From: a virus
Virus record (IMG/VR): IMGVR_UViG_3300042308_001511
Location: 186,001-250,000 of that record
Direction: 5' to 3' (one strand)
Length of the DNA: 64,000 nt
Every line of letters begins with the position of its first letter. Position 1 is the first letter of the stretch. Below, piece by piece: positions 1-64,000 of the stretch. The translations under genes were made by a program, and so were the position numbers. Under the pieces are notes generated by a model, which made no database searches, was not told the origin of the DNA, and saw only the letters and a program-made list of their open reading frames with translations.

Positions 1-162
1 TATATGGAATACCAGACGTGGCCTGGTGGATACATTGAAGGTTTTATAAGAATGGATAGTGATGATCCAAGATTTGGTGAGTATATTGTTTGGACTTATA
101 TAAAGATGGATAAACTAAGAGACATAATTGAGAAATTTGAAAATAAAATAAAACTTTTTTAA
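1..162 (+). CDS. 3' end of an unidentified protein
   Basis: An open frame runs from the first base to a TAA at 160-162 and encodes at least 53 residues, ending in a charged, probably helical stretch (DKLRDIIEKFENKIKLF). The start lies outside the window. Its stop overlaps the ATG of the next gene by one base, so the two are probably translated together. I do not recognise a family. Confidence 0.6.
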   Translation, partial: YMEYQTWPGGYIEGFIRMDSDDPRFGEYIVWTYIKMDKLRDIIEKFENKIKLF

Positions 163-623
163 TGAGAATTGAATATATCAAAGATATTAATGGTCAAAAT
201 TATTTGGCTATAAAAGTCAAATTATCAAATATACAACCATTTTTGGATAGACTTGAATCTGAATTAGGTGAAGACTTTTTATTATACACTGGTAACCAAA
301 TTGCAAGAGATGGTGGTAAATATCATATAACTGTTATAAACGTTATGGATTACGGAAGATTGGTAAAATCTTTGGGGATGGATAAATTTTTATCAGGACT
401 TGAGCCTATTTTGGAATATGAAATAGATGATTTGGATATGTTAGGTGTTGGAAAAGCAGAGTCTAAAGGTAACACTTCATATTTTGTAGTTTGTGAATCT
501 GATAAATTAGATGCGGTGAGGACAAGATTTGGATTACCTAAACAGGACTTTCATATTACTTTAGGATTTGATAAAAAAGATGTTTTTGGTGTTACTAAGG
601 ACAAAAGTTCTTTGTTAGACTAA
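162..623 (+). CDS. 2H phosphoesterase-like protein
   Basis: This 153-residue protein carries two H-x-T motifs, YHITV (H55, T57) and FHITL (H131, T133), about 75 residues apart. That is the signature of the 2H phosphoesterase superfamily, whose two histidines line one active site and cleave cyclic or 2',3'-linked phosphodiesters. Members include RNA-repair and tRNA-processing enzymes and the T4 anti-CBASS enzyme Acb1, which has a similar length. The motifs are seen directly; the substrate cannot be read from the sequence. The start codon overlaps the stop of the upstream gene. An RNA-end-processing role is an equally good alternative to an anti-defence role. Confidence 0.7.
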   Translation: MRIEYIKDINGQNYLAIKVKLSNIQPFLDRLESELGEDFLLYTGNQIARDGGKYHITVINVMDYGRLVKSLGMDKFLSGLEPILEYEIDDLDMLGVGKAESKGNTSYFVVCESDKLDAVRTRFGLPKQDFHITLGFDKKDVFGVTKDKSSLLD

Positions 624-668
624 AAATGGGTTTTACACTATGATATATAATCAAAAAAATAGACACGA

Positions 669-953
669 ATGAGGCTTTACACTTACTATAGCATCGACGA
701 GTGCAACAATACCAAAAGACTGAAGAAAGAGCTCAATATATATGACCATCAGGGAAAGATTGAGTATGATTTTGACCGTGTTAATTCGATATTGAAAATT
801 GAGGATTTGGATCTTGAGGACAATGATGTAGAATATCTAATTGAATTATTCGAAGATCTTGAGGTGTATCCGAATATGGATATGGATGGTGATGATGGTG
901 ACGACGATGATAATTACGGATACTATGATCGTGATGATGATGACGATTACTAA
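669..953 (+). CDS. small protein with a very acidic C-terminus
   Basis: The 94-residue product has a mixed N-terminal part and a tail from about residue 72 made almost only of Asp, Gly and Tyr (GDDGDDDDNYGYY). The tail could mimic nucleic-acid charge or bind cations, but that is inference. The gene ends just before a strong hairpin terminator shared with the convergent gene. No family is recognised. Confidence 0.6.
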   Translation: MRLYTYYSIDECNNTKRLKKELNIYDHQGKIEYDFDRVNSILKIEDLDLEDNDVEYLIELFEDLEVYPNMDMDGDDGDDDDNYGYYDRDDDDDY

Positions 954-957
954 ATAA

Positions 958-987
958 AAAAAGAAGGCGATTGGCCTTCTTTTTTTA
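958..987. terminator. bidirectional hairpin terminator
   Basis: An 8-bp perfect stem (AAGAAGGC at 961-968, GCCTTCTT at 974-981) with a 5-base loop is followed by T's and preceded by A's. It lies between the convergent genes ending at 953 and 991 and can serve both. Confidence 0.85.
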
Positions 988-990
988 TTA

Positions 991-1218
991 TTAGTGGTTT
1001 ATGATTTCGAAAAGTTGGTCTTTTAGTTTCAACCTTTTTTTTCTCAATAGTGTAAGTTCATCATCTGTGTAAACCTCGTTGGATTCCAACCGATGTATAT
1101 CTTTATCGACTTTATGATAATCGTCGAAAAGTTTTCTGAAGTGATTGTCGCTAATCTTTAAATCGTGTATGCGTTGGTCATGCTTCTCAAATTCGTGGTG
1201 TAAATCGTGCTTTTCCAT
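991..1218 (-). CDS. DUF465/YdcH-like small helical protein
   Basis: The 75-residue protein has the pattern of the YdcH (DUF465) family: an N-terminal helix with H/E/K-rich heptads, then a second helix with ESNEVYTDDELTLLRKKRL, close to the family's D-x-E-L-x-x-L-K-K-x-R-L end. These proteins form a helical hairpin of unknown function. It is transcribed toward the terminator at 958-987. The family assignment is moderately sure; its role in a phage is unknown. Confidence 0.6.
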   Translation of the reverse strand: MEKHDLHHEFEKHDQRIHDLKISDNHFRKLFDDYHKVDKDIHRLESNEVYTDDELTLLRKKRLKLKDQLFEIINH

Positions 1219-1296
1219 AATACTTCCTTATTTTTGTATATAAGTTATATACATTATGTGCAGTTTGGTTTTTTCTTAAAATAAATATATAAATCA

Positions 1297-1560
1297 GTGA
1301 AAAATTTGATTTTTGTCATATTGTTGTTTATTAGTCTTTCGACATTGTCACAGAAGACTAAAAAACCTATTGTTAGAGACAGTATAGTTGAGATTATTTA
1401 CACAGATGGAACTCATCGAAAGATGGTTTGGGTAAATGATAGCACCGTAATGTTAGTTATGAGTGATGTTAAAGGTCGTGGCTTCTCTAAGGCATACATA
1501 GATCCGGAATTTGCCACCAGAGAAAAAAGAATTTATTTTATAATAAAATTCGAGGACTAA
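1297..1560 (+). CDS. small secreted or membrane-anchored protein
   Basis: The only in-frame start that keeps the hydrophobic leader is GTG at 1297. The first 19 residues (KNLIFVILLFISLSTLSQ) look like a signal peptide cleaved near SLS-Q. The remaining ~68 residues contain a short beta-rich segment (DSIVEIIYTDGTHRKMVWV). The 3' end overlaps the convergent HNH gene by four bases. Export to the periplasm is likely from the leader; function is unknown. Confidence 0.55.
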   Translation: MKNLIFVILLFISLSTLSQKTKKPIVRDSIVEIIYTDGTHRKMVWVNDSTVMLVMSDVKGRGFSKAYIDPEFATREKRIYFIIKFED

Positions 1561-2294
1561 GACATCTTATTACTTTTCCTTAGGTTATCTTCCCAATAAA
1601 GAGGTTGGAAGTTAGTGTAATGGTTTAACTTGTAGACTTCCTCTTCGTTCTGTGCGGACGATATTGGTATGATGTGATCCATATGCCAATAAGTTCCCTG
1701 GTTTTCCCAACACATGTTTTCGTCGAATTGTGATTCGAGATGTAGTTTAAACTCCTCGAAGGTACATCCCAGTATTTCTATGGTCTTTTTTGATTTTTCG
1801 GTAAAGCATCTTTTTACCGAGTTTCTTATAAGTGAACGTATATTGAATTTCATTTTGAAGAAAGGATCGGTTTTGAGTTTTTCGGTTACGTATTCTTTCT
1901 TTTTTTCTTTTTGATTGTTAGTGTGGTAGTTTTCTCTTTTTTTTATTTTTAAGAGCTCTTTTTTATCAGTAGAAAGATTTCGATAATATTCTTTTTTCCT
2001 CTCTGATACTAAGTCTTTATTGTTCTCGCGAAATTCCTTCTGTTTCTCCTTAATCGTATCTGAATTTTTTTCACGATACTCCTTAAAATACTCGTTTCTA
2101 TTGTTTTCCAATTTATATTTTCTATAATACTCTTTATGTTTTTCTTTATTGTTCTGGTAATATGTTGGATCGTACTCCTTTTTATATCTTTCACCAGAAC
2201 ACTTCTTACAATAATAACCTTTCGGTTTATTGTTTTTGAGATAGAAATCCGAATAGTGTTTATCGGTATCACATCCTTTACACCTTCTTTCCAT
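1557..2294 (-). CDS. HNH homing-type endonuclease with N-terminal zinc ribbon
   Basis: The 245-residue protein starts with a four-cysteine zinc ribbon (CKGC near residue 5 and CKKC near 29), continues with about 100 residues rich in Lys, Glu, Asn and Tyr, and ends with an HNH nuclease: WHMDHIIPISS, then HYTNFQPLYW and NLRKSNK. The H, N and H positions of the beta-beta-alpha-metal fold are all visible. Such free-standing HNH enzymes are mobile genes that cut alleles lacking them. The start overlaps the end of a 44-residue zinc protein upstream. Confidence 0.85.
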   Translation of the reverse strand: MERRCKGCDTDKHYSDFYLKNNKPKGYYCKKCSGERYKKEYDPTYYQNNKEKHKEYYRKYKLENNRNEYFKEYREKNSDTIKEKQKEFRENNKDLVSERKKEYYRNLSTDKKELLKIKKRENYHTNNQKEKKKEYVTEKLKTDPFFKMKFNIRSLIRNSVKRCFTEKSKKTIEILGCTFEEFKLHLESQFDENMCWENQGTYWHMDHIIPISSAQNEEEVYKLNHYTNFQPLYWEDNLRKSNKMS

Positions 2295-2412
2295 TTTTGA
2301 TATTTCTATTTTTTATGCTCCTACGATACATATTTTTACAAGCTCTCCTACAAAATACGGCATGTAATCTCATATCAACTATCTCTTTCTCACACCATTT
2401 ACATTTCTTCAT
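2278..2412 (-). CDS. 44-residue zinc-finger peptide coupled to the HNH gene
   Basis: Reading the minus strand from ATG at 2412 gives a 44-residue protein with C4-x2-C7 and C21-x3-C25 (MKKCKWCEK..., VFCRRACKNMYRR) and a basic tail. The second pair resembles the F-C-x-x-x-C-R-N-x-Y-R zinc motif often found with HNH enzymes and short DNA-binding proteins. Its TAA overlaps the HNH start region by 17 bases, so the pair is probably one transcript. It could supply extra DNA binding. Confidence 0.55.
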   Translation of the reverse strand: MKKCKWCEKEIVDMRLHAVFCRRACKNMYRRSIKNRNIKNGKKV

Positions 2413-2467
2413 ACGATATATATAAAAATTTATGTATCCCTTTTCGTTTTTATTTGGATGAAATACC

Positions 2468-2475
2468 TATATTTG
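2468..2475 (+). promoter_or_regulatory. Bacteroidota-type promoter (-7 element)
   Basis: TATATTTG matches TAnnTTTG and is followed by TAGAGAAGAAACAA, almost the same context as at 5623, 58967 and 60087. It lies 48 bases upstream of the ATG at 2523. The -33 TTG is poor here. Confidence 0.65.
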
Positions 2476-2522
2476 TAGAGAAGAAACAATAACACTAATA
2501 ACAAATCTAAAAACGAGATATT

Positions 2523-3146
2523 ATGAGTAACTTATTTGCCAAAGCGAAAAAAACAGCACCAGCCAAAACTACTAAGGCTAAGGAACAAAAAGTTAGAATC
2601 CCGGTTGAGGATCCAGACTTCTTCGAGAAGGTTTCAAAGTTGGAGGAGTTGAATGATAGTATGAAATCTGCCAAAGCTAAAGCTGATCTTATCTCTGATG
2701 AGTTAAAGGGCATCGCCAAAGACAAATGGGTTGAATTGTACCAAGATACGAAAAAGAACCCTGAGTCTGTGATGATTGTACAGGAGAACGCGATTGGTGA
2801 CACAGCACAGTTTATGTTCGTACCTACTGATCGTTATATCACAATCAACGAGGAGCGTGCTGAGGAGTTGAAGGAGGTATACGGTGACGACATCGTAGAC
2901 GAGAAGACTACATTCTCATTCGATGATCTAATGATTGAGAAGTATGGAGAGATTCTTTCTGAGTTGATTGAGAATTGTGATGAAATTCCCGACAAAGATA
3001 AAGAAAAGATTATCAAAGCTACGACTAGCTACTCTGTTGCAAAAGGAACAATTGATAAGTTCTTAGTGTATGGTGAGGCAGTGGAATTGATGGAGACGGT
3101 CAAACCAGTCGTTGCGATCAAGAATGTCGAAGTAATCAAAGGATAA
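2523..3146 (+). CDS. unidentified phage protein with Lys/Ala-rich N-terminus
   Basis: The 207-residue protein has a basic, Ala/Lys-rich N-terminus (about residues 5-25), a helical coiled segment (about 30-70) and an acidic C-terminal half. It has its own consensus-like promoter and is set alone between a homing-endonuclease island and a structured RNA region, which suggests independent, perhaps strong expression. GC content and codon choice (many CGT, GAG, ATC) resemble the MoxR gene at 5666. No known domain is recognised. Confidence 0.75.
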   Translation: MSNLFAKAKKTAPAKTTKAKEQKVRIPVEDPDFFEKVSKLEELNDSMKSAKAKADLISDELKGIAKDKWVELYQDTKKNPESVMIVQENAIGDTAQFMFVPTDRYITINEERAEELKEVYGDDIVDEKTTFSFDDLMIEKYGEILSELIENCDEIPDKDKEKIIKATTSYSVAKGTIDKFLVYGEAVELMETVKPVVAIKNVEVIKG

Positions 3147-3202
3147 CACACTCACGAGTTGGTAATCCGCTGTAAAACAAATTTTTGTTTCTCGTATATA
3201 AT

Positions 3203-3290
3203 GTGCCCGGCAAAGCCTCTTCTCTAACTTATCGTTAGAGAACGTAGCCGGCAGGAGTAGCCCAGAAACGTACTGGGTGACGCCTCCTGA
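3203..3290 (+). ncRNA. putative structured RNA or structured 5' leader
   Basis: Three nested stems can be drawn by eye: TGCCCGGC (3203-3210) with GCCGGCA (3247-3253), allowing one bulged C; inside it a perfect 9-bp hairpin TTCTCTAAC / GTTAGAGAA (3220-3242); and next to it AGGAG / CTCCT enclosing CCCAG / CTGGG with a 7-base loop. The GC-rich stems stand out against AT-rich flanks. CGTATATAAT just upstream may be a promoter. No T-run follows, so it may be a leader of the gene at 3313 rather than a free RNA. It matches no RNA class I know. Confidence 0.45.
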
Positions 3291-3312
3291 TTATAAAAAA
3301 TATATTTCGAAT

Positions 3313-3501
3313 ATGGACTACGTAATAGATAACAAAATGAAAGAAATTATAGTTGGATTAGCTAAGTCTCTTCCGAACGACCAGGATCTCGGAAAACGAT
3401 TCAGAAGTGAACAGGTCTTCCACGGCATCAGCTTGGAATTTCCGAATGATCAGGAATTGGGTAAAGAATTGAGAAAAATATATTTAATATCTAATAAGTA
3501 A
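3313..3501 (+). CDS. small protein with two PNDQ-LGK repeats
   Basis: I prefer ATG at 3313 (62 residues) to the GTG at 3277, which falls inside the structured RNA hairpin. The protein contains two copies of the same element, LPNDQDLGKRFR and FPNDQELGKELR, about 23 residues apart. The P-N-D-Q-x-L-G motif looks like a short helical module; its function is not known to me. It sits between a structured RNA and a homing endonuclease. Confidence 0.6.
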   Translation: MDYVIDNKMKEIIVGLAKSLPNDQDLGKRFRSEQVFHGISLEFPNDQELGKELRKIYLISNK

Positions 3502-3533
3502 TAGAAATATGGTGTCTTTTATATATAGATACT

Positions 3534-5453
3534 ATGACTAGATATGAAATTATTGAGAAAATAACTGGTAATAAACCAGTTTGTGTTAAAGAAAGTTATT
3601 TTTCTAAAAATCATAAAGAAATTTATGATAACATTATTGTGCATTATGACCGGTCAATGGTTATAATGCCTATTTTATTTAAAGAAAAAATATGGCTTTG
3701 GGTAAATGAAAAAAAGGATTTACCGAAGTGTCACTGTGGTAATTATACTAAGTTTAGTAGTTGGAAGGATGGTTATAGAAGAAACTGTTCGGTTAAGTGT
3801 TCATCTATTGATCCACTTCGTGTTGAGAATTGTAAAAAATCTGTATATGAAAAATATGGATCTGAAAGTTATTTCAATAGTGATGATTGTAAAAAGAAGA
3901 CAATTGAAAAAAACTTAGAAAAATGGGGAGTCAATCATTATTCTAAGACAGATGAATATAAAGAAAAAATTAGGGAAACTAATAGAAGTAAATGGGGAGT
4001 TGACCATTATTCTAAGACAGATGAATTTAGAGAAAGGGTAAAAGAAACTAATTTAAAGAATTTGGGAGTTGAGAATCCATTCCAATCGGAAGTTATTAAG
4101 GACAAAATACGTGAAGTTAATATATCAAAATGGGGAGTTGATAATTACACAAAGACTGATGAGTATATAGAAAGGGTAAAAGAGACAAACCAGAATAAAT
4201 GGGGTTCTGAATGGTATACACAAACAGAATACTGGAAAGAGAAAACTAAAGAAACTTCATTGAATAAGTGGGGAGTTGATCATTATTCTAAGACGGATGA
4301 TTTTAAGGAAAAGGTTAAACAGACTTCATTGGATAAGTGGGGAGTTACAAGTTACACTAAAACAGATGAGTATAAGAATAAGACTAAGTTAACAAATATA
4401 CAACGTTGGGGTGATGTAAGTCACACACTAAATGAGATATATCGTGTTGAGAATTATGGTGTTGCACAGAATAAAAATTACATAAAACATTTAGGTAATG
4501 GTTACAACTTATTTGGTTGTGATTGTGGATGTACGCATGAGTTTGAGATATTAACCACTACATATATATCAAGATTTACGTCAGGGTCTTCTTTATGTAC
4601 AATTTGTTATCCAGTTGGTAAGACTAAGTCTTTTATGGAACAAGACGTTTTTGATTTCATTAGTTCTAATTATTCTGGTGAAATCGTTTCTGGTTATAGA
4701 GATGGTTTAGAAATTGATATTTATTTGCCTGAGTTGTCATTGGGTTTCGAATTCAATGGACTTTGGTGGCATTCTGATAAAAGACTGGATAAAGATTATC
4801 ATTACAATAAAATGAAGTATTTCAATAATAAGGGTATTAGAATCTTTAGTATATGGGAAGATGATTGGGTTAGTCGAAAAGATATATTGAAATCTCAGAT
4901 TGTAAATATTTTGAATAATACTGATAAAAGAATATTTGCACGTAAGTGTAGTGTTTGTGAAATTTCGGTAGTGGATATTCGTAAATTTTTAGGTGATAAT
5001 CATATACAGGGTTTTGTAAATAGTGTTGTTAAATTGGGTTTATTTTATGATGGTGAGCTTGTTTCTGTAATGTCATTCGATAAATTTGAAGGTCGTAAAA
5101 AGATGAATGGTGATGACTGGAATTTGAATAGATTCTGTAATAAGTTAGACCATATTGTTGTGGGTGGTGCATCTAAATTGTTTAGTTATTTTGTAAATAA
5201 TTGGAAACCGAACAGGGTTATAAGTTATGCTGATCAGGATTGGAGTGTTGGTAATATGTATATTAAGTTAGGTTTTGAAATTGTTTCTGAGGGTAAACCT
5301 GATTATAAATACCTTATTGGTAAAAAGAGAATTCATAAGTCAAAGTTTAGAAAATCTAAATTAGGTTTATCTGAAAGTAAAGAGATGGAAAAAAGAGGTA
5401 TACCAAAGGTCTGGGATTGTGGTAAAATTAAATTAGAAATTAAATTCAATTAG
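3534..5453 (+). CDS. large homing-type endonuclease with DNA-recognition repeats and Vsr-like nuclease domain
   Basis: The 639-residue protein has an N-terminal zinc region (KCHCGN and RNCSVKCSS, about residues 62-95), nine ~23-residue repeats around K-W-G-V-x-x-Y-(S/T)-K-T-D-E (about 104-300), another C-x-C pair (GCDCGCTHEF, about 330), then a PD-(D/E)XK/Vsr-like core (LEIDIYLPEL, FEFNGLWWHS, KGIRIFSIWEDDW, about 395-455). The C-terminal ~170 residues (ISYADQDWSVGNMYIKLGF) match a domain common in phage Hef-like homing enzymes. The repeats probably read DNA in modular fashion. It lies just upstream of a tRNA-like gene, a frequent homing target. Confidence 0.8.
   Translation: MTRYEIIEKITGNKPVCVKESYFSKNHKEIYDNIIVHYDRSMVIMPILFKEKIWLWVNEKKDLPKCHCGNYTKFSSWKDGYRRNCSVKCSSIDPLRVENCKKSVYEKYGSESYFNSDDCKKKTIEKNLEKWGVNHYSKTDEYKEKIRETNRSKWGVDHYSKTDEFRERVKETNLKNLGVENPFQSEVIKDKIREVNISKWGVDNYTKTDEYIERVKETNQNKWGSEWYTQTEYWKEKTKETSLNKWGVDHYSKTDDFKEKVKQTSLDKWGVTSYTKTDEYKNKTKLTNIQRWGDVSHTLNEIYRVENYGVAQNKNYIKHLGNGYNLFGCDCGCTHEFEILTTTYISRFTSGSSLCTICYPVGKTKSFMEQDVFDFISSNYSGEIVSGYRDGLEIDIYLPELSLGFEFNGLWWHSDKRLDKDYHYNKMKYFNNKGIRIFSIWEDDWVSRKDILKSQIVNILNNTDKRIFARKCSVCEISVVDIRKFLGDNHIQGFVNSVVKLGLFYDGELVSVMSFDKFEGRKKMNGDDWNLNRFCNKLDHIVVGGASKLFSYFVNNWKPNRVISYADQDWSVGNMYIKLGFEIVSEGKPDYKYLIGKKRIHKSKFRKSKLGLSESKEMEKRGIPKVWDCGKIKLEIKFN
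3845..4440 (+). repeat. coding tandem repeats (~69-72 bases) in the homing endonuclease
   Basis: Nine degenerate units encode (K/R)-(W/Y/L)-G-x-x-x-x-(S/T/F) followed by K-T-D-E-Y-x-E-(K/R). Two neighbouring units start 69 bases apart near 3921 and 3990. The fourth unit (NLGVENPFQSE) and last unit (RWGDVSHTLNE) are the most divergent. Confidence 0.75.
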
Positions 5454-5454
5454 A

Positions 5455-5484
5455 TTGTAAATTTAGATTTTAGTCGTATATTTG
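5455..5484 (+). promoter_or_regulatory. promoter of the tRNA-like RNA
   Basis: TTG at 5455-5457 and TATATTTG at 5477-5484 are separated by 19 bases, the best full match to the Bacteroidota promoter in the window. The predicted start falls within a few bases of the first base of the tRNA-like fold at 5491. Confidence 0.75.
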
Positions 5485-5490
5485 TTCTGT

Positions 5491-5557
5491 GAGTAGGTTG
5501 GTAACGCATGTATAATGTAGGTCGTTGTGGATGTAAAGGTTCGAGTCCTTTCTACTC
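5491..5557 (+). ncRNA. tRNA-like RNA without a recognisable anticodon arm
   Basis: GAGTAG (5491-5496) pairs with CTACTC (5552-5557) as an acceptor-like stem. AAAGG-TTCGAGT-CCTTT (5535-5551) is a perfect T-arm with a consensus TTCRANY loop. The 38 bases between have the length of a D-arm plus anticodon arm, but no 5-bp stem with 7-base loop can be drawn; instead GTAACG / CGTTGT (5501-5506, 5523-5528) encloses a 16-base loop. A promoter lies directly upstream and TTTTT directly downstream, with no encoded CCA. It is either a decayed tRNA or a deliberate tRNA mimic. Confidence 0.6.
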
Positions 5558-5602
5558 TTTTTATCTAAATTCAATCTGATAAAAAAAATTAGAAAGATTA
5601 GG

Positions 5603-5630
5603 TTGTAAATAAAAAAAGTAATTATATTTG
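5603..5630 (+). promoter_or_regulatory. promoter of the MoxR-type ATPase gene
   Basis: TTG at 5603-5605 and TATATTTG at 5623-5630 are 17 bases apart, followed by TAGAGTAAAAATAAAC. The ATG at 5666 lies 35 bases downstream in an A-rich leader. Confidence 0.75.
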
Positions 5631-5665
5631 TAGAGTAAAAATAAACATAAACTAAAAACAGAAAT

Positions 5666-6823
5666 ATGAGTAACGATTTAGCAACAAAGAATATGGAAAA
5701 CACAAAAGTAGGCAGTATGCCACAATGGATGCTTGAGAAGCTCCACTTATTGACAGATAAAGAGAACGAATACTTATCACTTATGTGGCCTAAGTATGGA
5801 GTTTTGTTCATAACTGCGAAGCCCGGTGTTGCGAAGTCTGCGATTGGTTTGTCAATTGCTAAGAAGTTGGGAATGAGATATATCGATATGCGTTTGTCGA
5901 TGTCTGACGAGGGTGACTTCAAATACCCATACTTAGAGGATTTAGAGTATGATGGTAAGACTTACAAAGTTTCTGGCTACGCTGTGCCGAGATGGGCATT
6001 CGATGCTAACCAGACTCCAACAATCATCCACTTTGAAGAGTTGAACCGTGCTCCTCAGTTCGTAAGAAACGCAGCCTTACAAATCTTGTTAGAGCGTGAG
6101 ATTGGAGACTTCAAATTCAACGATAACGTTCTAATGATGGCATCGGGTAACTTAGGTGACGAGGATGCTACAGACGTAGAAGAGTTCGATGCGGCTTTGA
6201 ACAACCGTTTGATTCACATCGACCACGTGTTGGCAGTGAATGAGTGGATTGAAGACTTCGCCACTGAAAAATGTCACCGCTTGGTTGTCCAGTATATCAA
6301 GACTCACCCTGAGCAGTTGTATAAGACATCAGACAACGCGAAAGGATACGCAACACCGCGTTCTTGGACTATGATGTCGAAGTTCATCACTGAGAACTTT
6401 GGAATGGACGCAGACCCGCGAGAGTTCTTACCTCGTTTGAGAAGAGTGGCACACGGCTATGTAGGAAACTCTGCTCACAAGTTCCTTCAATACTGCGAGG
6501 ATATGATGAACATCAACATCCAGGATGTCCTAAACAACTTCGACGGCATCAAAAAGGACTTGGCAAAATACAACCGAGACAAAAACTCAGAGTTGATTCA
6601 GTCCTTGAAAGAGTTGAACATCTCTGACTTCACAGAGAAACAACTTGGCAACATCGTGAAGTTCTTGAACGGCGTGGGTGATGATGAAAAAACAGCATAT
6701 TTGTTGTGGATTCTCGACAACGTGCCGAACATCGGCGAGCCGAAAATCAAGAAGTTCTTACTCAAGTTCGAGGATTTGTTGAGAACGATCAAAAAGATCA
6801 ACAAGCCTGGTTCGGCTAAATAG
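5666..6823 (+). CDS. MoxR-type AAA+ ATPase
   Basis: The 385-residue protein has Walker A AKPGVAKSA (51-59), Walker B TIIHFEELNRA with E124/E125, sensor 1 MMASGNLGDE (N162) and an arginine-rich ALNNRL segment after it, the layout of MoxR/dynein-related (AAA_5) ATPases. Such ATPases remodel partner proteins, often with a VWA-domain partner, which is not seen here. It is transcribed alone from a strong promoter and ends in a GC-rich terminator. The Walker A glycine at the usual first position is Ala, as in some family members. The substrate is unknown. Confidence 0.85.
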   Translation: MSNDLATKNMENTKVGSMPQWMLEKLHLLTDKENEYLSLMWPKYGVLFITAKPGVAKSAIGLSIAKKLGMRYIDMRLSMSDEGDFKYPYLEDLEYDGKTYKVSGYAVPRWAFDANQTPTIIHFEELNRAPQFVRNAALQILLEREIGDFKFNDNVLMMASGNLGDEDATDVEEFDAALNNRLIHIDHVLAVNEWIEDFATEKCHRLVVQYIKTHPEQLYKTSDNAKGYATPRSWTMMSKFITENFGMDADPREFLPRLRRVAHGYVGNSAHKFLQYCEDMMNINIQDVLNNFDGIKKDLAKYNRDKNSELIQSLKELNISDFTEKQLGNIVKFLNGVGDDEKTAYLLWILDNVPNIGEPKIKKFLLKFEDLLRTIKKINKPGSAK

Positions 6824-6848
6824 AAAGAGGCGCGTAAGCGCCTTTTCT
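6824..6848 (+). terminator. hairpin terminator after the MoxR gene
   Basis: GGCGC (6829-6833), loop GTAA, GCGCC (6838-6842), extended by AAAGA / TTTTCTTT flanks. Confidence 0.85.
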
Positions 6849-6868
6849 TTTAAACATAATCGAACTTT

Positions 6869-6961
6869 GTGAATATACTGATTGAGATAAGTGATGAACT
6901 TATTAATAAACAGGTTTCGGTCACAACATACACAGATAATTTTAGATATAAACCACAATGA
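6869..6961 (+). CDS. 30-residue peptide translationally coupled to the YkuK-like gene
   Basis: A GTG at 6869 opens a 30-codon frame (MNILIEISDEL...) whose TGA overlaps the ATG of the next gene in ATGA form, the coupling used throughout this genome. The composition looks protein-like and the start lies shortly after the terminator. It may be a real micro-protein or a leader peptide. Evidence is limited to the overlap and open frame. Confidence 0.35.
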   Translation: MNILIEISDELINKQVSVTTYTDNFRYKPQ

Positions 6962-7608
6962 CAGATACAATAGACTTCCGTGACAAGTTCAAAAAGTTCG
7001 GTGGTGATTTCATCCCCGATATAGTTGAATACCTCAAAAACTACTTAGTTCAGGACCCTGGAGTTACAATAACTGTGGGTTGTGACTCAATACAACTAAG
7101 ACGTAAGACTGTTTATGCTATGACAGTTATGCTTTACAATACTGATGTCAAAAGAGGAGCACACGTTGTATTTTTCCGTTTATCGTGTGCTAAAATCAGA
7201 GAGAATCAGGAAAGACTTTACAAAGAGGCACAATATCTACATGATCTTGCAGTTTTCCTAAATGACGGATTAGAATCGTTCTACCAAAGAACGGACCTTA
7301 CTGATATGGAGAAGAAGAGGTACAAATATCATCTTGCTAAGTGTGCGGGTGAGTATTCACATGTTCCTTCTCATCAGGAAGAAGGTGTGATTAGAAATCT
7401 TATTTTGACACCATCGGATTTGATGGAACCTAAATTGGTTGATATACATGTTGACTTCAATCCAGAAGAAGGTGTGAATGGTAGGAATAAATCACATATA
7501 GCATATAAGAGTTTTGTTCCGTGGCTTAGAGGTTTAGGTTTCAGGGTTTGGGGCAAGCCGTTGGCCCACGCCAGCACGAGTGCCGCGGATTTATTACTAA
7601 AAGGATAA
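6958..7608 (+). CDS. YkuK-type RNase H-like protein (DUF458)
   Basis: The 216-residue protein has VTITVGCDSIQ (D43) followed by a strand with VYAMTVMLY, then a C-terminal VDIHVDFNPEEG, and ends in GFRVWGKPLAHASTSAADLL. These match the DUF458/YkuK family, an RNase H-like fold with acidic residues on the first and fourth strands and a G-x-x-x-x-x-K-P-x-x-x-A-S-x-x-A-D end. It probably binds or cuts nucleic acid; the substrate is not established. It overlaps the upstream micro-ORF and is followed closely by two more genes, forming a small operon. Confidence 0.75.
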   Translation: MTDTIDFRDKFKKFGGDFIPDIVEYLKNYLVQDPGVTITVGCDSIQLRRKTVYAMTVMLYNTDVKRGAHVVFFRLSCAKIRENQERLYKEAQYLHDLAVFLNDGLESFYQRTDLTDMEKKRYKYHLAKCAGEYSHVPSHQEEGVIRNLILTPSDLMEPKLVDIHVDFNPEEGVNGRNKSHIAYKSFVPWLRGLGFRVWGKPLAHASTSAADLLLKG

Positions 7609-7612
7609 TATT

Positions 7613-7777
7613 ATGTACGAAATTAAAAATGATAAAAGATTCAAAGCATATCATGGTGATATGCCATCTGACTTACTAGATAGGATGCAGATTGTATTGG
7701 CTAGTTATGGTCTCGAGATTGTTAAGAAGGAAAAGGGTGATTTTTACACAGAATACGAAATAGAAGTTATAAAATGA
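7613..7777 (+). CDS. 54-residue unidentified protein
   Basis: ATG at 7613, four bases after the YkuK stop, opens a 54-codon frame (MYEIKNDKRFKAYHGDMPSD...) ending in TGA that overlaps the start of the BFN-type nuclease gene. The tight spacing on both sides supports it as a real gene. The central segment DLLDRMQIVLASYGLEI looks helical. No family is recognised. Confidence 0.6.
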   Translation: MYEIKNDKRFKAYHGDMPSDLLDRMQIVLASYGLEIVKKEKGDFYTEYEIEVIK

Positions 7778-8376
7778 AAAGAAAACAACTGAAAGTGATG
7801 GGTCTGTCTTACAGTCAGTCACAGATTGGATCATATGTTATCGTTCTTGGTGAGAAGAAGGGTAATCGTAAACTTCCGGTGATTGTTAAACCAAATGAGG
7901 CACAACATATCGCGGTGAAGCTTGAGAATATAAAACCGGGTAGACCACTCACACACGATCTTTTTCAAAGTATGTCGAGTGCATTCGGAATAGAGGTTTA
8001 TGAGGTATTCATACACTCTTTACTCGAGGGTATATTCTATGCTAAAATGATGGCAACAAATGGCGTACATGATGTTGAGATAGAGTGTTCAGTTGGTGAT
8101 GCTATAGCATTTGCATTGGTTTATAAATGTCCTATTTGGATAAATGAAAGTGTTCTTGGTAGTGCTGGAATAGATATAGATGATGATGGAACTACACCAG
8201 TTGGTTCAGAAGAGTTGAATGATGATGATGACGATGATTCTGAGGTAGAAGATGTGGTCACACATGCAAGTGTTGATGATTTGGAACACCTTATGGCCAA
8301 TGCTATTGCTAATGAAGAATACGAAATCGCTGCTGAAATTCGTGATAAGATTCAAAGTATGAAAGATATTGGTTAG
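7774..8376 (+). CDS. bifunctional nuclease (BFN/DUF151) with C-terminal UVR motif
   Basis: The N-terminal ~130 residues match the BFN/DUF151 fold (LPVIVKPNEAQHIAVKLE, RPLTHDLFQSM, GDAIAFALVYKCPIWI). An Asp-rich linker (DDDDDDSEVEDV, about 150-162) leads to a UVR-like helical hairpin (HLMANAIANEEYEIAAEIRD, about 172-191). The same two-domain order is common in Bacteroidota chromosomes, which suggests acquisition from a host. BFN proteins are reported nucleases; the UVR motif usually mediates UvrB/UvrC or ClpC-type contacts. The 3' end overlaps the convergent gene by four bases. Confidence 0.8.
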   Translation: MKRKQLKVMGLSYSQSQIGSYVIVLGEKKGNRKLPVIVKPNEAQHIAVKLENIKPGRPLTHDLFQSMSSAFGIEVYEVFIHSLLEGIFYAKMMATNGVHDVEIECSVGDAIAFALVYKCPIWINESVLGSAGIDIDDDGTTPVGSEELNDDDDDDSEVEDVVTHASVDDLEHLMANAIANEEYEIAAEIRDKIQSMKDIG

Positions 8377-8723
8377 GAGTAGAGATACTTCTCGTATTTA
8401 GATTCGTCTCTGAGGTTTATCTCCATAGTGGTCTCTTTCATTGGAGTGGTGAACCTTATACCAACAGACCAAATTTCTTTCGGACTCTCTTTACCATCGA
8501 GTAGTTCGTCTAATATTAGGTCTCTTGTTAGTTCTTTGTCGATCCATTCTTCGTATGTCTCGAGTCTTAGTTTTATTTTCCAGGGAAGTCTTTTGGCAAC
8601 GTAACTATATACACTCTGACGGTATACGTTTGGTTGGCGCATCTGTCCTTTGTAGAGGAATATTGCGAATATGACCACTTTGGTTATGTAATTGTGGTAT
8701 ACCTCGTTTATGTCGAGTTTCAT
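8373..8723 (-). CDS. unidentified 116-residue protein
   Basis: The protein has a short hydrophobic stretch (KVVIFAIFLY, about 15-24) and a basic middle part (RQSVYSYVAKRLPWKIKLRL). It is the only minus-strand gene between 2.4 and 13.5 kb and overlaps the convergent BFN gene by four bases. The upstream 65 bases are shared with the divergent methyltransferase gene and presumably hold both promoters. No domain is recognised. Confidence 0.6.
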   Translation of the reverse strand: MKLDINEVYHNYITKVVIFAIFLYKGQMRQPNVYRQSVYSYVAKRLPWKIKLRLETYEEWIDKELTRDLILDELLDGKESPKEIWSVGIRFTTPMKETTMEINLRDESKYEKYLYS

Positions 8724-8788
8724 GTGGTTATCTATTAAACATATAGCATCCTTTTGAATATAAAAGAAGTAAAAATCTATAAAAATAA

Positions 8789-9808
8789 ATGAAAGAACTT
8801 AAAGTAATATCTTTGTTTTCTGGGTATGGAACTCAGGAACTTGCTTTGAAATATTGTGGAATAAATTATAGAAATATCGCAAATTGTGATATTTTGAAGA
8901 CTGCTAACATTGTTTATGATGCACTACACGAAACAGAAATTGGAAATCTTGGAGATGTTTCTAAAGTAGATGAAAAAACATTTCCGGAATGTGATTTCCT
9001 TACATATTCTTTCCCTTGTCAGGATATCTCAATCTCTGGTATACAGAGGGGAATTAGAAAAGGAACTCGTTCTGGTTTACTATTTGAAGTGGAAAGGATT
9101 GTCGAACACAACAAGCCTAAATATCTACTTATGGAGAATGTAAAGAACTTAGTTTCTGAAAAACATATGGGTCCATTCCAAGAGTATATAGACAAACTCG
9201 ATGAGTTAGGATATGGAAGTTCTTGGATCGTTCTAAACGGTGCTGACTTCGGATGTCCTCAGAACCGTGAGAGGGTGTTTATGATGTCTGTTCTTGGTGA
9301 GAGTAGTGAGAGTGTTAGAGAAAAACTTTACTCTGTTAAAAAAGTTCCTATGGTCGCAGGAAATACTGTTCCTATGAGACCTTATTTAGAAGAAAACGTT
9401 GGTAATGAATATTATGTTTCTGCACCATATACAAAAAATACACCGAAGGCTAGTAGTGTTTGTAGATTGGTTGCTAGAAGAGATGATATAAAATATGATC
9501 AGACCCGAAGGATCTACTCTGTAGATGGTGCATCACCGTGTCTTACTACTTCAGGTTCTCCTCAAATAATGATGGTGGATGGAAAGTTCAGAACAATTAC
9601 TGCGAGAGAAGGATATAGGTTTATGGGTGTTAGGGATCAAGATATCGATACGATACTTTCTAAAACAACTCTTAGTGATAAGTCACATATCGCACTTGCG
9701 GGGAATTCAATCTGTGTGCCGGTTATGGAAGCGATATTCAATGAATTCTTCCAGGAATACAAAATGACCGAAGTTCCTGCAGACGATGAAGATTTTTCAT
9801 GGAACTAA
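8789..9808 (+). CDS. C5-cytosine DNA methyltransferase
   Basis: All core motifs of the C5 methyltransferase family are visible in 339 residues: motif I LFSGYGTQELAL (9-20), the catalytic SFPCQDIS (C77), MENVKNL (E116), QNRERVFM (158-165) and the C-terminal LAGNSICVPVMEAIF. The target-recognition region between about 175 and 265 is short. No restriction enzyme lies next to it, so it is an orphan that may protect phage DNA from host restriction or alter gene control. Its recognition site cannot be inferred. It is followed by a strong terminator. Confidence 0.9.
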   Translation: MKELKVISLFSGYGTQELALKYCGINYRNIANCDILKTANIVYDALHETEIGNLGDVSKVDEKTFPECDFLTYSFPCQDISISGIQRGIRKGTRSGLLFEVERIVEHNKPKYLLMENVKNLVSEKHMGPFQEYIDKLDELGYGSSWIVLNGADFGCPQNRERVFMMSVLGESSESVREKLYSVKKVPMVAGNTVPMRPYLEENVGNEYYVSAPYTKNTPKASSVCRLVARRDDIKYDQTRRIYSVDGASPCLTTSGSPQIMMVDGKFRTITAREGYRFMGVRDQDIDTILSKTTLSDKSHIALAGNSICVPVMEAIFNEFFQEYKMTEVPADDEDFSWN

Positions 9809-9813
9809 AATAA

Positions 9814-9842
9814 AATCCCACTTCTTAGGTGGGATTTTTTTT
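9814..9842 (+). terminator. hairpin terminator after the methyltransferase gene
   Basis: AATCCCAC (9814-9821) pairs perfectly with GTGGGATT (9829-9836), followed by a long T-run that runs into the next promoter. Confidence 0.85.
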
Positions 9843-9843
9843 G

Positions 9844-9851
9844 TATCTTAG
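9844..9851 (+). promoter_or_regulatory. promoter for an apparently leaderless operon
   Basis: TATCTTAG follows a T-run plus G, with exactly four bases before the ATG at 9856. The same spacing occurs at 11776 and 15191. If the start site lies about four bases after the element, the mRNA begins at or next to the ATG. Confidence 0.5.
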
Positions 9852-9855
9852 CGAT

Positions 9856-10275
9856 ATGGATAAACAAAGATTAGAAGAGATGATGCTTAGACTGCAGCTG
9901 GCAGTCAACGAAATCGCAAGAGGTGAAGGAGTAGAGATAAAACTATCTGAGCCAGAACACCTATTCTCGGGTGACAACAACACCTATAAAGTAAGCATGA
10001 CCATTGCAGACGTCGATCCTGTAAAACAGCGTGAGTATGAGGCGATGTGTAAGAAAGTAGGTTTCACACAAAACGTAATCGGTATGTCGTTCACAACTTC
10101 ACACGGATCACTTTACCGAATAGTCAACATAAAGACCAGAAACAGAAAATACCCGGTAATCGCCTCGTCCAGACTGGGTGGACTTTACAAATTCTCTGCG
10201 GAGACCGTTAAGAGACAACTCGGTGGCGACCAGCTTATAAACAGAAACGCTAACTTAGATAAACTAATACCATGA
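9856..10275 (+). CDS. first gene of the small-protein cluster, unidentified
   Basis: ATG at 9856 is preferred over an upstream in-frame GTG at 9829, which lies inside the terminator. The 139-residue product begins with a helical, acidic segment (MDKQRLEEMMLRLQLAVNEI) and has a C-terminal part resembling a small SH3-like or KTSC-type barrel (KYPVIASSRLGGLYKFS). Its TGA overlaps the ATG of the next gene. Unlike most genes after it, it lacks the C-terminal R-x-x-K-L-x-x-L-G-I tag. Confidence 0.7.
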   Translation: MDKQRLEEMMLRLQLAVNEIARGEGVEIKLSEPEHLFSGDNNTYKVSMTIADVDPVKQREYEAMCKKVGFTQNVIGMSFTTSHGSLYRIVNIKTRNRKYPVIASSRLGGLYKFSAETVKRQLGGDQLINRNANLDKLIP

Positions 10276-10715
10276 TAATAGCAATAGTAGTACTAGCGCT
10301 GACGACACTCATATTCGGAATTTACATCATACACCTCCACGCCAGACTGTCGGAGGTGATAGCGGACAAAAACAACGCAGAGACGCTCACAGCGACGTTG
10401 AAGAAAAGGACGACCGTCGAGGTATCACCAGGCGACACCGGCCTTATGCCCGGATACAACCTACAACACAACAGGAAGGATGGACCGTATGCGTTCCAGG
10501 TCGACTTCGAGGTCAGCATAATAGAACTATCCGAGAAACGTCTAAAGGTGAGTGCAATTGACTTCACATCCAACGACGCATGGGCGAAGGATCCCACCAA
10601 CAAGCCGGGTATAATAAAATTCTTCCAGAACCAGTGGGTGAACAGGAACGAAGTAGAAATCATCTACGACGATAGAAAACGCAGGAACGACAAACTAAAC
10701 GAATTAGGAATATGA
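10272..10715 (+). CDS. membrane-anchored small protein with C-terminal LGI tag
   Basis: Residues 2-22 (IIAIVVLALTTLIFGIYIIHL) form one transmembrane segment, followed by a charged helix and a soluble domain of about 100 residues containing VEVSPGDTGLMPGY. It ends in RKRRNDKLNELGI, the tag shared by about ten neighbours. The start and stop both overlap neighbours as ATGA. The DNA is markedly GC-richer than most of the window. The N-terminus predicts a bitopic membrane protein; nothing suggests an enzyme. Confidence 0.7.
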   Translation: MIIAIVVLALTTLIFGIYIIHLHARLSEVIADKNNAETLTATLKKRTTVEVSPGDTGLMPGYNLQHNRKDGPYAFQVDFEVSIIELSEKRLKVSAIDFTSNDAWAKDPTNKPGIIKFFQNQWVNRNEVEIIYDDRKRRNDKLNELGI

Positions 10716-11116
10716 TAACGTTCGAGGAGTTCGCACGCGACATCGGGATGCACCGCGAGGAGGCGATAAAGCGCGAGATACGTGAGATGAAGATAAACAT
10801 ACTCGAGGGTAAGTATATGTGCACCGACGCATACTCTATACCAAAGAATCCAATGATGTGGGAAATGTGTACCGAATGTGGACTGAGACCACTAATCTGG
10901 GAGTTCGACAACGGAAGGGCCACTGCGTGTGGTTGTGGAAAGGACACTTACGAACATCATTCGATACATGCAGAGAGTGTAAGGTCTGTTGTAGAAAGGT
11001 GTGGTGGATCTGCAATGGAATACGATTTAGATGCACTTAGGAATAACTGGAACCAATGGGTAAAAACTGGGAAAGGTGTTATGCACAAAGACCTGAGAGA
11101 CGAAGGAAAATGGTAA
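10712..11116 (+). CDS. zinc-ribbon protein resembling Lar-type restriction alleviation proteins
   Basis: The 134-residue protein has a helical N-terminus, then MCTECGLRPLIWEF (a C-x2-C-G knuckle), ACGCGKDTYEHHS (C-x-C) and a final LDALRNNWNQWV. A C-x2-C-G, C-x-C, then W-N near the end is the layout of Lar-type and related small zinc proteins found in phages, some of which modulate type I restriction. The match is by pattern only. It is translationally coupled to the gene before it and has no LGI tag. Confidence 0.55.
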   Translation: MITFEEFARDIGMHREEAIKREIREMKINILEGKYMCTDAYSIPKNPMMWEMCTECGLRPLIWEFDNGRATACGCGKDTYEHHSIHAESVRSVVERCGGSAMEYDLDALRNNWNQWVKTGKGVMHKDLRDEGKW

Positions 11117-11120
11117 TGGA

Positions 11121-11471
11121 ATGAAGACAGACGAATACATACGCGGTGAGATAACCAGACACCTCGACATCCACAAAATAACGTACCGAGAGGCTCAGAT
11201 TGCTGAGATGGTAGAGTCCGTGCTCGGTGGCACTGGTGCGTTCCAAATCATATTCGAACAGGTCTTCGATCCGTTCTGTGAGGACGGAGACGAAATATAC
11301 GTTCTCGAGAAATGTAGAGCACTCGACAGAAGCCTGATCCGTGAAACGACCACACAATTCGGTACTATGTACGCATATGACGGCAAGCGATACCAGTGGT
11401 CCGAAATGGAGACCATACTGATTGACCAGGTGGCATTAAGAGACATCAAGATCAACGAGCTCGGTCTGTAA
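11121..11471 (+). CDS. small unidentified protein with C-terminal LGI tag
   Basis: The 116-residue acidic protein has a region around FCEDGDEIYVLEKCRALDRS and ends in LIDQVALRDIKINELGL, a clear version of the tag. It starts four bases after the preceding stop. No domain is recognised. Its final codons (ATC AAC GAG CTC GGT CTG) differ from those of other tag genes, so the conservation is at protein level. Confidence 0.7.
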   Translation: MKTDEYIRGEITRHLDIHKITYREAQIAEMVESVLGGTGAFQIIFEQVFDPFCEDGDEIYVLEKCRALDRSLIRETTTQFGTMYAYDGKRYQWSEMETILIDQVALRDIKINELGL

Positions 11472-11519
11472 ACATCCTATACCTAGCTACATATAAAAGT
11501 AAACCAAAAACTTTTACAG

Positions 11520-11735
11520 ATGGCAATCAAAATCACTTGGACAGAGTCCAGCACAACTTACTACCACTACTCCGCCGAGATTACTGAAGAACAGGCAGAT
11601 CTATTCGAGACCGACGAGGCAAAGTTCTTCGACGAAGTAGACTTCCGAAACGATCCAGTTCTCGAATGGGAGGACGTCAAGGACCACGATGCTGAAGACT
11701 TCGAAATCGAAGAAGAAGACGAGGAAGACGAGTAA
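11520..11735 (+). CDS. 71-residue highly acidic protein
   Basis: The protein starts with a short beta-type segment (MAIKITWTESSTTYYHYSAE) and becomes increasingly acidic, ending in FEIEEEDEEDE. It lies between two tag-gene groups, 48 bases after the previous stop. The net charge suggests a binding partner with a basic surface, for example a DNA-mimic or inhibitor role, but that is speculation. It has no LGI tag. Confidence 0.6.
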   Translation: MAIKITWTESSTTYYHYSAEITEEQADLFETDEAKFFDEVDFRNDPVLEWEDVKDHDAEDFEIEEEDEEDE

Positions 11736-11775
11736 CAAAAAATTAGAAGAGGTCCAAAGTTTGTGCCTTTTTTCG

Positions 11776-11783
11776 TATATTAG
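11776..11783 (+). promoter_or_regulatory. promoter for an apparently leaderless operon
   Basis: TATATTAG, preceded by TTTTTTCG, stands exactly four bases before the ATG at 11788, the same geometry as at 9844. Confidence 0.55.
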
Positions 11784-11787
11784 CATT

Positions 11788-12002
11788 ATGTACGAATACC
11801 TAGAACACATAGATAATAACAGATTCAGATTTCGCTGGTCGATGAAGAACGCCAACTTCCTGTGCTGTCAATAGACGAGATTCGTTCTATGATGAAATAC
11901 TACGAGAACATAGAGGCCTACGAGGTCTGTACGTCTATTAATGCCTACATAACCACAATCGAAAGAGATAAAAAACTAGAAGAACTTGGAATAATCGACT
12001 AA
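11788..12002 (+). pseudogene. frameshifted small protein with C-terminal LGI tag
   Basis: ATG at 11788 opens MYEYLEHIDNNRFRF, but this frame stops at 11874. The -1 frame entered at 11832 continues SLVDEERQLPVLSIDE... and ends in ERDKKLEELGIID at 12002. Joining the two at the TTT of 11830-11832 gives a smooth 71-residue protein of the usual tag-family size. One extra T in that run would restore the frame, so a one-base deletion or sequencing error is likeliest; programmed frameshifting is possible but no classic slippery heptamer is present. Confidence 0.6.
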
Positions 12003-12004
12003 GT

Positions 12005-12517
12005 ATGAAAGTAAAAGAAATACTAATAACATTTTTCGGTGCAACCGCTGTACTTTTAGCAATCCTTTTCGGATTGTCCTACTTCGGCAACACTATGTCT
12101 GGCCACATCAACCTTATAATATCGATGTGTGTAGCCACCATAATCGTGGGTATAATGCAGAATGTCGTTCCAGGAATAAGAAAGGTCAAAGCAGAGAAGA
12201 AGGTCAGAACGTTCGTAGAAAATAACTGGCTACCTGGTTTCGAAAAGAAGCACTGGGTGATACGCAACCTCGAAATTATGAATAGAAGAAGCGATCTGTA
12301 CTACGTTATGTTAGACGTCGAGTATCTTCCTCTGGGCAAACGCCATAGTTTCAGTGCAGACGTTAGTTATTCCGATCCTAACTCACACATACACAAAAAC
12401 ATCTCTTACCACCTGAACCGCAAAGAGAAGGAGTGGGCCACTGCAGTGGGAACCGATATGGCAACAATCAGAAAGCAATGGAAAAGAGATAACAGACTAA
12501 ACGAACTAGTGATATGA
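12005..12517 (+). CDS. two-TM membrane protein with C-terminal LVI/LGI-type tag
   Basis: The 170-residue protein has two predicted transmembrane segments (about residues 5-27, ITFFGATAVLLAILFGLSYF, and 36-55, NLIISMCVATIIVGIM) joined by a short loop, then a soluble C-terminal domain. It ends in RKQWKRDNRLNELVI, the tag with Val in place of Gly. Its TGA overlaps the next ATG. Two different membrane proteins in the cluster (this and 10272) carry the tag on the side facing the soluble domain. Confidence 0.7.
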   Translation: MKVKEILITFFGATAVLLAILFGLSYFGNTMSGHINLIISMCVATIIVGIMQNVVPGIRKVKAEKKVRTFVENNWLPGFEKKHWVIRNLEIMNRRSDLYYVMLDVEYLPLGKRHSFSADVSYSDPNSHIHKNISYHLNRKEKEWATAVGTDMATIRKQWKRDNRLNELVI

Positions 12518-12729
12518 AAGTTATTTGCACACAGGAGACCTACAAACGACACAGAATGGACCTTACGTATGGCAAGGCATACGAAGTCGTCGATGAACAT
12601 CCATTACAAATCAATGACCAAATGTACAAAATAATCGACGACAGAGGAACTTTGGCCTGGTTTGACCGCGAGGTAGTAATACCCCTGGAAGAATGGAGAA
12701 ACAAACAACTAAAAGAACTCGGTATATGA
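12514..12729 (+). CDS. small beta-barrel-like protein with C-terminal LGI tag
   Basis: The 71-residue protein reads as a small SH3-like barrel: LTYGKAYEVV, QMYKIIDDRGTLAWFDREVV, then PLEEWRNKQLKELGI. The G-K-x-Y-x-V and D-D-x-G turns recur in the next gene and in the distant gene at 42375, which suggests these three share a fold as well as the tag. Both ends overlap neighbours by four bases (ATGA). Confidence 0.7.
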   Translation: MKVICTQETYKRHRMDLTYGKAYEVVDEHPLQINDQMYKIIDDRGTLAWFDREVVIPLEEWRNKQLKELGI

Positions 12730-12974
12730 TGACAATAATCGAAATGTACGGTAGTGAAAAAGTTGCCGGCTCTGGTTACAAGATAACACCAGGTAAGAAA
12801 TACCAGGTAACCGTGTTTCATCAACAGATTTCACCAGACGCCTATCTACAAGAAAAGTTTATATTCACCGACGACTCAGGTGCGAAAGACGAAATAAGCT
12901 ACCTCTGGATCGATAACTGTATGTGTAGTAAAGAAAAATGGAGAGAAACACAAATAAACAAACTCGGAATATGA
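12726..12974 (+). CDS. small beta-barrel-like protein with C-terminal LGI tag
   Basis: ATG at 12726 overlaps the previous stop (a second ATG follows at once). The 82-residue protein has ITPGKKYQVTVF and FIFTDDSGAKDEISYLWI, the same turn pattern as the gene before it, and ends in KEKWRETQINKLGI. It could be a paralogue of 12514 that has diverged strongly outside the turns and tag. No enzymatic residues are evident. Confidence 0.7.
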   Translation: MMTIIEMYGSEKVAGSGYKITPGKKYQVTVFHQQISPDAYLQEKFIFTDDSGAKDEISYLWIDNCMCSKEKWRETQINKLGI

Positions 12975-13249
12975 TACCAACAATAGGAACACACCTCATC
13001 CGAAGAAACGAAAAGCAATATCTAAATAGTAATGTGGTCGCTGATTGGAGTGGAAAATATATAAAAGGGAAAATAACAGCACTACGAAAATTCCACGAAC
13101 ATGGAGAACTGCACATAGTAATAGAATGGGAAGGTATAGGTCCAGTTCAGTACACCGAAGCGATGTTCTACGAATGTTTACATGAGGGTAAGATAAAGAT
13201 TGACAAACAACATTATAGAAACGAGAAATTTGATCAACTAGGTATATGA
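12971..13249 (+). CDS. small unidentified protein with C-terminal LGI tag
   Basis: ATG at 12971 overlaps the previous stop and gives 92 residues. The middle contains LHIVIEWEGIGPVQYTEAMF, probably beta-rich, and the end is HYRNEKFDQLGI with Phe in place of Leu in the tag. The order basic N-terminus, beta core, tag is like its neighbours. Function is unknown. Confidence 0.65.
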   Translation: MIPTIGTHLIRRNEKQYLNSNVVADWSGKYIKGKITALRKFHEHGELHIVIEWEGIGPVQYTEAMFYECLHEGKIKIDKQHYRNEKFDQLGI

Positions 13250-13524
13250 AATGGGGAAAAAAATGGAGAAACGGTGAGATGAGGACAATCACCAAGTTCG
13301 CATGGTTGCCGATAAGGATAGATAATAGATGGGAAGGCGCTGAATGGGTCTGGCTCGAGACCGTCAAGATCGAGCAGTGCTATCGAACGAATGTGGGTCT
13401 CAGTAGCACGATGGTGCAAGACTTCAAGGTCTGGTTATTCGGTGGTTACTGGCTCAACGAGAGGTTCGTGCCGAAGACTAAGGACGAGATCAGGAACGAC
13501 AAGCTAGACAAACTGGGAATATAG
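13246..13524 (+). CDS. small Trp-rich protein with C-terminal LGI tag
   Basis: The 92-residue protein is unusually rich in tryptophan (nine, for example KWGKKW, FAWLPI, WVWLET, FKVWLFGGYW) and ends in KDEIRNDKLDKLGI. It closes this operon and converges on the glutaminyl-tRNA synthetase gene, whose stop lies two bases away with no terminator between. Codon choice is GC-richer than in flanking AT-rich genes. Confidence 0.65.
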   Translation: MKWGKKWRNGEMRTITKFAWLPIRIDNRWEGAEWVWLETVKIEQCYRTNVGLSSTMVQDFKVWLFGGYWLNERFVPKTKDEIRNDKLDKLGI

Positions 13525-13525
13525 A

Positions 13526-15130
13526 CTATGCAGTCCAACCCTCTTTTAAACTAACGGTCTTGTTCAACGATCCGTCTTTATCCATAACATAGTAACCCTT
13601 TCTAACCATTTGAACCGGTGTTCCTGGAACACATTCCGTAACACATGGTTCGAATACCGCACTCATATTAACTTTCTTAGACTCCGAGTTCAAATAATAA
13701 AGTATATCACCTTCTTCTTTATCGGGAAATTGAGACGTGAAAAGTTTATCATACTCATTTGTCTTTACATTTATTCCGTGTTCTGTGGATACCCAGTGTA
13801 TTGTTCCTTTTACTTTCCTATCAACCTTCATTCCGGAACGAGTCATTGGATCATATTCACATAATATATGTGTTATATTACCCACATCATCCTTTACAAC
13901 CGAATTAGCTTTTATTATGTAAGCCCCCTTAAGTCTTACCTCACCACCTATCTTAAGTCTGTGAAACTTTCCACCCGCTTCTTCTTTGAAGTCTTCACGC
14001 TCTATATACAACTCACCTGAAAATGGAATCATCCTCTTACCAAATGATTCATCTTCTGGATTGTTTTCTACCTCAACATATTCAGTACCTCCTGACCAGT
14101 TCTCAATCACCAATTTCACCGGATCAAAAACACCCATCACTCTTTTAGCAGATTTGTTTAACTCAACCCTGAGACACTCCTCTAACAATGAATAAGAAAC
14201 TACTGACTCTCTTTTAGTAACCGAAATCTTTTCACAAAACTCTCTTATCGATGCTGGTGTGAAACCCCTTCTTCTCAATCCAGATATAGTAGGCATCCTT
14301 GGATCGTCCCAATCATCAACGTGACCTTCATCCACCAACCTTTTCAATTTTCTTTTAGACATAACCGTCCAGTCAATGTTTAGTCTAGCAAACTCTGTTT
14401 CTTCTGGAAGTGTACCCGATAAATCACAATTTTCAAGAACCCACATATAAAGAGGTCTATGTACCTCAAATTCAAGTGTACAAAGTGAATCTGTTATACC
14501 CTCAGTATAATCTGATAATGGATGTGCAAAATCATACATAGGGTATATTTTCCATTTGTCACCTGTTTTATGATGTGGTCTATCCACAATTCTGTATATC
14601 ACTGGATCCCTCAATATCATATTTGATGATGTCATATCGATATTAGCTCGTAGTGTCTTCGAACCCTCCGGGAATTCTCCATTCCTCATCCTGTTGAAAA
14701 GATCTAAGTTTTCTTCTCGACTTCTACTTTTATATGGTGAATCCTTTCCAGGTAATGTTGGTGTGCCCTTCATTTCTGCCATTTCTTCTGATGTGGAATC
14801 ATCTACATAAGCCAATCCTTTGTTTATCAAAGTCTGTGCACAACCATAAATGAAATCAAAGTAATCTGATGTACAAGCGATAACATTTGGTTCGTAACCA
14901 AGCCACCTAACATCTTCTGTTATAGAGTTTACATATTCCTCTTCCTCAGTACTCGGATTTGTATCATCGAATCGCAAATTGCATTTAGCACCATACTTCT
15001 CGGCCAATCCAAAATTTAGACAGATTGATTTTGCATGCCCTATATGTAAGTATCCGTTTGGTTCTGGTGGAAACCTAAGTGCCAAATTATCAATTCCTTT
15101 TTTCAATATCTTTTCCTCTATGAAGTTCAT
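13526..15130 (-). CDS. glnS: glutaminyl-tRNA synthetase
   Basis: This class I synthetase charges tRNA-Gln with glutamine. The 534-residue protein has the PPEPNGYLHIGHAKS signature (HIGH at 29-32), TLEFEVHRPLY in the active-site domain, and VMSKRKLKRLV as the KMSKS loop, followed by DDPRMPTISGLRRRGF and two C-terminal beta-barrel anticodon-binding domains. Length is close to bacterial GlnRS (about 550), so it looks complete and active. ATG at 15130 is preferred; 31 extra upstream codons are AT-rich and unlike the family. It splits the tag-protein cluster. No tRNA-Gln is seen in the window. Confidence 0.93.
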   Translation of the reverse strand: MNFIEEKILKKGIDNLALRFPPEPNGYLHIGHAKSICLNFGLAEKYGAKCNLRFDDTNPSTEEEEYVNSITEDVRWLGYEPNVIACTSDYFDFIYGCAQTLINKGLAYVDDSTSEEMAEMKGTPTLPGKDSPYKSRSREENLDLFNRMRNGEFPEGSKTLRANIDMTSSNMILRDPVIYRIVDRPHHKTGDKWKIYPMYDFAHPLSDYTEGITDSLCTLEFEVHRPLYMWVLENCDLSGTLPEETEFARLNIDWTVMSKRKLKRLVDEGHVDDWDDPRMPTISGLRRRGFTPASIREFCEKISVTKRESVVSYSLLEECLRVELNKSAKRVMGVFDPVKLVIENWSGGTEYVEVENNPEDESFGKRMIPFSGELYIEREDFKEEAGGKFHRLKIGGEVRLKGAYIIKANSVVKDDVGNITHILCEYDPMTRSGMKVDRKVKGTIHWVSTEHGINVKTNEYDKLFTSQFPDKEEGDILYYLNSESKKVNMSAVFEPCVTECVPGTPVQMVRKGYYVMDKDGSLNKTVSLKEGWTA

Positions 15131-15190
15131 TATTAGATTTTTTAATTTCTTTATTTTATATGAAAAAAATGAAAAGTTAAAATATTTTTG

Positions 15191-15198
15191 TATATTGG
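15191..15198 (+). promoter_or_regulatory. promoter at the head of the third small-protein operon
   Basis: TATATTGG, preceded by ATTTTTG, resembles the elements at 9844 and 11776. Four bases later comes ATA rather than ATG, at the first codon of a frame that encodes only the tag. Confidence 0.45.
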
Positions 15199-15202
15199 TA
15201 AG

Positions 15203-15256
15203 ATAGAGATTAGTGAGCAACACCGTGAGAAACTAAATCTACTCGGAATAATATAA
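15203..15256 (+). pseudogene. tag-only remnant of an LGI-tag gene
   Basis: The frame from 15203 encodes just IEISEQHREKLNLLGII and a TAA. It holds the full C-terminal tag without any domain before it. The position four bases after a promoter element suggests an original ATG that is now ATA, with most of the gene deleted. A functional 17-residue peptide started from ATA, ATT or TTG cannot be excluded. It ends six bases before the next gene. Confidence 0.45.
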
Positions 15257-15262
15257 AAAAGG

Positions 15263-15844
15263 ATGAAAGAGATTAGAGACATAAAGATTGATTTACTCAC
15301 TGGAAATAAAAATCCAATCGTAGAACTATTCAACGAAATCACAAAGGACACAATGATAATCAAATGTGATGTCTACCATAAACACGGAATAGAATTCATC
15401 TACCACAATGGTGGCGAGTGGATCTTCTACCAGGATTGCCAAAATGGCGAGTTCTGGTGCAACTACACGAGATATTGGTCGCTTTTCGAATCCAATCTGA
15501 AACTCGAATACCAGGAAATACAAGCGATAACAAAGTACCTGGTGGAAGAAGCACTCAAACGAGAGGTGAGCACACCTCGTGAGGCATTGGAGTCTTTCAA
15601 AGGAGTGGTGGAAGAAGCACTCAAACGAGAGGTGAGCACACCCATAATGAATAATGTAGTTCAGTACTTCGCGGTGGAAGAGGTGCTCAAACGAGAGGTG
15701 AGCACACCAAAATCTCATCTACATAATTCAGCAACGGTGGTGGAAAAAGCACTCAAACGAGAGGTAGGATCAGTTGAATTTGTTGTTTTCACCCCTCCAC
15801 CGGTGGAAGAGTCACTCAAAAGAGAGATAAACCAAACCGAATAA
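15263..15844 (+). CDS. repeat protein with five VEEALKREVSTP-type units
   Basis: Residues 1-~92 form a domain with DLLTGNKNPIVELFNEI and a Trp/Cys-rich stretch (GGEWIFYQDCQNGEFWCNY). From about residue 93 the protein is five units of V-E-E-A-L-K-R-E-V-S-T-P, each followed by about ten unrelated residues. The units are strongly conserved in DNA as well as protein. The conserved part looks like an amphipathic helix; the variable part may be the exposed, changing element. Units four and five are degenerate (KREVGS, KREINQ). No LGI tag is present. Function is unknown. Confidence 0.75.
   Translation: MKEIRDIKIDLLTGNKNPIVELFNEITKDTMIIKCDVYHKHGIEFIYHNGGEWIFYQDCQNGEFWCNYTRYWSLFESNLKLEYQEIQAITKYLVEEALKREVSTPREALESFKGVVEEALKREVSTPIMNNVVQYFAVEEVLKREVSTPKSHLHNSATVVEKALKREVGSVEFVVFTPPPVEESLKREINQTE
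15542..15830 (+). repeat. five coding direct repeats, 35 conserved plus ~31 variable bases
   Basis: Copies of GTGGAAGAAGCACTCAAACG and the following ~15 bases start at 15542, 15608, 15674, 15740 and 15803. Periods are 66, 66, 66 and 63 bases, all multiples of three. Between copies the sequence is unrelated. The first three copies are almost identical; the last is shorter. Confidence 0.9.
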
Positions 15845-15847
15845 CCA

Positions 15848-16108
15848 ATGGAACTCGACCACATAATACTCGAAAGGATCTGCCTACGAAAATACAACAT
15901 AGACGCAGACCAACCAGCACTCATAAACCTCAGAGACTGGCAAACCACAATACACGACGACACCTGGCATACCGAATGCTTCTTCTCGGTTGGATCAGGC
16001 CCAAGATGGTTCGGCCAAGATAGCCTGGTAGTATACCAAGATGAATACATACGAGAACTTACCACCATACGAAGAGAAGAGAAACTTAATCAACTCGGCA
16101 TCAAATGA
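15848..16108 (+). CDS. small unidentified protein with C-terminal LGI tag
   Basis: The 86-residue protein has an acidic N-terminus (MELDHIILERICLRKYNIDA), a Trp-containing middle (WHTECFFSVGSGPRWFG) and ends in TTIRREEKLNQLGIK, the tag plus one extra Lys. It begins three bases after the repeat-protein stop and its TGA overlaps the next ATG. No family is recognised. Confidence 0.65.
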   Translation: MELDHIILERICLRKYNIDADQPALINLRDWQTTIHDDTWHTECFFSVGSGPRWFGQDSLVVYQDEYIRELTTIRREEKLNQLGIK

Positions 16109-16356
16109 TAAACAAAGACATCGCGGTAGAGATAGCACACAACGAATACCACAAGAAGTACAACGACACAGAGGGAACCGTTCTCTCTACTATGTATGTC
16201 AATCAAATGGTTGATGTTGATTACGTCGTAGTAAGTCTACTAGCTCGTAAAGAAGGCGACGACCTGAAAGTCTTCACAATAGACATACCGATGTGGTACT
16301 ACAACGCAGAAGTCCAAAATAAAAGAGATTGCAAAATAGACGAGATATTGGAATGA
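16105..16356 (+). CDS. small protein with a degenerate C-terminal tag
   Basis: The 83-residue protein contains a beta-rich core (VDVDYVVVSLLARKEGDDLK) and ends in NKRDCKIDEILE, which keeps R-x-x-K-I-x-x-I/L but has lost the Gly-Ile end. It overlaps both neighbours as ATGA. It may be a divergent tag-family member, which would help show which tag residues matter. Confidence 0.65.
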   Translation: MINKDIAVEIAHNEYHKKYNDTEGTVLSTMYVNQMVDVDYVVVSLLARKEGDDLKVFTIDIPMWYYNAEVQNKRDCKIDEILE

Positions 16357-16595
16357 CCAAAGACCAAGAGAAAATCATAAGAGATTGGTTTGAAACCATA
16401 AAGAAAAACCTTCCCGCAGGTGCCGAGATATCCAGCATCAGAGAACACCGGGACGGAAAAACAACCATCGTCTACGAATACGGAAAACACGAGAACACAT
16501 ACAGAGACGGAAAGAGACACGGTCAAATAGAAGTCACCAAAGACCACATAACACAAATAAACCGAGAAAACAAACTAAGAGAACTGGGACTCTAA
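16353..16595 (+). CDS. small protein with C-terminal LGL tag
   Basis: ATG at 16353 overlaps the previous stop (an in-frame ATG at 16329 would overlap it by 28 bases). The 80-residue product has a helical N-terminus (DQEKIIRDWFETIKKNLP), two strands around HRDGKTTIVYEYGKH and ends in QINRENKLRELGL. Its 3' end overlaps the convergent GC-rich gene by four bases. Confidence 0.65.
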   Translation: MTKDQEKIIRDWFETIKKNLPAGAEISSIREHRDGKTTIVYEYGKHENTYRDGKRHGQIEVTKDHITQINRENKLRELGL

Positions 16596-17281
16596 TCCTC
16601 ATCCGTGCGTATCCACCTGACGTCCTGCCTCACCTCCAAATGAACGCCCGGGAACTCTTCCGCGACCCTGTCTTTCACAGCCTGGGCGACCTCGTCAGGT
16701 ATCCTTTCCTGGAAGGCGTTTATCGAGTCGCTTCGCATGTGGAACGTCACCAAATACCCGATGCCGTAACTTGAGAAATTCGTCTTCAACCTATTCATGT
16801 TCCTCCTGAAGTCGCGGACCCAGTCGTCTTGAGTACTGCCCTCCTCCATCACACACATAAACACCGTCGGTAGTGAGGCGTGACTGGAAAAGTAACTTTT
16901 ACCTGCTCTGTGATTCCAGACCGCTGCCTGTATCCTGACCTGGTAGCCACTGTCGGTGAGGTCCTCCGCGACAAGCACATCCGACAGGTAGTCGATGAGA
17001 GACATATCGACCCGGCCTGCGAAGTACTCCTCGGCCGAGACCATCGCCGCGTCGACCCTCGCCCGGTCCTCCGCGCTCATCTCCTGCCTGAACGACCAGT
17101 CGGTATCGTCCCAATGACATTCATCCTCCCAACTAACCGAACCATCCGCCAACAATGGCCAAAGATTACCCGTCTCGGTTCCTAACGCAGAACCAACACT
17201 ATCCAAATTAACAATCGGCTCATCCGGAACACCATCCGCTTGTCCCTCTAAGAAGACCTTATACACTTTTAACTTTCTCAT
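16592..17281 (-). CDS. unidentified protein encoded by unusually GC-rich DNA
   Basis: The 229-residue protein is acidic and Trp/Asp-rich (WEDECHWDDTDWSFRQEM). The base composition is striking: bases 16981-17040 count to about 60% G+C, whereas flanking intergenic DNA is near 20%. Only the first ~55 codons (17115-17281) approach the surrounding composition. That suggests a recently acquired gene, or a join of two sources within it. A segment ending VNLDSVGSALGTETGNLWPL looks structured. No family is recognised. Confidence 0.65.
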   Translation of the reverse strand: MRKLKVYKVFLEGQADGVPDEPIVNLDSVGSALGTETGNLWPLLADGSVSWEDECHWDDTDWSFRQEMSAEDRARVDAAMVSAEEYFAGRVDMSLIDYLSDVLVAEDLTDSGYQVRIQAAVWNHRAGKSYFSSHASLPTVFMCVMEEGSTQDDWVRDFRRNMNRLKTNFSSYGIGYLVTFHMRSDSINAFQERIPDEVAQAVKDRVAEEFPGVHLEVRQDVRWIRTDED

Positions 17282-17373
17282 ACAAAATATATGTATTTAA
17301 TCCATCTCATAAACTATATATAACGAAATTTATATATTATATATAAAAACTCTATAAAAAATAAAAAAAAACT

Positions 17374-18039
17374 ATGTCATACTTAGATAGCGCAAGAAGA
17401 TTCAAAAATTTTGAACCGAGTTGGGACTATAAAAAACAACTTCAATACGTTTCTGAAACACATGATTGGGGCGATGAAGAAATGCAAAAATTACTATTTT
17501 TGGATATTCAAAAAAAAATTAGTAATTCAACGCCATCATTTATTGAATTGGGTTCGGGTGGAACAGACTCATCTGTTTATTCACTATTATTTGAAAAATA
17601 TCACAATTATGAATGTACAATTATTAATACAGAACCAAGGAAAGAATTACTGGATTTGATTAAAAGTGAATGGATGCCAAATCATTTAAAAAATGCCATC
17701 TTATATCATGGTTATAATGGAAGCGGTAACGGCTTAGATAATAAAGAAATTATTCCTAAATTGAAAATTTCTGATATTATGAAAGAATGTAATTTGGAGA
17801 AAGTGGATATTTTACATATGGATATACAGGGTGATGAAGTTGTCGTTTTAGAAGAAATGGAATATGATAATACTATCAGAAAAATTCGTTTTTTCTTTAT
17901 ATCAACTCATAGTCTAAGTATTCATGAGAAATGTTTGGAAATTATAAATAGAAATCTTAAAACACTTTACTATTTTTCGGATCCATATTCTGGTGGGTAT
18001 GGTGATGGACTAATAGTTTTTGAAAACTTAGATTTTTGA
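17374..18039 (+). CDS. FkbM-like SAM-dependent methyltransferase
   Basis: The 221-residue protein has a Rossmann motif I (SFIELGSGGTDSSVYSLLF, about 51-69), an acidic strand-2 end (CTIINTEP), and the FkbM-type motif VDILHMDIQGDEVVVLEEM (about 147-165). FkbM enzymes O-methylate sugars and other small molecules. It resembles the two FkbM-type genes in the glycan locus at 30.6-31.9 kb but stands alone here, after an AT-rich divergent promoter region. The substrate is unknown. Confidence 0.7.
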   Translation: MSYLDSARRFKNFEPSWDYKKQLQYVSETHDWGDEEMQKLLFLDIQKKISNSTPSFIELGSGGTDSSVYSLLFEKYHNYECTIINTEPRKELLDLIKSEWMPNHLKNAILYHGYNGSGNGLDNKEIIPKLKISDIMKECNLEKVDILHMDIQGDEVVVLEEMEYDNTIRKIRFFFISTHSLSIHEKCLEIINRNLKTLYYFSDPYSGGYGDGLIVFENLDF

Positions 18040-18303
18040 TAAAAGATACTCTTTCAACATTCTCCACTTAATTCACGTTCTATATTGGATGTAATATTTG
18101 TAGAAATAAATTATCTACAATCTCATTATATTGATTTGGTTTTCAAAAACTATATAAATTACTCGACACGGTTTCCAATATTAATTTTTTCATACCGTAC
18201 AAACACAACCCAAAACCGACTGTATAAAAAGAAACTAAATCTAAAACAATAGAATAGATCTCTGGAAATCCAAAATGAACTAAGGTTTTATTTATAATTT
18301 ATA
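18040..18303 (+). other. 264-base AT-rich intergenic stretch, possible small RNA
   Basis: No open frame of note is seen. TATATTGG (18081-18088) and TAATATTTG (18092-18100) resemble promoter -7 elements, and the stretch ends in an intrinsic terminator at 18304-18330, so a transcript of roughly 220 bases could be made. Nothing else recognisable is present. Confidence 0.3.
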
Positions 18304-18330
18304 AAACCACTCACATTGAGTGGTTTTTTT
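18304..18330 (+). terminator. terminator with a possible competing hairpin
   Basis: AAACCACTCA (18304-18313) pairs with TGAGTGGTTT (18317-18326), followed by T's. GGTTTTAT (18284-18291) can pair with ATAAAACC (18301-18308) and would use the same AAACC bases, giving a mutually exclusive pair as in attenuators. Confidence 0.7.
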
Positions 18331-18333
18331 GTT

Positions 18334-18341
18334 TATATTTG
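18334..18341 (+). promoter_or_regulatory. promoter of the gene at 18357
   Basis: TATATTTG immediately follows the terminator T-run; the ATG is 15 bases downstream. A TTG lies 15 bases upstream, closer than usual. Confidence 0.6.
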
Positions 18342-18356
18342 TCTAAAATAAAAGAT

Positions 18357-19217
18357 ATGGCAGACTATAGTAGAGATAAATTGTTCGAACAACTGGATCA
18401 GTTGAAAATTTACAAATCGGGTGAAAGTGTAATCACTGAGTTTAGAGGTCGTGTTATAAACAACACTGATGTATCGTCTAAATATGAAATTTTTGACATT
18501 GTTAAGTATTTCAAAGAAAGAATTGATGAGATTGAAAAGTCTTTCAAAATTGATAAATACTTTCTTACAATCAAAGGTGGTAAACAAACACTCGACCTTG
18601 TATCTGAGGAGGTTGAAGTTGCTGGAAAGAAATTTCAAAAGACTTTCCATATGCAAAACTCAACCGATAGATCGCGTAGATTAGGTTTCAATACTGGTCT
18701 CTATAACGTAGAGGATAAATATGTTGTGATTAGTGCGGTAAATCAGGTTTCTTTGTATAAGGCACACATTAAGGGTGTAACACAGGCGGCAGAGGAAGCC
18801 AGTAAGGGTATCTCTGGTGAGACGTTTGATGATCAAATCAGTGCATTGAACGATTTGGTTGGTCATAGAGTCGCTTTCTCAAAAATACGAGGTGTTATAC
18901 TGGGTGATGATGAGAAAGTACCACAGATTGCACATAAACGTTTCGATAATTTCGTAGCTTCTCTGAAATCTGCTAGTCGTTCAGGAATAACAAAGGAGGA
19001 CTACACAAAGTATAATATACCGAGACAAAGATCAGAGTATGTGAAGGAGATAAAGTTTGACGAAGACTTCTTCATTGACGGATTCGACACAATAATGTGT
19101 TATTTGAGAGCATTTGGTGGGCAGGAGACACACATCATCAAAAATGAGTCTGAGCGAATTATGAAAATTACCCAATGGTCGGTTAGGAATGATATGTTAG
19201 CGATGCTTGGAATATAA
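18357..19217 (+). CDS. unidentified phage protein, 286 residues
   Basis: ATG at 18357 is chosen because an upstream in-frame TTG lies inside the promoter. The protein begins ADYSRDKLFEQLDQL, has a helical segment around DIVKYFKERIDEIEKSF, and a middle region FHMQNSTDRSRRLGFNTGLY. It ends in MLAMLGI by chance or design, without the R-x-x-K-L context of the tag family. It is the first gene before a RecB-type nuclease and an Skp-like protein. No known domain is recognised; a DNA-metabolism role is only suggested by context. Confidence 0.7.
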   Translation: MADYSRDKLFEQLDQLKIYKSGESVITEFRGRVINNTDVSSKYEIFDIVKYFKERIDEIEKSFKIDKYFLTIKGGKQTLDLVSEEVEVAGKKFQKTFHMQNSTDRSRRLGFNTGLYNVEDKYVVISAVNQVSLYKAHIKGVTQAAEEASKGISGETFDDQISALNDLVGHRVAFSKIRGVILGDDEKVPQIAHKRFDNFVASLKSASRSGITKEDYTKYNIPRQRSEYVKEIKFDEDFFIDGFDTIMCYLRAFGGQETHIIKNESERIMKITQWSVRNDMLAMLGI

Positions 19218-19224
19218 ACAAATA

Positions 19225-19257
19225 AATCTCTCATAAGTATAAAACTTATGAGAGATT
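19225..19257 (+). promoter_or_regulatory. 14-bp hairpin that encloses the start codon of the nuclease gene
   Basis: AATCTCTCATAAGT (19225-19238) is perfectly complementary to ACTTATGAGAGATT (19244-19257), with loop ATAAA. The ATG of the nuclease gene (19248-19250) lies inside the 3' arm, so the folded mRNA would hide the start. Confidence 0.7.
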
Positions 19258-20000
19258 ATCTTTTAAAGAGGCTTGAATGCTTCAACGACCCAGATTTCAT
19301 ATTCAATCCAGGTCTTCACCGATATACTTACCACGGTGATGTTTTTCAATCGGTTACTACATTAGTTGGTACGTTCCACAAACCATTCGAAACTGAAAAG
19401 ATGTCCAAAAAGAAGGCAGATGAAACTGGATTCGACCAAGAGTGGATAAAGGCCGAGTGGGTTGAAACTAATCGTTATGCGAATGAGGTTGGAACTGCTA
19501 CACATGAATGGATCGAGAATTATTTTTCTGAAATTTGGCAACCATTACCAACCAATCCGGACATCATACACCGAATAAACAAATTCAACAAAATTTTCGC
19601 AAAACAATTGTATAAGTTGGAACCTTTGGCTTTCGAGGTTAGGGTTTTCTCTAAAAAGTGGAAGAAGGCAGGTACAATCGATGCACTCTTTGTTAAAGAT
19701 GGTAAGATTTTTATACTTGACTACAAAACCAATAAAAAGTTTACCGATGATGATCATAAAGATGGTAGGTATCAGAAGTTACTATGGCCATTTGATTCTT
19801 TCTATAAAAACCATCACAATGAGTATTCAATACAATTATCGATTTATGCTGCTATACTCGAAGAGTGGGGCTTTGATGTGGCGGGTGCATACCTTGTCTA
19901 TATAGGACCTGGAGATGAGGAGGCGGAGTTAATAAAGGTGAAGGATATGAGACCTTATATAAATGAGTATTTCGAGAGTCAAAATTTTCTCGGAGAATAA
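19248..20000 (+). CDS. PD-(D/E)XK (RecB-type) nuclease
   Basis: The 250-residue protein has the RecB/Cas4-type nuclease set: GTATHEWIE (H86), a conserved Glu in LAFEVRVFS (E130), AGTIDALF (D145), ILDYKTNKK (D158, K160) and EYSIQLSIYAAILEEWG. These residues bind Mg2+ and cut DNA, usually as an exonuclease in recombination or repair. There is no helicase domain and no four-cysteine Fe-S cluster, so it is closer to phage exonucleases than to Cas4. Its start codon lies in a 14-bp hairpin, which suggests translational control. Confidence 0.85.
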   Translation: MRDYLLKRLECFNDPDFIFNPGLHRYTYHGDVFQSVTTLVGTFHKPFETEKMSKKKADETGFDQEWIKAEWVETNRYANEVGTATHEWIENYFSEIWQPLPTNPDIIHRINKFNKIFAKQLYKLEPLAFEVRVFSKKWKKAGTIDALFVKDGKIFILDYKTNKKFTDDDHKDGRYQKLLWPFDSFYKNHHNEYSIQLSIYAAILEEWGFDVAGAYLVYIGPGDEEAELIKVKDMRPYINEYFESQNFLGE

Positions 20001-20053
20001 ACAAAATATTTTTTTCGAATATAAATAAAAACATAAAAACATAAAACATAAAA

Positions 20054-20566
20054 ATGGAGATTAGAGTAGTAGACTTCGACGTTCTTACAAAGAACTACAC
20101 AAAATACCAAGATGGTATGAACAACTTAACATTGGTTAGAGAATCTTTCGTGCGTAAGATGGATCCTATCAAAGAAGAAATGGAATTTATCGTTAAGGCT
20201 GCAAATAGTGGATTAGTTGTAGATCCAAAGACACAACAAGAACAAAATGCAAAGTTTGCAGAACTTCAGGACAATGCTATGGCAATTGATAATGAGTATA
20301 AAGTTGCCATAAGAGCTGAGCAAGATAATCTTAACAAAAAGACATACGAAGAACTTTCGACTATCATCACTGGATGGACTGAAGAAAAGGGTATTGATTT
20401 AGTAATGGGTAAAATGGAGGTTGTTTGGGCTTCTAATCAGGTTGAAATCACAGATTCTATTTTAGATATTCTAAAAGAAAGAGGTGAATATTCTGAATAT
20501 AAAGAGCCTAAAACTGAGAATGTTGAGAATGTTGAGAACAACGTAGTAGTAGAGGATCTTAGATAG
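20054..20566 (+). CDS. Skp/OmpH-like coiled-coil protein without signal peptide
   Basis: The 170-residue protein follows the OmpH/Skp pattern: RVVDFDVLTKNY near the start, a long helical hairpin (about 25-105), then IDLVMGKMEVVWASNQVEIT and DSILDILKE, like the family's D-x-V-x-x-x-x-V-x-Y-A-x-x-x-x-D-I-T-x-x-V. Skp is a periplasmic chaperone, but no export signal is visible, so a cytoplasmic chaperone or scaffold role is more likely. It ends in an unusual NVENVENNVVVEDLR tail. The match is by pattern. Confidence 0.55.
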   Translation: MEIRVVDFDVLTKNYTKYQDGMNNLTLVRESFVRKMDPIKEEMEFIVKAANSGLVVDPKTQQEQNAKFAELQDNAMAIDNEYKVAIRAEQDNLNKKTYEELSTIITGWTEEKGIDLVMGKMEVVWASNQVEITDSILDILKERGEYSEYKEPKTENVENVENNVVVEDLR

Positions 20567-20580
20567 AATTTTCTACAAAA

Positions 20581-20609
20581 AAAGACCACCAAATTTGGTG
20601 GTCTTTTTT
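20581..20609. terminator. bidirectional perfect palindromic terminator
   Basis: AAAGACCACCAAA (20581-20593) and TTTGGTGGTCTTT (20594-20606) form a 13-bp palindrome followed by T's, between convergent genes. Confidence 0.85.
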
Positions 20610-21581
20610 TTATGCCTTAAGCCAAGCAATAGCTTGTTCGTATCTCTTTATTAGATTTGCATCCTCTGATAGTTTTGGATCGGAATATGCGAATGCTGCT
20701 TTTGTACCATCTACTCTATCGGCCATCACAACTATTTTTTTCAGTCCAAGTGCTTTTCTTACGGCAGTACTATATATGTAGAACTTTGGATCGTCCGACT
20801 CATAAACATCCTCTTCCTTCAATGTTCCTAATAGGTCATCTCTTTTTACATAGAGTCTGTATAAAAAGTTATTATACGGTTCTTTTGTTTTTATGTCTAT
20901 TATGTAAGCACCACCGTGTCCGGTAGGTATTTGTGAATCGTATGTTGTTGTAGATTCGGTTGTTCTGTCTATAGATTTCACCATAGTTACGTTTTTTGGT
21001 GGTGTTGAATATGTTGCCCAATCAGCTCTTTTAATGTTGATATTGTATATCTTGTTGTCCAAAATTTGTAATGTTAACATTTCACCTGAGTTGGTTAGTC
21101 CTATTTTGTTTGGTATACTAGTGGCGGTGAGTCCTGTAGTTAGTGTAGGTGAGAGTTCGAGACTTGCCATTTTATAGGAGTTACTCCTTATCTCATATCC
21201 CTGTTGATACACTCCTGTGGATGAGTATAAATTCTTTAAATCTTGTACTACTGGGTCGGCTGTATTTTGCATTATTGCTTTCCAGGTGGCGGCTTTCATC
21301 TCGGATATTCCTGAGAACTTATTGATATCTACTGAGTAGTAGTTGCTTAGACAATCGTTGAGTGCTGATGTATCACCATTAGTTATAGTCTCGTCAAACC
21401 ACCTGTTATATTCAGATTCGTTCATCGATCCTCCTCTGGCTAACTTTTCAATGTCTTTTTTAATATTATTAACACTTGTCGCTACTGATTTGGATGTGTC
21501 AACATCACCGATGTTCATTGTAATCGGTTTGCTTAAGTTTTTAATAATTTTGGTTTTTTTACGCCATGGCCAAAGTCCCAT
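20610..21581 (-). CDS. unidentified protein, probably virion-associated
   Basis: The 323-residue protein starts MGLWPWRKKTKIIKNLSKP, basic and possibly membrane- or DNA-contacting, and then reads as mixed alpha/beta with GHGGAYIIDIKTKEPYNNF. It is the last of three minus-strand genes, the other two of which begin with the short aromatic N-terminal motif of virion proteins in this genome. That context suggests a structural or injected protein. No domain is recognised. Confidence 0.7.
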   Translation of the reverse strand: MGLWPWRKKTKIIKNLSKPITMNIGDVDTSKSVATSVNNIKKDIEKLARGGSMNESEYNRWFDETITNGDTSALNDCLSNYYSVDINKFSGISEMKAATWKAIMQNTADPVVQDLKNLYSSTGVYQQGYEIRSNSYKMASLELSPTLTTGLTATSIPNKIGLTNSGEMLTLQILDNKIYNINIKRADWATYSTPPKNVTMVKSIDRTTESTTTYDSQIPTGHGGAYIIDIKTKEPYNNFLYRLYVKRDDLLGTLKEEDVYESDDPKFYIYSTAVRKALGLKKIVVMADRVDGTKAAFAYSDPKLSEDANLIKRYEQAIAWLKA

Positions 21582-21590
21582 ATCTTATAA

Positions 21591-23045
21591 TTACGTTTGT
21601 TTGAGTTTACTTAACTCATCTTCAATCATATCACCGATAGTTTTGACATCATCTTTTCCACCATTCTTCAGAAAGTCTGCATAAGACGCAACCTTCTTCA
21701 TCTTCTCTGGATCATCCTTTATCTCTGCTAGATTGTTTTTCGCTTCTTCTGCTTCCTCTGCAACGTTTGGAAATCCTACTATCCTATTGTAACCAGCTTT
21801 GAACTCCTTGCCGTCGTGTTCGAAAGTAATACTCTCGTCGTTATTTTTGTCGTCAATTAATTTCATCTTACCTACTCCAACAACATCCTTCTGTTCTTCG
21901 GGCTTCTTCTTGGCATCGTATGCGGTTGCATCAACACCTGGTAGTAAAAATATTACTTCTTGTCCATTATCGAAGATAGGTTTGAGTTTTTCATAACTCA
22001 ATGCTGGCTCTTCTTTGCCTGTATTTCCCTCACCGAATTTGTGACTTTCTACTTCTTTACCATCGACCTTAATCTGGTCTAATACACCTGTTTCGTATTC
22101 TGACTTACCGTCAATCTCAAATACTTGACCATCTGCTGTTCCTGATGTAAGTCCTGTGAGTTTTATTGTTGCACCTTTTTTAGCTTCGCCTGAAATATCT
22201 GCGAATATTTTTTTACCTTCTGCAACTACTAACTTTTGACTACTTGATCTGGTTACTTCGTATTTAGTGGTACCCTCTACTGGTGCTTTAAGTTCAATCT
22301 CTACGTTTTTCCATTTAAGTACTATCGTACCTTTTCCTTCACCCTCACCGGAGAACTTGTCGACCTCTTGTTCGTTCAATGCGTCTGAGAACTTGTACAT
22401 CTGTGGTAGAACCGTGGTTTCTATCCACTTAATTACTTCACCCTTCTTTTTGTCGTCAGTCAGTGGTGCTATGAGTTTTTTAAGAAGTGGAAGGTGATCC
22501 GTTGTGTCGATGAAGTTCTTTCCGTCTTGTGTCCTCTCTATTGCTTCACCTGATTTAGCATCGAGTTTTATTGCTGGTTTAGGTAGTGGTTGTCCTATTT
22601 TGAAATTTTTGGCAACCTGACCACCGTAGTTTAGGAACACCATCATATTGTTCCTCATCTTCTCGAGCATGTATGACCACATCTTTTTTTCACCCTCAGT
22701 CTTCCTCTCTGCAACGAATCCCTGTATTGCAGTCTGTGAGAGTACTCCGTCGTCCGGATCCACGATTTTACTGATAAGGTCGAAACAATCCTGATCATTG
22801 AACTGTGTCTTAGCTTTATACTCTTTAAATAGTGGTGCGAGTAAGCTGTCTGCACTCGTAGGATTCAGTATGTCGGTCTTGATGAACTTCTTCTGTGCCA
22901 CAAAGTCTTCACCGAGTTTGTCTATTTTGGCACTAAGTCTTTTGTATATACCCTTGAACAGGTTTGCCAATGCTTTGAAGATGAATTCTTCTTTTACTGG
23001 TTCGATACCTCTGAACGACTCGTAGTTCTTTACAATTTTACCCAT
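21591..23045 (-). CDS. large virion-type protein with capsid-targeting-like N-terminus
   Basis: The 484-residue protein starts MGKIVKNYESFRGIEP, which resembles the T4-type capsid-targeting peptide (M-K-T-Y-x-E-F-I-A-E) cut by prohead protease after I/L-x-E. It continues with a helical region (ALANLFKGIYKRLSAKIDKL), a conserved-looking core (YMLEKMRNNMMVFLNYGG), then a Gly/Lys-rich beta region (about 240-350). It is probably packaged or part of the inner virion. The evidence is the N-terminal motif and neighbours, not a known family. Confidence 0.7.
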   Translation of the reverse strand: MGKIVKNYESFRGIEPVKEEFIFKALANLFKGIYKRLSAKIDKLGEDFVAQKKFIKTDILNPTSADSLLAPLFKEYKAKTQFNDQDCFDLISKIVDPDDGVLSQTAIQGFVAERKTEGEKKMWSYMLEKMRNNMMVFLNYGGQVAKNFKIGQPLPKPAIKLDAKSGEAIERTQDGKNFIDTTDHLPLLKKLIAPLTDDKKKGEVIKWIETTVLPQMYKFSDALNEQEVDKFSGEGEGKGTIVLKWKNVEIELKAPVEGTTKYEVTRSSSQKLVVAEGKKIFADISGEAKKGATIKLTGLTSGTADGQVFEIDGKSEYETGVLDQIKVDGKEVESHKFGEGNTGKEEPALSYEKLKPIFDNGQEVIFLLPGVDATAYDAKKKPEEQKDVVGVGKMKLIDDKNNDESITFEHDGKEFKAGYNRIVGFPNVAEEAEEAKNNLAEIKDDPEKMKKVASYADFLKNGGKDDVKTIGDMIEDELSKLKQT

Positions 23046-23068
23046 TTTACTTATTTGTTTTATATTCG

Positions 23069-23725
23069 TTATATATTAATCTTCTCGAGCTTGAAAAGAC
23101 CTAACATCGTAGGGCTGTTCTCTGGTAAGTCCAATTCTGTCTTTAACATATCGACCAGTGACCATCTTAGCTCACTGATGTAATATTCGAGGTCACTGTA
23201 CCATATCCCGTCCGGTCCTTTTCCGTAGTCTATGTTGAGACTGATGTGGAAAAGTGGCCTTATGGTTTGTGTATTAAGCAGTTTTTCGTTATGTGTTGAT
23301 GCACGTACGGAATCAACCTTTACCGAATCCACGAGTTCTATCTCGTTTACTAGCTCTTTGGTGAAATCTTTTTCCGCGTCCTCTGACTCATCTACCCGAT
23401 TGATTAAACTGCTATGTGCCTTCTGGATCCATTTGTCGATTGTTTGTATTAATGTTCTTTTGTCGTAGATTACCAAAGTTAGTCTCCTATCAATACGGTA
23501 ATTTGTAAAGACCGACATATTGCAGTCACCAAGCCTCTGTTCTAGTACTCCTATTGCGTCTAGTAGCTCTTGGTCGTTTGTCTCTTCTGGTATTAGTGTC
23601 ATGTAGAATTTGACACCGTCCATCTCAACGTGTTTGTATTCACCTTCCAGGTTCAGTTCCTCGAAGAATGCAGTGGTTATCATATCAGAGTCGTTGAACT
23701 CCTCAAACAGTTTTATCCATTTCAT
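23069..23725 (-). CDS. virion-type protein with capsid-targeting-like N-terminus
   Basis: The 218-residue protein starts MKWIKLFEEFNDSD, the clearest example of the shared aromatic N-terminal motif. The rest is acidic with a strand-rich region (YKHVEMDGVKFYMTLIPEE) and a C-terminal half containing LFHISLNIDYGKGPDG. It is first in the three-gene minus operon. No catalytic motif is seen. A packaged or core-associated protein is the best guess. Confidence 0.7.
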   Translation of the reverse strand: MKWIKLFEEFNDSDMITTAFFEELNLEGEYKHVEMDGVKFYMTLIPEETNDQELLDAIGVLEQRLGDCNMSVFTNYRIDRRLTLVIYDKRTLIQTIDKWIQKAHSSLINRVDESEDAEKDFTKELVNEIELVDSVKVDSVRASTHNEKLLNTQTIRPLFHISLNIDYGKGPDGIWYSDLEYYISELRWSLVDMLKTELDLPENSPTMLGLFKLEKINI

Positions 23726-23765
23726 AAACTATATATTAGCTTCTGTTTATAAGAAATAAAAAACT

Positions 23766-24239
23766 ATGTCAGAATATTTAGAAAAAGTCGCCGAGTTTCA
23801 CAAAACATTTGGTGCGCCTATACTCGCTACACCTCAAATACCATCTGAGGAAAGATGTAAATTGAGAGTTAACCTTCTACAGGAAGAGTTGAACGAGTTA
23901 TCCGATGCTATAAAGGCAGGTGATATCGTAGAGATTGCAGATGCACTCGCAGATTTGCAATATGTTCTATCAGGTGCAGTTTTAGAGTTTGGTTTGAAAG
24001 ATAGGTTTGATCCACTTTTCGATGAAGTACAAAGATCAAATATGAGTAAAGCATGTTCTACTCAACAAGAGGCAATAGAGACTCTTTTACACTATAAACA
24101 AAAGGATGGTACGGAAGGAACATATCAACAAATTGGTGATGTTTATGTTGTGAATAGGAACGGAGACAACAAAGTATTAAAGTCTGTGGCCTATTCACCT
24201 GCAAATCTAAAACCAATAATTTATGAAGAGTCCGTATAG
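23766..24239 (+). CDS. MazG-like NTP pyrophosphohydrolase
   Basis: The 157-residue protein has the all-alpha NTP pyrophosphatase signature: LLQEELNELSDAIKAGDIVE (E-E-L-x-E) followed by EIADALADLQYV (E-x-x-D-x-x-x-D). The family (MazG/PRA-PH-like, close to COG4696) hydrolyses NTPs or modified nucleotides to monophosphates, or trims ppGpp in some phages. It begins a plus-strand operon with two tiny proteins, a HAD phosphatase and FolD, a nucleotide and one-carbon context. The exact substrate is unknown. Confidence 0.8.
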   Translation: MSEYLEKVAEFHKTFGAPILATPQIPSEERCKLRVNLLQEELNELSDAIKAGDIVEIADALADLQYVLSGAVLEFGLKDRFDPLFDEVQRSNMSKACSTQQEAIETLLHYKQKDGTEGTYQQIGDVYVVNRNGDNKVLKSVAYSPANLKPIIYEESV

Positions 24240-24558
24240 TAAAGCCTTACTAGAAAAATTAATGTTGATATACGGTGAAAAAGTAATTAATTTATATACG
24301 GTAAAGATTGATAAAATGGTATCTGAATTAGAGTCGGGATTCGTAGGACCATACATTTATAAAATTGAATGGGGTGGTGGTAAACCTGTTGAAATAAAGC
24401 CTATATTCTGTGACGAATTCATAAAATCCGGTATGGACACTTGGGTCGCACTTAGAGAAGGTAAGTACATATCTTCACATTCTTTTCACCAGTTCATAGA
24501 TTGTAGATCTGAAATACACCGTGAAAGACAACTGAACGAATTACTCGAGAATGAATAA
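24223..24558 (+). CDS. small protein with a distant tag-like C-terminus
   Basis: The 111-residue protein overlaps the MazG-like gene by 17 bases. It contains VGPYIYKIEWGGGKPVEIKP and ends in SEIHRERQLNELLENE, which keeps R-x-x-x-L-x-x-L but not the final Gly-Ile. It may be a divergent relative of the tag family at 10-16.6 kb. Its 3' end overlaps the next gene by eight bases. Confidence 0.65.
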   Translation: MKSPYSKALLEKLMLIYGEKVINLYTVKIDKMVSELESGFVGPYIYKIEWGGGKPVEIKPIFCDEFIKSGMDTWVALREGKYISSHSFHQFIDCRSEIHRERQLNELLENE

Positions 24559-24808
24559 GAATTCTTATTACGACATACTGATGACGGAGGTAACGGTTAG
24601 TGTTGCCTACCGTGTATTCGGTCTGGAAAGATTCGATGAAGGACAGAGAGTTTTTCTACATAGTCATCCCAGGATTACAAGATGGTTCTGCTTCGATCGT
24701 GATTATATTTTATACACACCTAGTGAATATGAACGTATGAAATACTTCATTGATGAGACAGAGTGGAGAGATGAAAGAATAGATACAATACTAAAAAAGA
24801 AAGAATGA
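24551..24808 (+). CDS. small protein with a distant tag-like C-terminus
   Basis: The 85-residue protein has an aromatic middle part (ITRWFCFDRDYILYTPSEYE) and ends in EWRDERIDTILKKKE, similar to the W-R-x-x-x-(L/I)-x-x-(L/I) part of the tag but without Leu-Gly-Ile. It starts inside the end of the previous gene, so the two are co-translated. No family is recognised. Confidence 0.6.
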   Translation: MNKNSYYDILMTEVTVSVAYRVFGLERFDEGQRVFLHSHPRITRWFCFDRDYILYTPSEYERMKYFIDETEWRDERIDTILKKKE

Positions 24809-24812
24809 AATT

Positions 24813-25178
24813 ATGATGGTAATGCTTATTGACATCGATGGCACGTGTTGTACGGATATAATGAACGAGGATTCGCACCTATATCCAACTGCGGAAGTTA
24901 TTGATGGCTCACTCGAACAGATAAACAAATGGTATGACGAGGGTCACCATATTACGTTTTTTACAGCGAGAGAAGAGAAAGACCGACAGGTTACAATTGA
25001 TTGGCTTGATAAAAATGGTTTCAAATATCATGGTTTGATAATGGGTAAACCGAGATGTGTGAATCCGGTGGATGAGTATGTTTGGATAGACAACAGAAAG
25101 GTGAGGGGTGTTACCTATGACAATGTTTGGGGTGACTTAAAGACGGTGACTAAGGATATATTAACTTTCGGAGAATGA
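24813..25178 (+). CDS. HAD-family phosphatase
   Basis: The 121-residue protein has the HAD motifs in order: LIDIDGTCC (nucleophile D7, D9), ITFFTAREEKD (motif II Thr), GLIMGKPR (motif III Lys) and YVWIDNRKVRG (acidic motif IV). It is a minimal HAD without a cap, as in 5'-nucleotidase-like and polynucleotide 3'-phosphatase-like enzymes. Between a MazG-like enzyme and FolD, a nucleotide or sugar-phosphate substrate is plausible. The end overlaps the FolD start as ATGA. Confidence 0.8.
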   Translation: MMVMLIDIDGTCCTDIMNEDSHLYPTAEVIDGSLEQINKWYDEGHHITFFTAREEKDRQVTIDWLDKNGFKYHGLIMGKPRCVNPVDEYVWIDNRKVRGVTYDNVWGDLKTVTKDILTFGE

Positions 25179-26044
25179 AAATATTAGATGGGAAGGCAGT
25201 CTCTGAGAAAATACTCTCTGAGACAAAGGTAAAGATAGACACTATGTGTCATAACAACGCTATTCCGAGACCAAGTCTCGCGATAGTGATAGTTGGTAAC
25301 AATCCAGCATCAGAGACTTATGTTAAAGCTAAGATAAGGGCTTGTGAGAATGCTGGTATATCGTCAAAACTTATAAGATTTGACGAATCTATTGGGAATT
25401 TTGAACTATTCAACGAAGTTTCCAAACTAAACTCTTCGCACTTTGATGGTTTTATAGTACAACTCCCGTTGCCGGAACATATAGATGTAGATGCTATAAT
25501 TGGACACATAGATCCAGATAAAGACGTGGATGGTTTTCACCCTCTAAATTTTGGAAGGATGGCTATAGGTCAACCATCAATGCGACCTGCGACTCCATAT
25601 GGAATACTTAAGTTGATACAGTACTATGACATAGAGACTAAGGGTAAGCATGTAGTTGTAATAGGTAGATCTAACCTCGTAGGTAAACCGATATCTATTA
25701 TGCTTGGTAATGACTTCGGTATTGGTAGATCTACGGTTACTTCGTGTGATATCAACACTCCATATGATCTTTTAGTATCTCAGACTAAGATGGCAGACAT
25801 TGTGATAGTTGCTGTTGGCAAACCAGGTCTTCTTACTTCAGATATGATAAGACCGGGTGCTGTTGTTATAGACGTCGGTATAAACAGGAACGAAGAAGGT
25901 AAGTTGGTTGGTGACGTAGATTTTGATACGGTTTCTGATATTGCTGGTTGGATAACTCCGGTGCCTGGTGGAGTGGGTCCTATGACTGTGGCTGGTTTGA
26001 TGCTCAACACATTTGAATCTTGGCGAAGTAGGTGTTTCGATTAG
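25175..26044 (+). CDS. folD: methylenetetrahydrofolate dehydrogenase / cyclohydrolase
   Basis: FolD interconverts 5,10-methylene-THF, methenyl-THF and 10-formyl-THF with NADP(H). The 289-residue protein is full length and has ASETYVKAKIRACE (Y49, K53 catalytic), QLPLPEH, PDKDVDGFHPLN, the dinucleotide-binding VVVIGRSNLVGKPISI and PVPGGVGPMTVAGL. It shows no sign of decay. It closes the operon begun by the MazG-like gene and is one of four one-carbon/purine functions in this window (with DHFR, MetF and the IMP cyclohydrolase domain). Confidence 0.95.
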   Translation: MKILDGKAVSEKILSETKVKIDTMCHNNAIPRPSLAIVIVGNNPASETYVKAKIRACENAGISSKLIRFDESIGNFELFNEVSKLNSSHFDGFIVQLPLPEHIDVDAIIGHIDPDKDVDGFHPLNFGRMAIGQPSMRPATPYGILKLIQYYDIETKGKHVVVIGRSNLVGKPISIMLGNDFGIGRSTVTSCDINTPYDLLVSQTKMADIVIVAVGKPGLLTSDMIRPGAVVIDVGINRNEEGKLVGDVDFDTVSDIAGWITPVPGGVGPMTVAGLMLNTFESWRSRCFD

Positions 26045-26105
26045 ATTTTTGTAAATATACATCTATTTGATAAAGAACAATTTATAAAAAAATATTATAA
26101 TATTT

Positions 26106-26732
26106 ATGAAGTTATATACTACATTTACACCATCACATCGTCAAATGTATGACGAATATTTCTTACCTACGTTAAATGGATCTGATAACTTTGAATTGGT
26201 ATCTGTTGAGATACCTCAGGAGTGTGCAACTGGTAAGTTCTATGAAGAGGGTTGGTCTCTGACCTGTTTCAGAAAGGTGGAACTTTTCGTTGATGCGTGT
26301 CGTCAGAATATGGGTGACATTTTCGTTTACTCTGATGTTGATATACAATTTTTCGGACCAATTAAGGATGTTTTGATTGAAGAACTTGGTGAATATGATA
26401 TGGCAGTACAAAATGATACTGCACATTACTATTGTTCAGGATTCTTCATTTGTCGTGCAAATGAAAGAACTTTGGCTATGTTTGAGGCTATGAGAGATAA
26501 CTACCAGAGTGAGGATCAAACTACATTAAACAGGCATATACACCTATGTCGTTCTAAATTCCTTTCTAAACGTTTTTTCACTATTGCACATCTTACGGGG
26601 ACGGTATGGGACGGAAGTGAACTTCCTATACCATCTGATATACTTATGCATCATGCAAATTGGACTTCTGGGGTTGATAATAAAATAAAGATGATGGAGA
26701 TGGTTAAGAAAAAAATTAATTCATATGGATAG
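26106..26732 (+). CDS. glycosyltransferase (GT77-like, DxD type)
   Basis: The 208-residue protein has YSDVDIQFFGP (about 75-85, the metal/nucleotide-sugar-binding D-x-D), SGFFICRANERT, and DQTTLNRHI, followed by a C-terminal HHANW. This is the order found in GT77/nucleotide-diphospho-sugar transferases of the GT-A fold. It opens a 12-kb co-directional glycan locus and overlaps the next gene by eight bases. Donor and acceptor are unknown. Confidence 0.7.
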   Translation: MKLYTTFTPSHRQMYDEYFLPTLNGSDNFELVSVEIPQECATGKFYEEGWSLTCFRKVELFVDACRQNMGDIFVYSDVDIQFFGPIKDVLIEELGEYDMAVQNDTAHYYCSGFFICRANERTLAMFEAMRDNYQSEDQTTLNRHIHLCRSKFLSKRFFTIAHLTGTVWDGSELPIPSDILMHHANWTSGVDNKIKMMEMVKKKINSYG

Positions 26733-27576
26733 TTATCAGAAAAATCTTTACGAAAAGTTTGAAAGATTCAGACCTAGTCCATCGTACCCTACGTATCCAC
26801 CTTATCATAAAGGTCTGTATCTCGAGGATTACTTTATAGAACGTTATTCTTCTGAAGATTTAGATGTTTCTAGGTATCTAATACCGGTATCTTGGACTAC
26901 TTGTTATGTTGAGAACAAAATAAATGGATTACAACAATTGATTGATTCACTCGATCGAACTAAAAAATACTTTACAGTTGCACAACATGATGATGCAATA
27001 CGTGAGATTTTACCTCCGGATACCTTATGTTTCAATGCTGGTGGTAATGGTGGTGGTGTACCTATTCCACTTATATGTTCGCCTATCTCTACAGAAGAAA
27101 TAGAAGATGTTGATAGGGACATATTCTGTTCTTTTGTTGGATCGATAACACATCCAATACGTTCGTATCTTTTACAATCACTTGGTAACAAAGAAGGATA
27201 TTATTTCTCTGCTAGGAATTGGACATCATCGGTTTCTGATGGTGAATTACAGAATTTTATCTCAATTACTAAGAGGAGTATATTTGCATTAGTTCCTAGA
27301 GGATATGGTAGAAGTTCTTTCAGACTTTATGAGGTTATGCAGCTGGATGCTATACCAGTTTTTGTTTATGATGAGCCGTGGTTTCCTTTTGAGGGTGATT
27401 TAGATTGGGACAGCTTCAGTGTTAGAGTACACGTTTCACAAATTGAAAAAATTGATCAGATATTAAAATCTATTGACGTTGATACTATCAATTCTATGAG
27501 ACGAAGTCTTAGTTCGGTTTGGTCTGAAAATTTTAATATGAATTCTGTTTATAAAATTATTTTAAGTAAGATATGA
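26725..27576 (+). CDS. exostosin-like (GT47-type) glycosyltransferase
   Basis: The 283-residue protein shows the exostosin C-terminal donor-binding pattern: RSIFALVPRGYGRSSFRLYE (about 189-208) followed by AIPVFVYDEPWFPF. Exostosin-like enzymes are GT-B transferases that move uronic acids or other sugars. The N-terminal half has FTVAQHDDAIREILPPD. Start and stop overlap neighbours, consistent with one polycistronic mRNA. Confidence 0.75.
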   Translation: MDSYQKNLYEKFERFRPSPSYPTYPPYHKGLYLEDYFIERYSSEDLDVSRYLIPVSWTTCYVENKINGLQQLIDSLDRTKKYFTVAQHDDAIREILPPDTLCFNAGGNGGGVPIPLICSPISTEEIEDVDRDIFCSFVGSITHPIRSYLLQSLGNKEGYYFSARNWTSSVSDGELQNFISITKRSIFALVPRGYGRSSFRLYEVMQLDAIPVFVYDEPWFPFEGDLDWDSFSVRVHVSQIEKIDQILKSIDVDTINSMRRSLSSVWSENFNMNSVYKIILSKI

Positions 27577-28313
27577 AGGTAGCAATTATTATTATGGAAA
27601 CTAATCGTATTAGTACATTTGATACATTTTTCAGAAAGAGTCTACAGAATTATTGTGACGTAAACAAATATGAACTTATAGTTTTGGATAAGGCATTGGA
27701 TGGATGTGCGGATTCTGGTAAAAAGTTTTTCTGGCAAAGAATGTTATTACCTTCTGTTTATAACGAATATGATTATGTTATATCGATGGATTCGGATATT
27801 TACATAAGCCCTAATGCACCAGCAATACCATTTGATGAAATACCTGAAGGTAAGATTGCGGCGATTAATGAAAGAAAGTATTTTGGTAACTATGAATGGC
27901 GTGAAGGAGTACAGATTAAAAATGGGTGGGAGAAGACTGGAAGAGATTGGCATATGTTATCTGGATTTGATAGAAAATATAACGATCATATAAATGGTGG
28001 TTTGGTTGTATATCAACCTAAATATCATGCCGATATTTTCAAAAAGTTATATTATGATAATATTGAAAATTATATGAGATATCATCAAGATGATCAATCG
28101 ATAATATCTGTTTTCGGAATTGATAATAATTTGATACACTGGTTAGATGAGAGATTTAATAGAATATGGAGTTTCTGGAGAGATATAATGTACCCTGGTT
28201 TTGATTCACTTTCAGATGATTTGAAAAGAGTATATGTGAAAAACTTTATAGAATTGAATTATTTCACTCACTTCACTGGAAGGACTGATATACAATATTT
28301 ACCTAAATTATAA
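27573..28313 (+). CDS. GT-A fold glycosyltransferase
   Basis: The 246-residue protein has YVISMDSDIYISPNAP (D-S-D as the D-x-D, about 67-82), HINGGLVVYQPKY and YHQDDQSIISVF, then LNYFTHFTGR, as in GT8/GT34-like and related retaining transferases. No signal peptide or membrane segment is present, so it acts in the cytoplasm. It overlaps the previous gene by four bases. Sugar specificity cannot be inferred. Confidence 0.7.
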   Translation: MKVAIIIMETNRISTFDTFFRKSLQNYCDVNKYELIVLDKALDGCADSGKKFFWQRMLLPSVYNEYDYVISMDSDIYISPNAPAIPFDEIPEGKIAAINERKYFGNYEWREGVQIKNGWEKTGRDWHMLSGFDRKYNDHINGGLVVYQPKYHADIFKKLYYDNIENYMRYHQDDQSIISVFGIDNNLIHWLDERFNRIWSFWRDIMYPGFDSLSDDLKRVYVKNFIELNYFTHFTGRTDIQYLPKL

Positions 28314-28325
28314 AAAATATGTAAA

Positions 28326-29009
28326 ATGAGAAAATGTCTGTGTATATCTGGTCAGATAAGAAGTTGGAATTTGGTAAAGAGTAATTGGTTTAAGAACTTT
28401 TTAGACATCAACGATGTTGATGTCTTTTGTCACTTTTGGCATAATTCTGACAATTCATATTATGTAACAAACAGAGGTAATGGTGTTATGGACGAATATG
28501 GTGATGTCCCAAGTGAACATCTTTTGGGAAGATATGGTGATTATGATATAAGTGATATACTAAATTCATTCAGACCTAAATCATTTCAAATAGAACATCC
28601 ATTAGATTCGAGCATACCTAATACAAACAGTATGTTTCATTCTATACAAAGATGTAACAATATAAAGAATAATTACGAGAAGGATCACAATTTTAAGTAT
28701 GATTTGGTTATAAGGTCAAGATTTGATTTACTTTTTACAGATCCGGTTGTTATTGAAGAAGTTAATATGAATACTTTATATGTTAAGAATAGACCCGGTG
28801 GTTGTGGTGGATTGAATGACTGGTTTGCTTATGGTGATTCTTATGTTATGGATTTGTATAGTAATATAATAAACTCTTTAGATAATTATAATTTGGAAGG
28901 TAATTGTGCGGAGGGTGTAATTGGGGAAGTTGTTGCCAATAATGGCTTAAGTGTTTCTTATTTATCTGATAGTTTTAGAATAATGAGAAATAATGGTCAT
29001 ATGGTATAA
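28326..29009 (+). CDS. putative glycosyltransferase of unassigned family
   Basis: The 227-residue protein begins RKCLCISGQIRSWNLV and has KYDLVIRSRFDLLFTDPV (about 121-138) and GGLNDWFAYGDSYVMDLY. The I-S-G-Q-x-R, V-I-R-x-R-x-D-L and W-F-A-Y-G-D-S elements recur in proteins of capsule and O-antigen clusters thought to be glycosyltransferases. The assignment rests on that pattern and the locus. Confidence 0.6.
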   Translation: MRKCLCISGQIRSWNLVKSNWFKNFLDINDVDVFCHFWHNSDNSYYVTNRGNGVMDEYGDVPSEHLLGRYGDYDISDILNSFRPKSFQIEHPLDSSIPNTNSMFHSIQRCNNIKNNYEKDHNFKYDLVIRSRFDLLFTDPVVIEEVNMNTLYVKNRPGGCGGLNDWFAYGDSYVMDLYSNIINSLDNYNLEGNCAEGVIGEVVANNGLSVSYLSDSFRIMRNNGHMV

Positions 29010-29025
29010 AAATAAAAAATAGAAT

Positions 29026-29697
29026 ATGATTAACATAAAAGATGTCTATGTCGTACATTATACGAAACTTGAGGAGAGACGTAGGAAAATAATTTCTCAA
29101 TTTGATGGTATTGTAGATAATATGGTTTATATAACAGATTATGACCAAGAAAATCTTAGTGATGAGGTTTTGGATAAATTCTACAAATATTCTGTTGATG
29201 ATTGGAATAGAAAAGTTTCTGACCTATGGGACCTTTATCAACATCAACCTAGAATACTTAACATAGCGGAAATATCATGTACGATAAAACATATAGAGGC
29301 TATCGATATGGTTGCGAAAAATGGTGATGCGCTAATAATAGAGGATGATTTGATAATAAAAGAAAACTTTGTCGAATATTTCAATTTTATGATAGAATCT
29401 TTGCCCGATGATTGGGATGTAATTATGGTTGGAACTGGATGTGAGATGACTGCTAAAATTGAAACCGGTAAAATACTTTATAAAATGCCACATCCTGCAA
29501 CTAGATGTCTTGACTCTTATCTAATAAGTCAGAGTGCTGCACAGAAGATTATTTCTACGATAAAACCTTTTCAATTAGTCTCGGACTGGGAGGTAGCGTA
29601 TCATATGTATTTACACAATCTTAATGTATATTGGCTTGAGCCATCACCTTGCTTCCAGGGTTCAGAAAAGGGAGTTTATAAATCAACACTTAGATAA
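29026..29697 (+). CDS. GT25-family glycosyltransferase
   Basis: The 223-residue protein matches the GT25 (LPS core glycosyltransferase) pattern: DVYVVHYTKLEERRRKI at the start, AEISCTIKHIEAI, DALIIEDDLIIKENF (E-D-D, about 103-117), DWDVIMVGTG and CLDSYLISQSAAQKII. GT25 enzymes add galactose or other hexoses to lipooligosaccharide. Short A-rich spacers separate it from both neighbours. Confidence 0.8.
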   Translation: MINIKDVYVVHYTKLEERRRKIISQFDGIVDNMVYITDYDQENLSDEVLDKFYKYSVDDWNRKVSDLWDLYQHQPRILNIAEISCTIKHIEAIDMVAKNGDALIIEDDLIIKENFVEYFNFMIESLPDDWDVIMVGTGCEMTAKIETGKILYKMPHPATRCLDSYLISQSAAQKIISTIKPFQLVSDWEVAYHMYLHNLNVYWLEPSPCFQGSEKGVYKSTLR

Positions 29698-29698
29698 T

Positions 29699-30601
29699 AT
29701 GACAAAAATATCATTTTTAGATTTCTGGCACAATTTCGATGTGAACAACAATTTCTTCGTACATATGATGTCGAAGATTAAAGATAACGTTGTAGTTACA
29801 TCACCTAATGATTGTGATATATTATTCTTTTCATGTTATGGGGATTCTAACAATTTACCACAATTTAGAGATAAATATAGAATTTTTTACACTGGGGAGA
29901 ATTTGAGACCTGTATTCGACAATAATGCAATTAGGAATTATAACACTTTCACAGGTAGATGTGACCTTGCACTATCCTTCGACTATGAAGATTATGACGG
30001 TAGAAACATTCGTTTACCTTTGTGGTTATTACAGATAGATTGGTTCGAAAAAGTTAGTTTTGTAAATCCGAAGTTTATGATTCCATATAACGAGATATAC
30101 GATAATAGATTTTCAAATAAACCAAAAGATAAATTCTGTTGTATGGTTTTTAATTCGAATTCACCACATAGATATGAGATTCTTGAAGAATTGTCTAAAT
30201 ACAAACAGGTTGATTGTTATGGACAACCTTTCGGTAACTGGTTCGATGGTGAGGATATGAAACTTGATGTGATATCAAATTATAAATTTAATATCTGCTT
30301 TGAGAATTCTGTTACTAAAGGGTATTATACGGAGAAACCTATACATGCCAAGTTGGCAGGATGTGTTCCTGTGTATTGGTCTGATAAAAGTCTATCACTG
30401 GATATGAACTACGATGCATTCATAAACCTTTCCGACTTCGGAGGTGTCAGAGAACTTGTGGATTATATTATTGATTTGGATAACAATCAACAGAAGTATG
30501 ATGATATTAAGAACCAACGTATTTTCGATGATAATCAGGACCCTAAAAAATTATTCGATAATATAATGTCAAAGATGAATGAAAAAATAAGTGTATTGTA
30601 A
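29699..30601 (+). CDS. GT10-type fucosyltransferase
   Basis: ATG at 29699, two bases after the previous stop, is chosen over an upstream start inside that gene. The 300-residue protein has the GT10 alpha-1,3/1,4-fucosyltransferase C-terminal signature: YKFNICFENSVTKGYYTEKP (about 197-216) followed by GCVPVYWSD. It uses GDP-fucose or a related GDP-sugar. The locus contains no GDP-fucose synthesis genes, so the donor would come from the host. The stop overlaps the next ATG. Confidence 0.85.
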   Translation: MTKISFLDFWHNFDVNNNFFVHMMSKIKDNVVVTSPNDCDILFFSCYGDSNNLPQFRDKYRIFYTGENLRPVFDNNAIRNYNTFTGRCDLALSFDYEDYDGRNIRLPLWLLQIDWFEKVSFVNPKFMIPYNEIYDNRFSNKPKDKFCCMVFNSNSPHRYEILEELSKYKQVDCYGQPFGNWFDGEDMKLDVISNYKFNICFENSVTKGYYTEKPIHAKLAGCVPVYWSDKSLSLDMNYDAFINLSDFGGVRELVDYIIDLDNNQQKYDDIKNQRIFDDNQDPKKLFDNIMSKMNEKISVL

Positions 30602-31170
30602 TGAAAAGAAAAGTTTATTTAGATATAGGTGGTAATAAAGGACAGGGACTTCGTAAATTTATGGCGATGTACCAAATGGATGAATCTTGGACAATAGAAA
30701 CTTTTGAACCAGAAATTCTATGTGATTTAGAAAATTGTATATCTGATATAAAAAATGTAAAAGTCAATAAAGTTGCAGTTTGGACACACACTGGAAAGGT
30801 GACTTTTTCCAGATATGAAAAAAATTTAGAAGGTGGTTCTGTAGAATGTCTTATGTCTGAGGGTTATTGTTCTGATCCTGGTAGTGAAGGATATAGGGCA
30901 CATGATAATAAAATAGACGTCGATTGTATCGATATATCCGAACTATTGAAAAATTATGACAATGATGATTTTATAGTTGTTAAGATGGACGTAGAGGGTG
31001 CGGAATTTGATATACTCCGAAAAATATTGTCAGATAAAACTATATGTAAAATTGATGACCTCTATGTTGAGTTTCACACTAATCATGTTAAGAATGAGAA
31101 TCAATATTCTGTCTATGAAATAAAAAGACAAATCGTAAATTTAGGAATTCGATTCTTTGAATGGTATTAA
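30601..31170 (+). CDS. FkbM-family methyltransferase
   Basis: The 189-residue protein has motif I VYLDIGGNKGQGLRKFM (5-21), ETFEPEILCDL, and the FkbM motif FIVVKMDVEGAEFDILRKI (about 122-140). It probably O-methylates a sugar of the glycan made by this locus. It starts at the last base of the fucosyltransferase stop. It shares the FkbM motif with the next gene but differs elsewhere. Confidence 0.8.
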   Translation: MKRKVYLDIGGNKGQGLRKFMAMYQMDESWTIETFEPEILCDLENCISDIKNVKVNKVAVWTHTGKVTFSRYEKNLEGGSVECLMSEGYCSDPGSEGYRAHDNKIDVDCIDISELLKNYDNDDFIVVKMDVEGAEFDILRKILSDKTICKIDDLYVEFHTNHVKNENQYSVYEIKRQIVNLGIRFFEWY

Positions 31171-31227
31171 ACAAAACATTCTTTATTTATAGAACGAATA
31201 CTAATTTCTAAAAAAATAAAAAAAAAT

Positions 31228-31938
31228 ATGGATTATAAAGTAAATCTAAAAAAAATGAATTTAGAAATATCTAACCCTTTCGAAAATTGGAAAGCAGTTA
31301 ATAACGAGTATTTCGTTCTATCAGAAAATGGTATAATTCAGCCATACGAATATGTTCTTAATCTTTTAGGTAAACCAAGTGGATTATTCTACGTTGATAT
31401 AGGTGCACATGATGGATTATCCTGTTCCAATTCTGCATATATGGAGTTTTTATTAGGGTGGGATGGTATCTGTATTGAACCTCATCCTGAATTGTTTTCA
31501 CTTTTAGAGGAGAGTAGATCTTGTAAATTATACAATTGTTGTATAAGTGATGTTGACGAGTTTATGGACTTTGTGGTCATAAGTGGTGATGGTGATGCAT
31601 TAAGTGGAATACTTTCAAATATGGACGACGAACATAAAAAAAGATATCAGGAACATGTTGTTAAATTTGGCGGAGGATTTGAAGTTAAGAAGATTATGTC
31701 TAAGACTTTAAATTCAATTCTTGATGAAAATTCGGTTTCGAAAATTGATTATTTATCAATTGATACAGAAGGATCTGAGTATAAAATAATTACTTCTATT
31801 GATTATGATAGATTTGATATAACGGTTATAAGTGCAGAAAACAACACAGGTGATTCGAGTGTTAGAGACTTTCTCGAAAGTAAAGGATATGAATACGTTA
31901 CAAAGTGTTGTTCTGATGAAATTTTTATAAAGAGATGA
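31228..31938 (+). CDS. FkbM-family methyltransferase
   Basis: The 236-residue protein has FYVDIGAHDGLSCSNSAYME, GICIEPHPELFSLL and the C-terminal IDYLSIDTEGSEYKIITSI, the full FkbM set including the D-x-E-G core. It is a second, diverged sugar O-methyltransferase. A 57-base A-rich spacer with a run of A's precedes its ATG. Its stop overlaps the next gene by four bases. Confidence 0.85.
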   Translation: MDYKVNLKKMNLEISNPFENWKAVNNEYFVLSENGIIQPYEYVLNLLGKPSGLFYVDIGAHDGLSCSNSAYMEFLLGWDGICIEPHPELFSLLEESRSCKLYNCCISDVDEFMDFVVISGDGDALSGILSNMDDEHKKRYQEHVVKFGGGFEVKKIMSKTLNSILDENSVSKIDYLSIDTEGSEYKIITSIDYDRFDITVISAENNTGDSSVRDFLESKGYEYVTKCCSDEIFIKR

Positions 31939-33008
31939 GAATTGCATTTTGTAAGTTCGCGGGTTTGGCTAATGGTGGTGTTGAGAAATATCTACAGACT
32001 ATAGCATTGATATACAAAAAAAACGGACATGAAGTTGATTATTACTACACAAACGCAGCACCAATAACAAGTAGTGGTTGGGTTCATCCTGATAATGATA
32101 CTGGAAGAAAAAACTTAATGATTGAAAATGGTATAAATTTGATACCAGTTCACGTTGATTCGAGACATCATAACGAATGGATTGGTACTGATTTTTTTGA
32201 TAAGTTTGATGAATCTAAATATGACCTTCTTATGATTGGTGGTAATGGTGAATCTGAATTCCCATATAATAGGTTGCACAATATAAAAATTATACATACT
32301 GTGCATGGTGACCATCTATTCAATCAATCAAATGTTGTTAAGTATGTTCTTTTGTGTAATTGGCAGGCTAAAAGATGGTTGGATAATGGTGGAGATGGTT
32401 CTAAATTGAATATAATACCTACGGTTGTATATGTTCCTGAACAACATTCTAAATCAATGCGAGAAATTTACGGAATACCTAAAGATGCTTTTGTTTATGG
32501 TCTACACCAAAGAAACGATCTTACTATATCATCGACATTAGTTTTGGATGCATTTTCTCGTTTGGTTGAAGATGGTGTTTACTTTGCACTTCTAGGTGGA
32601 ACAGAAATTCATAAAAATTATGTGAGAGAGAATGGAATCAAAAATGTTATTTTTTGTGACTATACATCAGACGTTAATGAAATTCATAGTTTTTTAGACG
32701 GATTAGATGTTTATACTCATTGTAGAATCGATGGTGAAGTTTGTTCCGCTGCTATTATAGAAGCTATGTCACATTACAAACCAATTATTTCCTATCCAGG
32801 ACATAATATGGGTCATGCTGAACAAATAGACGGATGTGGAATTATGACATATTCGTTGGAACAATATACTGATGCTATGATTAAACTTAGAACAGATTAT
32901 AATTTTTATGATGAACTTTCGCAGAAGACAAAGGAAAAATATCATAGTTTATATGATTTTAGGTTAGTAGAAAATAAGATAATTAGTCTTCTTAATAATA
33001 TTCTATAA
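31935..33008 (+). CDS. GT4-like (GT-B) glycosyltransferase
   Basis: The 357-residue protein begins MRIAFCKFAGLANGGVEKYL, the N-terminal GT-B glycine-rich motif, and has LHQRNDLTISSTLVLDAFS, YFALLGGTEIH, and GEVCSAAIIEAMSHYKPIIS as the donor-site E-x7-E-like region. This fits GT4-type transferases. It lies between methyltransferases and the heptose genes. Substrate is unknown. Confidence 0.8.
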   Translation: MRIAFCKFAGLANGGVEKYLQTIALIYKKNGHEVDYYYTNAAPITSSGWVHPDNDTGRKNLMIENGINLIPVHVDSRHHNEWIGTDFFDKFDESKYDLLMIGGNGESEFPYNRLHNIKIIHTVHGDHLFNQSNVVKYVLLCNWQAKRWLDNGGDGSKLNIIPTVVYVPEQHSKSMREIYGIPKDAFVYGLHQRNDLTISSTLVLDAFSRLVEDGVYFALLGGTEIHKNYVRENGIKNVIFCDYTSDVNEIHSFLDGLDVYTHCRIDGEVCSAAIIEAMSHYKPIISYPGHNMGHAEQIDGCGIMTYSLEQYTDAMIKLRTDYNFYDELSQKTKEKYHSLYDFRLVENKIISLLNNIL

Positions 33009-33015
33009 AATAGAA

Positions 33016-33969
33016 ATGATAATAACAACAACTTGTCCACTTAGGATATCTTTAGTAGGTGGATCAACCGATCATCCACATTACCTTGACAAATACGGTG
33101 TTGGTAGTGTTATAAGTTTTCCGTGTAATCTTAAGACCTATATAACTATACATAAAGACGTTTTTGGAATAAATTCTATTGGTAAAAGATTCATACTTAA
33201 CTACTCCGTTAGAGAAGAGGTTGATACTATTGAAGAGATAAAAAACGAACTTATTAAGAATTGTTTTGATAGATTGGACGTATCACACATAAATCTTTTC
33301 CTTACTTCCGATGTTTATTCAAGTGGTTCTGGTTTAGCTACCTCCTCTGCATATCTTATGGCATTGATAAAATCTATATATGTTATGAGAGATCAGAATA
33401 TAACAGAAAGTGAGATATGTAAAATTGCTATGAGTATAGAGAAAACTTTTAATCCTCTTGTTGGACAACAAGATTTTTATGGAAGTATGGGAGGTTTTAA
33501 AAGAATAAATTTTCACAAAAATGAATCTCCGAGTATAAAGTATCTGGATACTAAAATATTTGATGATATGGATATGTATTTGATATACACTGGTATCGCT
33601 CGAAACTCAACTGATATATTGAAGACTGTCAACATAGATAATAGTAAATATTTGATTGAGGAAGTGGAGAAATTAGAGAGTGCAATTAATACTTCTAATT
33701 TTAGTTTATTTCATGATACAATCAGAACTGCATGGGAGAAAAAGAAAAACATATCAACGGATATTTGTTCAAATAAATATTTGATAGAACTGGATAATAA
33801 AATAGAGAGTGATAAAAACATATTATCACATAAATTATTGGGCGCGGGAAATGGTGGATACTTCCTTATTTTCACAAAAAAAGAAAAAGAAATTGAAATA
33901 TCAAAAACTTATCCGAATTCCAAAAAAATAAGTATATCAGATAGAGGAATATCATATAATAAAATTTAG
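33016..33969 (+). CDS. GHMP kinase, HddA-like (heptose 7-phosphate kinase)
   Basis: The 317-residue protein has the GHMP N-terminal PLRISLVGGSTDHPHY, the ATP-binding SSGSGLATSSAYLMALIKSI (about 98-117) and C-terminal LLGAGNGGYFLIF. The wording S-G-S-G-L-x-x-S-S and G-G-S-T-D match D-glycero-D-manno-heptose 7-phosphate kinase better than galactokinase. A GmhA-like isomerase follows at once, which supports a heptose route. L-fucokinase activity is the main alternative. Confidence 0.8.
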   Translation: MIITTTCPLRISLVGGSTDHPHYLDKYGVGSVISFPCNLKTYITIHKDVFGINSIGKRFILNYSVREEVDTIEEIKNELIKNCFDRLDVSHINLFLTSDVYSSGSGLATSSAYLMALIKSIYVMRDQNITESEICKIAMSIEKTFNPLVGQQDFYGSMGGFKRINFHKNESPSIKYLDTKIFDDMDMYLIYTGIARNSTDILKTVNIDNSKYLIEEVEKLESAINTSNFSLFHDTIRTAWEKKKNISTDICSNKYLIELDNKIESDKNILSHKLLGAGNGGYFLIFTKKEKEIEISKTYPNSKKISISDRGISYNKI

Positions 33970-33971
33970 GA

Positions 33972-34469
33972 ATGGACTTATTAGAATTACAGAGTTGTAT
34001 AAATAATATAGATTTAGTAAAAATTTCAGATTTGAATAGAATCGTATTATCACATAAATCAATATTAATTCTCGGAAATGGTGGTAGTAACTCAGTTGCT
34101 TCTCACATTTCACAGGACTATAGTAAGAAGCTTGGAATAAAATCACTCTCTTTCTCAGATCCATCACGACTGACATGTTACATAAATGACTATGGTATGG
34201 AATGGGCATATATAAAGTTCGTAGAGGATTTTTATGTAGATGAAACACTCGTTATTTTAATATCATCATCTGGAAATTCTAAAAATATAACGAATTTGGC
34301 AGATTATTGTGTAGCTAATTCTATAGACTTCATAACATTGTCGGGTTTTTCGAAAGAAAACAATCTTAACTCTTATTCGGACAAAGCGGTGTTGAGTTTT
34401 TGGGTGGATAGTTGTGATTATGGTGTCGTTGAAATAACACATGAGTCTATTTTACATTCAATTGTGTAA
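33972..34469 (+). CDS. SIS-domain sugar isomerase, GmhA-like
   Basis: The 165-residue protein has the phosphosugar-binding ILILGNGGSNSVASHISQDY (about 32-51) and LVILISSSGNSKNI, as in sedoheptulose-7-phosphate isomerase GmhA, which makes the heptose 7-phosphate used by HddA. GmhA is about 190 residues; this one is slightly short at the N-terminus. Together with the HddA-like kinase it covers two early heptose steps. No phosphatase GmhB or nucleotidyltransferase is seen nearby. Confidence 0.8.
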   Translation: MDLLELQSCINNIDLVKISDLNRIVLSHKSILILGNGGSNSVASHISQDYSKKLGIKSLSFSDPSRLTCYINDYGMEWAYIKFVEDFYVDETLVILISSSGNSKNITNLADYCVANSIDFITLSGFSKENNLNSYSDKAVLSFWVDSCDYGVVEITHESILHSIV

Positions 34470-34490
34470 AAAAAAATAAAAATAAATAAA

Positions 34491-35114
34491 ATGAGAGTAA
34501 TAACAAATTATCCTGTTGCGATAGATTCACCAGATCACATTTTCCCATTTGGGACAGCAGAAAATAACACAACCGATTTAGGTTTTATTGATGAAATAGA
34601 AAATTATTTTGGAGGTAATAAAATAAAAACTTTAGATGTTGGCTGTGCTGGTGGACAATTAACAGTTGACTTTCATAATAGAGGACATTTGGCAATTGGG
34701 ATAGAGGGTAGTGATTATTCGGTAATCACCAGAAGAGCTAATTGGCCAAATTATTACGATAATATCTTATTCACATGTGATGCGACAAAACCTTACGAAA
34801 TTGTTGATGATAATGATAATAGAATTATTTTCGATTTGATAACATCGTGGGAGGTAGTAGAACACATACATAATGATGATTTATCTAATTTCTTTTCTAA
34901 TATGACTGAACATATGAATGAAAATTCCATTTTTTGTGCAAGTATTGCACCGGTACCCGATGTTCAACAGGGTCATATTTTACATCAGTCGGTTCATTCT
35001 AAGGAAGTATGGATGTCTGAAATATTACCAAAATACTTCTCTGATATTAAGGAACTTCCATTTAATAACAAAGTTAGATATGGTTCTAGCTTTCATGTAA
35101 TGTGTAAAAAATAG
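34491..35114 (+). CDS. class I SAM-dependent methyltransferase
   Basis: The 207-residue protein has motif I IKTLDVGCAGGQLTVDFHNR (about 45-64), GIEGSDYSV as the acidic loop after strand 2, and FDLITSWEVVEHI (motif IV/post-motif), all typical of Methyltransf_11/23 enzymes. In this locus it probably modifies a sugar or an assembled glycan. It is unrelated to the FkbM enzymes upstream. Confidence 0.8.
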   Translation: MRVITNYPVAIDSPDHIFPFGTAENNTTDLGFIDEIENYFGGNKIKTLDVGCAGGQLTVDFHNRGHLAIGIEGSDYSVITRRANWPNYYDNILFTCDATKPYEIVDDNDNRIIFDLITSWEVVEHIHNDDLSNFFSNMTEHMNENSIFCASIAPVPDVQQGHILHQSVHSKEVWMSEILPKYFSDIKELPFNNKVRYGSSFHVMCKK

Positions 35115-35135
35115 TACATAAATAAAATATTTTTT

Positions 35136-36044
35136 ATGAAAGTAATTGTTACGGGTGGTTGTGGTTTTATCGGTAGTCATATAGTCGATAAATTAGTTGA
35201 GATGTGTTATGATGTCATTGTAATTGATGATTTGTCTGCTTCTGAGAATGAGAAATTTTACTTCAATGATTCTGCCACTTATCATAAGTTAGATATATCA
35301 AACTTTGAAGATATAGAACCATTTTTTGAGGGTGTTGACTATGTTTTCCACCTTGCTGCGGAGTCACGTATACAACCTGCGATAAAAAACCCATCGAGAG
35401 CTTATAAAGTAAATGTAATAGGTACTCTAAATATATTGGAATCTTCGAAAAAACATAATATTAAAAGAGTTATTTATTCTTCTACTTCTTCGGTTTATGG
35501 TCTTAGTTGTGAATTACCTACCAAAGAGACTGAGAGTATAGATTGTCTAAATCCTTACTCTCACTCTAAATTCCAAGGAGAGGAACTATTTCGACAATAC
35601 TACAAAATGTACGGTCTCGATAGTGTAATATTCAGATATTTCAACGTATTTGGAGAGAGATCACCAGTTAAAGGACAATATGCACCTGTTGTTGGTATAT
35701 TTATTAATCAGATGAAACAAAGTAAACCGTTAACAATTGTCAGTGATGGATTAAGAAAAAGAGATTTTATTTACGTCGGTGATATAGTAGATGTAAATGT
35801 TTCTGGTATATTTTATGATGGTGTTATAGGTGCATCTACTTTCAATATAGGTTCTGGTGAGAATATTAGTATTTATGATATTGCCAGAATTATATCGGAT
35901 AATTGTATTCATCTGGAGGATAGACCTGGTGAGGCAGATAATACACTTGCTAACATATCTAAAGCTAAAGAAGTTTTAGGATTTAGTCCTAAAACTGATG
36001 TTACAAATTGGATAATAAATAATATTAATAATATTAATAAATGA
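35136..36044 (+). CDS. NAD-dependent sugar epimerase/dehydratase (extended SDR, GalE-like)
   Basis: The 302-residue protein has VTGGCGFIGSHIVDKL (Rossmann G-x-x-G-x-x-G), VFHLAAESRI, VIYSSTSSVYG (Ser/Thr) and NPYSHSKFQGE with the catalytic Y-x-x-x-K. These mark the extended SDR family that includes UDP-glucose/N-acetylglucosamine 4-epimerases. It acts on an NDP-sugar in the cytoplasm. Its stop overlaps the next epimerase gene as ATGA. Confidence 0.85.
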   Translation: MKVIVTGGCGFIGSHIVDKLVEMCYDVIVIDDLSASENEKFYFNDSATYHKLDISNFEDIEPFFEGVDYVFHLAAESRIQPAIKNPSRAYKVNVIGTLNILESSKKHNIKRVIYSSTSSVYGLSCELPTKETESIDCLNPYSHSKFQGEELFRQYYKMYGLDSVIFRYFNVFGERSPVKGQYAPVVGIFINQMKQSKPLTIVSDGLRKRDFIYVGDIVDVNVSGIFYDGVIGASTFNIGSGENISIYDIARIISDNCIHLEDRPGEADNTLANISKAKEVLGFSPKTDVTNWIINNINNINK

Positions 36045-37144
36045 AAGTTGCTATAATAACTGGTTCATCGGGTCTTATTGGTTCCCAGGCTTCTAATTTT
36101 TTACATAAAAAGGGATACAGAGTCATAGGTTTAGATAATGATATGAGATCCTATTTTTTTGGAAAATCTGCATCTACTATAAATTCCACTAAAGTTTTAA
36201 GTAGAGACTTAGAAAACTATTTACATTATTCTGTTGATATAAGAGATTACGTAGAGTTGGAGAAAATATTTAAAGAGTATTCTTCTGATATAGATATAGT
36301 TATACATACTGCAGCACAACCATCTCACGATTGGGCGGCCAAAGAACCTCTGACTGATTTCGGAATAAATGCGGTTGGTACTATGAATTTACTCGAGTTG
36401 ACGAGACTCTACTGTAAGGATGCGACATTTATATTCACATCGACAAACAAAGTATATGGAGATAGACCAAACTATCTGAATCTTATTGAGACTGATAGTA
36501 GGTTTGACATAGACCAGGATAGTTACAATTATGTAGAAAGAGACTATTTCTTCGACGGAATAGGATTGGATGGTAGTATAAATGAGTTTATGTCTATTGA
36601 TAATACTAAACACTCTGTATTTGGTGCATCAAAGGTTGCTGCGGATGTGATGTGTCAGGAATATGGAAAGTATTTCGATATGAATGTAGGAATTTTCAGA
36701 GGAGGATGTCTTACAGGTCCCAACCATGCGGGTGCTGAATTACATGGTTTTCTTTCCTATTTGGTTAAGTGTATTGTGAATGATTTACCATACACTATAC
36801 ATGGTTACAAAGGAAAACAGGTTAGAGACAATATACATTCATCTGACCTTGTAAATATGTTCTGGCAATTTCATCTGAAACCTAAGAAGGGTGAGGTTTA
36901 TAACGTAGGTGGTGGTAGACAAAACTCAACATCTATAATAGAGGCAATATCAACAATAAACAATATTGCGGAAACAAACTGGTCGAAATGGACACTGAGT
37001 GGTGAGAATCGTATTGGTGATCACATTTGGTATATAACTGACTTATCTAAGTTCAAAAAAGATTATCCTGATTGGGAAATTGAAATTGGATTGGAAGAAA
37101 CTATACGACAGATGGTCGAATTTGAAAAACAAAGTCGTGATTGA
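36041..37144 (+). CDS. CDP-paratose 2-epimerase-like (tyvelose epimerase) SDR enzyme
   Basis: The 367-residue protein has AIITGSSGLIGSQASNFL, then GLDNDMRSYFFGKSAST, a wording specific to the RfbE/CDP-tyvelose epimerase group, followed by FTSTNKVYGD, HSVFGASKVAADVMCQ (Y replaced by F at the Y-x-x-x-K site as written, S-K-V-A-A-D kept) and FRGGCLTGPNHAGAELHGFL. That group inverts C2 of CDP-paratose to give tyvelose. No CDP-sugar dehydratase is seen, so the donor may come from the host or another part of the genome. Confidence 0.8.
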   Translation: MKVAIITGSSGLIGSQASNFLHKKGYRVIGLDNDMRSYFFGKSASTINSTKVLSRDLENYLHYSVDIRDYVELEKIFKEYSSDIDIVIHTAAQPSHDWAAKEPLTDFGINAVGTMNLLELTRLYCKDATFIFTSTNKVYGDRPNYLNLIETDSRFDIDQDSYNYVERDYFFDGIGLDGSINEFMSIDNTKHSVFGASKVAADVMCQEYGKYFDMNVGIFRGGCLTGPNHAGAELHGFLSYLVKCIVNDLPYTIHGYKGKQVRDNIHSSDLVNMFWQFHLKPKKGEVYNVGGGRQNSTSIIEAISTINNIAETNWSKWTLSGENRIGDHIWYITDLSKFKKDYPDWEIEIGLEETIRQMVEFEKQSRD

Positions 37145-37173
37145 ATTCATATAAAATAAAAAAAATATATTAA

Positions 37174-38352
37174 ATGGGAAAATTAGCACTAAACTTTATA
37201 TGTAAAGATGAGTCTCATGTAATCGAGACGATGCTTGAGAGTGCAAAAGGACTTGTAGACCTTATAGTCGTTAATGATACAGGATCTACGGATGGCACAC
37301 AACAAATAATTAAAAACTTCGGTGAGAAGTACAACATACCGACTTACGTATTTGAACGTCCATTTGATGACTTCGAAAAGAGTCGAAACCACGCTATGCA
37401 AATGTTGAGAGATGTGGTCAAAGATTTGGGTTGGGACGCATCTAAAGTCCATGGTTTTTGGTTTGATTGTGATGAGACGTTAGTTATTGATACTAAATTC
37501 AATAAAGACCAGTTCACAAAGGATCTTTATATGATCAACACATATATTGGTCAGATGAAGTATACCAGGAACACGTTCTTCAAAGTTTCTAAGCCTTTTA
37601 GATGGTATGGACCTGTGCATGAGTTCATTGTGTGTGACGAACAAAATATAACTTCTGGTCTGGCAGAAGGAATTAGTGTTGATGTTAAGATGACTGGTTC
37701 TTCTTGGCAGGGTGATATATCTAAGAAGTATCTTTCACATGCACACAAACTTGAGGCATATATTGCTGAAAATAGACAAGATCCTAGATGGATATTCTAC
37801 ACAGCACAATCTTTTCACGACTCAGCATCTATGAAAGATAATAAAGATGAGAACGATGAACGTCTTAGACGAGCAATACACTATTATCGTGAAAGGGTTA
37901 GTCGTAACGACGGATATCCAGAAGAACTTTACTACTCACAATACAGAATAGGAACTATTATGCGTATACTCGATGAGCCGTGGAATATGACACACCAGGA
38001 ACTTTTGAAGGCATATGCGATGGATCCACTTCGAGCAGAGTCTATCAAAGTTATAATAGACTACTACCTTCAGATGAATGAATGGCATATGGCATACCTT
38101 TATACAAAATTTGCCAAAACTAACTTTCATATGAAGAACCCATATCCATCACGTCTTCTTTTCGTTGATGAGGCAACTTATGTTTGGAAAATTGCCGAGG
38201 CACACTCTGCGGCGTGTTACTACACTAATAGAATGGAGGAAGCCAAATCTGCTTATATGGATATTCAACAGGCGATGAAGACACATCCACATTGTTTCAC
38301 ATCGGATGACATCGTCAAGATAAATATGAACGCACAATTTTTCAACAAATAG
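37174..38352 (+). CDS. GT2-type glycosyltransferase with helical C-terminal domain
   Basis: The 392-residue protein begins with a GT2 core: LNFICKDESHVIETMLESA, LIVVNDTGSTDGT and FWFDCDETLVID (D-C-D as D-x-D, about 91-102). From about residue 190 it is helical and TPR-like (YYSQYRIGTIMRIL, AYAMDPLRAESIKVI, EAHSAACYYTNRMEEAKSAY), a domain order common in tail-fibre or protein glycosyltransferases. It is the last gene of the glycan locus. Confidence 0.8.
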   Translation: MGKLALNFICKDESHVIETMLESAKGLVDLIVVNDTGSTDGTQQIIKNFGEKYNIPTYVFERPFDDFEKSRNHAMQMLRDVVKDLGWDASKVHGFWFDCDETLVIDTKFNKDQFTKDLYMINTYIGQMKYTRNTFFKVSKPFRWYGPVHEFIVCDEQNITSGLAEGISVDVKMTGSSWQGDISKKYLSHAHKLEAYIAENRQDPRWIFYTAQSFHDSASMKDNKDENDERLRRAIHYYRERVSRNDGYPEELYYSQYRIGTIMRILDEPWNMTHQELLKAYAMDPLRAESIKVIIDYYLQMNEWHMAYLYTKFAKTNFHMKNPYPSRLLFVDEATYVWKIAEAHSAACYYTNRMEEAKSAYMDIQQAMKTHPHCFTSDDIVKINMNAQFFNK

Positions 38353-38353
38353 T

Positions 38354-38830
38354 ATGATTACGGTTATAGCGGCAATGTCTAAAAATGGTGTCATTGGTAA
38401 AGAAAACAAACTTATATGGAATCTACCTAGTGATATGGTTTATTTTAAAGAGACTACTACGGGTGGAACTGTGGTGATGGGTCGTAAGACCTTTGAATCT
38501 ATAGGTAGGCCTTTACCTAACCGTAGAAATATAGTTGTTTCCCGTACAGGTTTTACACATAATGGTGTTGAGGTAGTAAGTTCTATCGAGAATGCTTTAG
38601 AGATATGTGACAAAGTATGTTTCGTTATTGGTGGTGGTGAATTATATAGACAGACTTTACCAATTGCGGACAAACTATTGTTGACTGTTGTTGATTGTGA
38701 AGTTGATGGTGATACGTATTTTCCTGATGTGTCAGAAGGTTGGATTAAGATTTCTGATAAGAAGGTTGATGCTGATTTGAAAAATGAATATTCACATACG
38801 TTTATTGAATATGAAAAATGTCGTTTTTAG
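38354..38830 (+). CDS. folA: dihydrofolate reductase
   Basis: DHFR reduces dihydrofolate to tetrahydrofolate with NADPH. The 158-residue protein has TVIAAMSKNGVIGKENKLIW, PSDMVYFKETT (D in the usual substrate-binding place), VVMGRKTFESIGRPLPNRRN, and VIGGGELYRQTLPIAD. It is full length and apparently active. It starts two bases after the glycosyltransferase stop. No thymidylate synthase lies next to it in this window. Confidence 0.95.
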   Translation: MITVIAAMSKNGVIGKENKLIWNLPSDMVYFKETTTGGTVVMGRKTFESIGRPLPNRRNIVVSRTGFTHNGVEVVSSIENALEICDKVCFVIGGGELYRQTLPIADKLLLTVVDCEVDGDTYFPDVSEGWIKISDKKVDADLKNEYSHTFIEYEKCRF

Positions 38831-38874
38831 TAAACAACTTGATTTGAATTTATATAAAAAAAAACAAATATTTT

Positions 38875-39120
38875 ATGGCTACTAATAGTAAACACAGAAA
38901 AAACCACAAAGAGCGAGTTCAGGCACGCAAAAATAGACTTGCTAATGAAAAGATGGCAGCACAGAAAAAGCAGAGAGAGTTTATAATGAACTTAATCAAG
39001 CAAGAACAAGAAAGAGGTATGTTCGAAAACACCACTGCAATTGACGGACCAGTTATTGATGGACCAATTGTCGACGGACCGGTTATTGATGGACCAATTA
39101 TCGACGGACCAACGGTCTGA
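38875..39120 (+). CDS. small basic protein with C-terminal (x-[IV]-D-G-P)5 repeat
   Basis: The 81-residue protein has a strongly basic, helical N-terminal two thirds (HRKNHKERVQARKNRLANEK) and a C-terminal tail of five pentapeptides AIDGP, VIDGP, IVDGP, VIDGP, IIDGP. The basic part could bind RNA or ribosomes; the tail looks like a flexible linear ligand. It is followed by a terminator whose 5' arm is complementary to the repeat unit. No family is recognised. Confidence 0.65.
   Translation: MATNSKHRKNHKERVQARKNRLANEKMAAQKKQREFIMNLIKQEQERGMFENTTAIDGPVIDGPIVDGPVIDGPIIDGPTV
39037..39111 (+). repeat. five 15-base coding tandem repeats
   Basis: Units GCAATTGACGGACCA, GTTATTGATGGACCA, ATTGTCGACGGACCG, GTTATTGATGGACCA and ATTATCGACGGACCA run head to tail without gaps. 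Units two and four are identical. Confidence 0.9.
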
Positions 39121-39139
39121 TAATCGATTTGATTAGTTT

Positions 39140-39171
39140 GGTCCGTGCCTTTGGCCGGACCTTTCTTTTTT
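39140..39171 (+). terminator. terminator complementary to the upstream coding repeat
   Basis: GGTCCG-T-GCC, loop TTT, GGC-CGGACC form a 9-bp stem with one bulge, followed by TTTCTTTTTT. TGGTCCGT (39139-39146) is the exact complement of ACGGACCA in the repeat at 39044 and 39104. Confidence 0.8.
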
Positions 39172-39221
39172 AATATGATAAACTTAGACATAAGTATAAC
39201 ATAAAAAAATAAACATTATAT

Positions 39222-40907
39222 ATGAAGAGAAAGATTAAATCTGCACTTATTTCAGTTTGGGATAAAGAGGGTCTTGATACGGTTGTGAGCAAATTGAATG
39301 AATTGGGAATTCAGATAATATCAACTGGAGGTACATACGAATACATAAAAAATCTGGACATACCAGTTTTATCGGTGGAAGAATTAACAGGTCAACCTGA
39401 AATTATGGGTGGTAGAGTTAAGACTTTACATCCTAAGATATTTGGTGGTATACTATATCAGAGGTCTTCTAAATCTGATAAAAAGGATCTTTCTACTAAC
39501 AATATGAAAGGTATAGACCTAGTTATTGTTGATTTATATCCTTTTGAACAAACAATCGCCAATATGGAGAATGAGGGATTGACTGATGATGATGCTATTG
39601 AGAAGATAGATATCGGTGGTGTTTCGCTTATAAGGGCAGCTGCAAAAAACCATAAAGATGTTTTGGTTATTGGTCATAAAGATCAATATAGCCTACTTAT
39701 GCAGGTTCTTGATAATGGTGGAAGTACTGAGTTTGAAGAGAGAAGAGAGTTTGCAATTGATGCATTCAACATAACTTCAAATTACGATGCTGATGTATTT
39801 AAATATCTTTTGGGTGATTCTGCGGAAGACCTTTCTGGCCTCACTGGTTACTTACCGACACAAGAAGATGGTCTTAGATTTTCGTCAGATGATAATAATC
39901 TAAATGACTTCCTTATTTGTTGGAAAAGGTTTGGATCTAGGCCTAACAGGATATTGATTGAGAATGCATATTCTTCAAAACTTGTTGGTGATGCAATTTC
40001 TGACATAATAAAGGAGAAGAATGTTTTCACTGAGGTTATACCTGATGGTGAAAGTCTGATAATAAATGATAGAGTTTTTGTTAGACTTGAGGATGAACTT
40101 TATTTATCTTATGTTGTAATTGATAGAAATAGTGAGAGTTCTTTCATAGATTCTATGCTCTTTTTGTACAAAGAAGGTTTTGATGGAGTACAAGACTACG
40201 TTGATTTGTTGAACGAGTGTCTTATAGACTTTCAAGAAGACACTGGTAATAAAATAAACGCGATGGTTTTGTCACCTTCTGGTCTTGAGATTGAGACTGT
40301 TGGAATAACTGATTATGATTCTGAGAATATAGAGACATACTATTCTGGTAAAACATTCAAAGCTATGGAAAAGGCAGTGAAGCGTATAAAAGGTTCGAAA
40401 AGAGGAATGACAATTCTTTATGGGCCTAGAGGTACTGGAAAAACAACCTCTATAAATTACATAGCAGATGGTCTTGATCGTATTGTCATATTCATTCCAA
40501 ACAATATGATAGAACATACTATAAATAATCCTGATTTTAGGAAATTTCTAAAGAGATTTGATCAACCTATAATAGTAATAGATGATTGTGAGTTGGCATT
40601 GAACGAGATATACAACAAATCTAACGTTACAACGACCAATCTTGTTCAGATGGTTGATGGTTTCTTGGCAGGTACTACTGATGTTAGTATTGTTGCGATA
40701 TTCAATACTGATAGTGAGGATGATATAGATCACAACCTTTTAGATTGTAATAGTTTGTTGGATGTTGTTGAGTTTACAGAACTTTCGACGGCTGAGTGTA
40801 ATGACCTTTCTAAAATTGTAGATGGTCGAAAGTATAAATCCTCTGCAAAAATGATTGACGTAGTTAAGAAAAGAAAGGGTGAGCAAAAAGAGAAAGTGGG
40901 GTTTTAA
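39222..40907 (+). CDS. fusion of IMP cyclohydrolase (PurH N-terminal domain) with an AAA+ ATPase
   Basis: Residues 1-~197 are a complete IMP cyclohydrolase domain of PurH: ALISVWDKEGL, STGGTYEYI, MGGRVKTLHPKIFGGILYQR (R65, K67, T68), VIVDLYPFEQT (Y106), IEKIDIGG (D130) and IRAAAKNHKDV (K142). These match catalytic positions of PurH/ATIC. The AICAR transformylase half is absent. Residues ~215-380 are unassigned. Residues ~380-540 are an AAA+ ATPase with Walker A LYGPRGTGKTTS (401-409), Walker B IIVIDDCE (D454, D455, E457) and sensor-1 VAIFNTDS (N495). One uninterrupted frame encodes all 561 residues. The combined role is unknown. Confidence 0.85.
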   Translation: MKRKIKSALISVWDKEGLDTVVSKLNELGIQIISTGGTYEYIKNLDIPVLSVEELTGQPEIMGGRVKTLHPKIFGGILYQRSSKSDKKDLSTNNMKGIDLVIVDLYPFEQTIANMENEGLTDDDAIEKIDIGGVSLIRAAAKNHKDVLVIGHKDQYSLLMQVLDNGGSTEFEERREFAIDAFNITSNYDADVFKYLLGDSAEDLSGLTGYLPTQEDGLRFSSDDNNLNDFLICWKRFGSRPNRILIENAYSSKLVGDAISDIIKEKNVFTEVIPDGESLIINDRVFVRLEDELYLSYVVIDRNSESSFIDSMLFLYKEGFDGVQDYVDLLNECLIDFQEDTGNKINAMVLSPSGLEIETVGITDYDSENIETYYSGKTFKAMEKAVKRIKGSKRGMTILYGPRGTGKTTSINYIADGLDRIVIFIPNNMIEHTINNPDFRKFLKRFDQPIIVIDDCELALNEIYNKSNVTTTNLVQMVDGFLAGTTDVSIVAIFNTDSEDDIDHNLLDCNSLLDVVEFTELSTAECNDLSKIVDGRKYKSSAKMIDVVKKRKGEQKEKVGF

Positions 40908-40928
40908 AAATAATAATATATACATACT

Positions 40929-41261
40929 ATGATATCTAAACTCAGTGATAATGATGCTTTGGACCTTCTTATGACATCTGAGTTCCAAGACGATATTTCG
41001 CCGAAAGAACTTAAGGAGATGCTTTTAAGATACCGGTATTTCTACAGGATTTTGCATGCAAAAATGGATAGGATCTCTCAGGATGGTGATTTTGAGAAGA
41101 GTAAGCTTATGGAGAGGTGTGATCTTCTCAACGGAATGATTATGGAGATGCAGATTAAGTGTGTCACAAAAGACGATAAAATTGAGAGGCTTAGAAAAAG
41201 AAAGCTGACATTTAAAGAAAGAATTTTAGGAAAAATAATAGAAGAAGATGAAGATAAGTGA
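40929..41261 (+). CDS. small helical protein coupled to the membrane coiled-coil gene
   Basis: The 110-residue protein is predominantly helical and charged (SPKELKEMLLRYRYFYRILH, KDDKIERLRKRKLTFKERIL). It has no membrane segment. The 3' end overlaps the next gene by 14 bases, so the products are probably made together and may interact. No family is recognised. Confidence 0.65.
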   Translation: MISKLSDNDALDLLMTSEFQDDISPKELKEMLLRYRYFYRILHAKMDRISQDGDFEKSKLMERCDLLNGMIMEMQIKCVTKDDKIERLRKRKLTFKERILGKIIEEDEDK

Positions 41262-42372
41262 CTTTGATAAACTCGAGAAGAAGCTGAATGGACAGAACTT
41301 CCACGAAAGCTATGGTAACATAAATAAGGTTATGACTGGATTGTCCTATTTTGGACATATCGCGTCTATATTTCTTGCATTTTTTATGCTTAAAAAGATA
41401 CTTTTGGGTGTTATGGATAACGAGATTATTGTTTATATCGTTACGGTCATAATACTTTCGGCTATTGAGTTATTGAAACGAGATATATTCCATAAATTTT
41501 CTGTTCTTTATTTGAAACTACGTTCCTTCACTAAGGACGTTTTACCACTTTTTTTCCTTAGTATTACAATAATTGGTATATCATTTTACTCATCTATAAA
41601 AGGTGCCAGTGAGTATTCGGACCTAGCTGATAAAATTGAACAAACAAAAATTGATAATAATAAAAGTTATGAGGATAGTTTGACTAAATCTTTCACTGCT
41701 AAAGAAATAAAACCTTTTGAAATTGAGATAAAAGAAGAAAAGGAATTATTCAAATCTAAAGATGAGAAGTTGGATATATTGAAATCAAAAACTAAACTTT
41801 CAAAAGATGAAAGAGTAACTAGGGATGATTTAAAATTAGAAAAAAAAGAGTCAGATGATAGAATATCTGTCTTAGAACAGAAAATAAACGAAAAAAAGGA
41901 ATCACTTAAATCTTTAATTCAAAAACATCACTTAGAATCAGAGAAAGAAACTAAAAAGAAGAAAAATGACAATTCTTCGAACTCTATAGCATTCATATTA
42001 TTCTCTACGTTGATAGAGATAAGTATACTCGCTGGGGTATATTTCAACGACTATTATGATGTAAGATCGTATAGAGAAAAAAGAAGTCAGTTAGAAAAAG
42101 ATCCAGGATTCCAGAAGTGGAAACTTTACAATCAGATGTTAGAGGTTATATACACAGAAGAAACTAAGATTAACCAGAAACTTCCGTCCAATAAAGGAAT
42201 AATTGATATGTGTAAGTTAAACGACATAATAGTTTTACCGAAAGATGTTACTGAGTTCCTAAAGATTATGGCTTCTATGGGTATAATCAAAGTATCTGGT
42301 AGTACTCGATACATAAACAAATTGAGGGATCAGTCCTTTGAAACATTAAGTAACCACTTTAATATAGTCTAA
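41248..42372 (+). CDS. membrane protein with central coiled coil
   Basis: The 374-residue protein has three hydrophobic segments in the first ~115 residues (HIASIFLAFFMLKKILLGVM, IIVYIVTVIILSAIELL, LPLFFLSITIIGISFY), a long Lys/Glu-rich coiled coil (about 130-240), a fourth membrane segment (SIAFILFSTLIEISILAGVYF region, about 248-268) and a cytoplasmic C-terminal part with KLPSNKGIIDMCKLNDIIVL that could be a winged helix. The coiled coil would lie between membrane segments 3 and 4, on one face of the inner membrane. A sensing or superinfection role is conceivable; nothing proves it. Confidence 0.7.
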   Translation: MKISDFDKLEKKLNGQNFHESYGNINKVMTGLSYFGHIASIFLAFFMLKKILLGVMDNEIIVYIVTVIILSAIELLKRDIFHKFSVLYLKLRSFTKDVLPLFFLSITIIGISFYSSIKGASEYSDLADKIEQTKIDNNKSYEDSLTKSFTAKEIKPFEIEIKEEKELFKSKDEKLDILKSKTKLSKDERVTRDDLKLEKKESDDRISVLEQKINEKKESLKSLIQKHHLESEKETKKKKNDNSSNSIAFILFSTLIEISILAGVYFNDYYDVRSYREKRSQLEKDPGFQKWKLYNQMLEVIYTEETKINQKLPSNKGIIDMCKLNDIIVLPKDVTEFLKIMASMGIIKVSGSTRYINKLRDQSFETLSNHFNIV

Positions 42373-42374
42373 GT

Positions 42375-42650
42375 ATGAAACCGGATATTGGATCCGTTTA
42401 TGTGTGTGTTAATAGTGACACAAATGGGCGATTAGGTCCAAAGGGTCTTAAAGTTGGTGAATTATTTTTAATAAATCGTGTCATTGAGATGTACGATGTA
42501 GATAATTACGATGATGGATATAGATATGCTATCTTTATAAATAATATAGATTCTAAATCTGAATCTATATTCTACATAAAAGATTTTTTAAGGTGTTTCG
42601 TATCTATAGAGGATTGGAGAGAATCTCGATTAAAAGGATTAGAATTGTAG
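42375..42650 (+). CDS. small beta-barrel-like protein, distant relative of the LGI-tag family
   Basis: The 91-residue protein has GLKVGELFLINRVIEMYDVD and YAIFINNIDSKSESIFYIKD, the same order of turns as the tag proteins at 12514 and 12726, and ends in SIEDWRESRLKGLEL. The tag is present except for Gly-Ile, which reads Glu-Leu. It lies 26 kb from the main cluster. Its 3' end overlaps the convergent 1722-residue gene by 12 bases. Confidence 0.65.
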   Translation: MKPDIGSVYVCVNSDTNGRLGPKGLKVGELFLINRVIEMYDVDNYDDGYRYAIFINNIDSKSESIFYIKDFLRCFVSIEDWRESRLKGLEL

Positions 42651-45600
42651 GTCGAAATATAGGTCTTTATTATCGGACATAAAATCTTTCAACTCTGCAT
42701 AATCTGTTATAACTTTCTTCTCACCATTTTCTAATGTAACTTCATATACAAATAAATTTTTTGCATCTTGTATTGCAAGTGGATTCGTACTGGTTACTTC
42801 AGTTACATCACCTTCATCAGATTCATCGGATTCTAAACTTCCATCGGATACTCTATTTTTCTCGGCGGCAGACTTTTCTTTACATAATTTTATGTGTGGT
42901 GCTGGTATAATTACCTCTATACCGAGTAGTGCCCAGACGAAATCTATAAATGCATTTATCAATTTCTCGATAAGACACAATGGTGGTTTTAGAAAGTCGA
43001 ATGGTAATAGTGGATTCATTCTTATGTCGTAGGATGAGTATGTCGGAAGACTTGGTAAGAAAGCTATACTTATTAATTTATTTATATCGGCCAATGGAAA
43101 ATTATCTGGAAGTGCAAATTTTCCACAATGTGGTTTTATATTTTTCAATAAATTACTCTTATTGATTGGGAATCCACCATTCATTTTTATTTCTGGTGGT
43201 TTAATATCAATCTTTATATCAGACTTTTTCAAATTTATGTCTGGTGTCTTCAAATCTACTTTCGGAATATCTATTTTAACTTTGTCTCCTACTAAATCGG
43301 CTGCAACCGAACCAGTAACTGTTATTAGGTCTCCTACTTTAGGCATAGTTACATTGGGTAGTTTTATTTCTGGTTTTGGTATCTTAATATCCAACCCACC
43401 GGTAGGTATACCACCTACACATGGTAAGTTTAAGTTTGGCATACTTGACAATGTTGCCCACTCTTTGGCTATACTTGGATCGAACTTTATACCAAATGCA
43501 CCGAGTAATCCTTCTGGTGAGAAGAACTTCATTATCCATTTGAATGATAGGAACTCTATTATTTTTGATGGTAAAGTCATCGGATTGGTTAGACTCTTAA
43601 AGAAGTCGAGTATCCACTCTACTATACAAGTAATTATTTTTAGTGGAGATGAAACCATACCTAATACAAACTTCAGAACTGGTTGTGAATTCATCAACCT
43701 TTTCTGTATAATGTCCATTATCTGTTTTAGTTTGTTTCTAAGTGCCTCATTATCAGGATCCTTTTTTAACTCGTTCTCTACTTTTTCTTTGGCCAACATT
43801 ACATCCTCATCTGAAACATCTTTCTTTTCAGGTATTATTTTAGAGTCTGGTGCTATTAGTGTAGATGTTGAACCTGGATTTATTAGTTCATCAACTTCTT
43901 TCAGAGCTACTGCTTGATCTTCCGTTATGTAAGTGTATGTGTAATCCGTACCCTTTACAAATTGACCAGTGGAATACCATATAGTAGAAACTTGATAAGT
44001 ATTACTATTTGTTGTCTTTTTTGTAGGTTGGGTTTCGACCTTTGAACCATTTGTAAGTTCTTTTAAGTAGTCATCGTTAGAAAGTCCTTTTTCTTTGGTT
44101 TCTACATCTGTCTTACCGCAACCTTTGAATTTTGCTTTACCAATTTTACCTTTTATTAGTCTAAATGGTGAACTTACTTTGGGTAGTGTTATGTTCGGTA
44201 TTCCTATATTTGGTATTGCAATATTGGGTAAATCTGGCATCTTTGGTAGTGATTTTGGTAATCCGTTAACTGATGCGTTTATACCACCATTTTTGTCTAA
44301 ACTCACATTCGCAGATAACTTAACATCTGGTATATTAATCTTCGAAATATCTACCTTAGGTATATCTACTTTTGGTAGGTCTGGAACTTTCACTTCGGGT
44401 ATTTTTGGTATAAGATTTGACATTTTAAATTCAACACCGAATGGTATACTCTTTCCGAATATCTCGAATGGAACCATAGCTACACCATCAAATAAGAATT
44501 TAAATTCTCCTGGGTTTTTGATGTTGAACCTATCTACATAAACGTGGTTTACTAATGGTGATGTGTTGAAATTTCTCTTCACCTTCGAAACATATTCTGA
44601 GTTACCCATATCTTTTTTTAGGGTATCAACTTTTTTGTCAATTATCTCTTTTGTACTTTTGAATTTTTCGAATGCTTTTTCGCTAAGTATTGAGAACGCT
44701 TCTCCTAATTTTTCTTTTACAATGTCGATTATGAAACTTACCGGATCTTTAACCAATTTCAAAAACTTTGATATGTTCGGGAATAGTTTTGTACCTAATT
44801 CTATTAGAAACTTCAAGAATGGTATGAATGCACCTATTGCATGTGGTAGTCTGTACCATTTACTTCCATTGTCACCACTTGCATCGGCGTCTTTCTTCTC
44901 ACCGATAAGAAACCCTTCGATAACGTAATATGATTCTGTATCCAAATCCGTTTTTGAGAACCTCTTCAAAATTTCTAAATCCATAGGATCGTCAGGGGTT
45001 CCGTTTCCGTATCTTCCTTTAGATAGTAAATCTTCTGTAGAAAGTGCACTATTATCAATCGAATCTGGGTATATAACTACACCATTCTCGGAGTTACTAC
45101 TTGTGACTTTCAGAGAGTATAATGGTATTGTTTTTTCACTAGATTTGATTGTTTCTGTGTTCATATTCACAGTTAATGTCTTAGATACACCGAAGTCTGG
45201 TAGATTGTCAACACCTAATACTTTTGTAAATTTCTTTTCTAACGAACTTATTTTTATTTCGTATTTATTTGTGGAGTTTACGGAACCATTCTCAAAGTTC
45301 CAGTTCTCTATACTGTATTCCGTAACACCTTTTACATTTGCTATAGTTGATCCGTTCTTAGTAACCTCTATGTCAAATTTTTCTTTATTATTCAAATTTA
45401 TTACGACGATGTTCTTTACAAATGACTTTATGTTAGAAGACAATATTGGAGTACCCTTTGCATCAATATAGTTTACTAATGTTGATGGGTCTATTCGCAT
45501 TATCTTCAAATCGTAGTCGGACTCAGGATCAACCCAAATCATTCCGTCTCCTTCTAAATCGGGATCCGATTTTGCGTCAGGGTTATGAACTTTGAATGGC

Positions 45601-47807
45601 ATAAAAGACCTTTTCATTGCCGCCGGAATTCCGGGTTTTTTGTAAACACTATTCTTACAAGAACCATAAAGAAAAACATTTTGTAAGTGAGATTGAACGT
45701 CTAACTTCGACATTATATCGGATAGTAAATCCGATTTTTCTTTATCGGTTAGGTCTTTTTTATTTTTTGTTTTTGATTTTATGTATTCGGTAAAGTATTT
45801 CAAGAACTCGGTGGTGTCTGTTCCTTCAAACCTTGTGATTATTGGATCTCCCTCTAATGCATCTATATCTGTGTTTATTATGTTTTTATCACCCTTTTTG
45901 TATCTCTTTATGGAATAGTTATCACCAGGTTTTGTCTTACTCTGTGTTGTTATACCAAATGGACCTTCCCATACATATATTGGGTCACCAAGCGTAGGCC
46001 ATATATAATCATTACCACTGAACCTCCATTTACTGGATTTGTATATCCAATCTGCAACTTCGAATGGTGTGGTTGTACTTTGTGATAGTACACCATTTGT
46101 TGATATAGTCTTCAGTTTTTCCCTTGGGTTAAGTGGTGATCCATCTGATTTGAATATACCTAATATTATTTTCTTTGGTTTATATTTATCATACGGACTA
46201 ACAGGTTCCTCGTCTTCTTGTAAAGGCTCTGTTGGTGATTCACCTTCTGTGGGAAGGTAGATGTATTCGTATTTATACTCTACGGTAGGATCAAAATTAC
46301 CGGTTGAATACCTAACACTATTTATATTCCAATTGGCAACTAAATCACTCAATTTGGATGTTACATCAAGTACTTTTTTACGTTTTGGTGAAACTGTGGC
46401 ATTACCTTCTTTATCTACATCTATTCCTAACCCTTCTTTTGAAATCTTCTGTAATTCTGATAATGCTTTTTTGAATTCTAATCCTCCCTTAAATCCTATA
46501 GCTTTGGTTCCATTTGAGTTTCCGTCTTTAACCATTGGTTTTTCTGATTTAGAGGTTAGTGGATTTGTGGCGAGTATTGGCATTACCCTGGCTATTACAT
46601 CTTCTATTGAAACTATCGAATTTAGTATAGATTTCACTATCTCAACATATGGTTTTTGTGTTTCGAATATAGATTGTAATATAGTCTTCTCTACTGACTT
46701 TAGTCCCAAATCTTCAAATACGTAAGGTATCTTAACTTCTGGAAGTGGTATTCTAATCTTTCCAGATGCGTCTCTATATTTTCCTATGTCTGGCAACTCC
46801 ATATTGAACGCTTCACCCATCTTCTTTATTATCTTCTCATCAAATTTTTCAAATTTGGATAAATCAGGAGTTGGTATCTTCGTTAGTCGGTCAGCATTTA
46901 GATTGATATCAGACTTCAGTTTATTTGCTTTTGCTGCCAGTTCGTCTGCCTTAGTGGTTGTTTTACCTAAAAGGTTTCCTGCACTTCCTGCCAGTTCGTT
47001 TGCCTTTCCTGTCAGATTGTTCGCCATTCCGGTTGTTTTACCTAAAAGGTTTCCTGCACTTCCCGCCAGTTCGTTTGTTTTGTTTAAAAGATTTCCAGCA
47101 CTATCAACACCAGTATCCTTTAACGTATTTGCCTTACCTAATAAATCATTTGCGGTGCTTTTAGTTTTGTCAACTAATTTACCTGCAAGTCCTGTAGTTG
47201 GTACATTTTTTGGTACTTCACCGTTTAGTATTTGATTAGTTGTTTTTTGTTTATCTGATAAGTTATTACTTAATTGACTGGTGGCATTTCCAAGTTGATT
47301 TGTGGCATTACTTATTTGTCCAGTAATTTGTCCGGTAATTTGTCCGGCCGCTGCACCGATTTGTCCAGTAGCATTACTTATTTGACCTGTAATTTGTCCG
47401 GTAGCATTAGTGATTTGTCCAGTAGCATTACTTATTTGTCCAGTAATTTGTCCAGTGGTATCAGTGATTTGGTTTGTCAAACCATTCAGTTGGTCAGTTG
47501 GTATTTTTGGTGGTTTTGGTATCTCTATTGGTGGAACCTTTGGTATTGGTGGAATTGGTGGCACTGTTGGTAAAAGTGTTGCCAATGAATTTATTTGACT
47601 TTGTATGAAAGATTTAACAAACTTATCAGAGATTCCAACATCACCCTTTATGAATTTTGTTAGGAAGTCAGTGTTTGGGACAAGTAGAAGAGTCTCTGCA
47701 TCTACACCAATTGATTTGGAAATCTTACTCTTTATACCTGGAAGAGCAAGTGATACGTGAGAGGGTCCTTGTAAAATACTTTCTCTGTATAATGGCCAAA
47801 ATGACAT
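42639..47807 (-). CDS. 1722-residue repeat-rich virion or tail protein
   Basis: This is the largest gene. Residues ~80-105 are a Pro-rich segment (PTVPPIPPIPKVPPIEIPKP); ~108-185 are repeats of T-G-Q-I-(T/S)-x-A; ~205-300 are LEA-like repeats (AGSAGNLLGKTT). The middle has long mixed domains, including ATVSPKRKK and YGSCKNS. Two stretches further on (about 1130-1220 and 1455-1550) are built of V-x-(I/V)-P-(K/D)-(V/L)-x-(I/L) units like AHNAK-type or beta-rod proteins. It ends with a domain holding LPDNFPLADINKLISIAFLP. Size, repeats and neighbours suggest a tail or baseplate-associated structural protein. The family is not known. Confidence 0.75.
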   Translation of the reverse strand: MSFWPLYRESILQGPSHVSLALPGIKSKISKSIGVDAETLLLVPNTDFLTKFIKGDVGISDKFVKSFIQSQINSLATLLPTVPPIPPIPKVPPIEIPKPPKIPTDQLNGLTNQITDTTGQITGQISNATGQITNATGQITGQISNATGQIGAAAGQITGQITGQISNATNQLGNATSQLSNNLSDKQKTTNQILNGEVPKNVPTTGLAGKLVDKTKSTANDLLGKANTLKDTGVDSAGNLLNKTNELAGSAGNLLGKTTGMANNLTGKANELAGSAGNLLGKTTTKADELAAKANKLKSDINLNADRLTKIPTPDLSKFEKFDEKIIKKMGEAFNMELPDIGKYRDASGKIRIPLPEVKIPYVFEDLGLKSVEKTILQSIFETQKPYVEIVKSILNSIVSIEDVIARVMPILATNPLTSKSEKPMVKDGNSNGTKAIGFKGGLEFKKALSELQKISKEGLGIDVDKEGNATVSPKRKKVLDVTSKLSDLVANWNINSVRYSTGNFDPTVEYKYEYIYLPTEGESPTEPLQEDEEPVSPYDKYKPKKIILGIFKSDGSPLNPREKLKTISTNGVLSQSTTTPFEVADWIYKSSKWRFSGNDYIWPTLGDPIYVWEGPFGITTQSKTKPGDNYSIKRYKKGDKNIINTDIDALEGDPIITRFEGTDTTEFLKYFTEYIKSKTKNKKDLTDKEKSDLLSDIMSKLDVQSHLQNVFLYGSCKNSVYKKPGIPAAMKRSFMPFKVHNPDAKSDPDLEGDGMIWVDPESDYDLKIMRIDPSTLVNYIDAKGTPILSSNIKSFVKNIVVINLNNKEKFDIEVTKNGSTIANVKGVTEYSIENWNFENGSVNSTNKYEIKISSLEKKFTKVLGVDNLPDFGVSKTLTVNMNTETIKSSEKTIPLYSLKVTSSNSENGVVIYPDSIDNSALSTEDLLSKGRYGNGTPDDPMDLEILKRFSKTDLDTESYYVIEGFLIGEKKDADASGDNGSKWYRLPHAIGAFIPFLKFLIELGTKLFPNISKFLKLVKDPVSFIIDIVKEKLGEAFSILSEKAFEKFKSTKEIIDKKVDTLKKDMGNSEYVSKVKRNFNTSPLVNHVYVDRFNIKNPGEFKFLFDGVAMVPFEIFGKSIPFGVEFKMSNLIPKIPEVKVPDLPKVDIPKVDISKINIPDVKLSANVSLDKNGGINASVNGLPKSLPKMPDLPNIAIPNIGIPNITLPKVSSPFRLIKGKIGKAKFKGCGKTDVETKEKGLSNDDYLKELTNGSKVETQPTKKTTNSNTYQVSTIWYSTGQFVKGTDYTYTYITEDQAVALKEVDELINPGSTSTLIAPDSKIIPEKKDVSDEDVMLAKEKVENELKKDPDNEALRNKLKQIMDIIQKRLMNSQPVLKFVLGMVSSPLKIITCIVEWILDFFKSLTNPMTLPSKIIEFLSFKWIMKFFSPEGLLGAFGIKFDPSIAKEWATLSSMPNLNLPCVGGIPTGGLDIKIPKPEIKLPNVTMPKVGDLITVTGSVAADLVGDKVKIDIPKVDLKTPDINLKKSDIKIDIKPPEIKMNGGFPINKSNLLKNIKPHCGKFALPDNFPLADINKLISIAFLPSLPTYSSYDIRMNPLLPFDFLKPPLCLIEKLINAFIDFVWALLGIEVIIPAPHIKLCKEKSAAEKNRVSDGSLESDESDEGDVTEVTSTNPLAIQDAKNLFVYEVTLENGEKKVITDYAELKDFMSDNKDLYFDLQF
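46956..47077 (-). repeat. 47-base direct repeat, period 75, in the giant gene
   Basis: Two copies starting GGTTGTTTTACCTAAAAGGT at 46956 and 47031 run 47 bases each with a single mismatch. They encode the LEA-like NELAGSAGNLLGKTT units. Confidence 0.85.
47253..47486 (-). repeat. degenerate short tandem repeats encoding TGQI-type units
   Basis: About ten units around ATTTGTCC(A/G)GTA(A/G) encode N-A-T-G-Q-I-T-G-Q-I-S in variable order. The low complexity favours slippage or recombination, so the length may vary between isolates. Confidence 0.8.
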
Positions 47808-47857
47808 ACCTTAATAACTTTCCCTTATATATAAAGGTAGTTCTTTACCCTCGATGT

Positions 47858-49231
47858 TTATTGTTCTGACCTTTTGGATACAATCTGGTTAAAGTTGTCT
47901 GCTAGATTGAATTTATATTTCGCACCTAATTTGCCGGACATTTCACCACCTGTAAACTTTATGGATACTAGAAGATCCATCAATTTTTCCTCTTCGATTT
48001 CTATTACTATCTTCATCGGAAAATCATTCATATCCTCATCCTCACTGACTTCAAATTTTACGTGGTAGTCAAATTTTAGTTCCATATCATCGTAGTTATT
48101 TCTGAAGAATGACCTAGCAGGAACCAAACTTAGTATACTTCCGTTATTATTGAGATACCAAACAGATCTTTCGGTACAACCGAGTTTCTCTACTGCCGCT
48201 TTGAAGAGTTTCATCTTTACAGTTCCTCCTGCAATTTTTAGGTTGTTGTCTTCTGTCAATTGTATATCTTCTGGGAACTCAGTCTTTATAGATGATGTGA
48301 ATATATTCTCGAGTATTTTACTATTGAGTAGAACTATTTTTGTCTCTGTCCATTCTTTTTTTACCCTTTCAGGATCCATAAAACACTCATCAATATTTTT
48401 CCATATCTCACTCATAAGGTCTGATAGCTTCAATATATTTTTGTCGAATTGTGGTATTAGTTCACCTAAATGTTTAAAATTTGGATCACCGTGTTTCACA
48501 TCAAAATACTCGAAATAGCCAATTGTTTCTATCCTTTCAGGTTGTATAAACTTCTCGATATGTCTTTGTATATCTTTGTTGGCATTTTCGTAGATTGTCT
48601 TAACCCATTCCTGTGTTAACTTGTTCCAGTGTTTCATATATGCTTCTGAAAAAAGCTTCTCGGTATTTTCTCCTATTAGCTCGTCAGCGAACGAGTTGAA
48701 ACTAGCACTTTTCTGTGTAGACAAACTTTTATTTAGAACAATAGACATTTGTCTATCATCATTCAACTCTATAACTAAGTCTTCGCTGTGTTCTTTGTCT
48801 TTGTTAGGACCGAGCCAATATACCTTTCTTATTATCTCCGGTGTCATTTTTTCTGTAGGTAATATCTTATCGATTATAGCTCTTGCACATACACGTGCAT
48901 TTGATAATTTGTCCCAGTCTTTTTCGATACTAAAATCAGTATTCTCGAATATACCACTGGTTTTTCCAATTTCGTTATCATCTACACATCTTTCACCTTC
49001 AAACTTCCCCAAACATAATCTATTTTTAGCAATAAGTAGGTTTTTAAGATCCGTTAAGAATATTCCTGAGTCTTCGGAATACCTCGCTTTTAGACCTCGG
49101 TCCAGTATATTATCCAGGAACTCGTTGTTTAGTAATACCATTGCGGTACATATTTCACTTACGAGATTCTTTCCGTTATACTCGTTAGATTTGGATTCTT
49201 TGAATAGTTTGTAGTTTCTTAACCACCTCAT
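47858..49231 (-). CDS. virion-type protein with capsid-targeting-like N-terminus
   Basis: The 457-residue protein starts MRWLRNYKLFKESKSN, matching the shared aromatic N-terminal motif. The remainder is a large soluble alpha/beta protein with IGYFEYFDVKHGDPNFKHL and VKMKLFKAAVEKLG. A KDKEHSEDLVIELNDDRQMS segment looks like the start of a domain with D and E residues in register, but I cannot assign a nuclease. It is divergent from the gene at 49278, which has the same type of start. Confidence 0.7.
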   Translation of the reverse strand: MRWLRNYKLFKESKSNEYNGKNLVSEICTAMVLLNNEFLDNILDRGLKARYSEDSGIFLTDLKNLLIAKNRLCLGKFEGERCVDDNEIGKTSGIFENTDFSIEKDWDKLSNARVCARAIIDKILPTEKMTPEIIRKVYWLGPNKDKEHSEDLVIELNDDRQMSIVLNKSLSTQKSASFNSFADELIGENTEKLFSEAYMKHWNKLTQEWVKTIYENANKDIQRHIEKFIQPERIETIGYFEYFDVKHGDPNFKHLGELIPQFDKNILKLSDLMSEIWKNIDECFMDPERVKKEWTETKIVLLNSKILENIFTSSIKTEFPEDIQLTEDNNLKIAGGTVKMKLFKAAVEKLGCTERSVWYLNNNGSILSLVPARSFFRNNYDDMELKFDYHVKFEVSEDEDMNDFPMKIVIEIEEEKLMDLLVSIKFTGGEMSGKLGAKYKFNLADNFNQIVSKRSEQ

Positions 49232-49277
49232 ATTAGAGATTACATTTTTAATATATATTAAAACTCTAAGCCCGTTT

Positions 49278-49928
49278 ATGCGTTACTTGAAAGATTATAA
49301 AGGTTATATGGAATCGTTGGTTATAAACCTTGCGACTGCACTCGATCTGATGGAGTCTCTAAACATATGGCATGATACTTTGTTAGATGCAATTGGGGCA
49401 CAGAAAGTAGATATATTCGACGTTCTGAGTCTTTCGAAAGATGATTACAGAAACGATAAATTGGACCTTGATTACTTATGTGGTGGTGGAGAAAAAGATC
49501 CAGATGAAAGGTTTGTAAACTCTCTTAGTAGTATAAAGATGAAAAAGTCTGAGGTTCAGAACACGGAAGATTATGAAACATTTTTGAACAAACCGTGTAA
49601 ATTTATGTTTATATACGGCGCAGAATCGAACGAGTTAGAGAATCCTATTTACCTAATGTTCCAGGTCTGGAATGAAACGGCGGATGAGTGGTCTCCTGCT
49701 GCTTTATATAAAGTGAATGGTGATGCTAAAAAGTTTTACGATAAACTTTCCTCTAAAACGATAGAGATTATTGATGGTGATGAGAACTATATATACACAA
49801 CATCTAATGGTAATGAATGGACTTTGAAGAATCCGAACAAAGAGAATGACTTTTGGAAAAAGGTTTTACGTAAAGAAGATTTACAGGCAGTTGTAAATGA
49901 TCGAAACGTTAGTATAACTATCATCTAA
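49278..49928 (+). CDS. virion-type protein with capsid-targeting-like N-terminus
   Basis: The 216-residue protein starts MRYLKDYKGYMESL, close to the start of the divergent gene at 49231. It is otherwise acidic with CKFMFIYGAESNELENPIYL and LMFQVWNETADEWSPAALYK. The similar starts on both sides of a 46-base divergent promoter region suggest related localisation. No domain is recognised. It overlaps the convergent J-domain gene by four bases. Confidence 0.7.
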   Translation: MRYLKDYKGYMESLVINLATALDLMESLNIWHDTLLDAIGAQKVDIFDVLSLSKDDYRNDKLDLDYLCGGGEKDPDERFVNSLSSIKMKKSEVQNTEDYETFLNKPCKFMFIYGAESNELENPIYLMFQVWNETADEWSPAALYKVNGDAKKFYDKLSSKTIEIIDGDENYIYTTSNGNEWTLKNPNKENDFWKKVLRKEDLQAVVNDRNVSITII

Positions 49929-50527
49929 CTTATTTGTCTAGCAACATATCTGAGTATTATTTCATCCTTTATTCTTTGATCTTCACAATGATACCATACC
50001 CACGTATTTGTAGACTCAAGCATTCCAATTCTGTCTTTTATTTCGGATATTCTGATACGCATCATTTCTATCTCTTTTTCCGCCACATCATATTTTATAC
50101 CTAATTGATCACATATAGAGTATAATTCGATGGCTTCATTTCCATTGTAAGATATACCAGCTCTTACGTAAATATCATTCAATCTTGTATCGGTTGTTTT
50201 GTCTGGGTGTGTTATTTTAACTATTTCTCTGTATATCTTCTTTAGTGCTGGGTTTTCATCAATTGTTTTGGTTTCGTCCTCGATGTTCTCGGTATTCTGA
50301 TCTACATTTTGTTCAGTACTTTGTTGTACAGCCTTTTGTATCCTAGCATCCATAGTTTTATCATATTCCTTCTTTAGTTCGGGTTGTTGTTCTAAAAAAT
50401 CAGAGACTTCACGCATAAACCCACCGTCGGCTTCTTGTACAATCTCTGTTTTATAATCTAGGTCTATACGGAGGTATTCAAGCTCCTTTATTAGTTTTTT
50501 GACCTCCAGTTGTGTCAACTTGCTCAT
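49925..50527 (-). CDS. J-domain-containing protein (DnaJ-like)
   Basis: The 200-residue protein has a helical N-terminal part, an acidic linker, and then LKKIYREIVKITHPDKTTD (about 94-112) with the diagnostic H-P-D loop between two helices, followed by IELYSICDQLGI as the third helix. A J domain stimulates an Hsp70 ATPase, here presumably host DnaK. There is no zinc or substrate-binding domain, so it would recruit Hsp70 to a specific partner, perhaps during virion assembly given its neighbours. Confidence 0.75.
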   Translation of the reverse strand: MSKLTQLEVKKLIKELEYLRIDLDYKTEIVQEADGGFMREVSDFLEQQPELKKEYDKTMDARIQKAVQQSTEQNVDQNTENIEDETKTIDENPALKKIYREIVKITHPDKTTDTRLNDIYVRAGISYNGNEAIELYSICDQLGIKYDVAEKEIEMMRIRISEIKDRIGMLESTNTWVWYHCEDQRIKDEIILRYVARQIS

Positions 50528-50594
50528 GTTTAACTTATATTTGTACTTTATATATAAACAAAGGTATTTCTAAACATGGATGTAGACAGTAAAA

Positions 50595-50849
50595 ATGAGG
50601 ACAAATGTAAGAAAATATTTGAGCATTCTTGTGGTTCAGGGCACCTACAGGAAATGGTTTCTCTCAAAGAAGAGAAGCTTTGAGATACATTTTTACTATA
50701 CTCCTGTAAAAAAGAAGATAATTGACTATAAATCTGAGGGAGTTACATTATATATTTTGGGACTAGGTCAGATAATAGGTGATGATGTTTCTTCTATTCA
50801 GGTTTGGGCAGAGGAGAAAGGATATACAACTTCGCATATACTGAAATAA
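50595..50849 (+). CDS. 84-residue unidentified protein
   Basis: ATG at 50595 follows an A-rich stretch. The protein is basic at the N-terminus (TYRKWFLSKKRSFEIHFYY) and ends with an SIQVWAEEKGYTTSHILK segment. A competing frame from ATG 50576 stops after 35 codons and looks less protein-like. The gene begins a plus-strand tail-gene operon. No family is recognised. Confidence 0.55.
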   Translation: MRTNVRKYLSILVVQGTYRKWFLSKKRSFEIHFYYTPVKKKIIDYKSEGVTLYILGLGQIIGDDVSSIQVWAEEKGYTTSHILK

Positions 50850-50861
50850 ATATATAAGTGT

Positions 50862-51269
50862 ATGGAATATTTACTTGAATTCGGGCAGTTGTTTGAAGAC
50901 TCTGCAACAGGTGGTCCAGCTGGTGCTGTATCTGGTGGTGGTTATGTTAACTCACAACCAGCCTCTTTACCAGGCGTGACTACTAATCCTACCTATACTG
51001 CGACAGGTGGTACGGATGGTGACTACATATCAGTTCCTTATAACGCGGGTGGCAAACTTGCCAAATATGATGTTATGGGAAAAGGGCATGGTGCAATGAC
51101 TGGAAAGAAGTCTCGAACCAAAAGACTCGATATGAAAGCATTGAAAAATATTTTTGCAAAAAGACAGGATTATACTGCTGGTCAGGATGAAGTCAAAAAA
51201 CAAAGAGTTATGGACTTTGATGATTTCCAGAAGGCAGACCTTACACAGGTAAAAAGACAACAACAATAA
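50862..51269 (+). CDS. virion-type protein with Gly-rich N-terminal part
   Basis: The 135-residue protein starts MEYLLEFGQLFEDSATGG, a variant of the aromatic N-terminal motif with a possible cleavage site after L-F-E. Residues ~15-60 are rich in Gly, Ser and Thr; the C-terminal half is basic (KKSRTKRLDMKALKNIFAKR). Such a two-part composition suits a packaged or DNA-contacting virion protein. The stop overlaps the next ATG by one base. Confidence 0.65.
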   Translation: MEYLLEFGQLFEDSATGGPAGAVSGGGYVNSQPASLPGVTTNPTYTATGGTDGDYISVPYNAGGKLAKYDVMGKGHGAMTGKKSRTKRLDMKALKNIFAKRQDYTAGQDEVKKQRVMDFDDFQKADLTQVKRQQQ

Positions 51270-51817
51270 TGAAAAAATTGAAAAGATACGACGAGTTCCT
51301 TATAGAAGAAATTAACATCAAACAGGTATTATTGGGTGGTGCAATCACTGCTGGGTCTTTATTATCGAACCCGTCGTTGTCCTCAGAGCCGGTTAAGAAG
51401 GCACCAACAGATACTACTTATTCAACGGAAAAAAGTGGAGATTTAGAACTATTTGTGGATACATTGGAATCTGAAAACCCAGATATATTCACAAATGATT
51501 CACCAGTAGATGGACAAATGATAGAGTTCGGTCATTTTGAGAGGATAGAATACCTAATAAACAAAAAAGATGAATACGAACAAAGTATCGGTAGGAAAAT
51601 AGACCTAAATCTTCTTTCTGGATCAAATAGTAGAATTCCTTTTACTATAAACTATTTCTTTGTTAGAGGTCTCGATAATATAGATAAAGGTCCATTCCTA
51701 ATACAAATGTTGAGTTTGGATTACAACGCTATGATTAAGATGGGTAGACACGACATTATGTTCAACTTTACACGTGTACAGAATGTGAATACACTTGGTG
51801 TCAAGGTCAACTTCTAA
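51269..51817 (+). CDS. virion-type protein with capsid-targeting-like N-terminus
   Basis: The 182-residue protein starts MKKLKRYDEFLIEEINIKQV. Of all examples here it is closest to the T4 capsid-targeting peptide: aromatic-x-E-F followed by L-I-E, a canonical prohead-protease site. A hydrophobic stretch (VLLGGAITAGSLLS) follows the putative site. The rest is a beta-rich domain (FTINYFFVRGLDNIDKGPFL). It is probably processed and packaged; this is inferred. Confidence 0.7.
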   Translation: MKKLKRYDEFLIEEINIKQVLLGGAITAGSLLSNPSLSSEPVKKAPTDTTYSTEKSGDLELFVDTLESENPDIFTNDSPVDGQMIEFGHFERIEYLINKKDEYEQSIGRKIDLNLLSGSNSRIPFTINYFFVRGLDNIDKGPFLIQMLSLDYNAMIKMGRHDIMFNFTRVQNVNTLGVKVNF

Positions 51818-51845
51818 GTAATTTTTTTTATAACTAAAAAGACAA

Positions 51846-52451
51846 ATGATGTCACAATTCGACGAATACAGAACTACTAAAATACCAGTGGTGCCAATTC
51901 ATGATAAAAAAGAAAAACTTATTGTTCTTGGGAAATCTGGATCGGGGAAAGACTTTATGATAAGACAGATGTCTAAAAAGGGTCTACTTGCTGGTATTAA
52001 AACAACCAGTCGCCCACCGAGGAAAGGTGAGGTTCAATGGGAAACATATGAATTCGTTGCGGACTGGACTTTCAAAGAGATGATTGAAAACGATGAGTTT
52101 ATAGTTCGCCAGGATTTCCTTGTGACACCAGTGGATAGAGCACCAGAGACTTGGTATTATGGACTCACAAAGAAAGAGTTTGAAAGAGCCCAGGCATTTA
52201 TAATGACACCCGCAGAATTTCTGATGATTGATCCAGAGACACGTAAAGGTTGTTTTGTAGTTTATTTAGATATTGATCGTAGTGTAAGAGAAGATAGGGT
52301 TCTAAGAAGAAGAGATATGAACGATTCTATAAAACGTAGGATGGATGCCGACGATGAGGACTTCAAAGAATTCAATAAAAGTGGAGACTATGATTTAAGA
52401 GTTACTGATGAGGATTTCAACGCAGACGACGTCTGGGCTCTTATGATTTGA
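51846..52451 (+). CDS. guanylate kinase-like P-loop kinase
   Basis: The 201-residue protein has LIVLGKSGSGKDFMIRQM (P-loop, about 25-42), KTTSRPPRKGEVQWETYEFV (the GMP-binding T-T-R-x-P-R-x-G-E), and TWYYGLTKKEF, as in guanylate kinase, and CFVVYLDIDRSVREDRVLRR as the C-terminal core and lid. It would phosphorylate GMP or dGMP. The lid and GMP site are shorter than in host Gmk. It lies among tail genes, an odd place for a nucleotide enzyme, though T4-type phages also encode a dNMP kinase. Confidence 0.75.
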   Translation: MMSQFDEYRTTKIPVVPIHDKKEKLIVLGKSGSGKDFMIRQMSKKGLLAGIKTTSRPPRKGEVQWETYEFVADWTFKEMIENDEFIVRQDFLVTPVDRAPETWYYGLTKKEFERAQAFIMTPAEFLMIDPETRKGCFVVYLDIDRSVREDRVLRRRDMNDSIKRRMDADDEDFKEFNKSGDYDLRVTDEDFNADDVWALMI

Positions 52452-52508
52452 GTATAAATCTAATCGGGAGAGGTTATTTTTATATATAATCGAAAAATAA
52501 ACCTTTTC

Positions 52509-52844
52509 ATGAATCTCAAGTCCAACATAAACAAAATACATTCGGACCTTCTGATGTTAGAAGGAATAGGCGAGACGGTAAATATCGAAGAAAAGTCATC
52601 TTTTGAATTTGGTAACTACGTTGAAATATCGGCTATGTACCTTGGATTAACAGCAAAGATAGTTATAGAAAAATCTGAAATAGAGAGTAACCAATTCAGA
52701 TGGAGATATTATTCGAATCCTAAAAATGAATCCATTGGTTTGGTTGAAAGGATTTCTACAATTGAAGGTTTCGTTACGGATGTTATTGACATTTTTGAAA
52801 AAAGAAGGTTCGACTCCGACTACCTGACAGAAATAAAAGATTAA
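52509..52844 (+). CDS. unidentified tail-region protein
   Basis: The 111-residue protein is acidic with strands around FEFGNYVEISAMYLGLTAKI and ends with FEKRRFDSDYLTEIKD. Position directly before the baseplate gene (four bases apart) suggests a baseplate or tail-tube accessory, such as a gp25- or gp53-like protein, but no signature is visible. Confidence 0.6.
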   Translation: MNLKSNINKIHSDLLMLEGIGETVNIEEKSSFEFGNYVEISAMYLGLTAKIVIEKSEIESNQFRWRYYSNPKNESIGLVERISTIEGFVTDVIDIFEKRRFDSDYLTEIKD

Positions 52845-52848
52845 GGTA

Positions 52849-54540
52849 ATGGATTTTACTAGCTTCAGATTTTCTTACATAAAGGAAGAGATAGAGACTT
52901 TTCTTAAGAAAGAGTACAGTAAAGCGAGTCTGTTGTTCAGCAACGCTTCTCCTTATGGACAAATATTGTCTGTTTTGGAGAATCTACATCAACTTTCGTT
53001 TTTATACCTAAAGAATGCAATAAACTCATTCGATATGAGTTTGCCAAACTCTTTGAATAGACGAACTATAAGGAATGCCGCAATAAATGCGGGTCACATA
53101 CCGAGTAGGTCTATTAGTGCTACAGGTACACTTCAAATTAAGGTGAAACCTGCTGCAGATTTAGAGACAGAGATTAGAGATTCTCGAATTACAATATCAC
53201 CGAGACTTTTGATGCGTAATAAAACTAATGGACTTGTTTATTGTGCAGATATAGGTGCCTTACCTTTAACTTATAAAGTTACTAAGAGTACTTCTTTCTT
53301 TCTTCCGATAGTACAGGGTGAATGGAAATCGAAAAGCTATACTGGTGTGGGTGAACCAATACAGAGTTTTAGTGTTAGTGAAGTAGCCAAAGACATAGAG
53401 AACTTTCATGTTCAAGTTTTGGTAGACTATGAGAGTTGGGAGGTGAAACGTAGTATATATGATATGTACCAAGACGAGAAGGCAGTTGTTGTCAGGACTG
53501 GATATAATAATGGTATAGAGATAATATTCGGTAATGGATCTTTTGGTATGATGCCACCATTAGGATCTAATATAACAGTTAGATATATTTTGACTGATGG
53601 ATCTTTGGGTAATATATTTAGAAGAACTCCAAACGATTGGAGTATAATGGGTGATGTGACTGATGGATCTGGTTTTCCGATATCTTTTGATCGTATATTT
53701 GATGTTTACATCTACAACGATATAAACTTCGGTAGTGAAGGTGAGAGTCCTTCTTTCACACGTTCTCTCTTACCATTTGTAACTAATAATGCTGTTTTGG
53801 CGCTACCACAACACTTCACCTATGAGATAAAGAAATTGGGTATTTTTTCTTATGTTAGTGCTTATGAGAAATCTGGCACAATATACATTACGGTTACACC
53901 AAATGTAAACCTATTTAAAAATAAAAGTCAGAATTACTTTACGGTGGATCTCGGTGCTTTTGTTTTAGATTCGTATGAGAAGAAGAAGATAGACATATAC
54001 CTAAGATCCAATGGTCTTATAATGCTTACTAAAAAGTACATAATATCATCACCATCACTTTCGTTTTATTCGGTAAACATATTCATAATGACTTATTCGG
54101 ATGCCACAGACGATAGTGTTAATTCACAGATAATAAACTCTATATCTGGATACTTCTTCGATTTAACAAGGGTATCTAGGATACCAAAAGCAGATATTGT
54201 AAGATCTCTTTCGTTCATAAGTGATATACATTCAGTTGACATACAATTTGTTTGTAAAAAGAATGAAGATTATCACAAAGATCAAATTATGAAAATGGGT
54301 AAACAAATGAATAGTTTTGGTACTAATCCGAGTGGGCAACCATATGATCCAAATCAGATGGTTGGATTGGACCCAGTACTTGGTGATATACTTTTCGAAG
54401 AAAATGAGATTCCTGTTATGAGAGGAGGTTGGTATGATAGGAATGGTGCATTTTATAGTGATGATATAGAGTCTAACGGACTAAAAGCAGTTAATATCTT
54501 CAAACAGGGTGTTATAGATGCTAAAAAAAGACCTTCATAG
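52849..54540 (+). CDS. baseplate wedge protein (T4 gp6 / phage J-like)
   Basis: The 563-residue protein has an N-terminal helical part (FSYIKEEIETFLKKEYSKAS), RRTIRNAAINAGHIPSRS and ATGTLQIKV as in baseplate-J domain proteins, and a conserved IIFGNGSFGMMPPLGSNITV (about 225-244) followed by YILTDGSLGNI, the F-G-x-G-x-x-G-x-x-P-x-x-G signature of gp6/gpJ. In T4, gp6 forms the inner baseplate ring. It supports a contractile-tailed (myovirus) phage. A second domain (about 370-480) would make the wedge dimer contact. Confidence 0.85.
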   Translation: MDFTSFRFSYIKEEIETFLKKEYSKASLLFSNASPYGQILSVLENLHQLSFLYLKNAINSFDMSLPNSLNRRTIRNAAINAGHIPSRSISATGTLQIKVKPAADLETEIRDSRITISPRLLMRNKTNGLVYCADIGALPLTYKVTKSTSFFLPIVQGEWKSKSYTGVGEPIQSFSVSEVAKDIENFHVQVLVDYESWEVKRSIYDMYQDEKAVVVRTGYNNGIEIIFGNGSFGMMPPLGSNITVRYILTDGSLGNIFRRTPNDWSIMGDVTDGSGFPISFDRIFDVYIYNDINFGSEGESPSFTRSLLPFVTNNAVLALPQHFTYEIKKLGIFSYVSAYEKSGTIYITVTPNVNLFKNKSQNYFTVDLGAFVLDSYEKKKIDIYLRSNGLIMLTKKYIISSPSLSFYSVNIFIMTYSDATDDSVNSQIINSISGYFFDLTRVSRIPKADIVRSLSFISDIHSVDIQFVCKKNEDYHKDQIMKMGKQMNSFGTNPSGQPYDPNQMVGLDPVLGDILFEENEIPVMRGGWYDRNGAFYSDDIESNGLKAVNIFKQGVIDAKKRPS

Positions 54541-54542
54541 AT

Positions 54543-54797
54543 ATGCTTTACGAGGAGAAAGATATACCTGAGATTCATTTTATGAAACACAGACACAACA
54601 ACGACAAAGATTTTCTTGATTATGAGAAGAACATACTCAGTAACAAATTATCACCTTATATATACAAAAACGATCTAATGAACTCATTTTTAACAATGTT
54701 ACAACCTTTGGTTGCTAAACTTTTCGATCAGATGAATGTCATTAAGAACTTCCAGAACTATATGGTTGATAAATATTACTACAAACATCCAAAATAA
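54543..54797 (+). CDS. small unidentified tail-region protein
   Basis: The 84-residue protein starts two bases after the baseplate gene. It contains DIPEIHFMKHRHNNDKDFLD and a helical C-terminus (LTMLQPLVAKLFDQMNVIKN). By position it may be a baseplate partner. No family is recognised. Confidence 0.65.
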   Translation: MLYEEKDIPEIHFMKHRHNNDKDFLDYEKNILSNKLSPYIYKNDLMNSFLTMLQPLVAKLFDQMNVIKNFQNYMVDKYYYKHPK

Positions 54798-54859
54798 CTA
54801 TAAATTTAAAAACCAAATTAGTAGTTTAATATATAAAAGAACAATAAAAGATAATTAGT

Positions 54860-55495
54860 ATGGCAGACAGAAAGATTACGAGCTTCAAAAGGTTCTCGGA
54901 CATAAAGAATCCAAAGATTGATGAGGTCGAGTTGAACTCGAGACCGGAGACCGATTCGGATCTTCCTGCGAACCCTAACACACCAGAGACTGCCGATACC
55001 AGTAGTATAGAAAAACCTATTTCTAGGAAAGGTGTACAACCATTCGAACAGGATGTAAATTTACCATCTGGTGATGATAATGAGTTTGATGACAAAATCG
55101 AAGATACAAATGAATCGAAAGTTGAGACAATTGGAAAAATTGCAAAGTTTCCTAAGAACGTAAATGCATCGAAAGCATATAACTTCCTTGAGAATGTAAA
55201 GGTCAGCAAGAAATCAATTTGGTACATTATGGTTGAAAAACAAGATAATGAACTACAGATGGTTAAGTACAATTATAAAGAAGGTGTTGATTTGGGTAAG
55301 TTTGTTAACGAATTGAAAACTTATTACATAAAGAAATATTCTAAAGAGTCTAAAGTATGTGAAATGATAGAATCGATATCTGTTGATGGTAATGATAAAT
55401 ATTCGATGATAAAGAATATACCTTTAGTAACTGTTGATGGTAGAAAAATGATTTCTATAATCACTGAAGATTTGATAAGACTTCTTTCTAAATAA
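54860..55495 (+). CDS. virion-type protein with disordered acidic N-terminal half
   Basis: The 211-residue protein starts MADRKITSFKRFSDIKNP, a longer version of the aromatic N-terminal motif, followed by ~75 residues rich in Pro, Asp, Glu and Asn with low complexity (LPANPNTPETADTSSIEKP), then a compact domain (KVSKKSIWYIMVEKQDNELQ). It ends in a double hairpin terminator. No family is recognised. Confidence 0.65.
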   Translation: MADRKITSFKRFSDIKNPKIDEVELNSRPETDSDLPANPNTPETADTSSIEKPISRKGVQPFEQDVNLPSGDDNEFDDKIEDTNESKVETIGKIAKFPKNVNASKAYNFLENVKVSKKSIWYIMVEKQDNELQMVKYNYKEGVDLGKFVNELKTYYIKKYSKESKVCEMIESISVDGNDKYSMIKNIPLVTVDGRKMISIITEDLIRLLSK

Positions 55496-55508
55496 ATAAA
55501 AAACCACA

Positions 55509-55577
55509 CCAGAGATAGTATCTCTGGCCTGACCCAGACTAAGAATGGACGCACTCTTATTGTCTGGGTTTCTTTTT
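55509..55577 (+). terminator. two-hairpin terminator
   Basis: Hairpin 1 is CCAGAGATA / TATCTCTGG (55509-55527) with almost no loop. Hairpin 2 is ACCCAGAC / GTCTGGGT (55532-55569) with an inner TAAGA / TCTTA, followed by TTCTTTTTT. The second alone is sufficient as a terminator; the first may be an RNA-processing or stability element. Confidence 0.75.
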
Positions 55578-55632
55578 TAAATCTTATCCGAATTCTATTT
55601 TTAATATATACATAAAATAAATTGTAGGAGAT

Positions 55633-55848
55633 ATGGAAAACATTGATAAGTTGGAGTGTTTAATTAAGATACTCACGGAGGAAAACGATATAGATGGAAA
55701 GAAATACCTCCTAAGTGAAGACTTTGAAAAATTCTATATCGGTGGTAACAAAAGAGCAGGAACACGTATACGTAAAATAATGCAACGTATCAGGAGTGCA
55801 GCACAGGATGTCAGAACTGATATTCAAGAATACAAAAAGAACATATAA
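55633..55848 (+). CDS. histone H1-like (Hc1-type) small protein
   Basis: The 71-residue protein matches the bacterial Hc1/H1-like family of Bacteroidota and Chlamydiae: an N-terminal helix (LECLIKILTEENDIDG), then FEKFYIGGNKRAGTRIRKIM and RIRSAAQDVRTDIQEYKKN. The pattern F-x-K-F-Y-x-x-G-N-K-x-A-G-T-R-x-R-K-x-M-Q is the conserved core. The long Lys-rich tail of Hc1 is missing. It is likely to act on phage or host DNA; a virion role is also possible given its neighbours. Confidence 0.7.
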   Translation: MENIDKLECLIKILTEENDIDGKKYLLSEDFEKFYIGGNKRAGTRIRKIMQRIRSAAQDVRTDIQEYKKNI

Positions 55849-55885
55849 AAAAGAGATCATATAATGGTCTAAAAAAAGAAATAAT

Positions 55886-56467
55886 ATGAAAAAGTTCAGC
55901 AATATAACAAATCAAAAAATCGGAAAGGAACCAGATACTAAAGAAGTTAAAATGAATGAAGAGGAATCCTTTCATTTTGCATTGATGGGCTTGATGGACA
56001 AATACTTACACATACAAACGTATGGTCCAATTGATAGATACCTAAGAGCAGGGACTATAAAAATAACAGGTAAGGAGGCACTTGCCGAAGCGCTTTCAGA
56101 ATTGATGTCTAATAAGTCTACTTTTGAGAAGACGATTTTATTAGAAAGTCTTAAATCTAAAGTAGGTGATTGGGAAGCAATCGATGAAACGATAGTGGAA
56201 GTTGAAAATAAATTGACCGCAAATAAGTCAGCCAAAGAGTTTGCAAATCATAAAAAAAGAATTGATGAGTTACTCGAAAAATATGGCCAGGATGAAGAGA
56301 TTTTGATTGAGATGGCTAACAGGTCGGCAGAGAGAATAAAGTCTCACAAAACTGCCAAAATGAGGTCTATTGTGGCTGAACAAATGCACACTGAGCTTGG
56401 TAGTGATTACCTTCTAAGGTTATCGACTATTTACTCGGATAGGGCAAACATTTTGTCCGACAAATAG
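55886..56467 (+). CDS. helical protein, possibly virion-associated
   Basis: The 193-residue protein starts MKKFSNITNQKIGKEPDTKE, a weak version of the virion N-terminal motif, and is otherwise almost all helical (KEALAEALSELMSNKSTFEK, KRIDELLEKYGQDEEILIEM). It could be an internal head protein. No family is recognised. Confidence 0.65.
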   Translation: MKKFSNITNQKIGKEPDTKEVKMNEEESFHFALMGLMDKYLHIQTYGPIDRYLRAGTIKITGKEALAEALSELMSNKSTFEKTILLESLKSKVGDWEAIDETIVEVENKLTANKSAKEFANHKKRIDELLEKYGQDEEILIEMANRSAERIKSHKTAKMRSIVAEQMHTELGSDYLLRLSTIYSDRANILSDK

Positions 56468-56478
56468 AAAAATACGAT

Positions 56479-57075
56479 ATGGTTGACTTATTCAAATCGG
56501 TGTTCAACGATGAGATGTTCCTCGACGTTTATTACGTCGATTCTAACCCCGCAATCGTGGAAACATTCGCCGTCAAAAAAATAGACGGTAAAGTAATAAC
56601 AGAGTCTTCTTTGAAGACATACTATCTGAACAATCTTAGTGAAGACCGACAGGATTTCGATTTATTGTGTCGTTTCTTTGTGAAGATGAATTTCCAGTGG
56701 CACCCTACATATGTGAAATATTTCAAAGGAGGTATAATATCTTGGCTTAAGGGACGTAGAAATCCGGAAAGATTAGTTGAGTTTATTTCAGACTATGATT
56801 GGGCAATTGTTTCTAGTGATGTTCTTGCCGAGATTTCAAAACTACCGGGGTATATGATTGAAAGTGATTGTAATGTACAACTTGCACATGTTGGAAATAT
56901 AGTCGGAACCCAGGTTTATTTGATACCGGAACAATTAGAAAAGGCACATGGATATAGTAGGGTAATTTATACCGGAAAACGCAGATCTATTACACCGGTT
57001 ATACACACAGGTGATAGAATGTATGATTTCCAAGTTAATGTTGGTCCAGATATCAAAAAATACATATTGTTATGA
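56479..57075 (+). CDS. unidentified phage protein
   Basis: The 198-residue mixed alpha/beta protein includes FVKMNFQWHPTYVKYFKGGI and a C-terminal VIYTGKRRSITPVIHTGDRM. It overlaps the next gene by four bases. No catalytic motif is seen. Location at the end of the virion block favours a structural or assembly role, without direct evidence. Confidence 0.65.
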   Translation: MVDLFKSVFNDEMFLDVYYVDSNPAIVETFAVKKIDGKVITESSLKTYYLNNLSEDRQDFDLLCRFFVKMNFQWHPTYVKYFKGGIISWLKGRRNPERLVEFISDYDWAIVSSDVLAEISKLPGYMIESDCNVQLAHVGNIVGTQVYLIPEQLEKAHGYSRVIYTGKRRSITPVIHTGDRMYDFQVNVGPDIKKYILL

Positions 57076-57317
57076 TATCGTTGAGCGACGAGCAGATGGA
57101 TATTTTTCTGGAGCTTGTCGAAATACACTTAGAGTGCTTCACCAAACACTACCCAGAGTATAACATAACCTACGAAAATGTATTAGAGCTTAACCACACT
57201 AAGATAATAGAGGTTATGGAGGATCTTATAGAGGGTGATGAAGAGTTTATAGATTATATTTTAGAACAACTTATGTTTGAGTACAAACAGATATTAAAAA
57301 GAGAAGGCACCGATTAG
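57072..57317 (+). CDS. small acidic helical protein
   Basis: The 81-residue protein is strongly acidic and helical (DEQMDIFLELVEIHLECFTK, IIEVMEDLIEGDEEFIDYIL). It is coupled to the upstream gene and its stop lies inside the terminator hairpin. No family is recognised. Confidence 0.65.
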   Translation: MISLSDEQMDIFLELVEIHLECFTKHYPEYNITYENVLELNHTKIIEVMEDLIEGDEEFIDYILEQLMFEYKQILKREGTD

Positions 57318-57329
57318 GTGCCTTTCTCA
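57304..57329. terminator. bidirectional terminator before clpP
   Basis: AAGGCACC (57304-57311), loop GATTA, GGTGCCTT (57317-57324), with T's after and A's before. The coding stop TAG is inside it. It lies between convergent genes. Confidence 0.85.
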
Positions 57330-57343
57330 TTACTTTTTGAGAA

Positions 57344-58093
57344 TTACTTTTTGAGAACTTCTTTTGTGTAATAGTCCTCAAACCCATCCATCAATGATTT
57401 GACATCGTAGGTCTTCTCATTCGTAATCACCTCATCAATGAAACCGAATTCTAATGCTTCATACGCACTCAACCATTTGTCACGACGTGCAGCATCAAGA
57501 ACATATTGAAAATCTCTTCCACTATTCTCAGCAAGCATTTTGAACAAGATGTAGTTGTACTTCTCAGACTCCATTTGAGAGATTCTGTTGTCCGCAACAT
57601 GACCTTGTGCGCCAGAACTAACTTGGTGTATCATAACCCTCGAGAAGTTTAAAGATGAACGTTTACCCTTTGTTCCAGAAGATAAAAGAATAGAACCCAT
57701 AGATGCGGCCAATCCTACATTGATTGTCTCAATATCTGAGTTAACATACCTCATAAGATCGACAATACCTAAACCGTGAAGTACTGATCCACCTGGTGAA
57801 TTAATGTGCATTTTGATATCTTGCTTCGCAATTGAGTCAAGATACATAATTTGTGCTTGTAAAACGTCACACATTTGTTGGTTGACAACACCAGATACCC
57901 AAAGAATTCTATCACGCATCAAACGTGAGAAGATATCCATCTGTGTTACCCTCATTTCTCTCTCCTCTAAAATGTACGGAGTTAGACTTGCTTCCGGAAC
58001 TGAGTTCTCTAAATTCTTCTCGAAGTAGTGCATGTTCAATGAGCTTACGCCTTTGTCTAATGCGTACTTTTTAAAATCCTTACTGTAATCCAT
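57344..58093 (-). CDS. ClpP-type serine protease
   Basis: The 249-residue protein has the ClpP fold and all three catalytic residues: Ser in VGLAASMGSI (S131), His in SRVMIHQVSSG (H156) and Asp in RRDKWLSAYEALEFGFIDEV (D205). MHINSPGGSVLHGLGIVD forms the substrate strand. It is ~45 residues longer at the N-terminus than host ClpP, which may replace the pro-peptide. ClpP usually forms a 14-mer that degrades unfolded proteins delivered by ClpX or ClpA; phage ClpP-like proteases also serve as prohead proteases. Confidence 0.88.
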   Translation of the reverse strand: MDYSKDFKKYALDKGVSSLNMHYFEKNLENSVPEASLTPYILEEREMRVTQMDIFSRLMRDRILWVSGVVNQQMCDVLQAQIMYLDSIAKQDIKMHINSPGGSVLHGLGIVDLMRYVNSDIETINVGLAASMGSILLSSGTKGKRSSLNFSRVMIHQVSSGAQGHVADNRISQMESEKYNYILFKMLAENSGRDFQYVLDAARRDKWLSAYEALEFGFIDEVITNEKTYDVKSLMDGFEDYYTKEVLKK

Positions 58094-58155
58094 ATTTAGC
58101 TTTGTTTTTGTTTACATTATATAAAAAGATTTTCATTTTCGCCAAAAGTCGAAAA

Positions 58156-58449
58156 TTATTTATCGAATTTGTTTTTCAACCTCAAATATTCGTTGTACTC
58201 TGGATCCTGGCGGAAGAAATACTTTTGCCAAATTGTCGGAACCTCGACCTCCGTTTCAAAATCTATTTCAAGTGGTAAAAAATTTACCGCGTCGGCGTGT
58301 GCTTTGAATCCTAATACGAAAAACTCAAAATTAGTTTCCAACTTCGAAGCTCCACCATCACCGTGTTCACCACCATACGCTGCACTGGTTCTCATTTCAT
58401 TAGCCTTCTGTGTGATTGTCTCAACAATCTGTCTCAAAGTTCTTTTCAT
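58156..58449 (-). CDS. unidentified 97-residue protein
   Basis: The protein has a basic helical start (RTLRQIVETITQKANEM), a Gly-rich AAYGGEHGDGGASKLE loop and FEFFVLGFKAHADAVNFLPL. It forms a minus-strand operon with the next gene, whose promoter is upstream. No family is recognised. Confidence 0.65.
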   Translation of the reverse strand: MKRTLRQIVETITQKANEMRTSAAYGGEHGDGGASKLETNFEFFVLGFKAHADAVNFLPLEIDFETEVEVPTIWQKYFFRQDPEYNEYLRLKNKFDK

Positions 58450-58453
58450 TTTA

Positions 58454-58948
58454 TTATATGTTAGTGTTGAATATAACCTGACCCTCTTCCAAATTAGACT
58501 TCACCTTTTCTAATAAGTTCTCAATCGCTTTCTGACCAGAAGCAGTCTTTTTGATATCCTCTAACTTAGGTTTTCCTTTGAAACCGATGAAGCTGTAAGA
58601 CATTCCACCAGGAATACCATAAACGATATTTGTAAGACAAAGTTTGTCAATCTTCTTTTGTTCTTTCTCCTGCATTTTCTCATTCAAAAGATCCTCAATC
58701 ACAGACTCAAGGTCGTTTTCGAACTCACCGAAGTCGTAAACTCTCTTAGGTAATGTCTTGCAGTACTTCTCAACCTCAGCCAACTCAGATCTCTTCTCAG
58801 GATACGCACCGATGAAAGTACACCCACCACGTCCGTCGTTCTCTGCATAAGCAACTTTCTTACCGTTCACAAATACATCCGCTTTGAAACAGATTGTTTC
58901 TTCACTGAATGAGTCATTTATCTTTACGTTCTTTAGTTGGATCTTCAT
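58454..58948 (-). CDS. unidentified 164-residue protein
   Basis: The protein begins KIQLKNVKINDSFSEETICF, followed by VFVNGKKVAYAENDGRGGCT, which reads like a small beta domain, and ends in a helical Lys/Glu-rich half. The promoter of this gene at 58967-58998 is one of the best minus-strand examples. No family is recognised. Confidence 0.7.
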   Translation of the reverse strand: MKIQLKNVKINDSFSEETICFKADVFVNGKKVAYAENDGRGGCTFIGAYPEKRSELAEVEKYCKTLPKRVYDFGEFENDLESVIEDLLNEKMQEKEQKKIDKLCLTNIVYGIPGGMSYSFIGFKGKPKLEDIKKTASGQKAIENLLEKVKSNLEEGQVIFNTNI

Positions 58949-58966
58949 ATTTCGTTTTTGTTTCTA

Positions 58967-58998
58967 CAAATATAGCCAATCATTCGAGAATTTTACAA
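58967..58998 (-). promoter_or_regulatory. minus-strand promoter for the gene at 58454-58948
   Basis: On the minus strand, TTG (58998-58996) and TATATTTG (58974-58967) are 21 bases apart, followed by TAGAAACAAAAACG. The ATG is about 19 bases further. Confidence 0.7.
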
Positions 58999-59071
58999 AA
59001 AAAGTCGAAAAAAACTACAAAAAAACTATAAACCTAGCAAACTCGTATATAAACACTGCGTATAATACACA

Positions 59072-59094
59072 TACGGTTCGAAAACGAAACCGTA
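59072..59094 (+). promoter_or_regulatory. inverted repeat in the leader of the HU gene
   Basis: TACGGTTCG (59072-59080) and CGAAACCGTA (59085-59094) pair with one bulge and an AAAA loop, 20 bases before the HU ATG. It may be an mRNA hairpin or an operator. Confidence 0.4.
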
Positions 59095-59114
59095 ATAAAA
59101 ATAATAATCTAAGG

Positions 59115-59387
59115 ATGAATAAAACTGAATTAGTAGAGGCTATCGCTAACGAAACTGGCTTAACAAAAGCTAAATCTGGCGAGGTGATTGCAACAATCGT
59201 AAACACAATCACTGAAACTCTTAAGAAAGGTGAGAAAGTTTCATTAGTAGGATTTGGTACTTGGTCTACAAGCACACGTGCAGAGAGAAAAGGTAGAAAC
59301 CCAAAGACTGGTGAAGAGATTACTATCGCTGGAAAAACAGTTGCTAAGTTCAAAGCCGGAAACGAGTTGAACAAAAGCGTGAACTAA
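59115..59387 (+). CDS. HU-family DNA-binding protein
   Basis: ATG at 59115 is the family start; the upstream open frame is not protein-like. The 90-residue protein has the HU pattern: NKTELVEAIANETGLTKAKS, helix 2, KGEKVSLVGFGTWSTSTRAE, the DNA-binding arm GRNPKTGEEITI with Pro at the tip, and AKFKAGNELNKSVN. HU bends and compacts DNA and acts as a dimer. The gene is set between a hairpin leader and a terminator, as a single-gene transcript. Confidence 0.92.
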   Translation: MNKTELVEAIANETGLTKAKSGEVIATIVNTITETLKKGEKVSLVGFGTWSTSTRAERKGRNPKTGEEITIAGKTVAKFKAGNELNKSVN

Positions 59388-59407
59388 GATAATCTTAGCT
59401 CAAAAAG

Positions 59408-59430
59408 AAAAGACCCGAAAGGGTCTTTTT
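59408..59430. terminator. bidirectional terminator after the HU gene
   Basis: AAAAGACCC (59408-59416), loop GAAA, GGGTCTTTT (59421-59429). Confidence 0.88.
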
Positions 59431-59435
59431 CTGTT

Positions 59436-60068
59436 TTAAGCATCAACCTCGTCTGATAAGAACTCGGTGTAAAATGGGAAGTCCTCATAGACACAATCTT
59501 TCCAATCAAAACCTTCGAAGTTGTTTATGAAGTACCAAGTTAAGAACGCAGAGATTTCACGCACATCACCTTCTCTGATACCTTCAATCAATCCATCAAG
59601 AGTGTTCGCAGTGAATGAAATGAACCCGTCATATGATGTGTAGTTGTCTTTCAAAAACTTCGCTAGACCATTGTCGTAGAATTCATTCTCAACCTTTCGT
59701 GCTAAATTTTCTGTGAAGTTTTCATCAACAATCAAATCGAAGTAAAGTTCGTCAGTGCTGAAGTTGTAATATTTAGGTGATACTATGTCGTGTACAACTA
59801 CGTCAGTGATACCGAAACCCAGATCCACCAAGAATGGTTTGATCTCGTCAGTGATATAGTCACTTGCTCTTTTTCGTATCTCGGTAACGAACTTAGAGTT
59901 GTCGTATCTGTCCCAGAAACCTTCTGAATCGAAGTCTACGTGTCCTTCTGAGAAGTCCTCGTCAATACAATAAGAATCGATGAAACGGTTTACGTCACAA
60001 GTCTGACCTTCGTAGGTGCCAACCTGAACAATTGGAAAAAGAGATGATGTTAGCTGAAGTGTTTTCAT
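59436..60068 (-). CDS. unidentified acidic protein
   Basis: The 210-residue protein is acidic and aromatic (DFDSEGFWDRYDNSKFVTEI, DNYTSYDGFISFTANTLDGL). It has its own promoter and lies convergent with the HU gene. No domain is recognised. The GC-richer, Asp/Phe-rich composition and single-gene transcript resemble early host-interaction genes, which is only a guess. Confidence 0.7.
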   Translation of the reverse strand: MKTLQLTSSLFPIVQVGTYEGQTCDVNRFIDSYCIDEDFSEGHVDFDSEGFWDRYDNSKFVTEIRKRASDYITDEIKPFLVDLGFGITDVVVHDIVSPKYYNFSTDELYFDLIVDENFTENLARKVENEFYDNGLAKFLKDNYTSYDGFISFTANTLDGLIEGIREGDVREISAFLTWYFINNFEGFDWKDCVYEDFPFYTEFLSDEVDA

Positions 60069-60086
60069 AATGGGATTTTGTTTCTA

Positions 60087-60094
60087 CAAATATA
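60087..60094 (-). promoter_or_regulatory. minus-strand promoter -7 element
   Basis: TATATTTG on the minus strand is followed by TAGAAACAAAATCCC, nearly identical to the context at 58967. The ATG at 60068 is 18 bases further. No good -33 TTG is seen. Confidence 0.6.
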
Positions 60095-60114
60095 AACAAA
60101 AATACGAAACGGAA

Positions 60115-60312
60115 CTACTTTTTGTCGTATTTCCAGGGACAATGTCTGCAACCTGATTTACAACAGATTATTCTAACTTGTTTCAAATACTCTTCTGTGA
60201 ATACACGATAACGAATACCTTCTTCTTCTACCCAGTAGAAATCGACTCCTTCGATCAAATCTTTAGTTTTAAACCTTTTATTGGTACACATAGTGTATAT
60301 ATTATCTAACAT
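60115..60312 (-). CDS. DUF5522-like small cysteine-rich protein
   Basis: ATG at 60312 gives 65 residues. The C-terminus RIICCKSGCRHCPWKYDKK has the C-C-x-x-x-C-R-H-C-P motif of DUF5522, a small Bacteroidota family of unknown function that probably binds metal. It follows EGIRYRVFTEEYLKQ. The start overlaps the end of the site-2 protease gene by 11 bases. Confidence 0.65.
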   Translation of the reverse strand: MLDNIYTMCTNKRFKTKDLIEGVDFYWVEEEGIRYRVFTEEYLKQVRIICCKSGCRHCPWKYDKK

Positions 60313-60907
60313 AACCAGCAATTTTACAGGTTTGGTAGAAAAATATTGCAAAGAATATAGCCAGTATGGGTTCTTTTAAAAGTAATACCGCAATAAACCC
60401 GAACACACAAAATGTTAATGATGTTTTATTTGCAATATCTGCAGCTTTCCTACGATCACGCATATTCAACATAAGTAAGTCTCTGAATGCCATCCCACCA
60501 TCCATAGGATAGATTGGAAGTATATTGAAGATGAATAGGAAAATATTGACGGCAATAAAAGTCAACATAAATGAAAAATATGGAACAAGTGGTAATGCAA
60601 TTAGTGCCAATAAAATGTTCGATATAGGTCCTGCTAGACTCACCCAAAGAGAATCTCGTTGATGCATATTCGAGTCGACTGATGCGGCACCTGCGAATAA
60701 GTCTATGTCAATACCATATACATTATAACCTTTACGTCTCGCAACTAAGGCGTGTGCCATCTCATGTACAAGTATTGCCACAAAAATTGAAACAAACATT
60801 TTGATGTCGAAACCCAATATAGGTAACAAAAGAAAAAAAAGTAGGCTCAACCTTACGGGAGCACCAACAAAATTGAAAATTTTGAATTTTGGACCGTCTA
60901 AAATCAT
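60302..60907 (-). CDS. site-2 protease (M50 family) intramembrane metalloprotease
   Basis: The 201-residue protein is mostly hydrophobic, with about six membrane segments. It has the zinc-binding VHEMAHALVARRKG (H48, E49, H52) within a membrane helix and the second conserved site NILPIYPMDGG (D136). There is no PDZ domain, as in minimal S2P proteases. These enzymes cut transmembrane segments of anti-sigma factors or other regulators. It could release a host regulator during infection. Confidence 0.85.
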   Translation of the reverse strand: MILDGPKFKIFNFVGAPVRLSLLFFLLLPILGFDIKMFVSIFVAILVHEMAHALVARRKGYNVYGIDIDLFAGAASVDSNMHQRDSLWVSLAGPISNILLALIALPLVPYFSFMLTFIAVNIFLFIFNILPIYPMDGGMAFRDLLMLNMRDRRKAADIANKTSLTFCVFGFIAVLLLKEPILAIFFAIFFYQTCKIAGYVR

Positions 60908-60959
60908 TTGTATTTTTTTTTACTAAATTAGAAATAAAAAGTAATAATAAAAACTATTA

Positions 60960-61565
60960 TCAATCTTTTGGTGCCAACTTCCTGAATTGTGTCATAACAT
61001 TAGCACGTTCTTCACGGAATCTTTTGTCTAAAGAGTTCCAGTCCCATTCTTTTGATATAAGTTCATCCCATATGTGGTTCGCTAAAGAAAAGTCGGTTAT
61101 TTTACCATTAGTTGCTATGTCACTTCCCATCATTGGGATTCTTATAGAATGGAATATTGATTTTATAGCAGTCCTGTATTCACCATCTGTCAATTTTTTC
61201 TTACACTTAACCCAAGAGTTTGATGAGACGTGTGCGAACGCGTGTCTGAGTCTTGCATTATTTATCTCCAAACTTATTTCATTTTCGTCCATCAGTTTAG
61301 CCCAATCAGGAGAGAAGTGACACTCCAAACACTTTGGTGTGTGCCATTCTAAATCTTTTTTCCACCTTTCTGGTGTGTATATGTGTATATTGAGGTCTGC
61401 ATTTTTAACTTCCCTGGCTTCTATTGATGAATTGGCAACAACAACTACATCCCAATCAGATTCTGTGTCGTTAGTTCCATATACCCTAGAACCGAATAAA
61501 CATACATACTTAGCTCTTTTTGTATGTATTTTTGCCACATCCAATATTTCTTCTAATGTCTTCAT
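60960..61565 (-). CDS. nucleotidyltransferase of the polymerase-beta type
   Basis: The 201-residue protein has VCLFGSRVYGTNDTESDWDV (G25-S26, D37, D39), the metal-binding G-S-x(10)-D-x-D of the Pol-beta superfamily, followed by a third acidic strand (ADLNIHIYTP). Such minimal enzymes modify proteins, RNA ends or small molecules with a nucleotide (MNT/HEPN toxins, kanamycin transferase). The C-terminal half (NNARLRHAFAHVSSNSWVKC) is helical. The target is unknown. Confidence 0.75.
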   Translation of the reverse strand: MKTLEEILDVAKIHTKRAKYVCLFGSRVYGTNDTESDWDVVVVANSSIEAREVKNADLNIHIYTPERWKKDLEWHTPKCLECHFSPDWAKLMDENEISLEINNARLRHAFAHVSSNSWVKCKKKLTDGEYRTAIKSIFHSIRIPMMGSDIATNGKITDFSLANHIWDELISKEWDWNSLDKRFREERANVMTQFRKLAPKD

Positions 61566-61626
61566 TTTTGTAAAATTATGGAAAGAATTTGATTTTTATA
61601 TATAGTGGATAAAATTATTATAGTTC

Positions 61627-63273
61627 ATGCCGACGCAAATAATAGACGGGTTCAAGTTAAGTTCTTCAACTCCAATCGATAGTAGGATGGTTGCCTCTGG
61701 TTCCATCGCAAGAAATTCAATACAATACAAATATGAGGGTCTAAAGGTATATGATACTTCGGACAAAATAACTTACGTTTGGGGCGGTACCGATTGGGTA
61801 CAAGATGGTGGTGGATCTGGTGGATCTGGTGCTGGTGGAGGTGGTGTTTATATTGGTGTAGTAAATAGAATTCCAAAGTATTTCGCAGGTGGTTTAACTA
61901 ATAGTGTGATATATGATAGTTCTACATCAAACACAATAAGAGTTGGTATAGGTAAGTCTGCGTTCACTTATGCATTGGAAGTAAATGGGACTATTCAGGG
62001 AAGTACACTTATAGGAAGTTATGATGGAAAGGGACTCATAGAATCTAGTGTTTTGGTTAATAAAATTGAAAAACCTACGGTAGCAGGAACTTATGTTCTA
62101 AAATCTATAGGTAGTAAAAATCAGTGGGTACTTGAGAGTACTAGTGCACTTAGTGTCGGTGTGGCAAATAACACAACATTGAATCCGGGTTATCTTACAT
62201 TTACTTCTGGATCTTCTGCGGGTTCTTCTTTATCCATAAACAATGTTAGTGGTAATAAAGCAATAGCATTAGATGCATCAACCTCTCAGCTTTTGGCTAG
62301 TAGTGATACTACTAATTCTTCGAGTAAACCAGGTTATTCATTCTTAGGTGCTTCTAGTACAGGTCTTTATGCAAGTACTACAGAAGTTGGTATTTCATTG
62401 GGTGGTTCTAAAACTATTTATTCAACATCTACTTCGACTAAAATTAGTGTTGCTGGTTTGGAAGTTGCTAAGTTTGAAGGTACTGCTATATTTCTAAACA
62501 AGGGTACTACCATATCAGGTGGTACTACAACTATAACAGGTGGTCTTTTAGTTGCATCTACTTTTGGATATACTTTCGGAACTCCAGGTACTGGAAAAGT
62601 ATTGACATCTGATTCCACGGGTAACGCACTATGGTCTTCGTTAGGTATGCCTTATGGAACAATAATAATGTGGGCATTTGATGCTGGTTCGATACCACCG
62701 GATTTTAAGATTTGTAATGGTGTTGGATTTATTTTTGTAAATGGTGCGTATAAAGCTATACCTGATCTTAGGGATAGAAACATATCAGCTTCGAGTGATA
62801 ATTCAACGGGTCCATATGGAAGTCTTACACCTACTACACAACAAACCGTTACTCTTTCGAATAGTCATTTACCACAACACTACCACAGTATTGACACTGC
62901 TGTAAAAAATTATGCAGGTGAGAACGGTGGTGCTATAGTAGCTGCTTGGTCCACATTTACAGAGACAACGAATGGTGGTGCAGGACATACACACACTTTA
63001 AATTCAAGAGATGGATGTGCGGATAATTCTAGTTCCAGAAACTTTGGAAGTCATACGGGTGACTGTACTAGGTACACAGGTTATACTAAAATAACCGGAT
63101 CGGTTACAACATCACTCGATGGTTACACTGGTGGTCTGACTAGGTGGCAAGGTGCTGGTAATGTAAACCAACCATTCGCCGTACCATTTCTGAGAGGTTA
63201 TAAACTTATATTTTTGATAAAGTTTAACCCTGATGCAAATGCTAGCCAAAGTGGACATTATAAAGCAACTTAA
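61627..63273 (+). CDS. tail fibre with tail-collar domain
   Basis: The 548-residue protein begins like a fibre attachment region (PTQIIDGFKLSSSTP), contains a Gly-rich hinge (GGGSGGSGAGGGG, about 60-72), repetitive Ser/Thr/Gly beta structure (about 100-330), and a C-terminal tail-collar segment: PYGTIIMWAFDAGSIPPDFK, CNGVGF, then LPQHYHSID and AGHTHTLNS. The histidine-rich H-x-H motifs bind metal in other fibres. It probably makes the host contact. It abuts convergent metF with no terminator. Confidence 0.85.
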   Translation: MPTQIIDGFKLSSSTPIDSRMVASGSIARNSIQYKYEGLKVYDTSDKITYVWGGTDWVQDGGGSGGSGAGGGGVYIGVVNRIPKYFAGGLTNSVIYDSSTSNTIRVGIGKSAFTYALEVNGTIQGSTLIGSYDGKGLIESSVLVNKIEKPTVAGTYVLKSIGSKNQWVLESTSALSVGVANNTTLNPGYLTFTSGSSAGSSLSINNVSGNKAIALDASTSQLLASSDTTNSSSKPGYSFLGASSTGLYASTTEVGISLGGSKTIYSTSTSTKISVAGLEVAKFEGTAIFLNKGTTISGGTTTITGGLLVASTFGYTFGTPGTGKVLTSDSTGNALWSSLGMPYGTIIMWAFDAGSIPPDFKICNGVGFIFVNGAYKAIPDLRDRNISASSDNSTGPYGSLTPTTQQTVTLSNSHLPQHYHSIDTAVKNYAGENGGAIVAAWSTFTETTNGGAGHTHTLNSRDGCADNSSSRNFGSHTGDCTRYTGYTKITGSVTTSLDGYTGGLTRWQGAGNVNQPFAVPFLRGYKLIFLIKFNPDANASQSGHYKAT

Positions 63274-64000
63274 TCAAAGAACCTCTCTAGCAATCCTGAC
63301 GAAACCATCAACACGACCCATTGTGTAGTAGTGTAAACAAGGTGCTCCTCTCTTTATTAGATCCTTCGATTGTTCTACACACCAACGTTCGCCAAGCGTT
63401 CGTATTGCGGTATCGTCTTTACACAATAAAGCTTCTTTGTGTAAAGCCTCAGGTATGTCAATCGAGAAAACACGTGGAATCATCGAAATCTGTGCCTTAC
63501 TTGCTAATGGTTTCAAACCCGGTATAATTGGAACCGTAATACCTGCTACACGACACTTAGCAACAAAGTCGAAGTATTTATCATTGTCATAGAATAGTTG
63601 TGTCACTACATAGTCAGCACCTGCATCCACCTTTGCTTTCAACCAATCAATGTCACTTGTTGGATTCACCGCCTCTGCGTGTTTTTCAGGATAACCAGCA
63701 ACACCCATACAGAAGTTAGTAGAAACCCCATTCAAATCTTCTTCAAGATAAACACCTTTGTTCAAATCAGATACTTGTCTAACTAAATCAATCGCATGAG
63801 AATGACCACCCGGCTCCGCTGAAAATACCTTTTCATTCTTAGTAGGGTCTCCTCTCAATACTAACATATTTTCAATACCTAAATAATGAAGATCCAAAAG
63901 TGCATCCTCGGTCTCCTCTTTGGTAAAACCACCACAGATAATGTGTGGTACCGTATCGACACCATATTTATGTGTGATTGAAGAACATATTCCGACCGTC
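63274..64000 (-). CDS. metF: 5,10-methylenetetrahydrofolate reductase (partial, 5' end outside)
   Basis: The open frame enters the window at 64000 and ends at 63274, giving the C-terminal ~240 residues of MetF: a region reading THKYGVDTVPHIICGG, then NMLVLRGDPTKNEK, PEKHAEA, DWLKAKVDAGADYVVTQLFY (flavin/folate site) and VPIIPGLKPLASKAQISMIP. MetF reduces methylene-THF to methyl-THF with FADH2, feeding methionine synthesis. What is visible is intact. The reduction step complements FolD and DHFR in this genome. Confidence 0.92.
   Translation of the reverse strand, partial: TVGICSSITHKYGVDTVPHIICGGFTKEETEDALLDLHYLGIENMLVLRGDPTKNEKVFSAEPGGHSHAIDLVRQVSDLNKGVYLEEDLNGVSTNFCMGVAGYPEKHAEAVNPTSDIDWLKAKVDAGADYVVTQLFYDNDKYFDFVAKCRVAGITVPIIPGLKPLASKAQISMIPRVFSIDIPEALHKEALLCKDDTAIRTLGERWCVEQSKDLIKRGAPCLHYYTMGRVDGFVRIAREVL

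Follow-up and report, generated by a model that had tools for sequence, protein, structure and literature searches.

This locus raises the question of why about ten tiny, otherwise different proteins should end in a version of the same peptide, R-x-x-K-L-x-x-L-G-I. The window (the whole stretch of DNA that was analysed, 64,000 nucleotides) is part of a 344-kb record from a giant-phage group to which LR756502, LR745206 and LR756504 also belong and whose host is probably a member of the Bacteroidota. The peptide, hereafter the tag, is anchored at the C-terminus, constrained at the peptide level, borne by unrelated proteins and present group-wide, and it has the look of a shared address label. 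The answer that we hold with reasonably good confidence is that the tag serves as a docking helix at the C-terminus and that one partner, cytosolic and probably encoded by the phage, reads it.

Tagged genes and the definition of the motif

The first-pass annotation had placed the tag on about ten tiny proteins of the window, and it is present in the genes at 10272, 11121, 11862 (the 3′ portion, still intact, of the gene at 11788, which is frameshifted), 12005, 12514, 12726, 12971, 13246, 15848 and 16353. The weaker forms reported at 16105, 24223, 24551 and 42375 were all found. The fragment at 15203, also named as a carrier, does end in a tag-like sequence but is out of register, with its Arg displaced by one residue (by eye), and looks like a decayed copy. 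Two further genes, absent from that annotation, have tag-like ends. Searches of Pfam and PHROGs left the ten proteins of the window without an assigned function, and tblastn with a 22-residue N-terminal piece returned no matches. The tags and tag-like ends are:

10243..10272, + strand: tag-like end RNANLDKLIP, gene 9829-10275 (newly listed)
10683..10712, + strand: tag RNDKLNELGI, gene 10272-10715, one TM helix plus a beta domain
11439..11468, + strand: tag RDIKINELGL, gene 11121-11471
11964..11999, + strand: tag RDKKLEELGIID, 3′ part of the frameshifted gene 11788/11862-12002
12485..12514, + strand: tag RDNRLNELVI, gene 12005-12517, two TM helices with a predicted cytosolic C-terminus
12697..12726, + strand: tag RNKQLKELGI, gene 12514-12729, SH3-like barrel
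12942..12971, + strand: tag RETQINKLGI, gene 12726-12974
13217..13246, + strand: tag RNEKFDQLGI, gene 12971-13249
13492..13521, + strand: tag RNDKLDKLGI, gene 13246-13524, Trp-rich
15215..15256, + strand: apparently decayed tag EQHREKLNLLGII plus stop, gene fragment
16073..16105, + strand: tag REEKLNQLGIK, gene 15848-16108
16324..16353, + strand: tag RDCKIDEILE (IL form), gene 16105-16356
16563..16592, + strand: tag RENKLRELGL, gene 16353-16595
19185..19214, + strand: tag-like end RNDMLAMLGI, gene 18339-19217 (newly listed)
24520..24555, + strand: tag RERQLNELLENE, gene 24223-24558
24767..24805, + strand: tag RDERIDTILKKKE, gene 24551-24808
42618..42647, + strand: weak tag RESRLKGLEL, gene 42375-42650

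The motif as first described is real, but its LGI ending is just one dialect of a wider core, which in the sequence logo comprises R1, [IL]5, [IL]8 and [GLI]9. The generalised pattern, R-x-x-x-[IL]-x-x-[IL]-[GLI] with its last position 0-7 residues short of the C-terminus, gave 86 C-terminal matches among the 520 genes of this genome against 1.3 expected from its frequency at internal positions of the same proteins. A genome-wide search with a C-terminally anchored 12-column profile, built from some of the genes on which it was then scored, found 60 exact C-terminal matches among 567 genes and 76 matches lying within 5 residues of the end, against about 0.02 expected. Chance is excluded as the origin of the tag. 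Matches are concentrated at the extreme C-terminal end and beyond about 6 residues are no commoner than background, the stretch held in common is limited to about ten residues in both profile and logo, and replacement of R by K or E in the pattern leaves little or no excess. The residue at or after the tag end varies (I, K, N, E), and several trailing residues are possible. The tag is most frequent on small proteins and is found also on some larger conserved ones; the latter occurrence and the variable last residue were counted against the docking-helix explanation.

Occurrence among related phages and hosts

The observation is larger than was first noticed, being genome-wide and extending over 12 related phage records. 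All 12 sampled members of the group have a C-terminal excess, with 12-93 matches against 0.2-2.2 expected, and the enrichment in the phage clade that the first-pass annotation had proposed to look for is thereby evident. Outgroups (LR756501, of 735 kb, LR756500, Lak, T4, KVP40, pT24, MaF61 and Vibrio 2.275.O) gave no matches or matches at chance level. The corresponding enrichment in hosts did not appear, since a model of the LGI-type tag found one weak match in eight Bacteroidota genomes (29 Mb). Within the group, carriers make up about one-eighth of the sampled genes and one-third in the densest stretches (range roughly 7 to 33%). Giant-phage genes are mostly small and without known function; a label on such a share of them, with one likely reader, would provide a handle on much of this dark proteome, and a single peptide could be used to fish for the reader.

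A de novo triplet search ranked R-based patterns top in the group genomes covered, except in G007, where the search was dominated by a paralogous family. G007 also has E..DG as a strong C-terminal pattern; this was considered as a second tag and rejected, as it belongs to a large family with similar N- and C-terminal sequences. The tag itself occurs in lineage-specific dialects (LGI, ILK, RNxKLKKIL and RxxTINDILK), of which the one in G007 was missed by the first profile and recovered by a simpler pattern. In orthologue pairs the tag core is conserved at 58% compared with 45% for the body, and the Arg is kept in all; orthologues of the 18339 gene likewise keep tag-like ends (RNNVLESLGI, RNSVLEALGI). 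The dialects, together with the near absence of the motif from the eight host-like genomes, suggest that most likely the phage itself encodes the reader and that reader and tag co-evolve; the dialects offer a natural test of such co-evolution.

The proposed docking helix and its candidate readers

The proposed explanation is that the tag would form a gene-encoded, amphipathic C-terminal docking helix of about ten residues, whose Arg is nearly fixed, whose fifth and eighth residues are hydrophobic and whose ninth is Gly, Leu or Ile, and through which many unrelated, mostly small carriers would be handled by one common cytosolic partner, probably encoded by the phage and co-evolving with the tag. 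A single reader for all tags is what we infer. The helical form and cytosolic side of the tag are supported by prediction. AlphaFold models place a terminal helix at residues 134-146 of the TM-plus-beta protein (gene 10272-10715) and a helix at residues 58-68, spanning most of the tag, in the SH3-like barrel (gene 12514-12729), so that two distinct folds are each predicted to end in the tag as a helix. Among TM proteins, a crude topology rule gave C-termini in:out of 19:1 for tagged versus 103:47 for untagged proteins (p = 0.015); membrane-bound carriers are thus predicted to expose the tag mostly to the cytosol. Whether the tag amounts to a private proteome-wide code, in which a dialect helix on tens to probably hundreds of unrelated proteins per genome is read by a phage-encoded reader, possibly a ClpC/ClpP-like protease, that controls their fate in infection, is an evenly balanced question.

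In agreement with the statement that no such system has been described, no system or tag of this kind was found in the open-licence literature. The closest parallels are the ssrA (tmRNA) tag and MuA-type C-terminal Clp degrons, in which a short C-terminal peptide on unrelated carriers is served by one cytosolic machine. The ssrA tag, however, is added by tmRNA and ends in hydrophobic AA/LAA, whereas the phage tag is encoded in each gene and ends in GI, LK, IN, E and others; it also departs from ssrA and the Clp degrons in being predicted helical, in having a fixed Arg some ten residues before the end and in tolerating trailing residues, and its variable last residue is unlike a degron whose recognition depends on a fixed free C-terminus. 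A short terminal peptide likewise routes many unrelated proteins in the case of peroxisomal PTS1, encapsulin cargo peptides and T4 capsid-targeting sequences, but these differ in sequence, length and setting; the tag is found also on membrane proteins, and the T4-type sequence is N-terminal rather than C-terminal. The sliding-clamp binding motif, of the QxxLxLF type, docks many proteins on one hub, but its Gln and aromatic pair are missing from the tag logo, which has the fixed Arg and helix spacing instead. The type IX secretion C-terminal domain of Bacteroidota is also a C-terminal signal on unrelated proteins, yet it comprises about 70-80 residues on exported proteins, whereas the shared helix here is about ten residues long and is predicted to lie on the cytosolic side. 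By eye, the UVR motif of UvrB/UvrC and the ClpC middle domain shares a helix with L-R-D followed by spaced hydrophobics, but the hydrophobic spacing is shifted by one (also by eye) and UVR is not a C-terminal tag; PF02151 (UVR) had no match at E 0.001 among the tagged proteins of A2 or A3.

Two versions of the reader are about equally likely, each a serious but minority prospect. Two genes of this genome bear on the first:

57344..58093, - strand: phage ClpP-family peptidase (PF00574), which we infer may be part of the reader
93802-95922 of the whole genome (G000), outside the window: ClpC-like ATPase, candidate ClpP partner, among whose listed matches no Clp N-domain appears

In the first version, tentatively entertained, the tag would be a degron that sends carriers to the phage ClpC-like/ClpP pair, or to a host protease via a phage adaptor, for stage-specific clearance of accessory proteins during infection; this would represent a gene-encoded phage degron system comparable in scope to ssrA. 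The C-terminal site and small-protein preference of the tag are in its favour, as is the presence of both ClpP and the Clp ATPase in the large tag-positive records (G000, G006, G007, G009, LR756502, LR745206 and LR756504); given the domain content of the ATPase noted above, substrate choice may be rewired. Of the tag-negative phages, LR756501 has the Clp ATPase without ClpP and LR756500 has ClpP without that ATPase. Lak-A1 and Vibrio 2.275.O, however, encode the pair although both are tag-negative, and it is therefore a suggestive but non-exclusive correlate of tag presence. The predicted helix, the tolerated trailing residues and the larger conserved carriers also argue against degradation.

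The second version, equally tentative, holds that the tag would tether carriers, without their being degraded, to a scaffold, complex or chaperone of the phage, which would make the reader a previously unrecognised organising centre of infection. A docking geometry that is helical and has a single fixed Arg, and membrane carriers with predicted cytosolic tags, are consistent with it. DnaJ-like and Hsp70-like genes (assigned by eye) in the shared core also point this way, but matches to both are present in tag-negative LR756501 and no hub was found. The shared-core comparison comprised 66 families and yielded no unique candidate reader, because LR756501 was covered in part.

Helix capping, paralogy and DNA-level origin as unlikely alternatives

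It is improbable that the tag simply ends helices in a generic way, lending stability to small proteins and having no specific reader. The L-G-I end, which resembles a Schellman helix cap, would fit such a role, but the near-fixed Arg, the lineage dialects, the absence from other phages and the near absence from host-like genomes would not.

Far less credible is simple paralogy, in which the carriers would be diverged copies of one small fold and the tag its last helix. Single-sequence comparison sorted the bodies of 243 tagged proteins into 171 clusters (76 proteins in 62 clusters for this genome), an upper bound because such searches miss remote homology. The largest cluster, 22 SH3-like proteins ending in the tag helix, is what paralogy would predict, and in this family the helix may pack against its own barrel, which also counts against the docking explanation; the SH3-like signature, however, is found in just 7 of 85 carriers of this genome. 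Most bodies lack mutual matches and known domains differ. The same tail follows ACP-like, DUF1660, DUF2158, SH3-like and membrane proteins, lying outside the matched domain in the first three, so that the N-terminal parts are as diverse as first claimed and do not share one full-length fold; a single paralogous family was rejected. For 80 tagged proteins of this genome, Pfam gave a single match (DUF7448) and PHROGs few, mostly of unknown function and some acyl-carrier-like.

Least credible of all, and rejected on codon usage, is a DNA or RNA element (an overlapping start, ribosome-binding site, terminator or repeat) translated by chance as RxxKLxxLGI: TGA stops are frequent in tagged genes and can overlap the next ATG, but the genes at 11121, 13246, 16353 and 18339 have no start overlap and the dialects swap residues while preserving the helix spacing. 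Tag codons vary freely and roughly follow genome usage, with a modest bias to CTA, GGA and ATA, which bears out the earlier view that selection acts on the peptide.

Tag genes in the window and across the phage group

The ten intact genes that the first-pass annotation had described as ending in a version of R-x-x-K-L-x-x-L-G-I are all present in the window, as are the weaker forms claimed at 16105, 24223, 24551 and 42375, and genes 9829 and 18339 (named by start position) also end in the tag pattern. The fragment near 15203 has the tag-like end attributed to it (EQHREKLNLLGII) but not the register, judged by eye; because its Arg is one residue out, it looks like a decayed tag copy.

The window sits within a 344-kb phage record (G000). 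A 12-column profile of the last residues was seeded on tails from the window and from loci L002 and L003 and then refined on called genes, the calling following a simple longest-frame rule. It matched 60 of 567 G000 genes with no residue left after the match, and 76 of 567 when up to five residues were allowed there. Internal positions predict about 0.02 matches, an optimistic expectation given that the training sequences came from these same genomes. A plain pattern chosen after seeing the profile, R...[IL]..[IL][GLI] ending no more than 7 residues from the C-terminus, gave 86 matches in G000 (520 genes; 1.3 expected), and elsewhere in the group the counts per record were 12 to 93 (0.2 to 2.2 expected); control versions with K, E or S instead of R showed little or no excess.

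Plain-pattern matches in individual records of the tag-positive group
LR756502: 73 matches, 218 genes (two 50-kb stretches)
G009: 93 matches, 669 genes
G007: 75 matches, 929 genes
LR756504: 31 matches, 276 genes
LR745206: 43 matches, 213 genes

Summed over 12 records, 565 of 4445 called genes match, about one in eight, a total in which the LR stretches were chosen non-randomly and a few genes were possibly counted twice. We read the LR records as genomes of Al-Shayeb et al.; LR756502 and LR745206 have been placed in one group (PMC9723777). Among outgroup phages, sampled in part, the pattern was absent from LR756501 (0 of 346 genes), LR756500, Lak-A1, T4, KVP40, pT24 and MaF61, and Vibrio 2.275.O had one match (0.5 expected). 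The check for enrichment in the phage clade proposed earlier gave, with this pattern, an excess in all 12 group records, with none or chance levels in the outgroups.

Peptide-level constraint and unrelated carriers

Matches to the eight-residue core peak at the C-terminus (distance 0 in 219 of 3507 genes) and reach background beyond about six residues from it; tagged genes mostly encode 60-150 residues. Within the tag, codon choice at R, K, L, I and G roughly tracks genome usage in G000 and G009, in agreement with the earlier view that selection acts on the peptide rather than the DNA, and its modest bias could be partly explained by overlap with the next start codon. Across 105 orthologue pairs, identity is 58% in the tag core and 45% in the body (the carrier minus its tag), with the Arg kept in all, a comparison that favours the tag in that both members had to be tagged; random tagged pairs give 40%. 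Of the best cross-genome homologues of tagged bodies, 238 carry the tag themselves and 101 do not; many of these 101 have near-miss forms.

That the N-terminal parts differ is borne out by 171 body clusters among 243 tagged proteins (single-sequence phmmer; remote homology would reduce the number) and by the position of the tag outside recognised domains, as in an acyl-carrier-like protein, two DUF1660 proteins and one DUF2158 protein, where it lies beyond the matched stretch. The predicted structure of window protein 12514 is a barrel followed by a helix covering most of the tag. In the PDB it is closest to SH3 domains and, since these matches reach only E about 0.03, we assign an SH3-like fold with moderate confidence; in a giant phage of Vibrio, a homologue of this body ends differently at its C-terminus. 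Protein 10272 is predicted to comprise a TM helix, a beta-rich domain and, at lower confidence, a terminal helix over the tag. A simple charge rule predicts C-in topology for tagged membrane proteins by 19 to 1 and for untagged ones by 103 to 47 (p = 0.015).

Tag dialects and a candidate reader

The open-licence literature yielded no match to the tag, in keeping with the initial remark that no described system with this tag was known. Judged by features drawn partly from general knowledge, the tag lacks at least one defining feature of each of the ssrA tag, clamp motifs, type IX secretion domains, capsid-targeting peptides and UVR. It would form a terminal helix of amphipathic character, in which the Arg and two hydrophobics share one face and which docks unrelated cytosolic or membrane-tethered proteins on a single partner, the reader. 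A docking helix is the best reading, with degron and hub as its two main versions, between which we do not choose.

Tag dialects (commonest residues; LR756504 by eye)
G000: R-[EDN]-x-[KR]-[LI]-x-E-[LI]-G-I
G009 and G005: R-D-x-K-[LI]-N-K-[IL]-[LGI]
G006: R-x-x-K-I-[DE]-E-[IL]-L-K
G008: R-N-x-K-L-K-K-I-L
G007: R-x-x-T-I-N-[DE]-I-L-K
LR756504: R-K-x-x-I-x-[DE]-[LI]-[LI]

The suggested check for host enrichment, run on eight genomes (29 Mb) of Bacteroidota, which probably include the hosts, gave one weak match to an 18-column LGI-type tag model. From this and the dialects we infer a reader that is probably phage-encoded. A Clp pair offers a lead but no proof: tag-positive G000, G006, G007, G009, LR756502, LR745206 and LR756504 all encode ClpP-family peptidases together with a Clp ATPase, and in G005 (281 kb) the ATPase was seen and ClpP was not found. 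Of the tag-negative phages, LR756501 has the ATPase without ClpP, LR756500 has ClpP without that ATPase, and Lak-A1 and Vibrio 2.275.O have both. The G000 ATPase contains two AAA modules and a UVR motif, with no Clp N-domain among the matches listed. By eye, the shared core also includes Hsp70-like and DnaJ-like genes.

In G006 (120909-122102, locus L091) the D2 part of the Clp ATPase frame is preceded by an initial stretch that looks foreign, ends in ...YYTNGLLSHN and is similar to the C-terminus of an intein.

Other shared termini and neighbouring elements

A second shared tag, N-terminal and G000-wide, is M-[KR]-x-[IL]-K-x-[YF]-x-x-[FY] (for example MKWIKLFEEF), a form of which begins 18 proteins of over 80 aa, against 2 internal matches, and is possibly a virion-related leader peptide.

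Window genes with the N-terminal tag
16592-17281
23069-23725
47858-49231
49278-49928
51269-51817

In G007, about 80 genes at about 33-155 kb (L110-L116) have alike termini (N-terminal MKNLISKEEKDRID..., C-terminal ...QRHFEIWNDDLSLN...LLDEINDGLE), and so form one very large family of paralogues within a single phage. Between tagged genes of the window, and adjoining the decayed fragment, lies a glutaminyl-tRNA synthetase gene (13526-15223, opposite strand) with 54-58% identity to Bacteroidota enzymes. A 37-nt repeat occurs in five copies at 15540-15837 (spacing 66, 66, 66 and 63 nt; degenerate towards one end), forming a CRISPR-like mini-array inside the open reading frame 15263-15844. At 39222-40907, one protein joins an AAA ATPase domain to MGS-like and AICAR-transformylase-like stretches.
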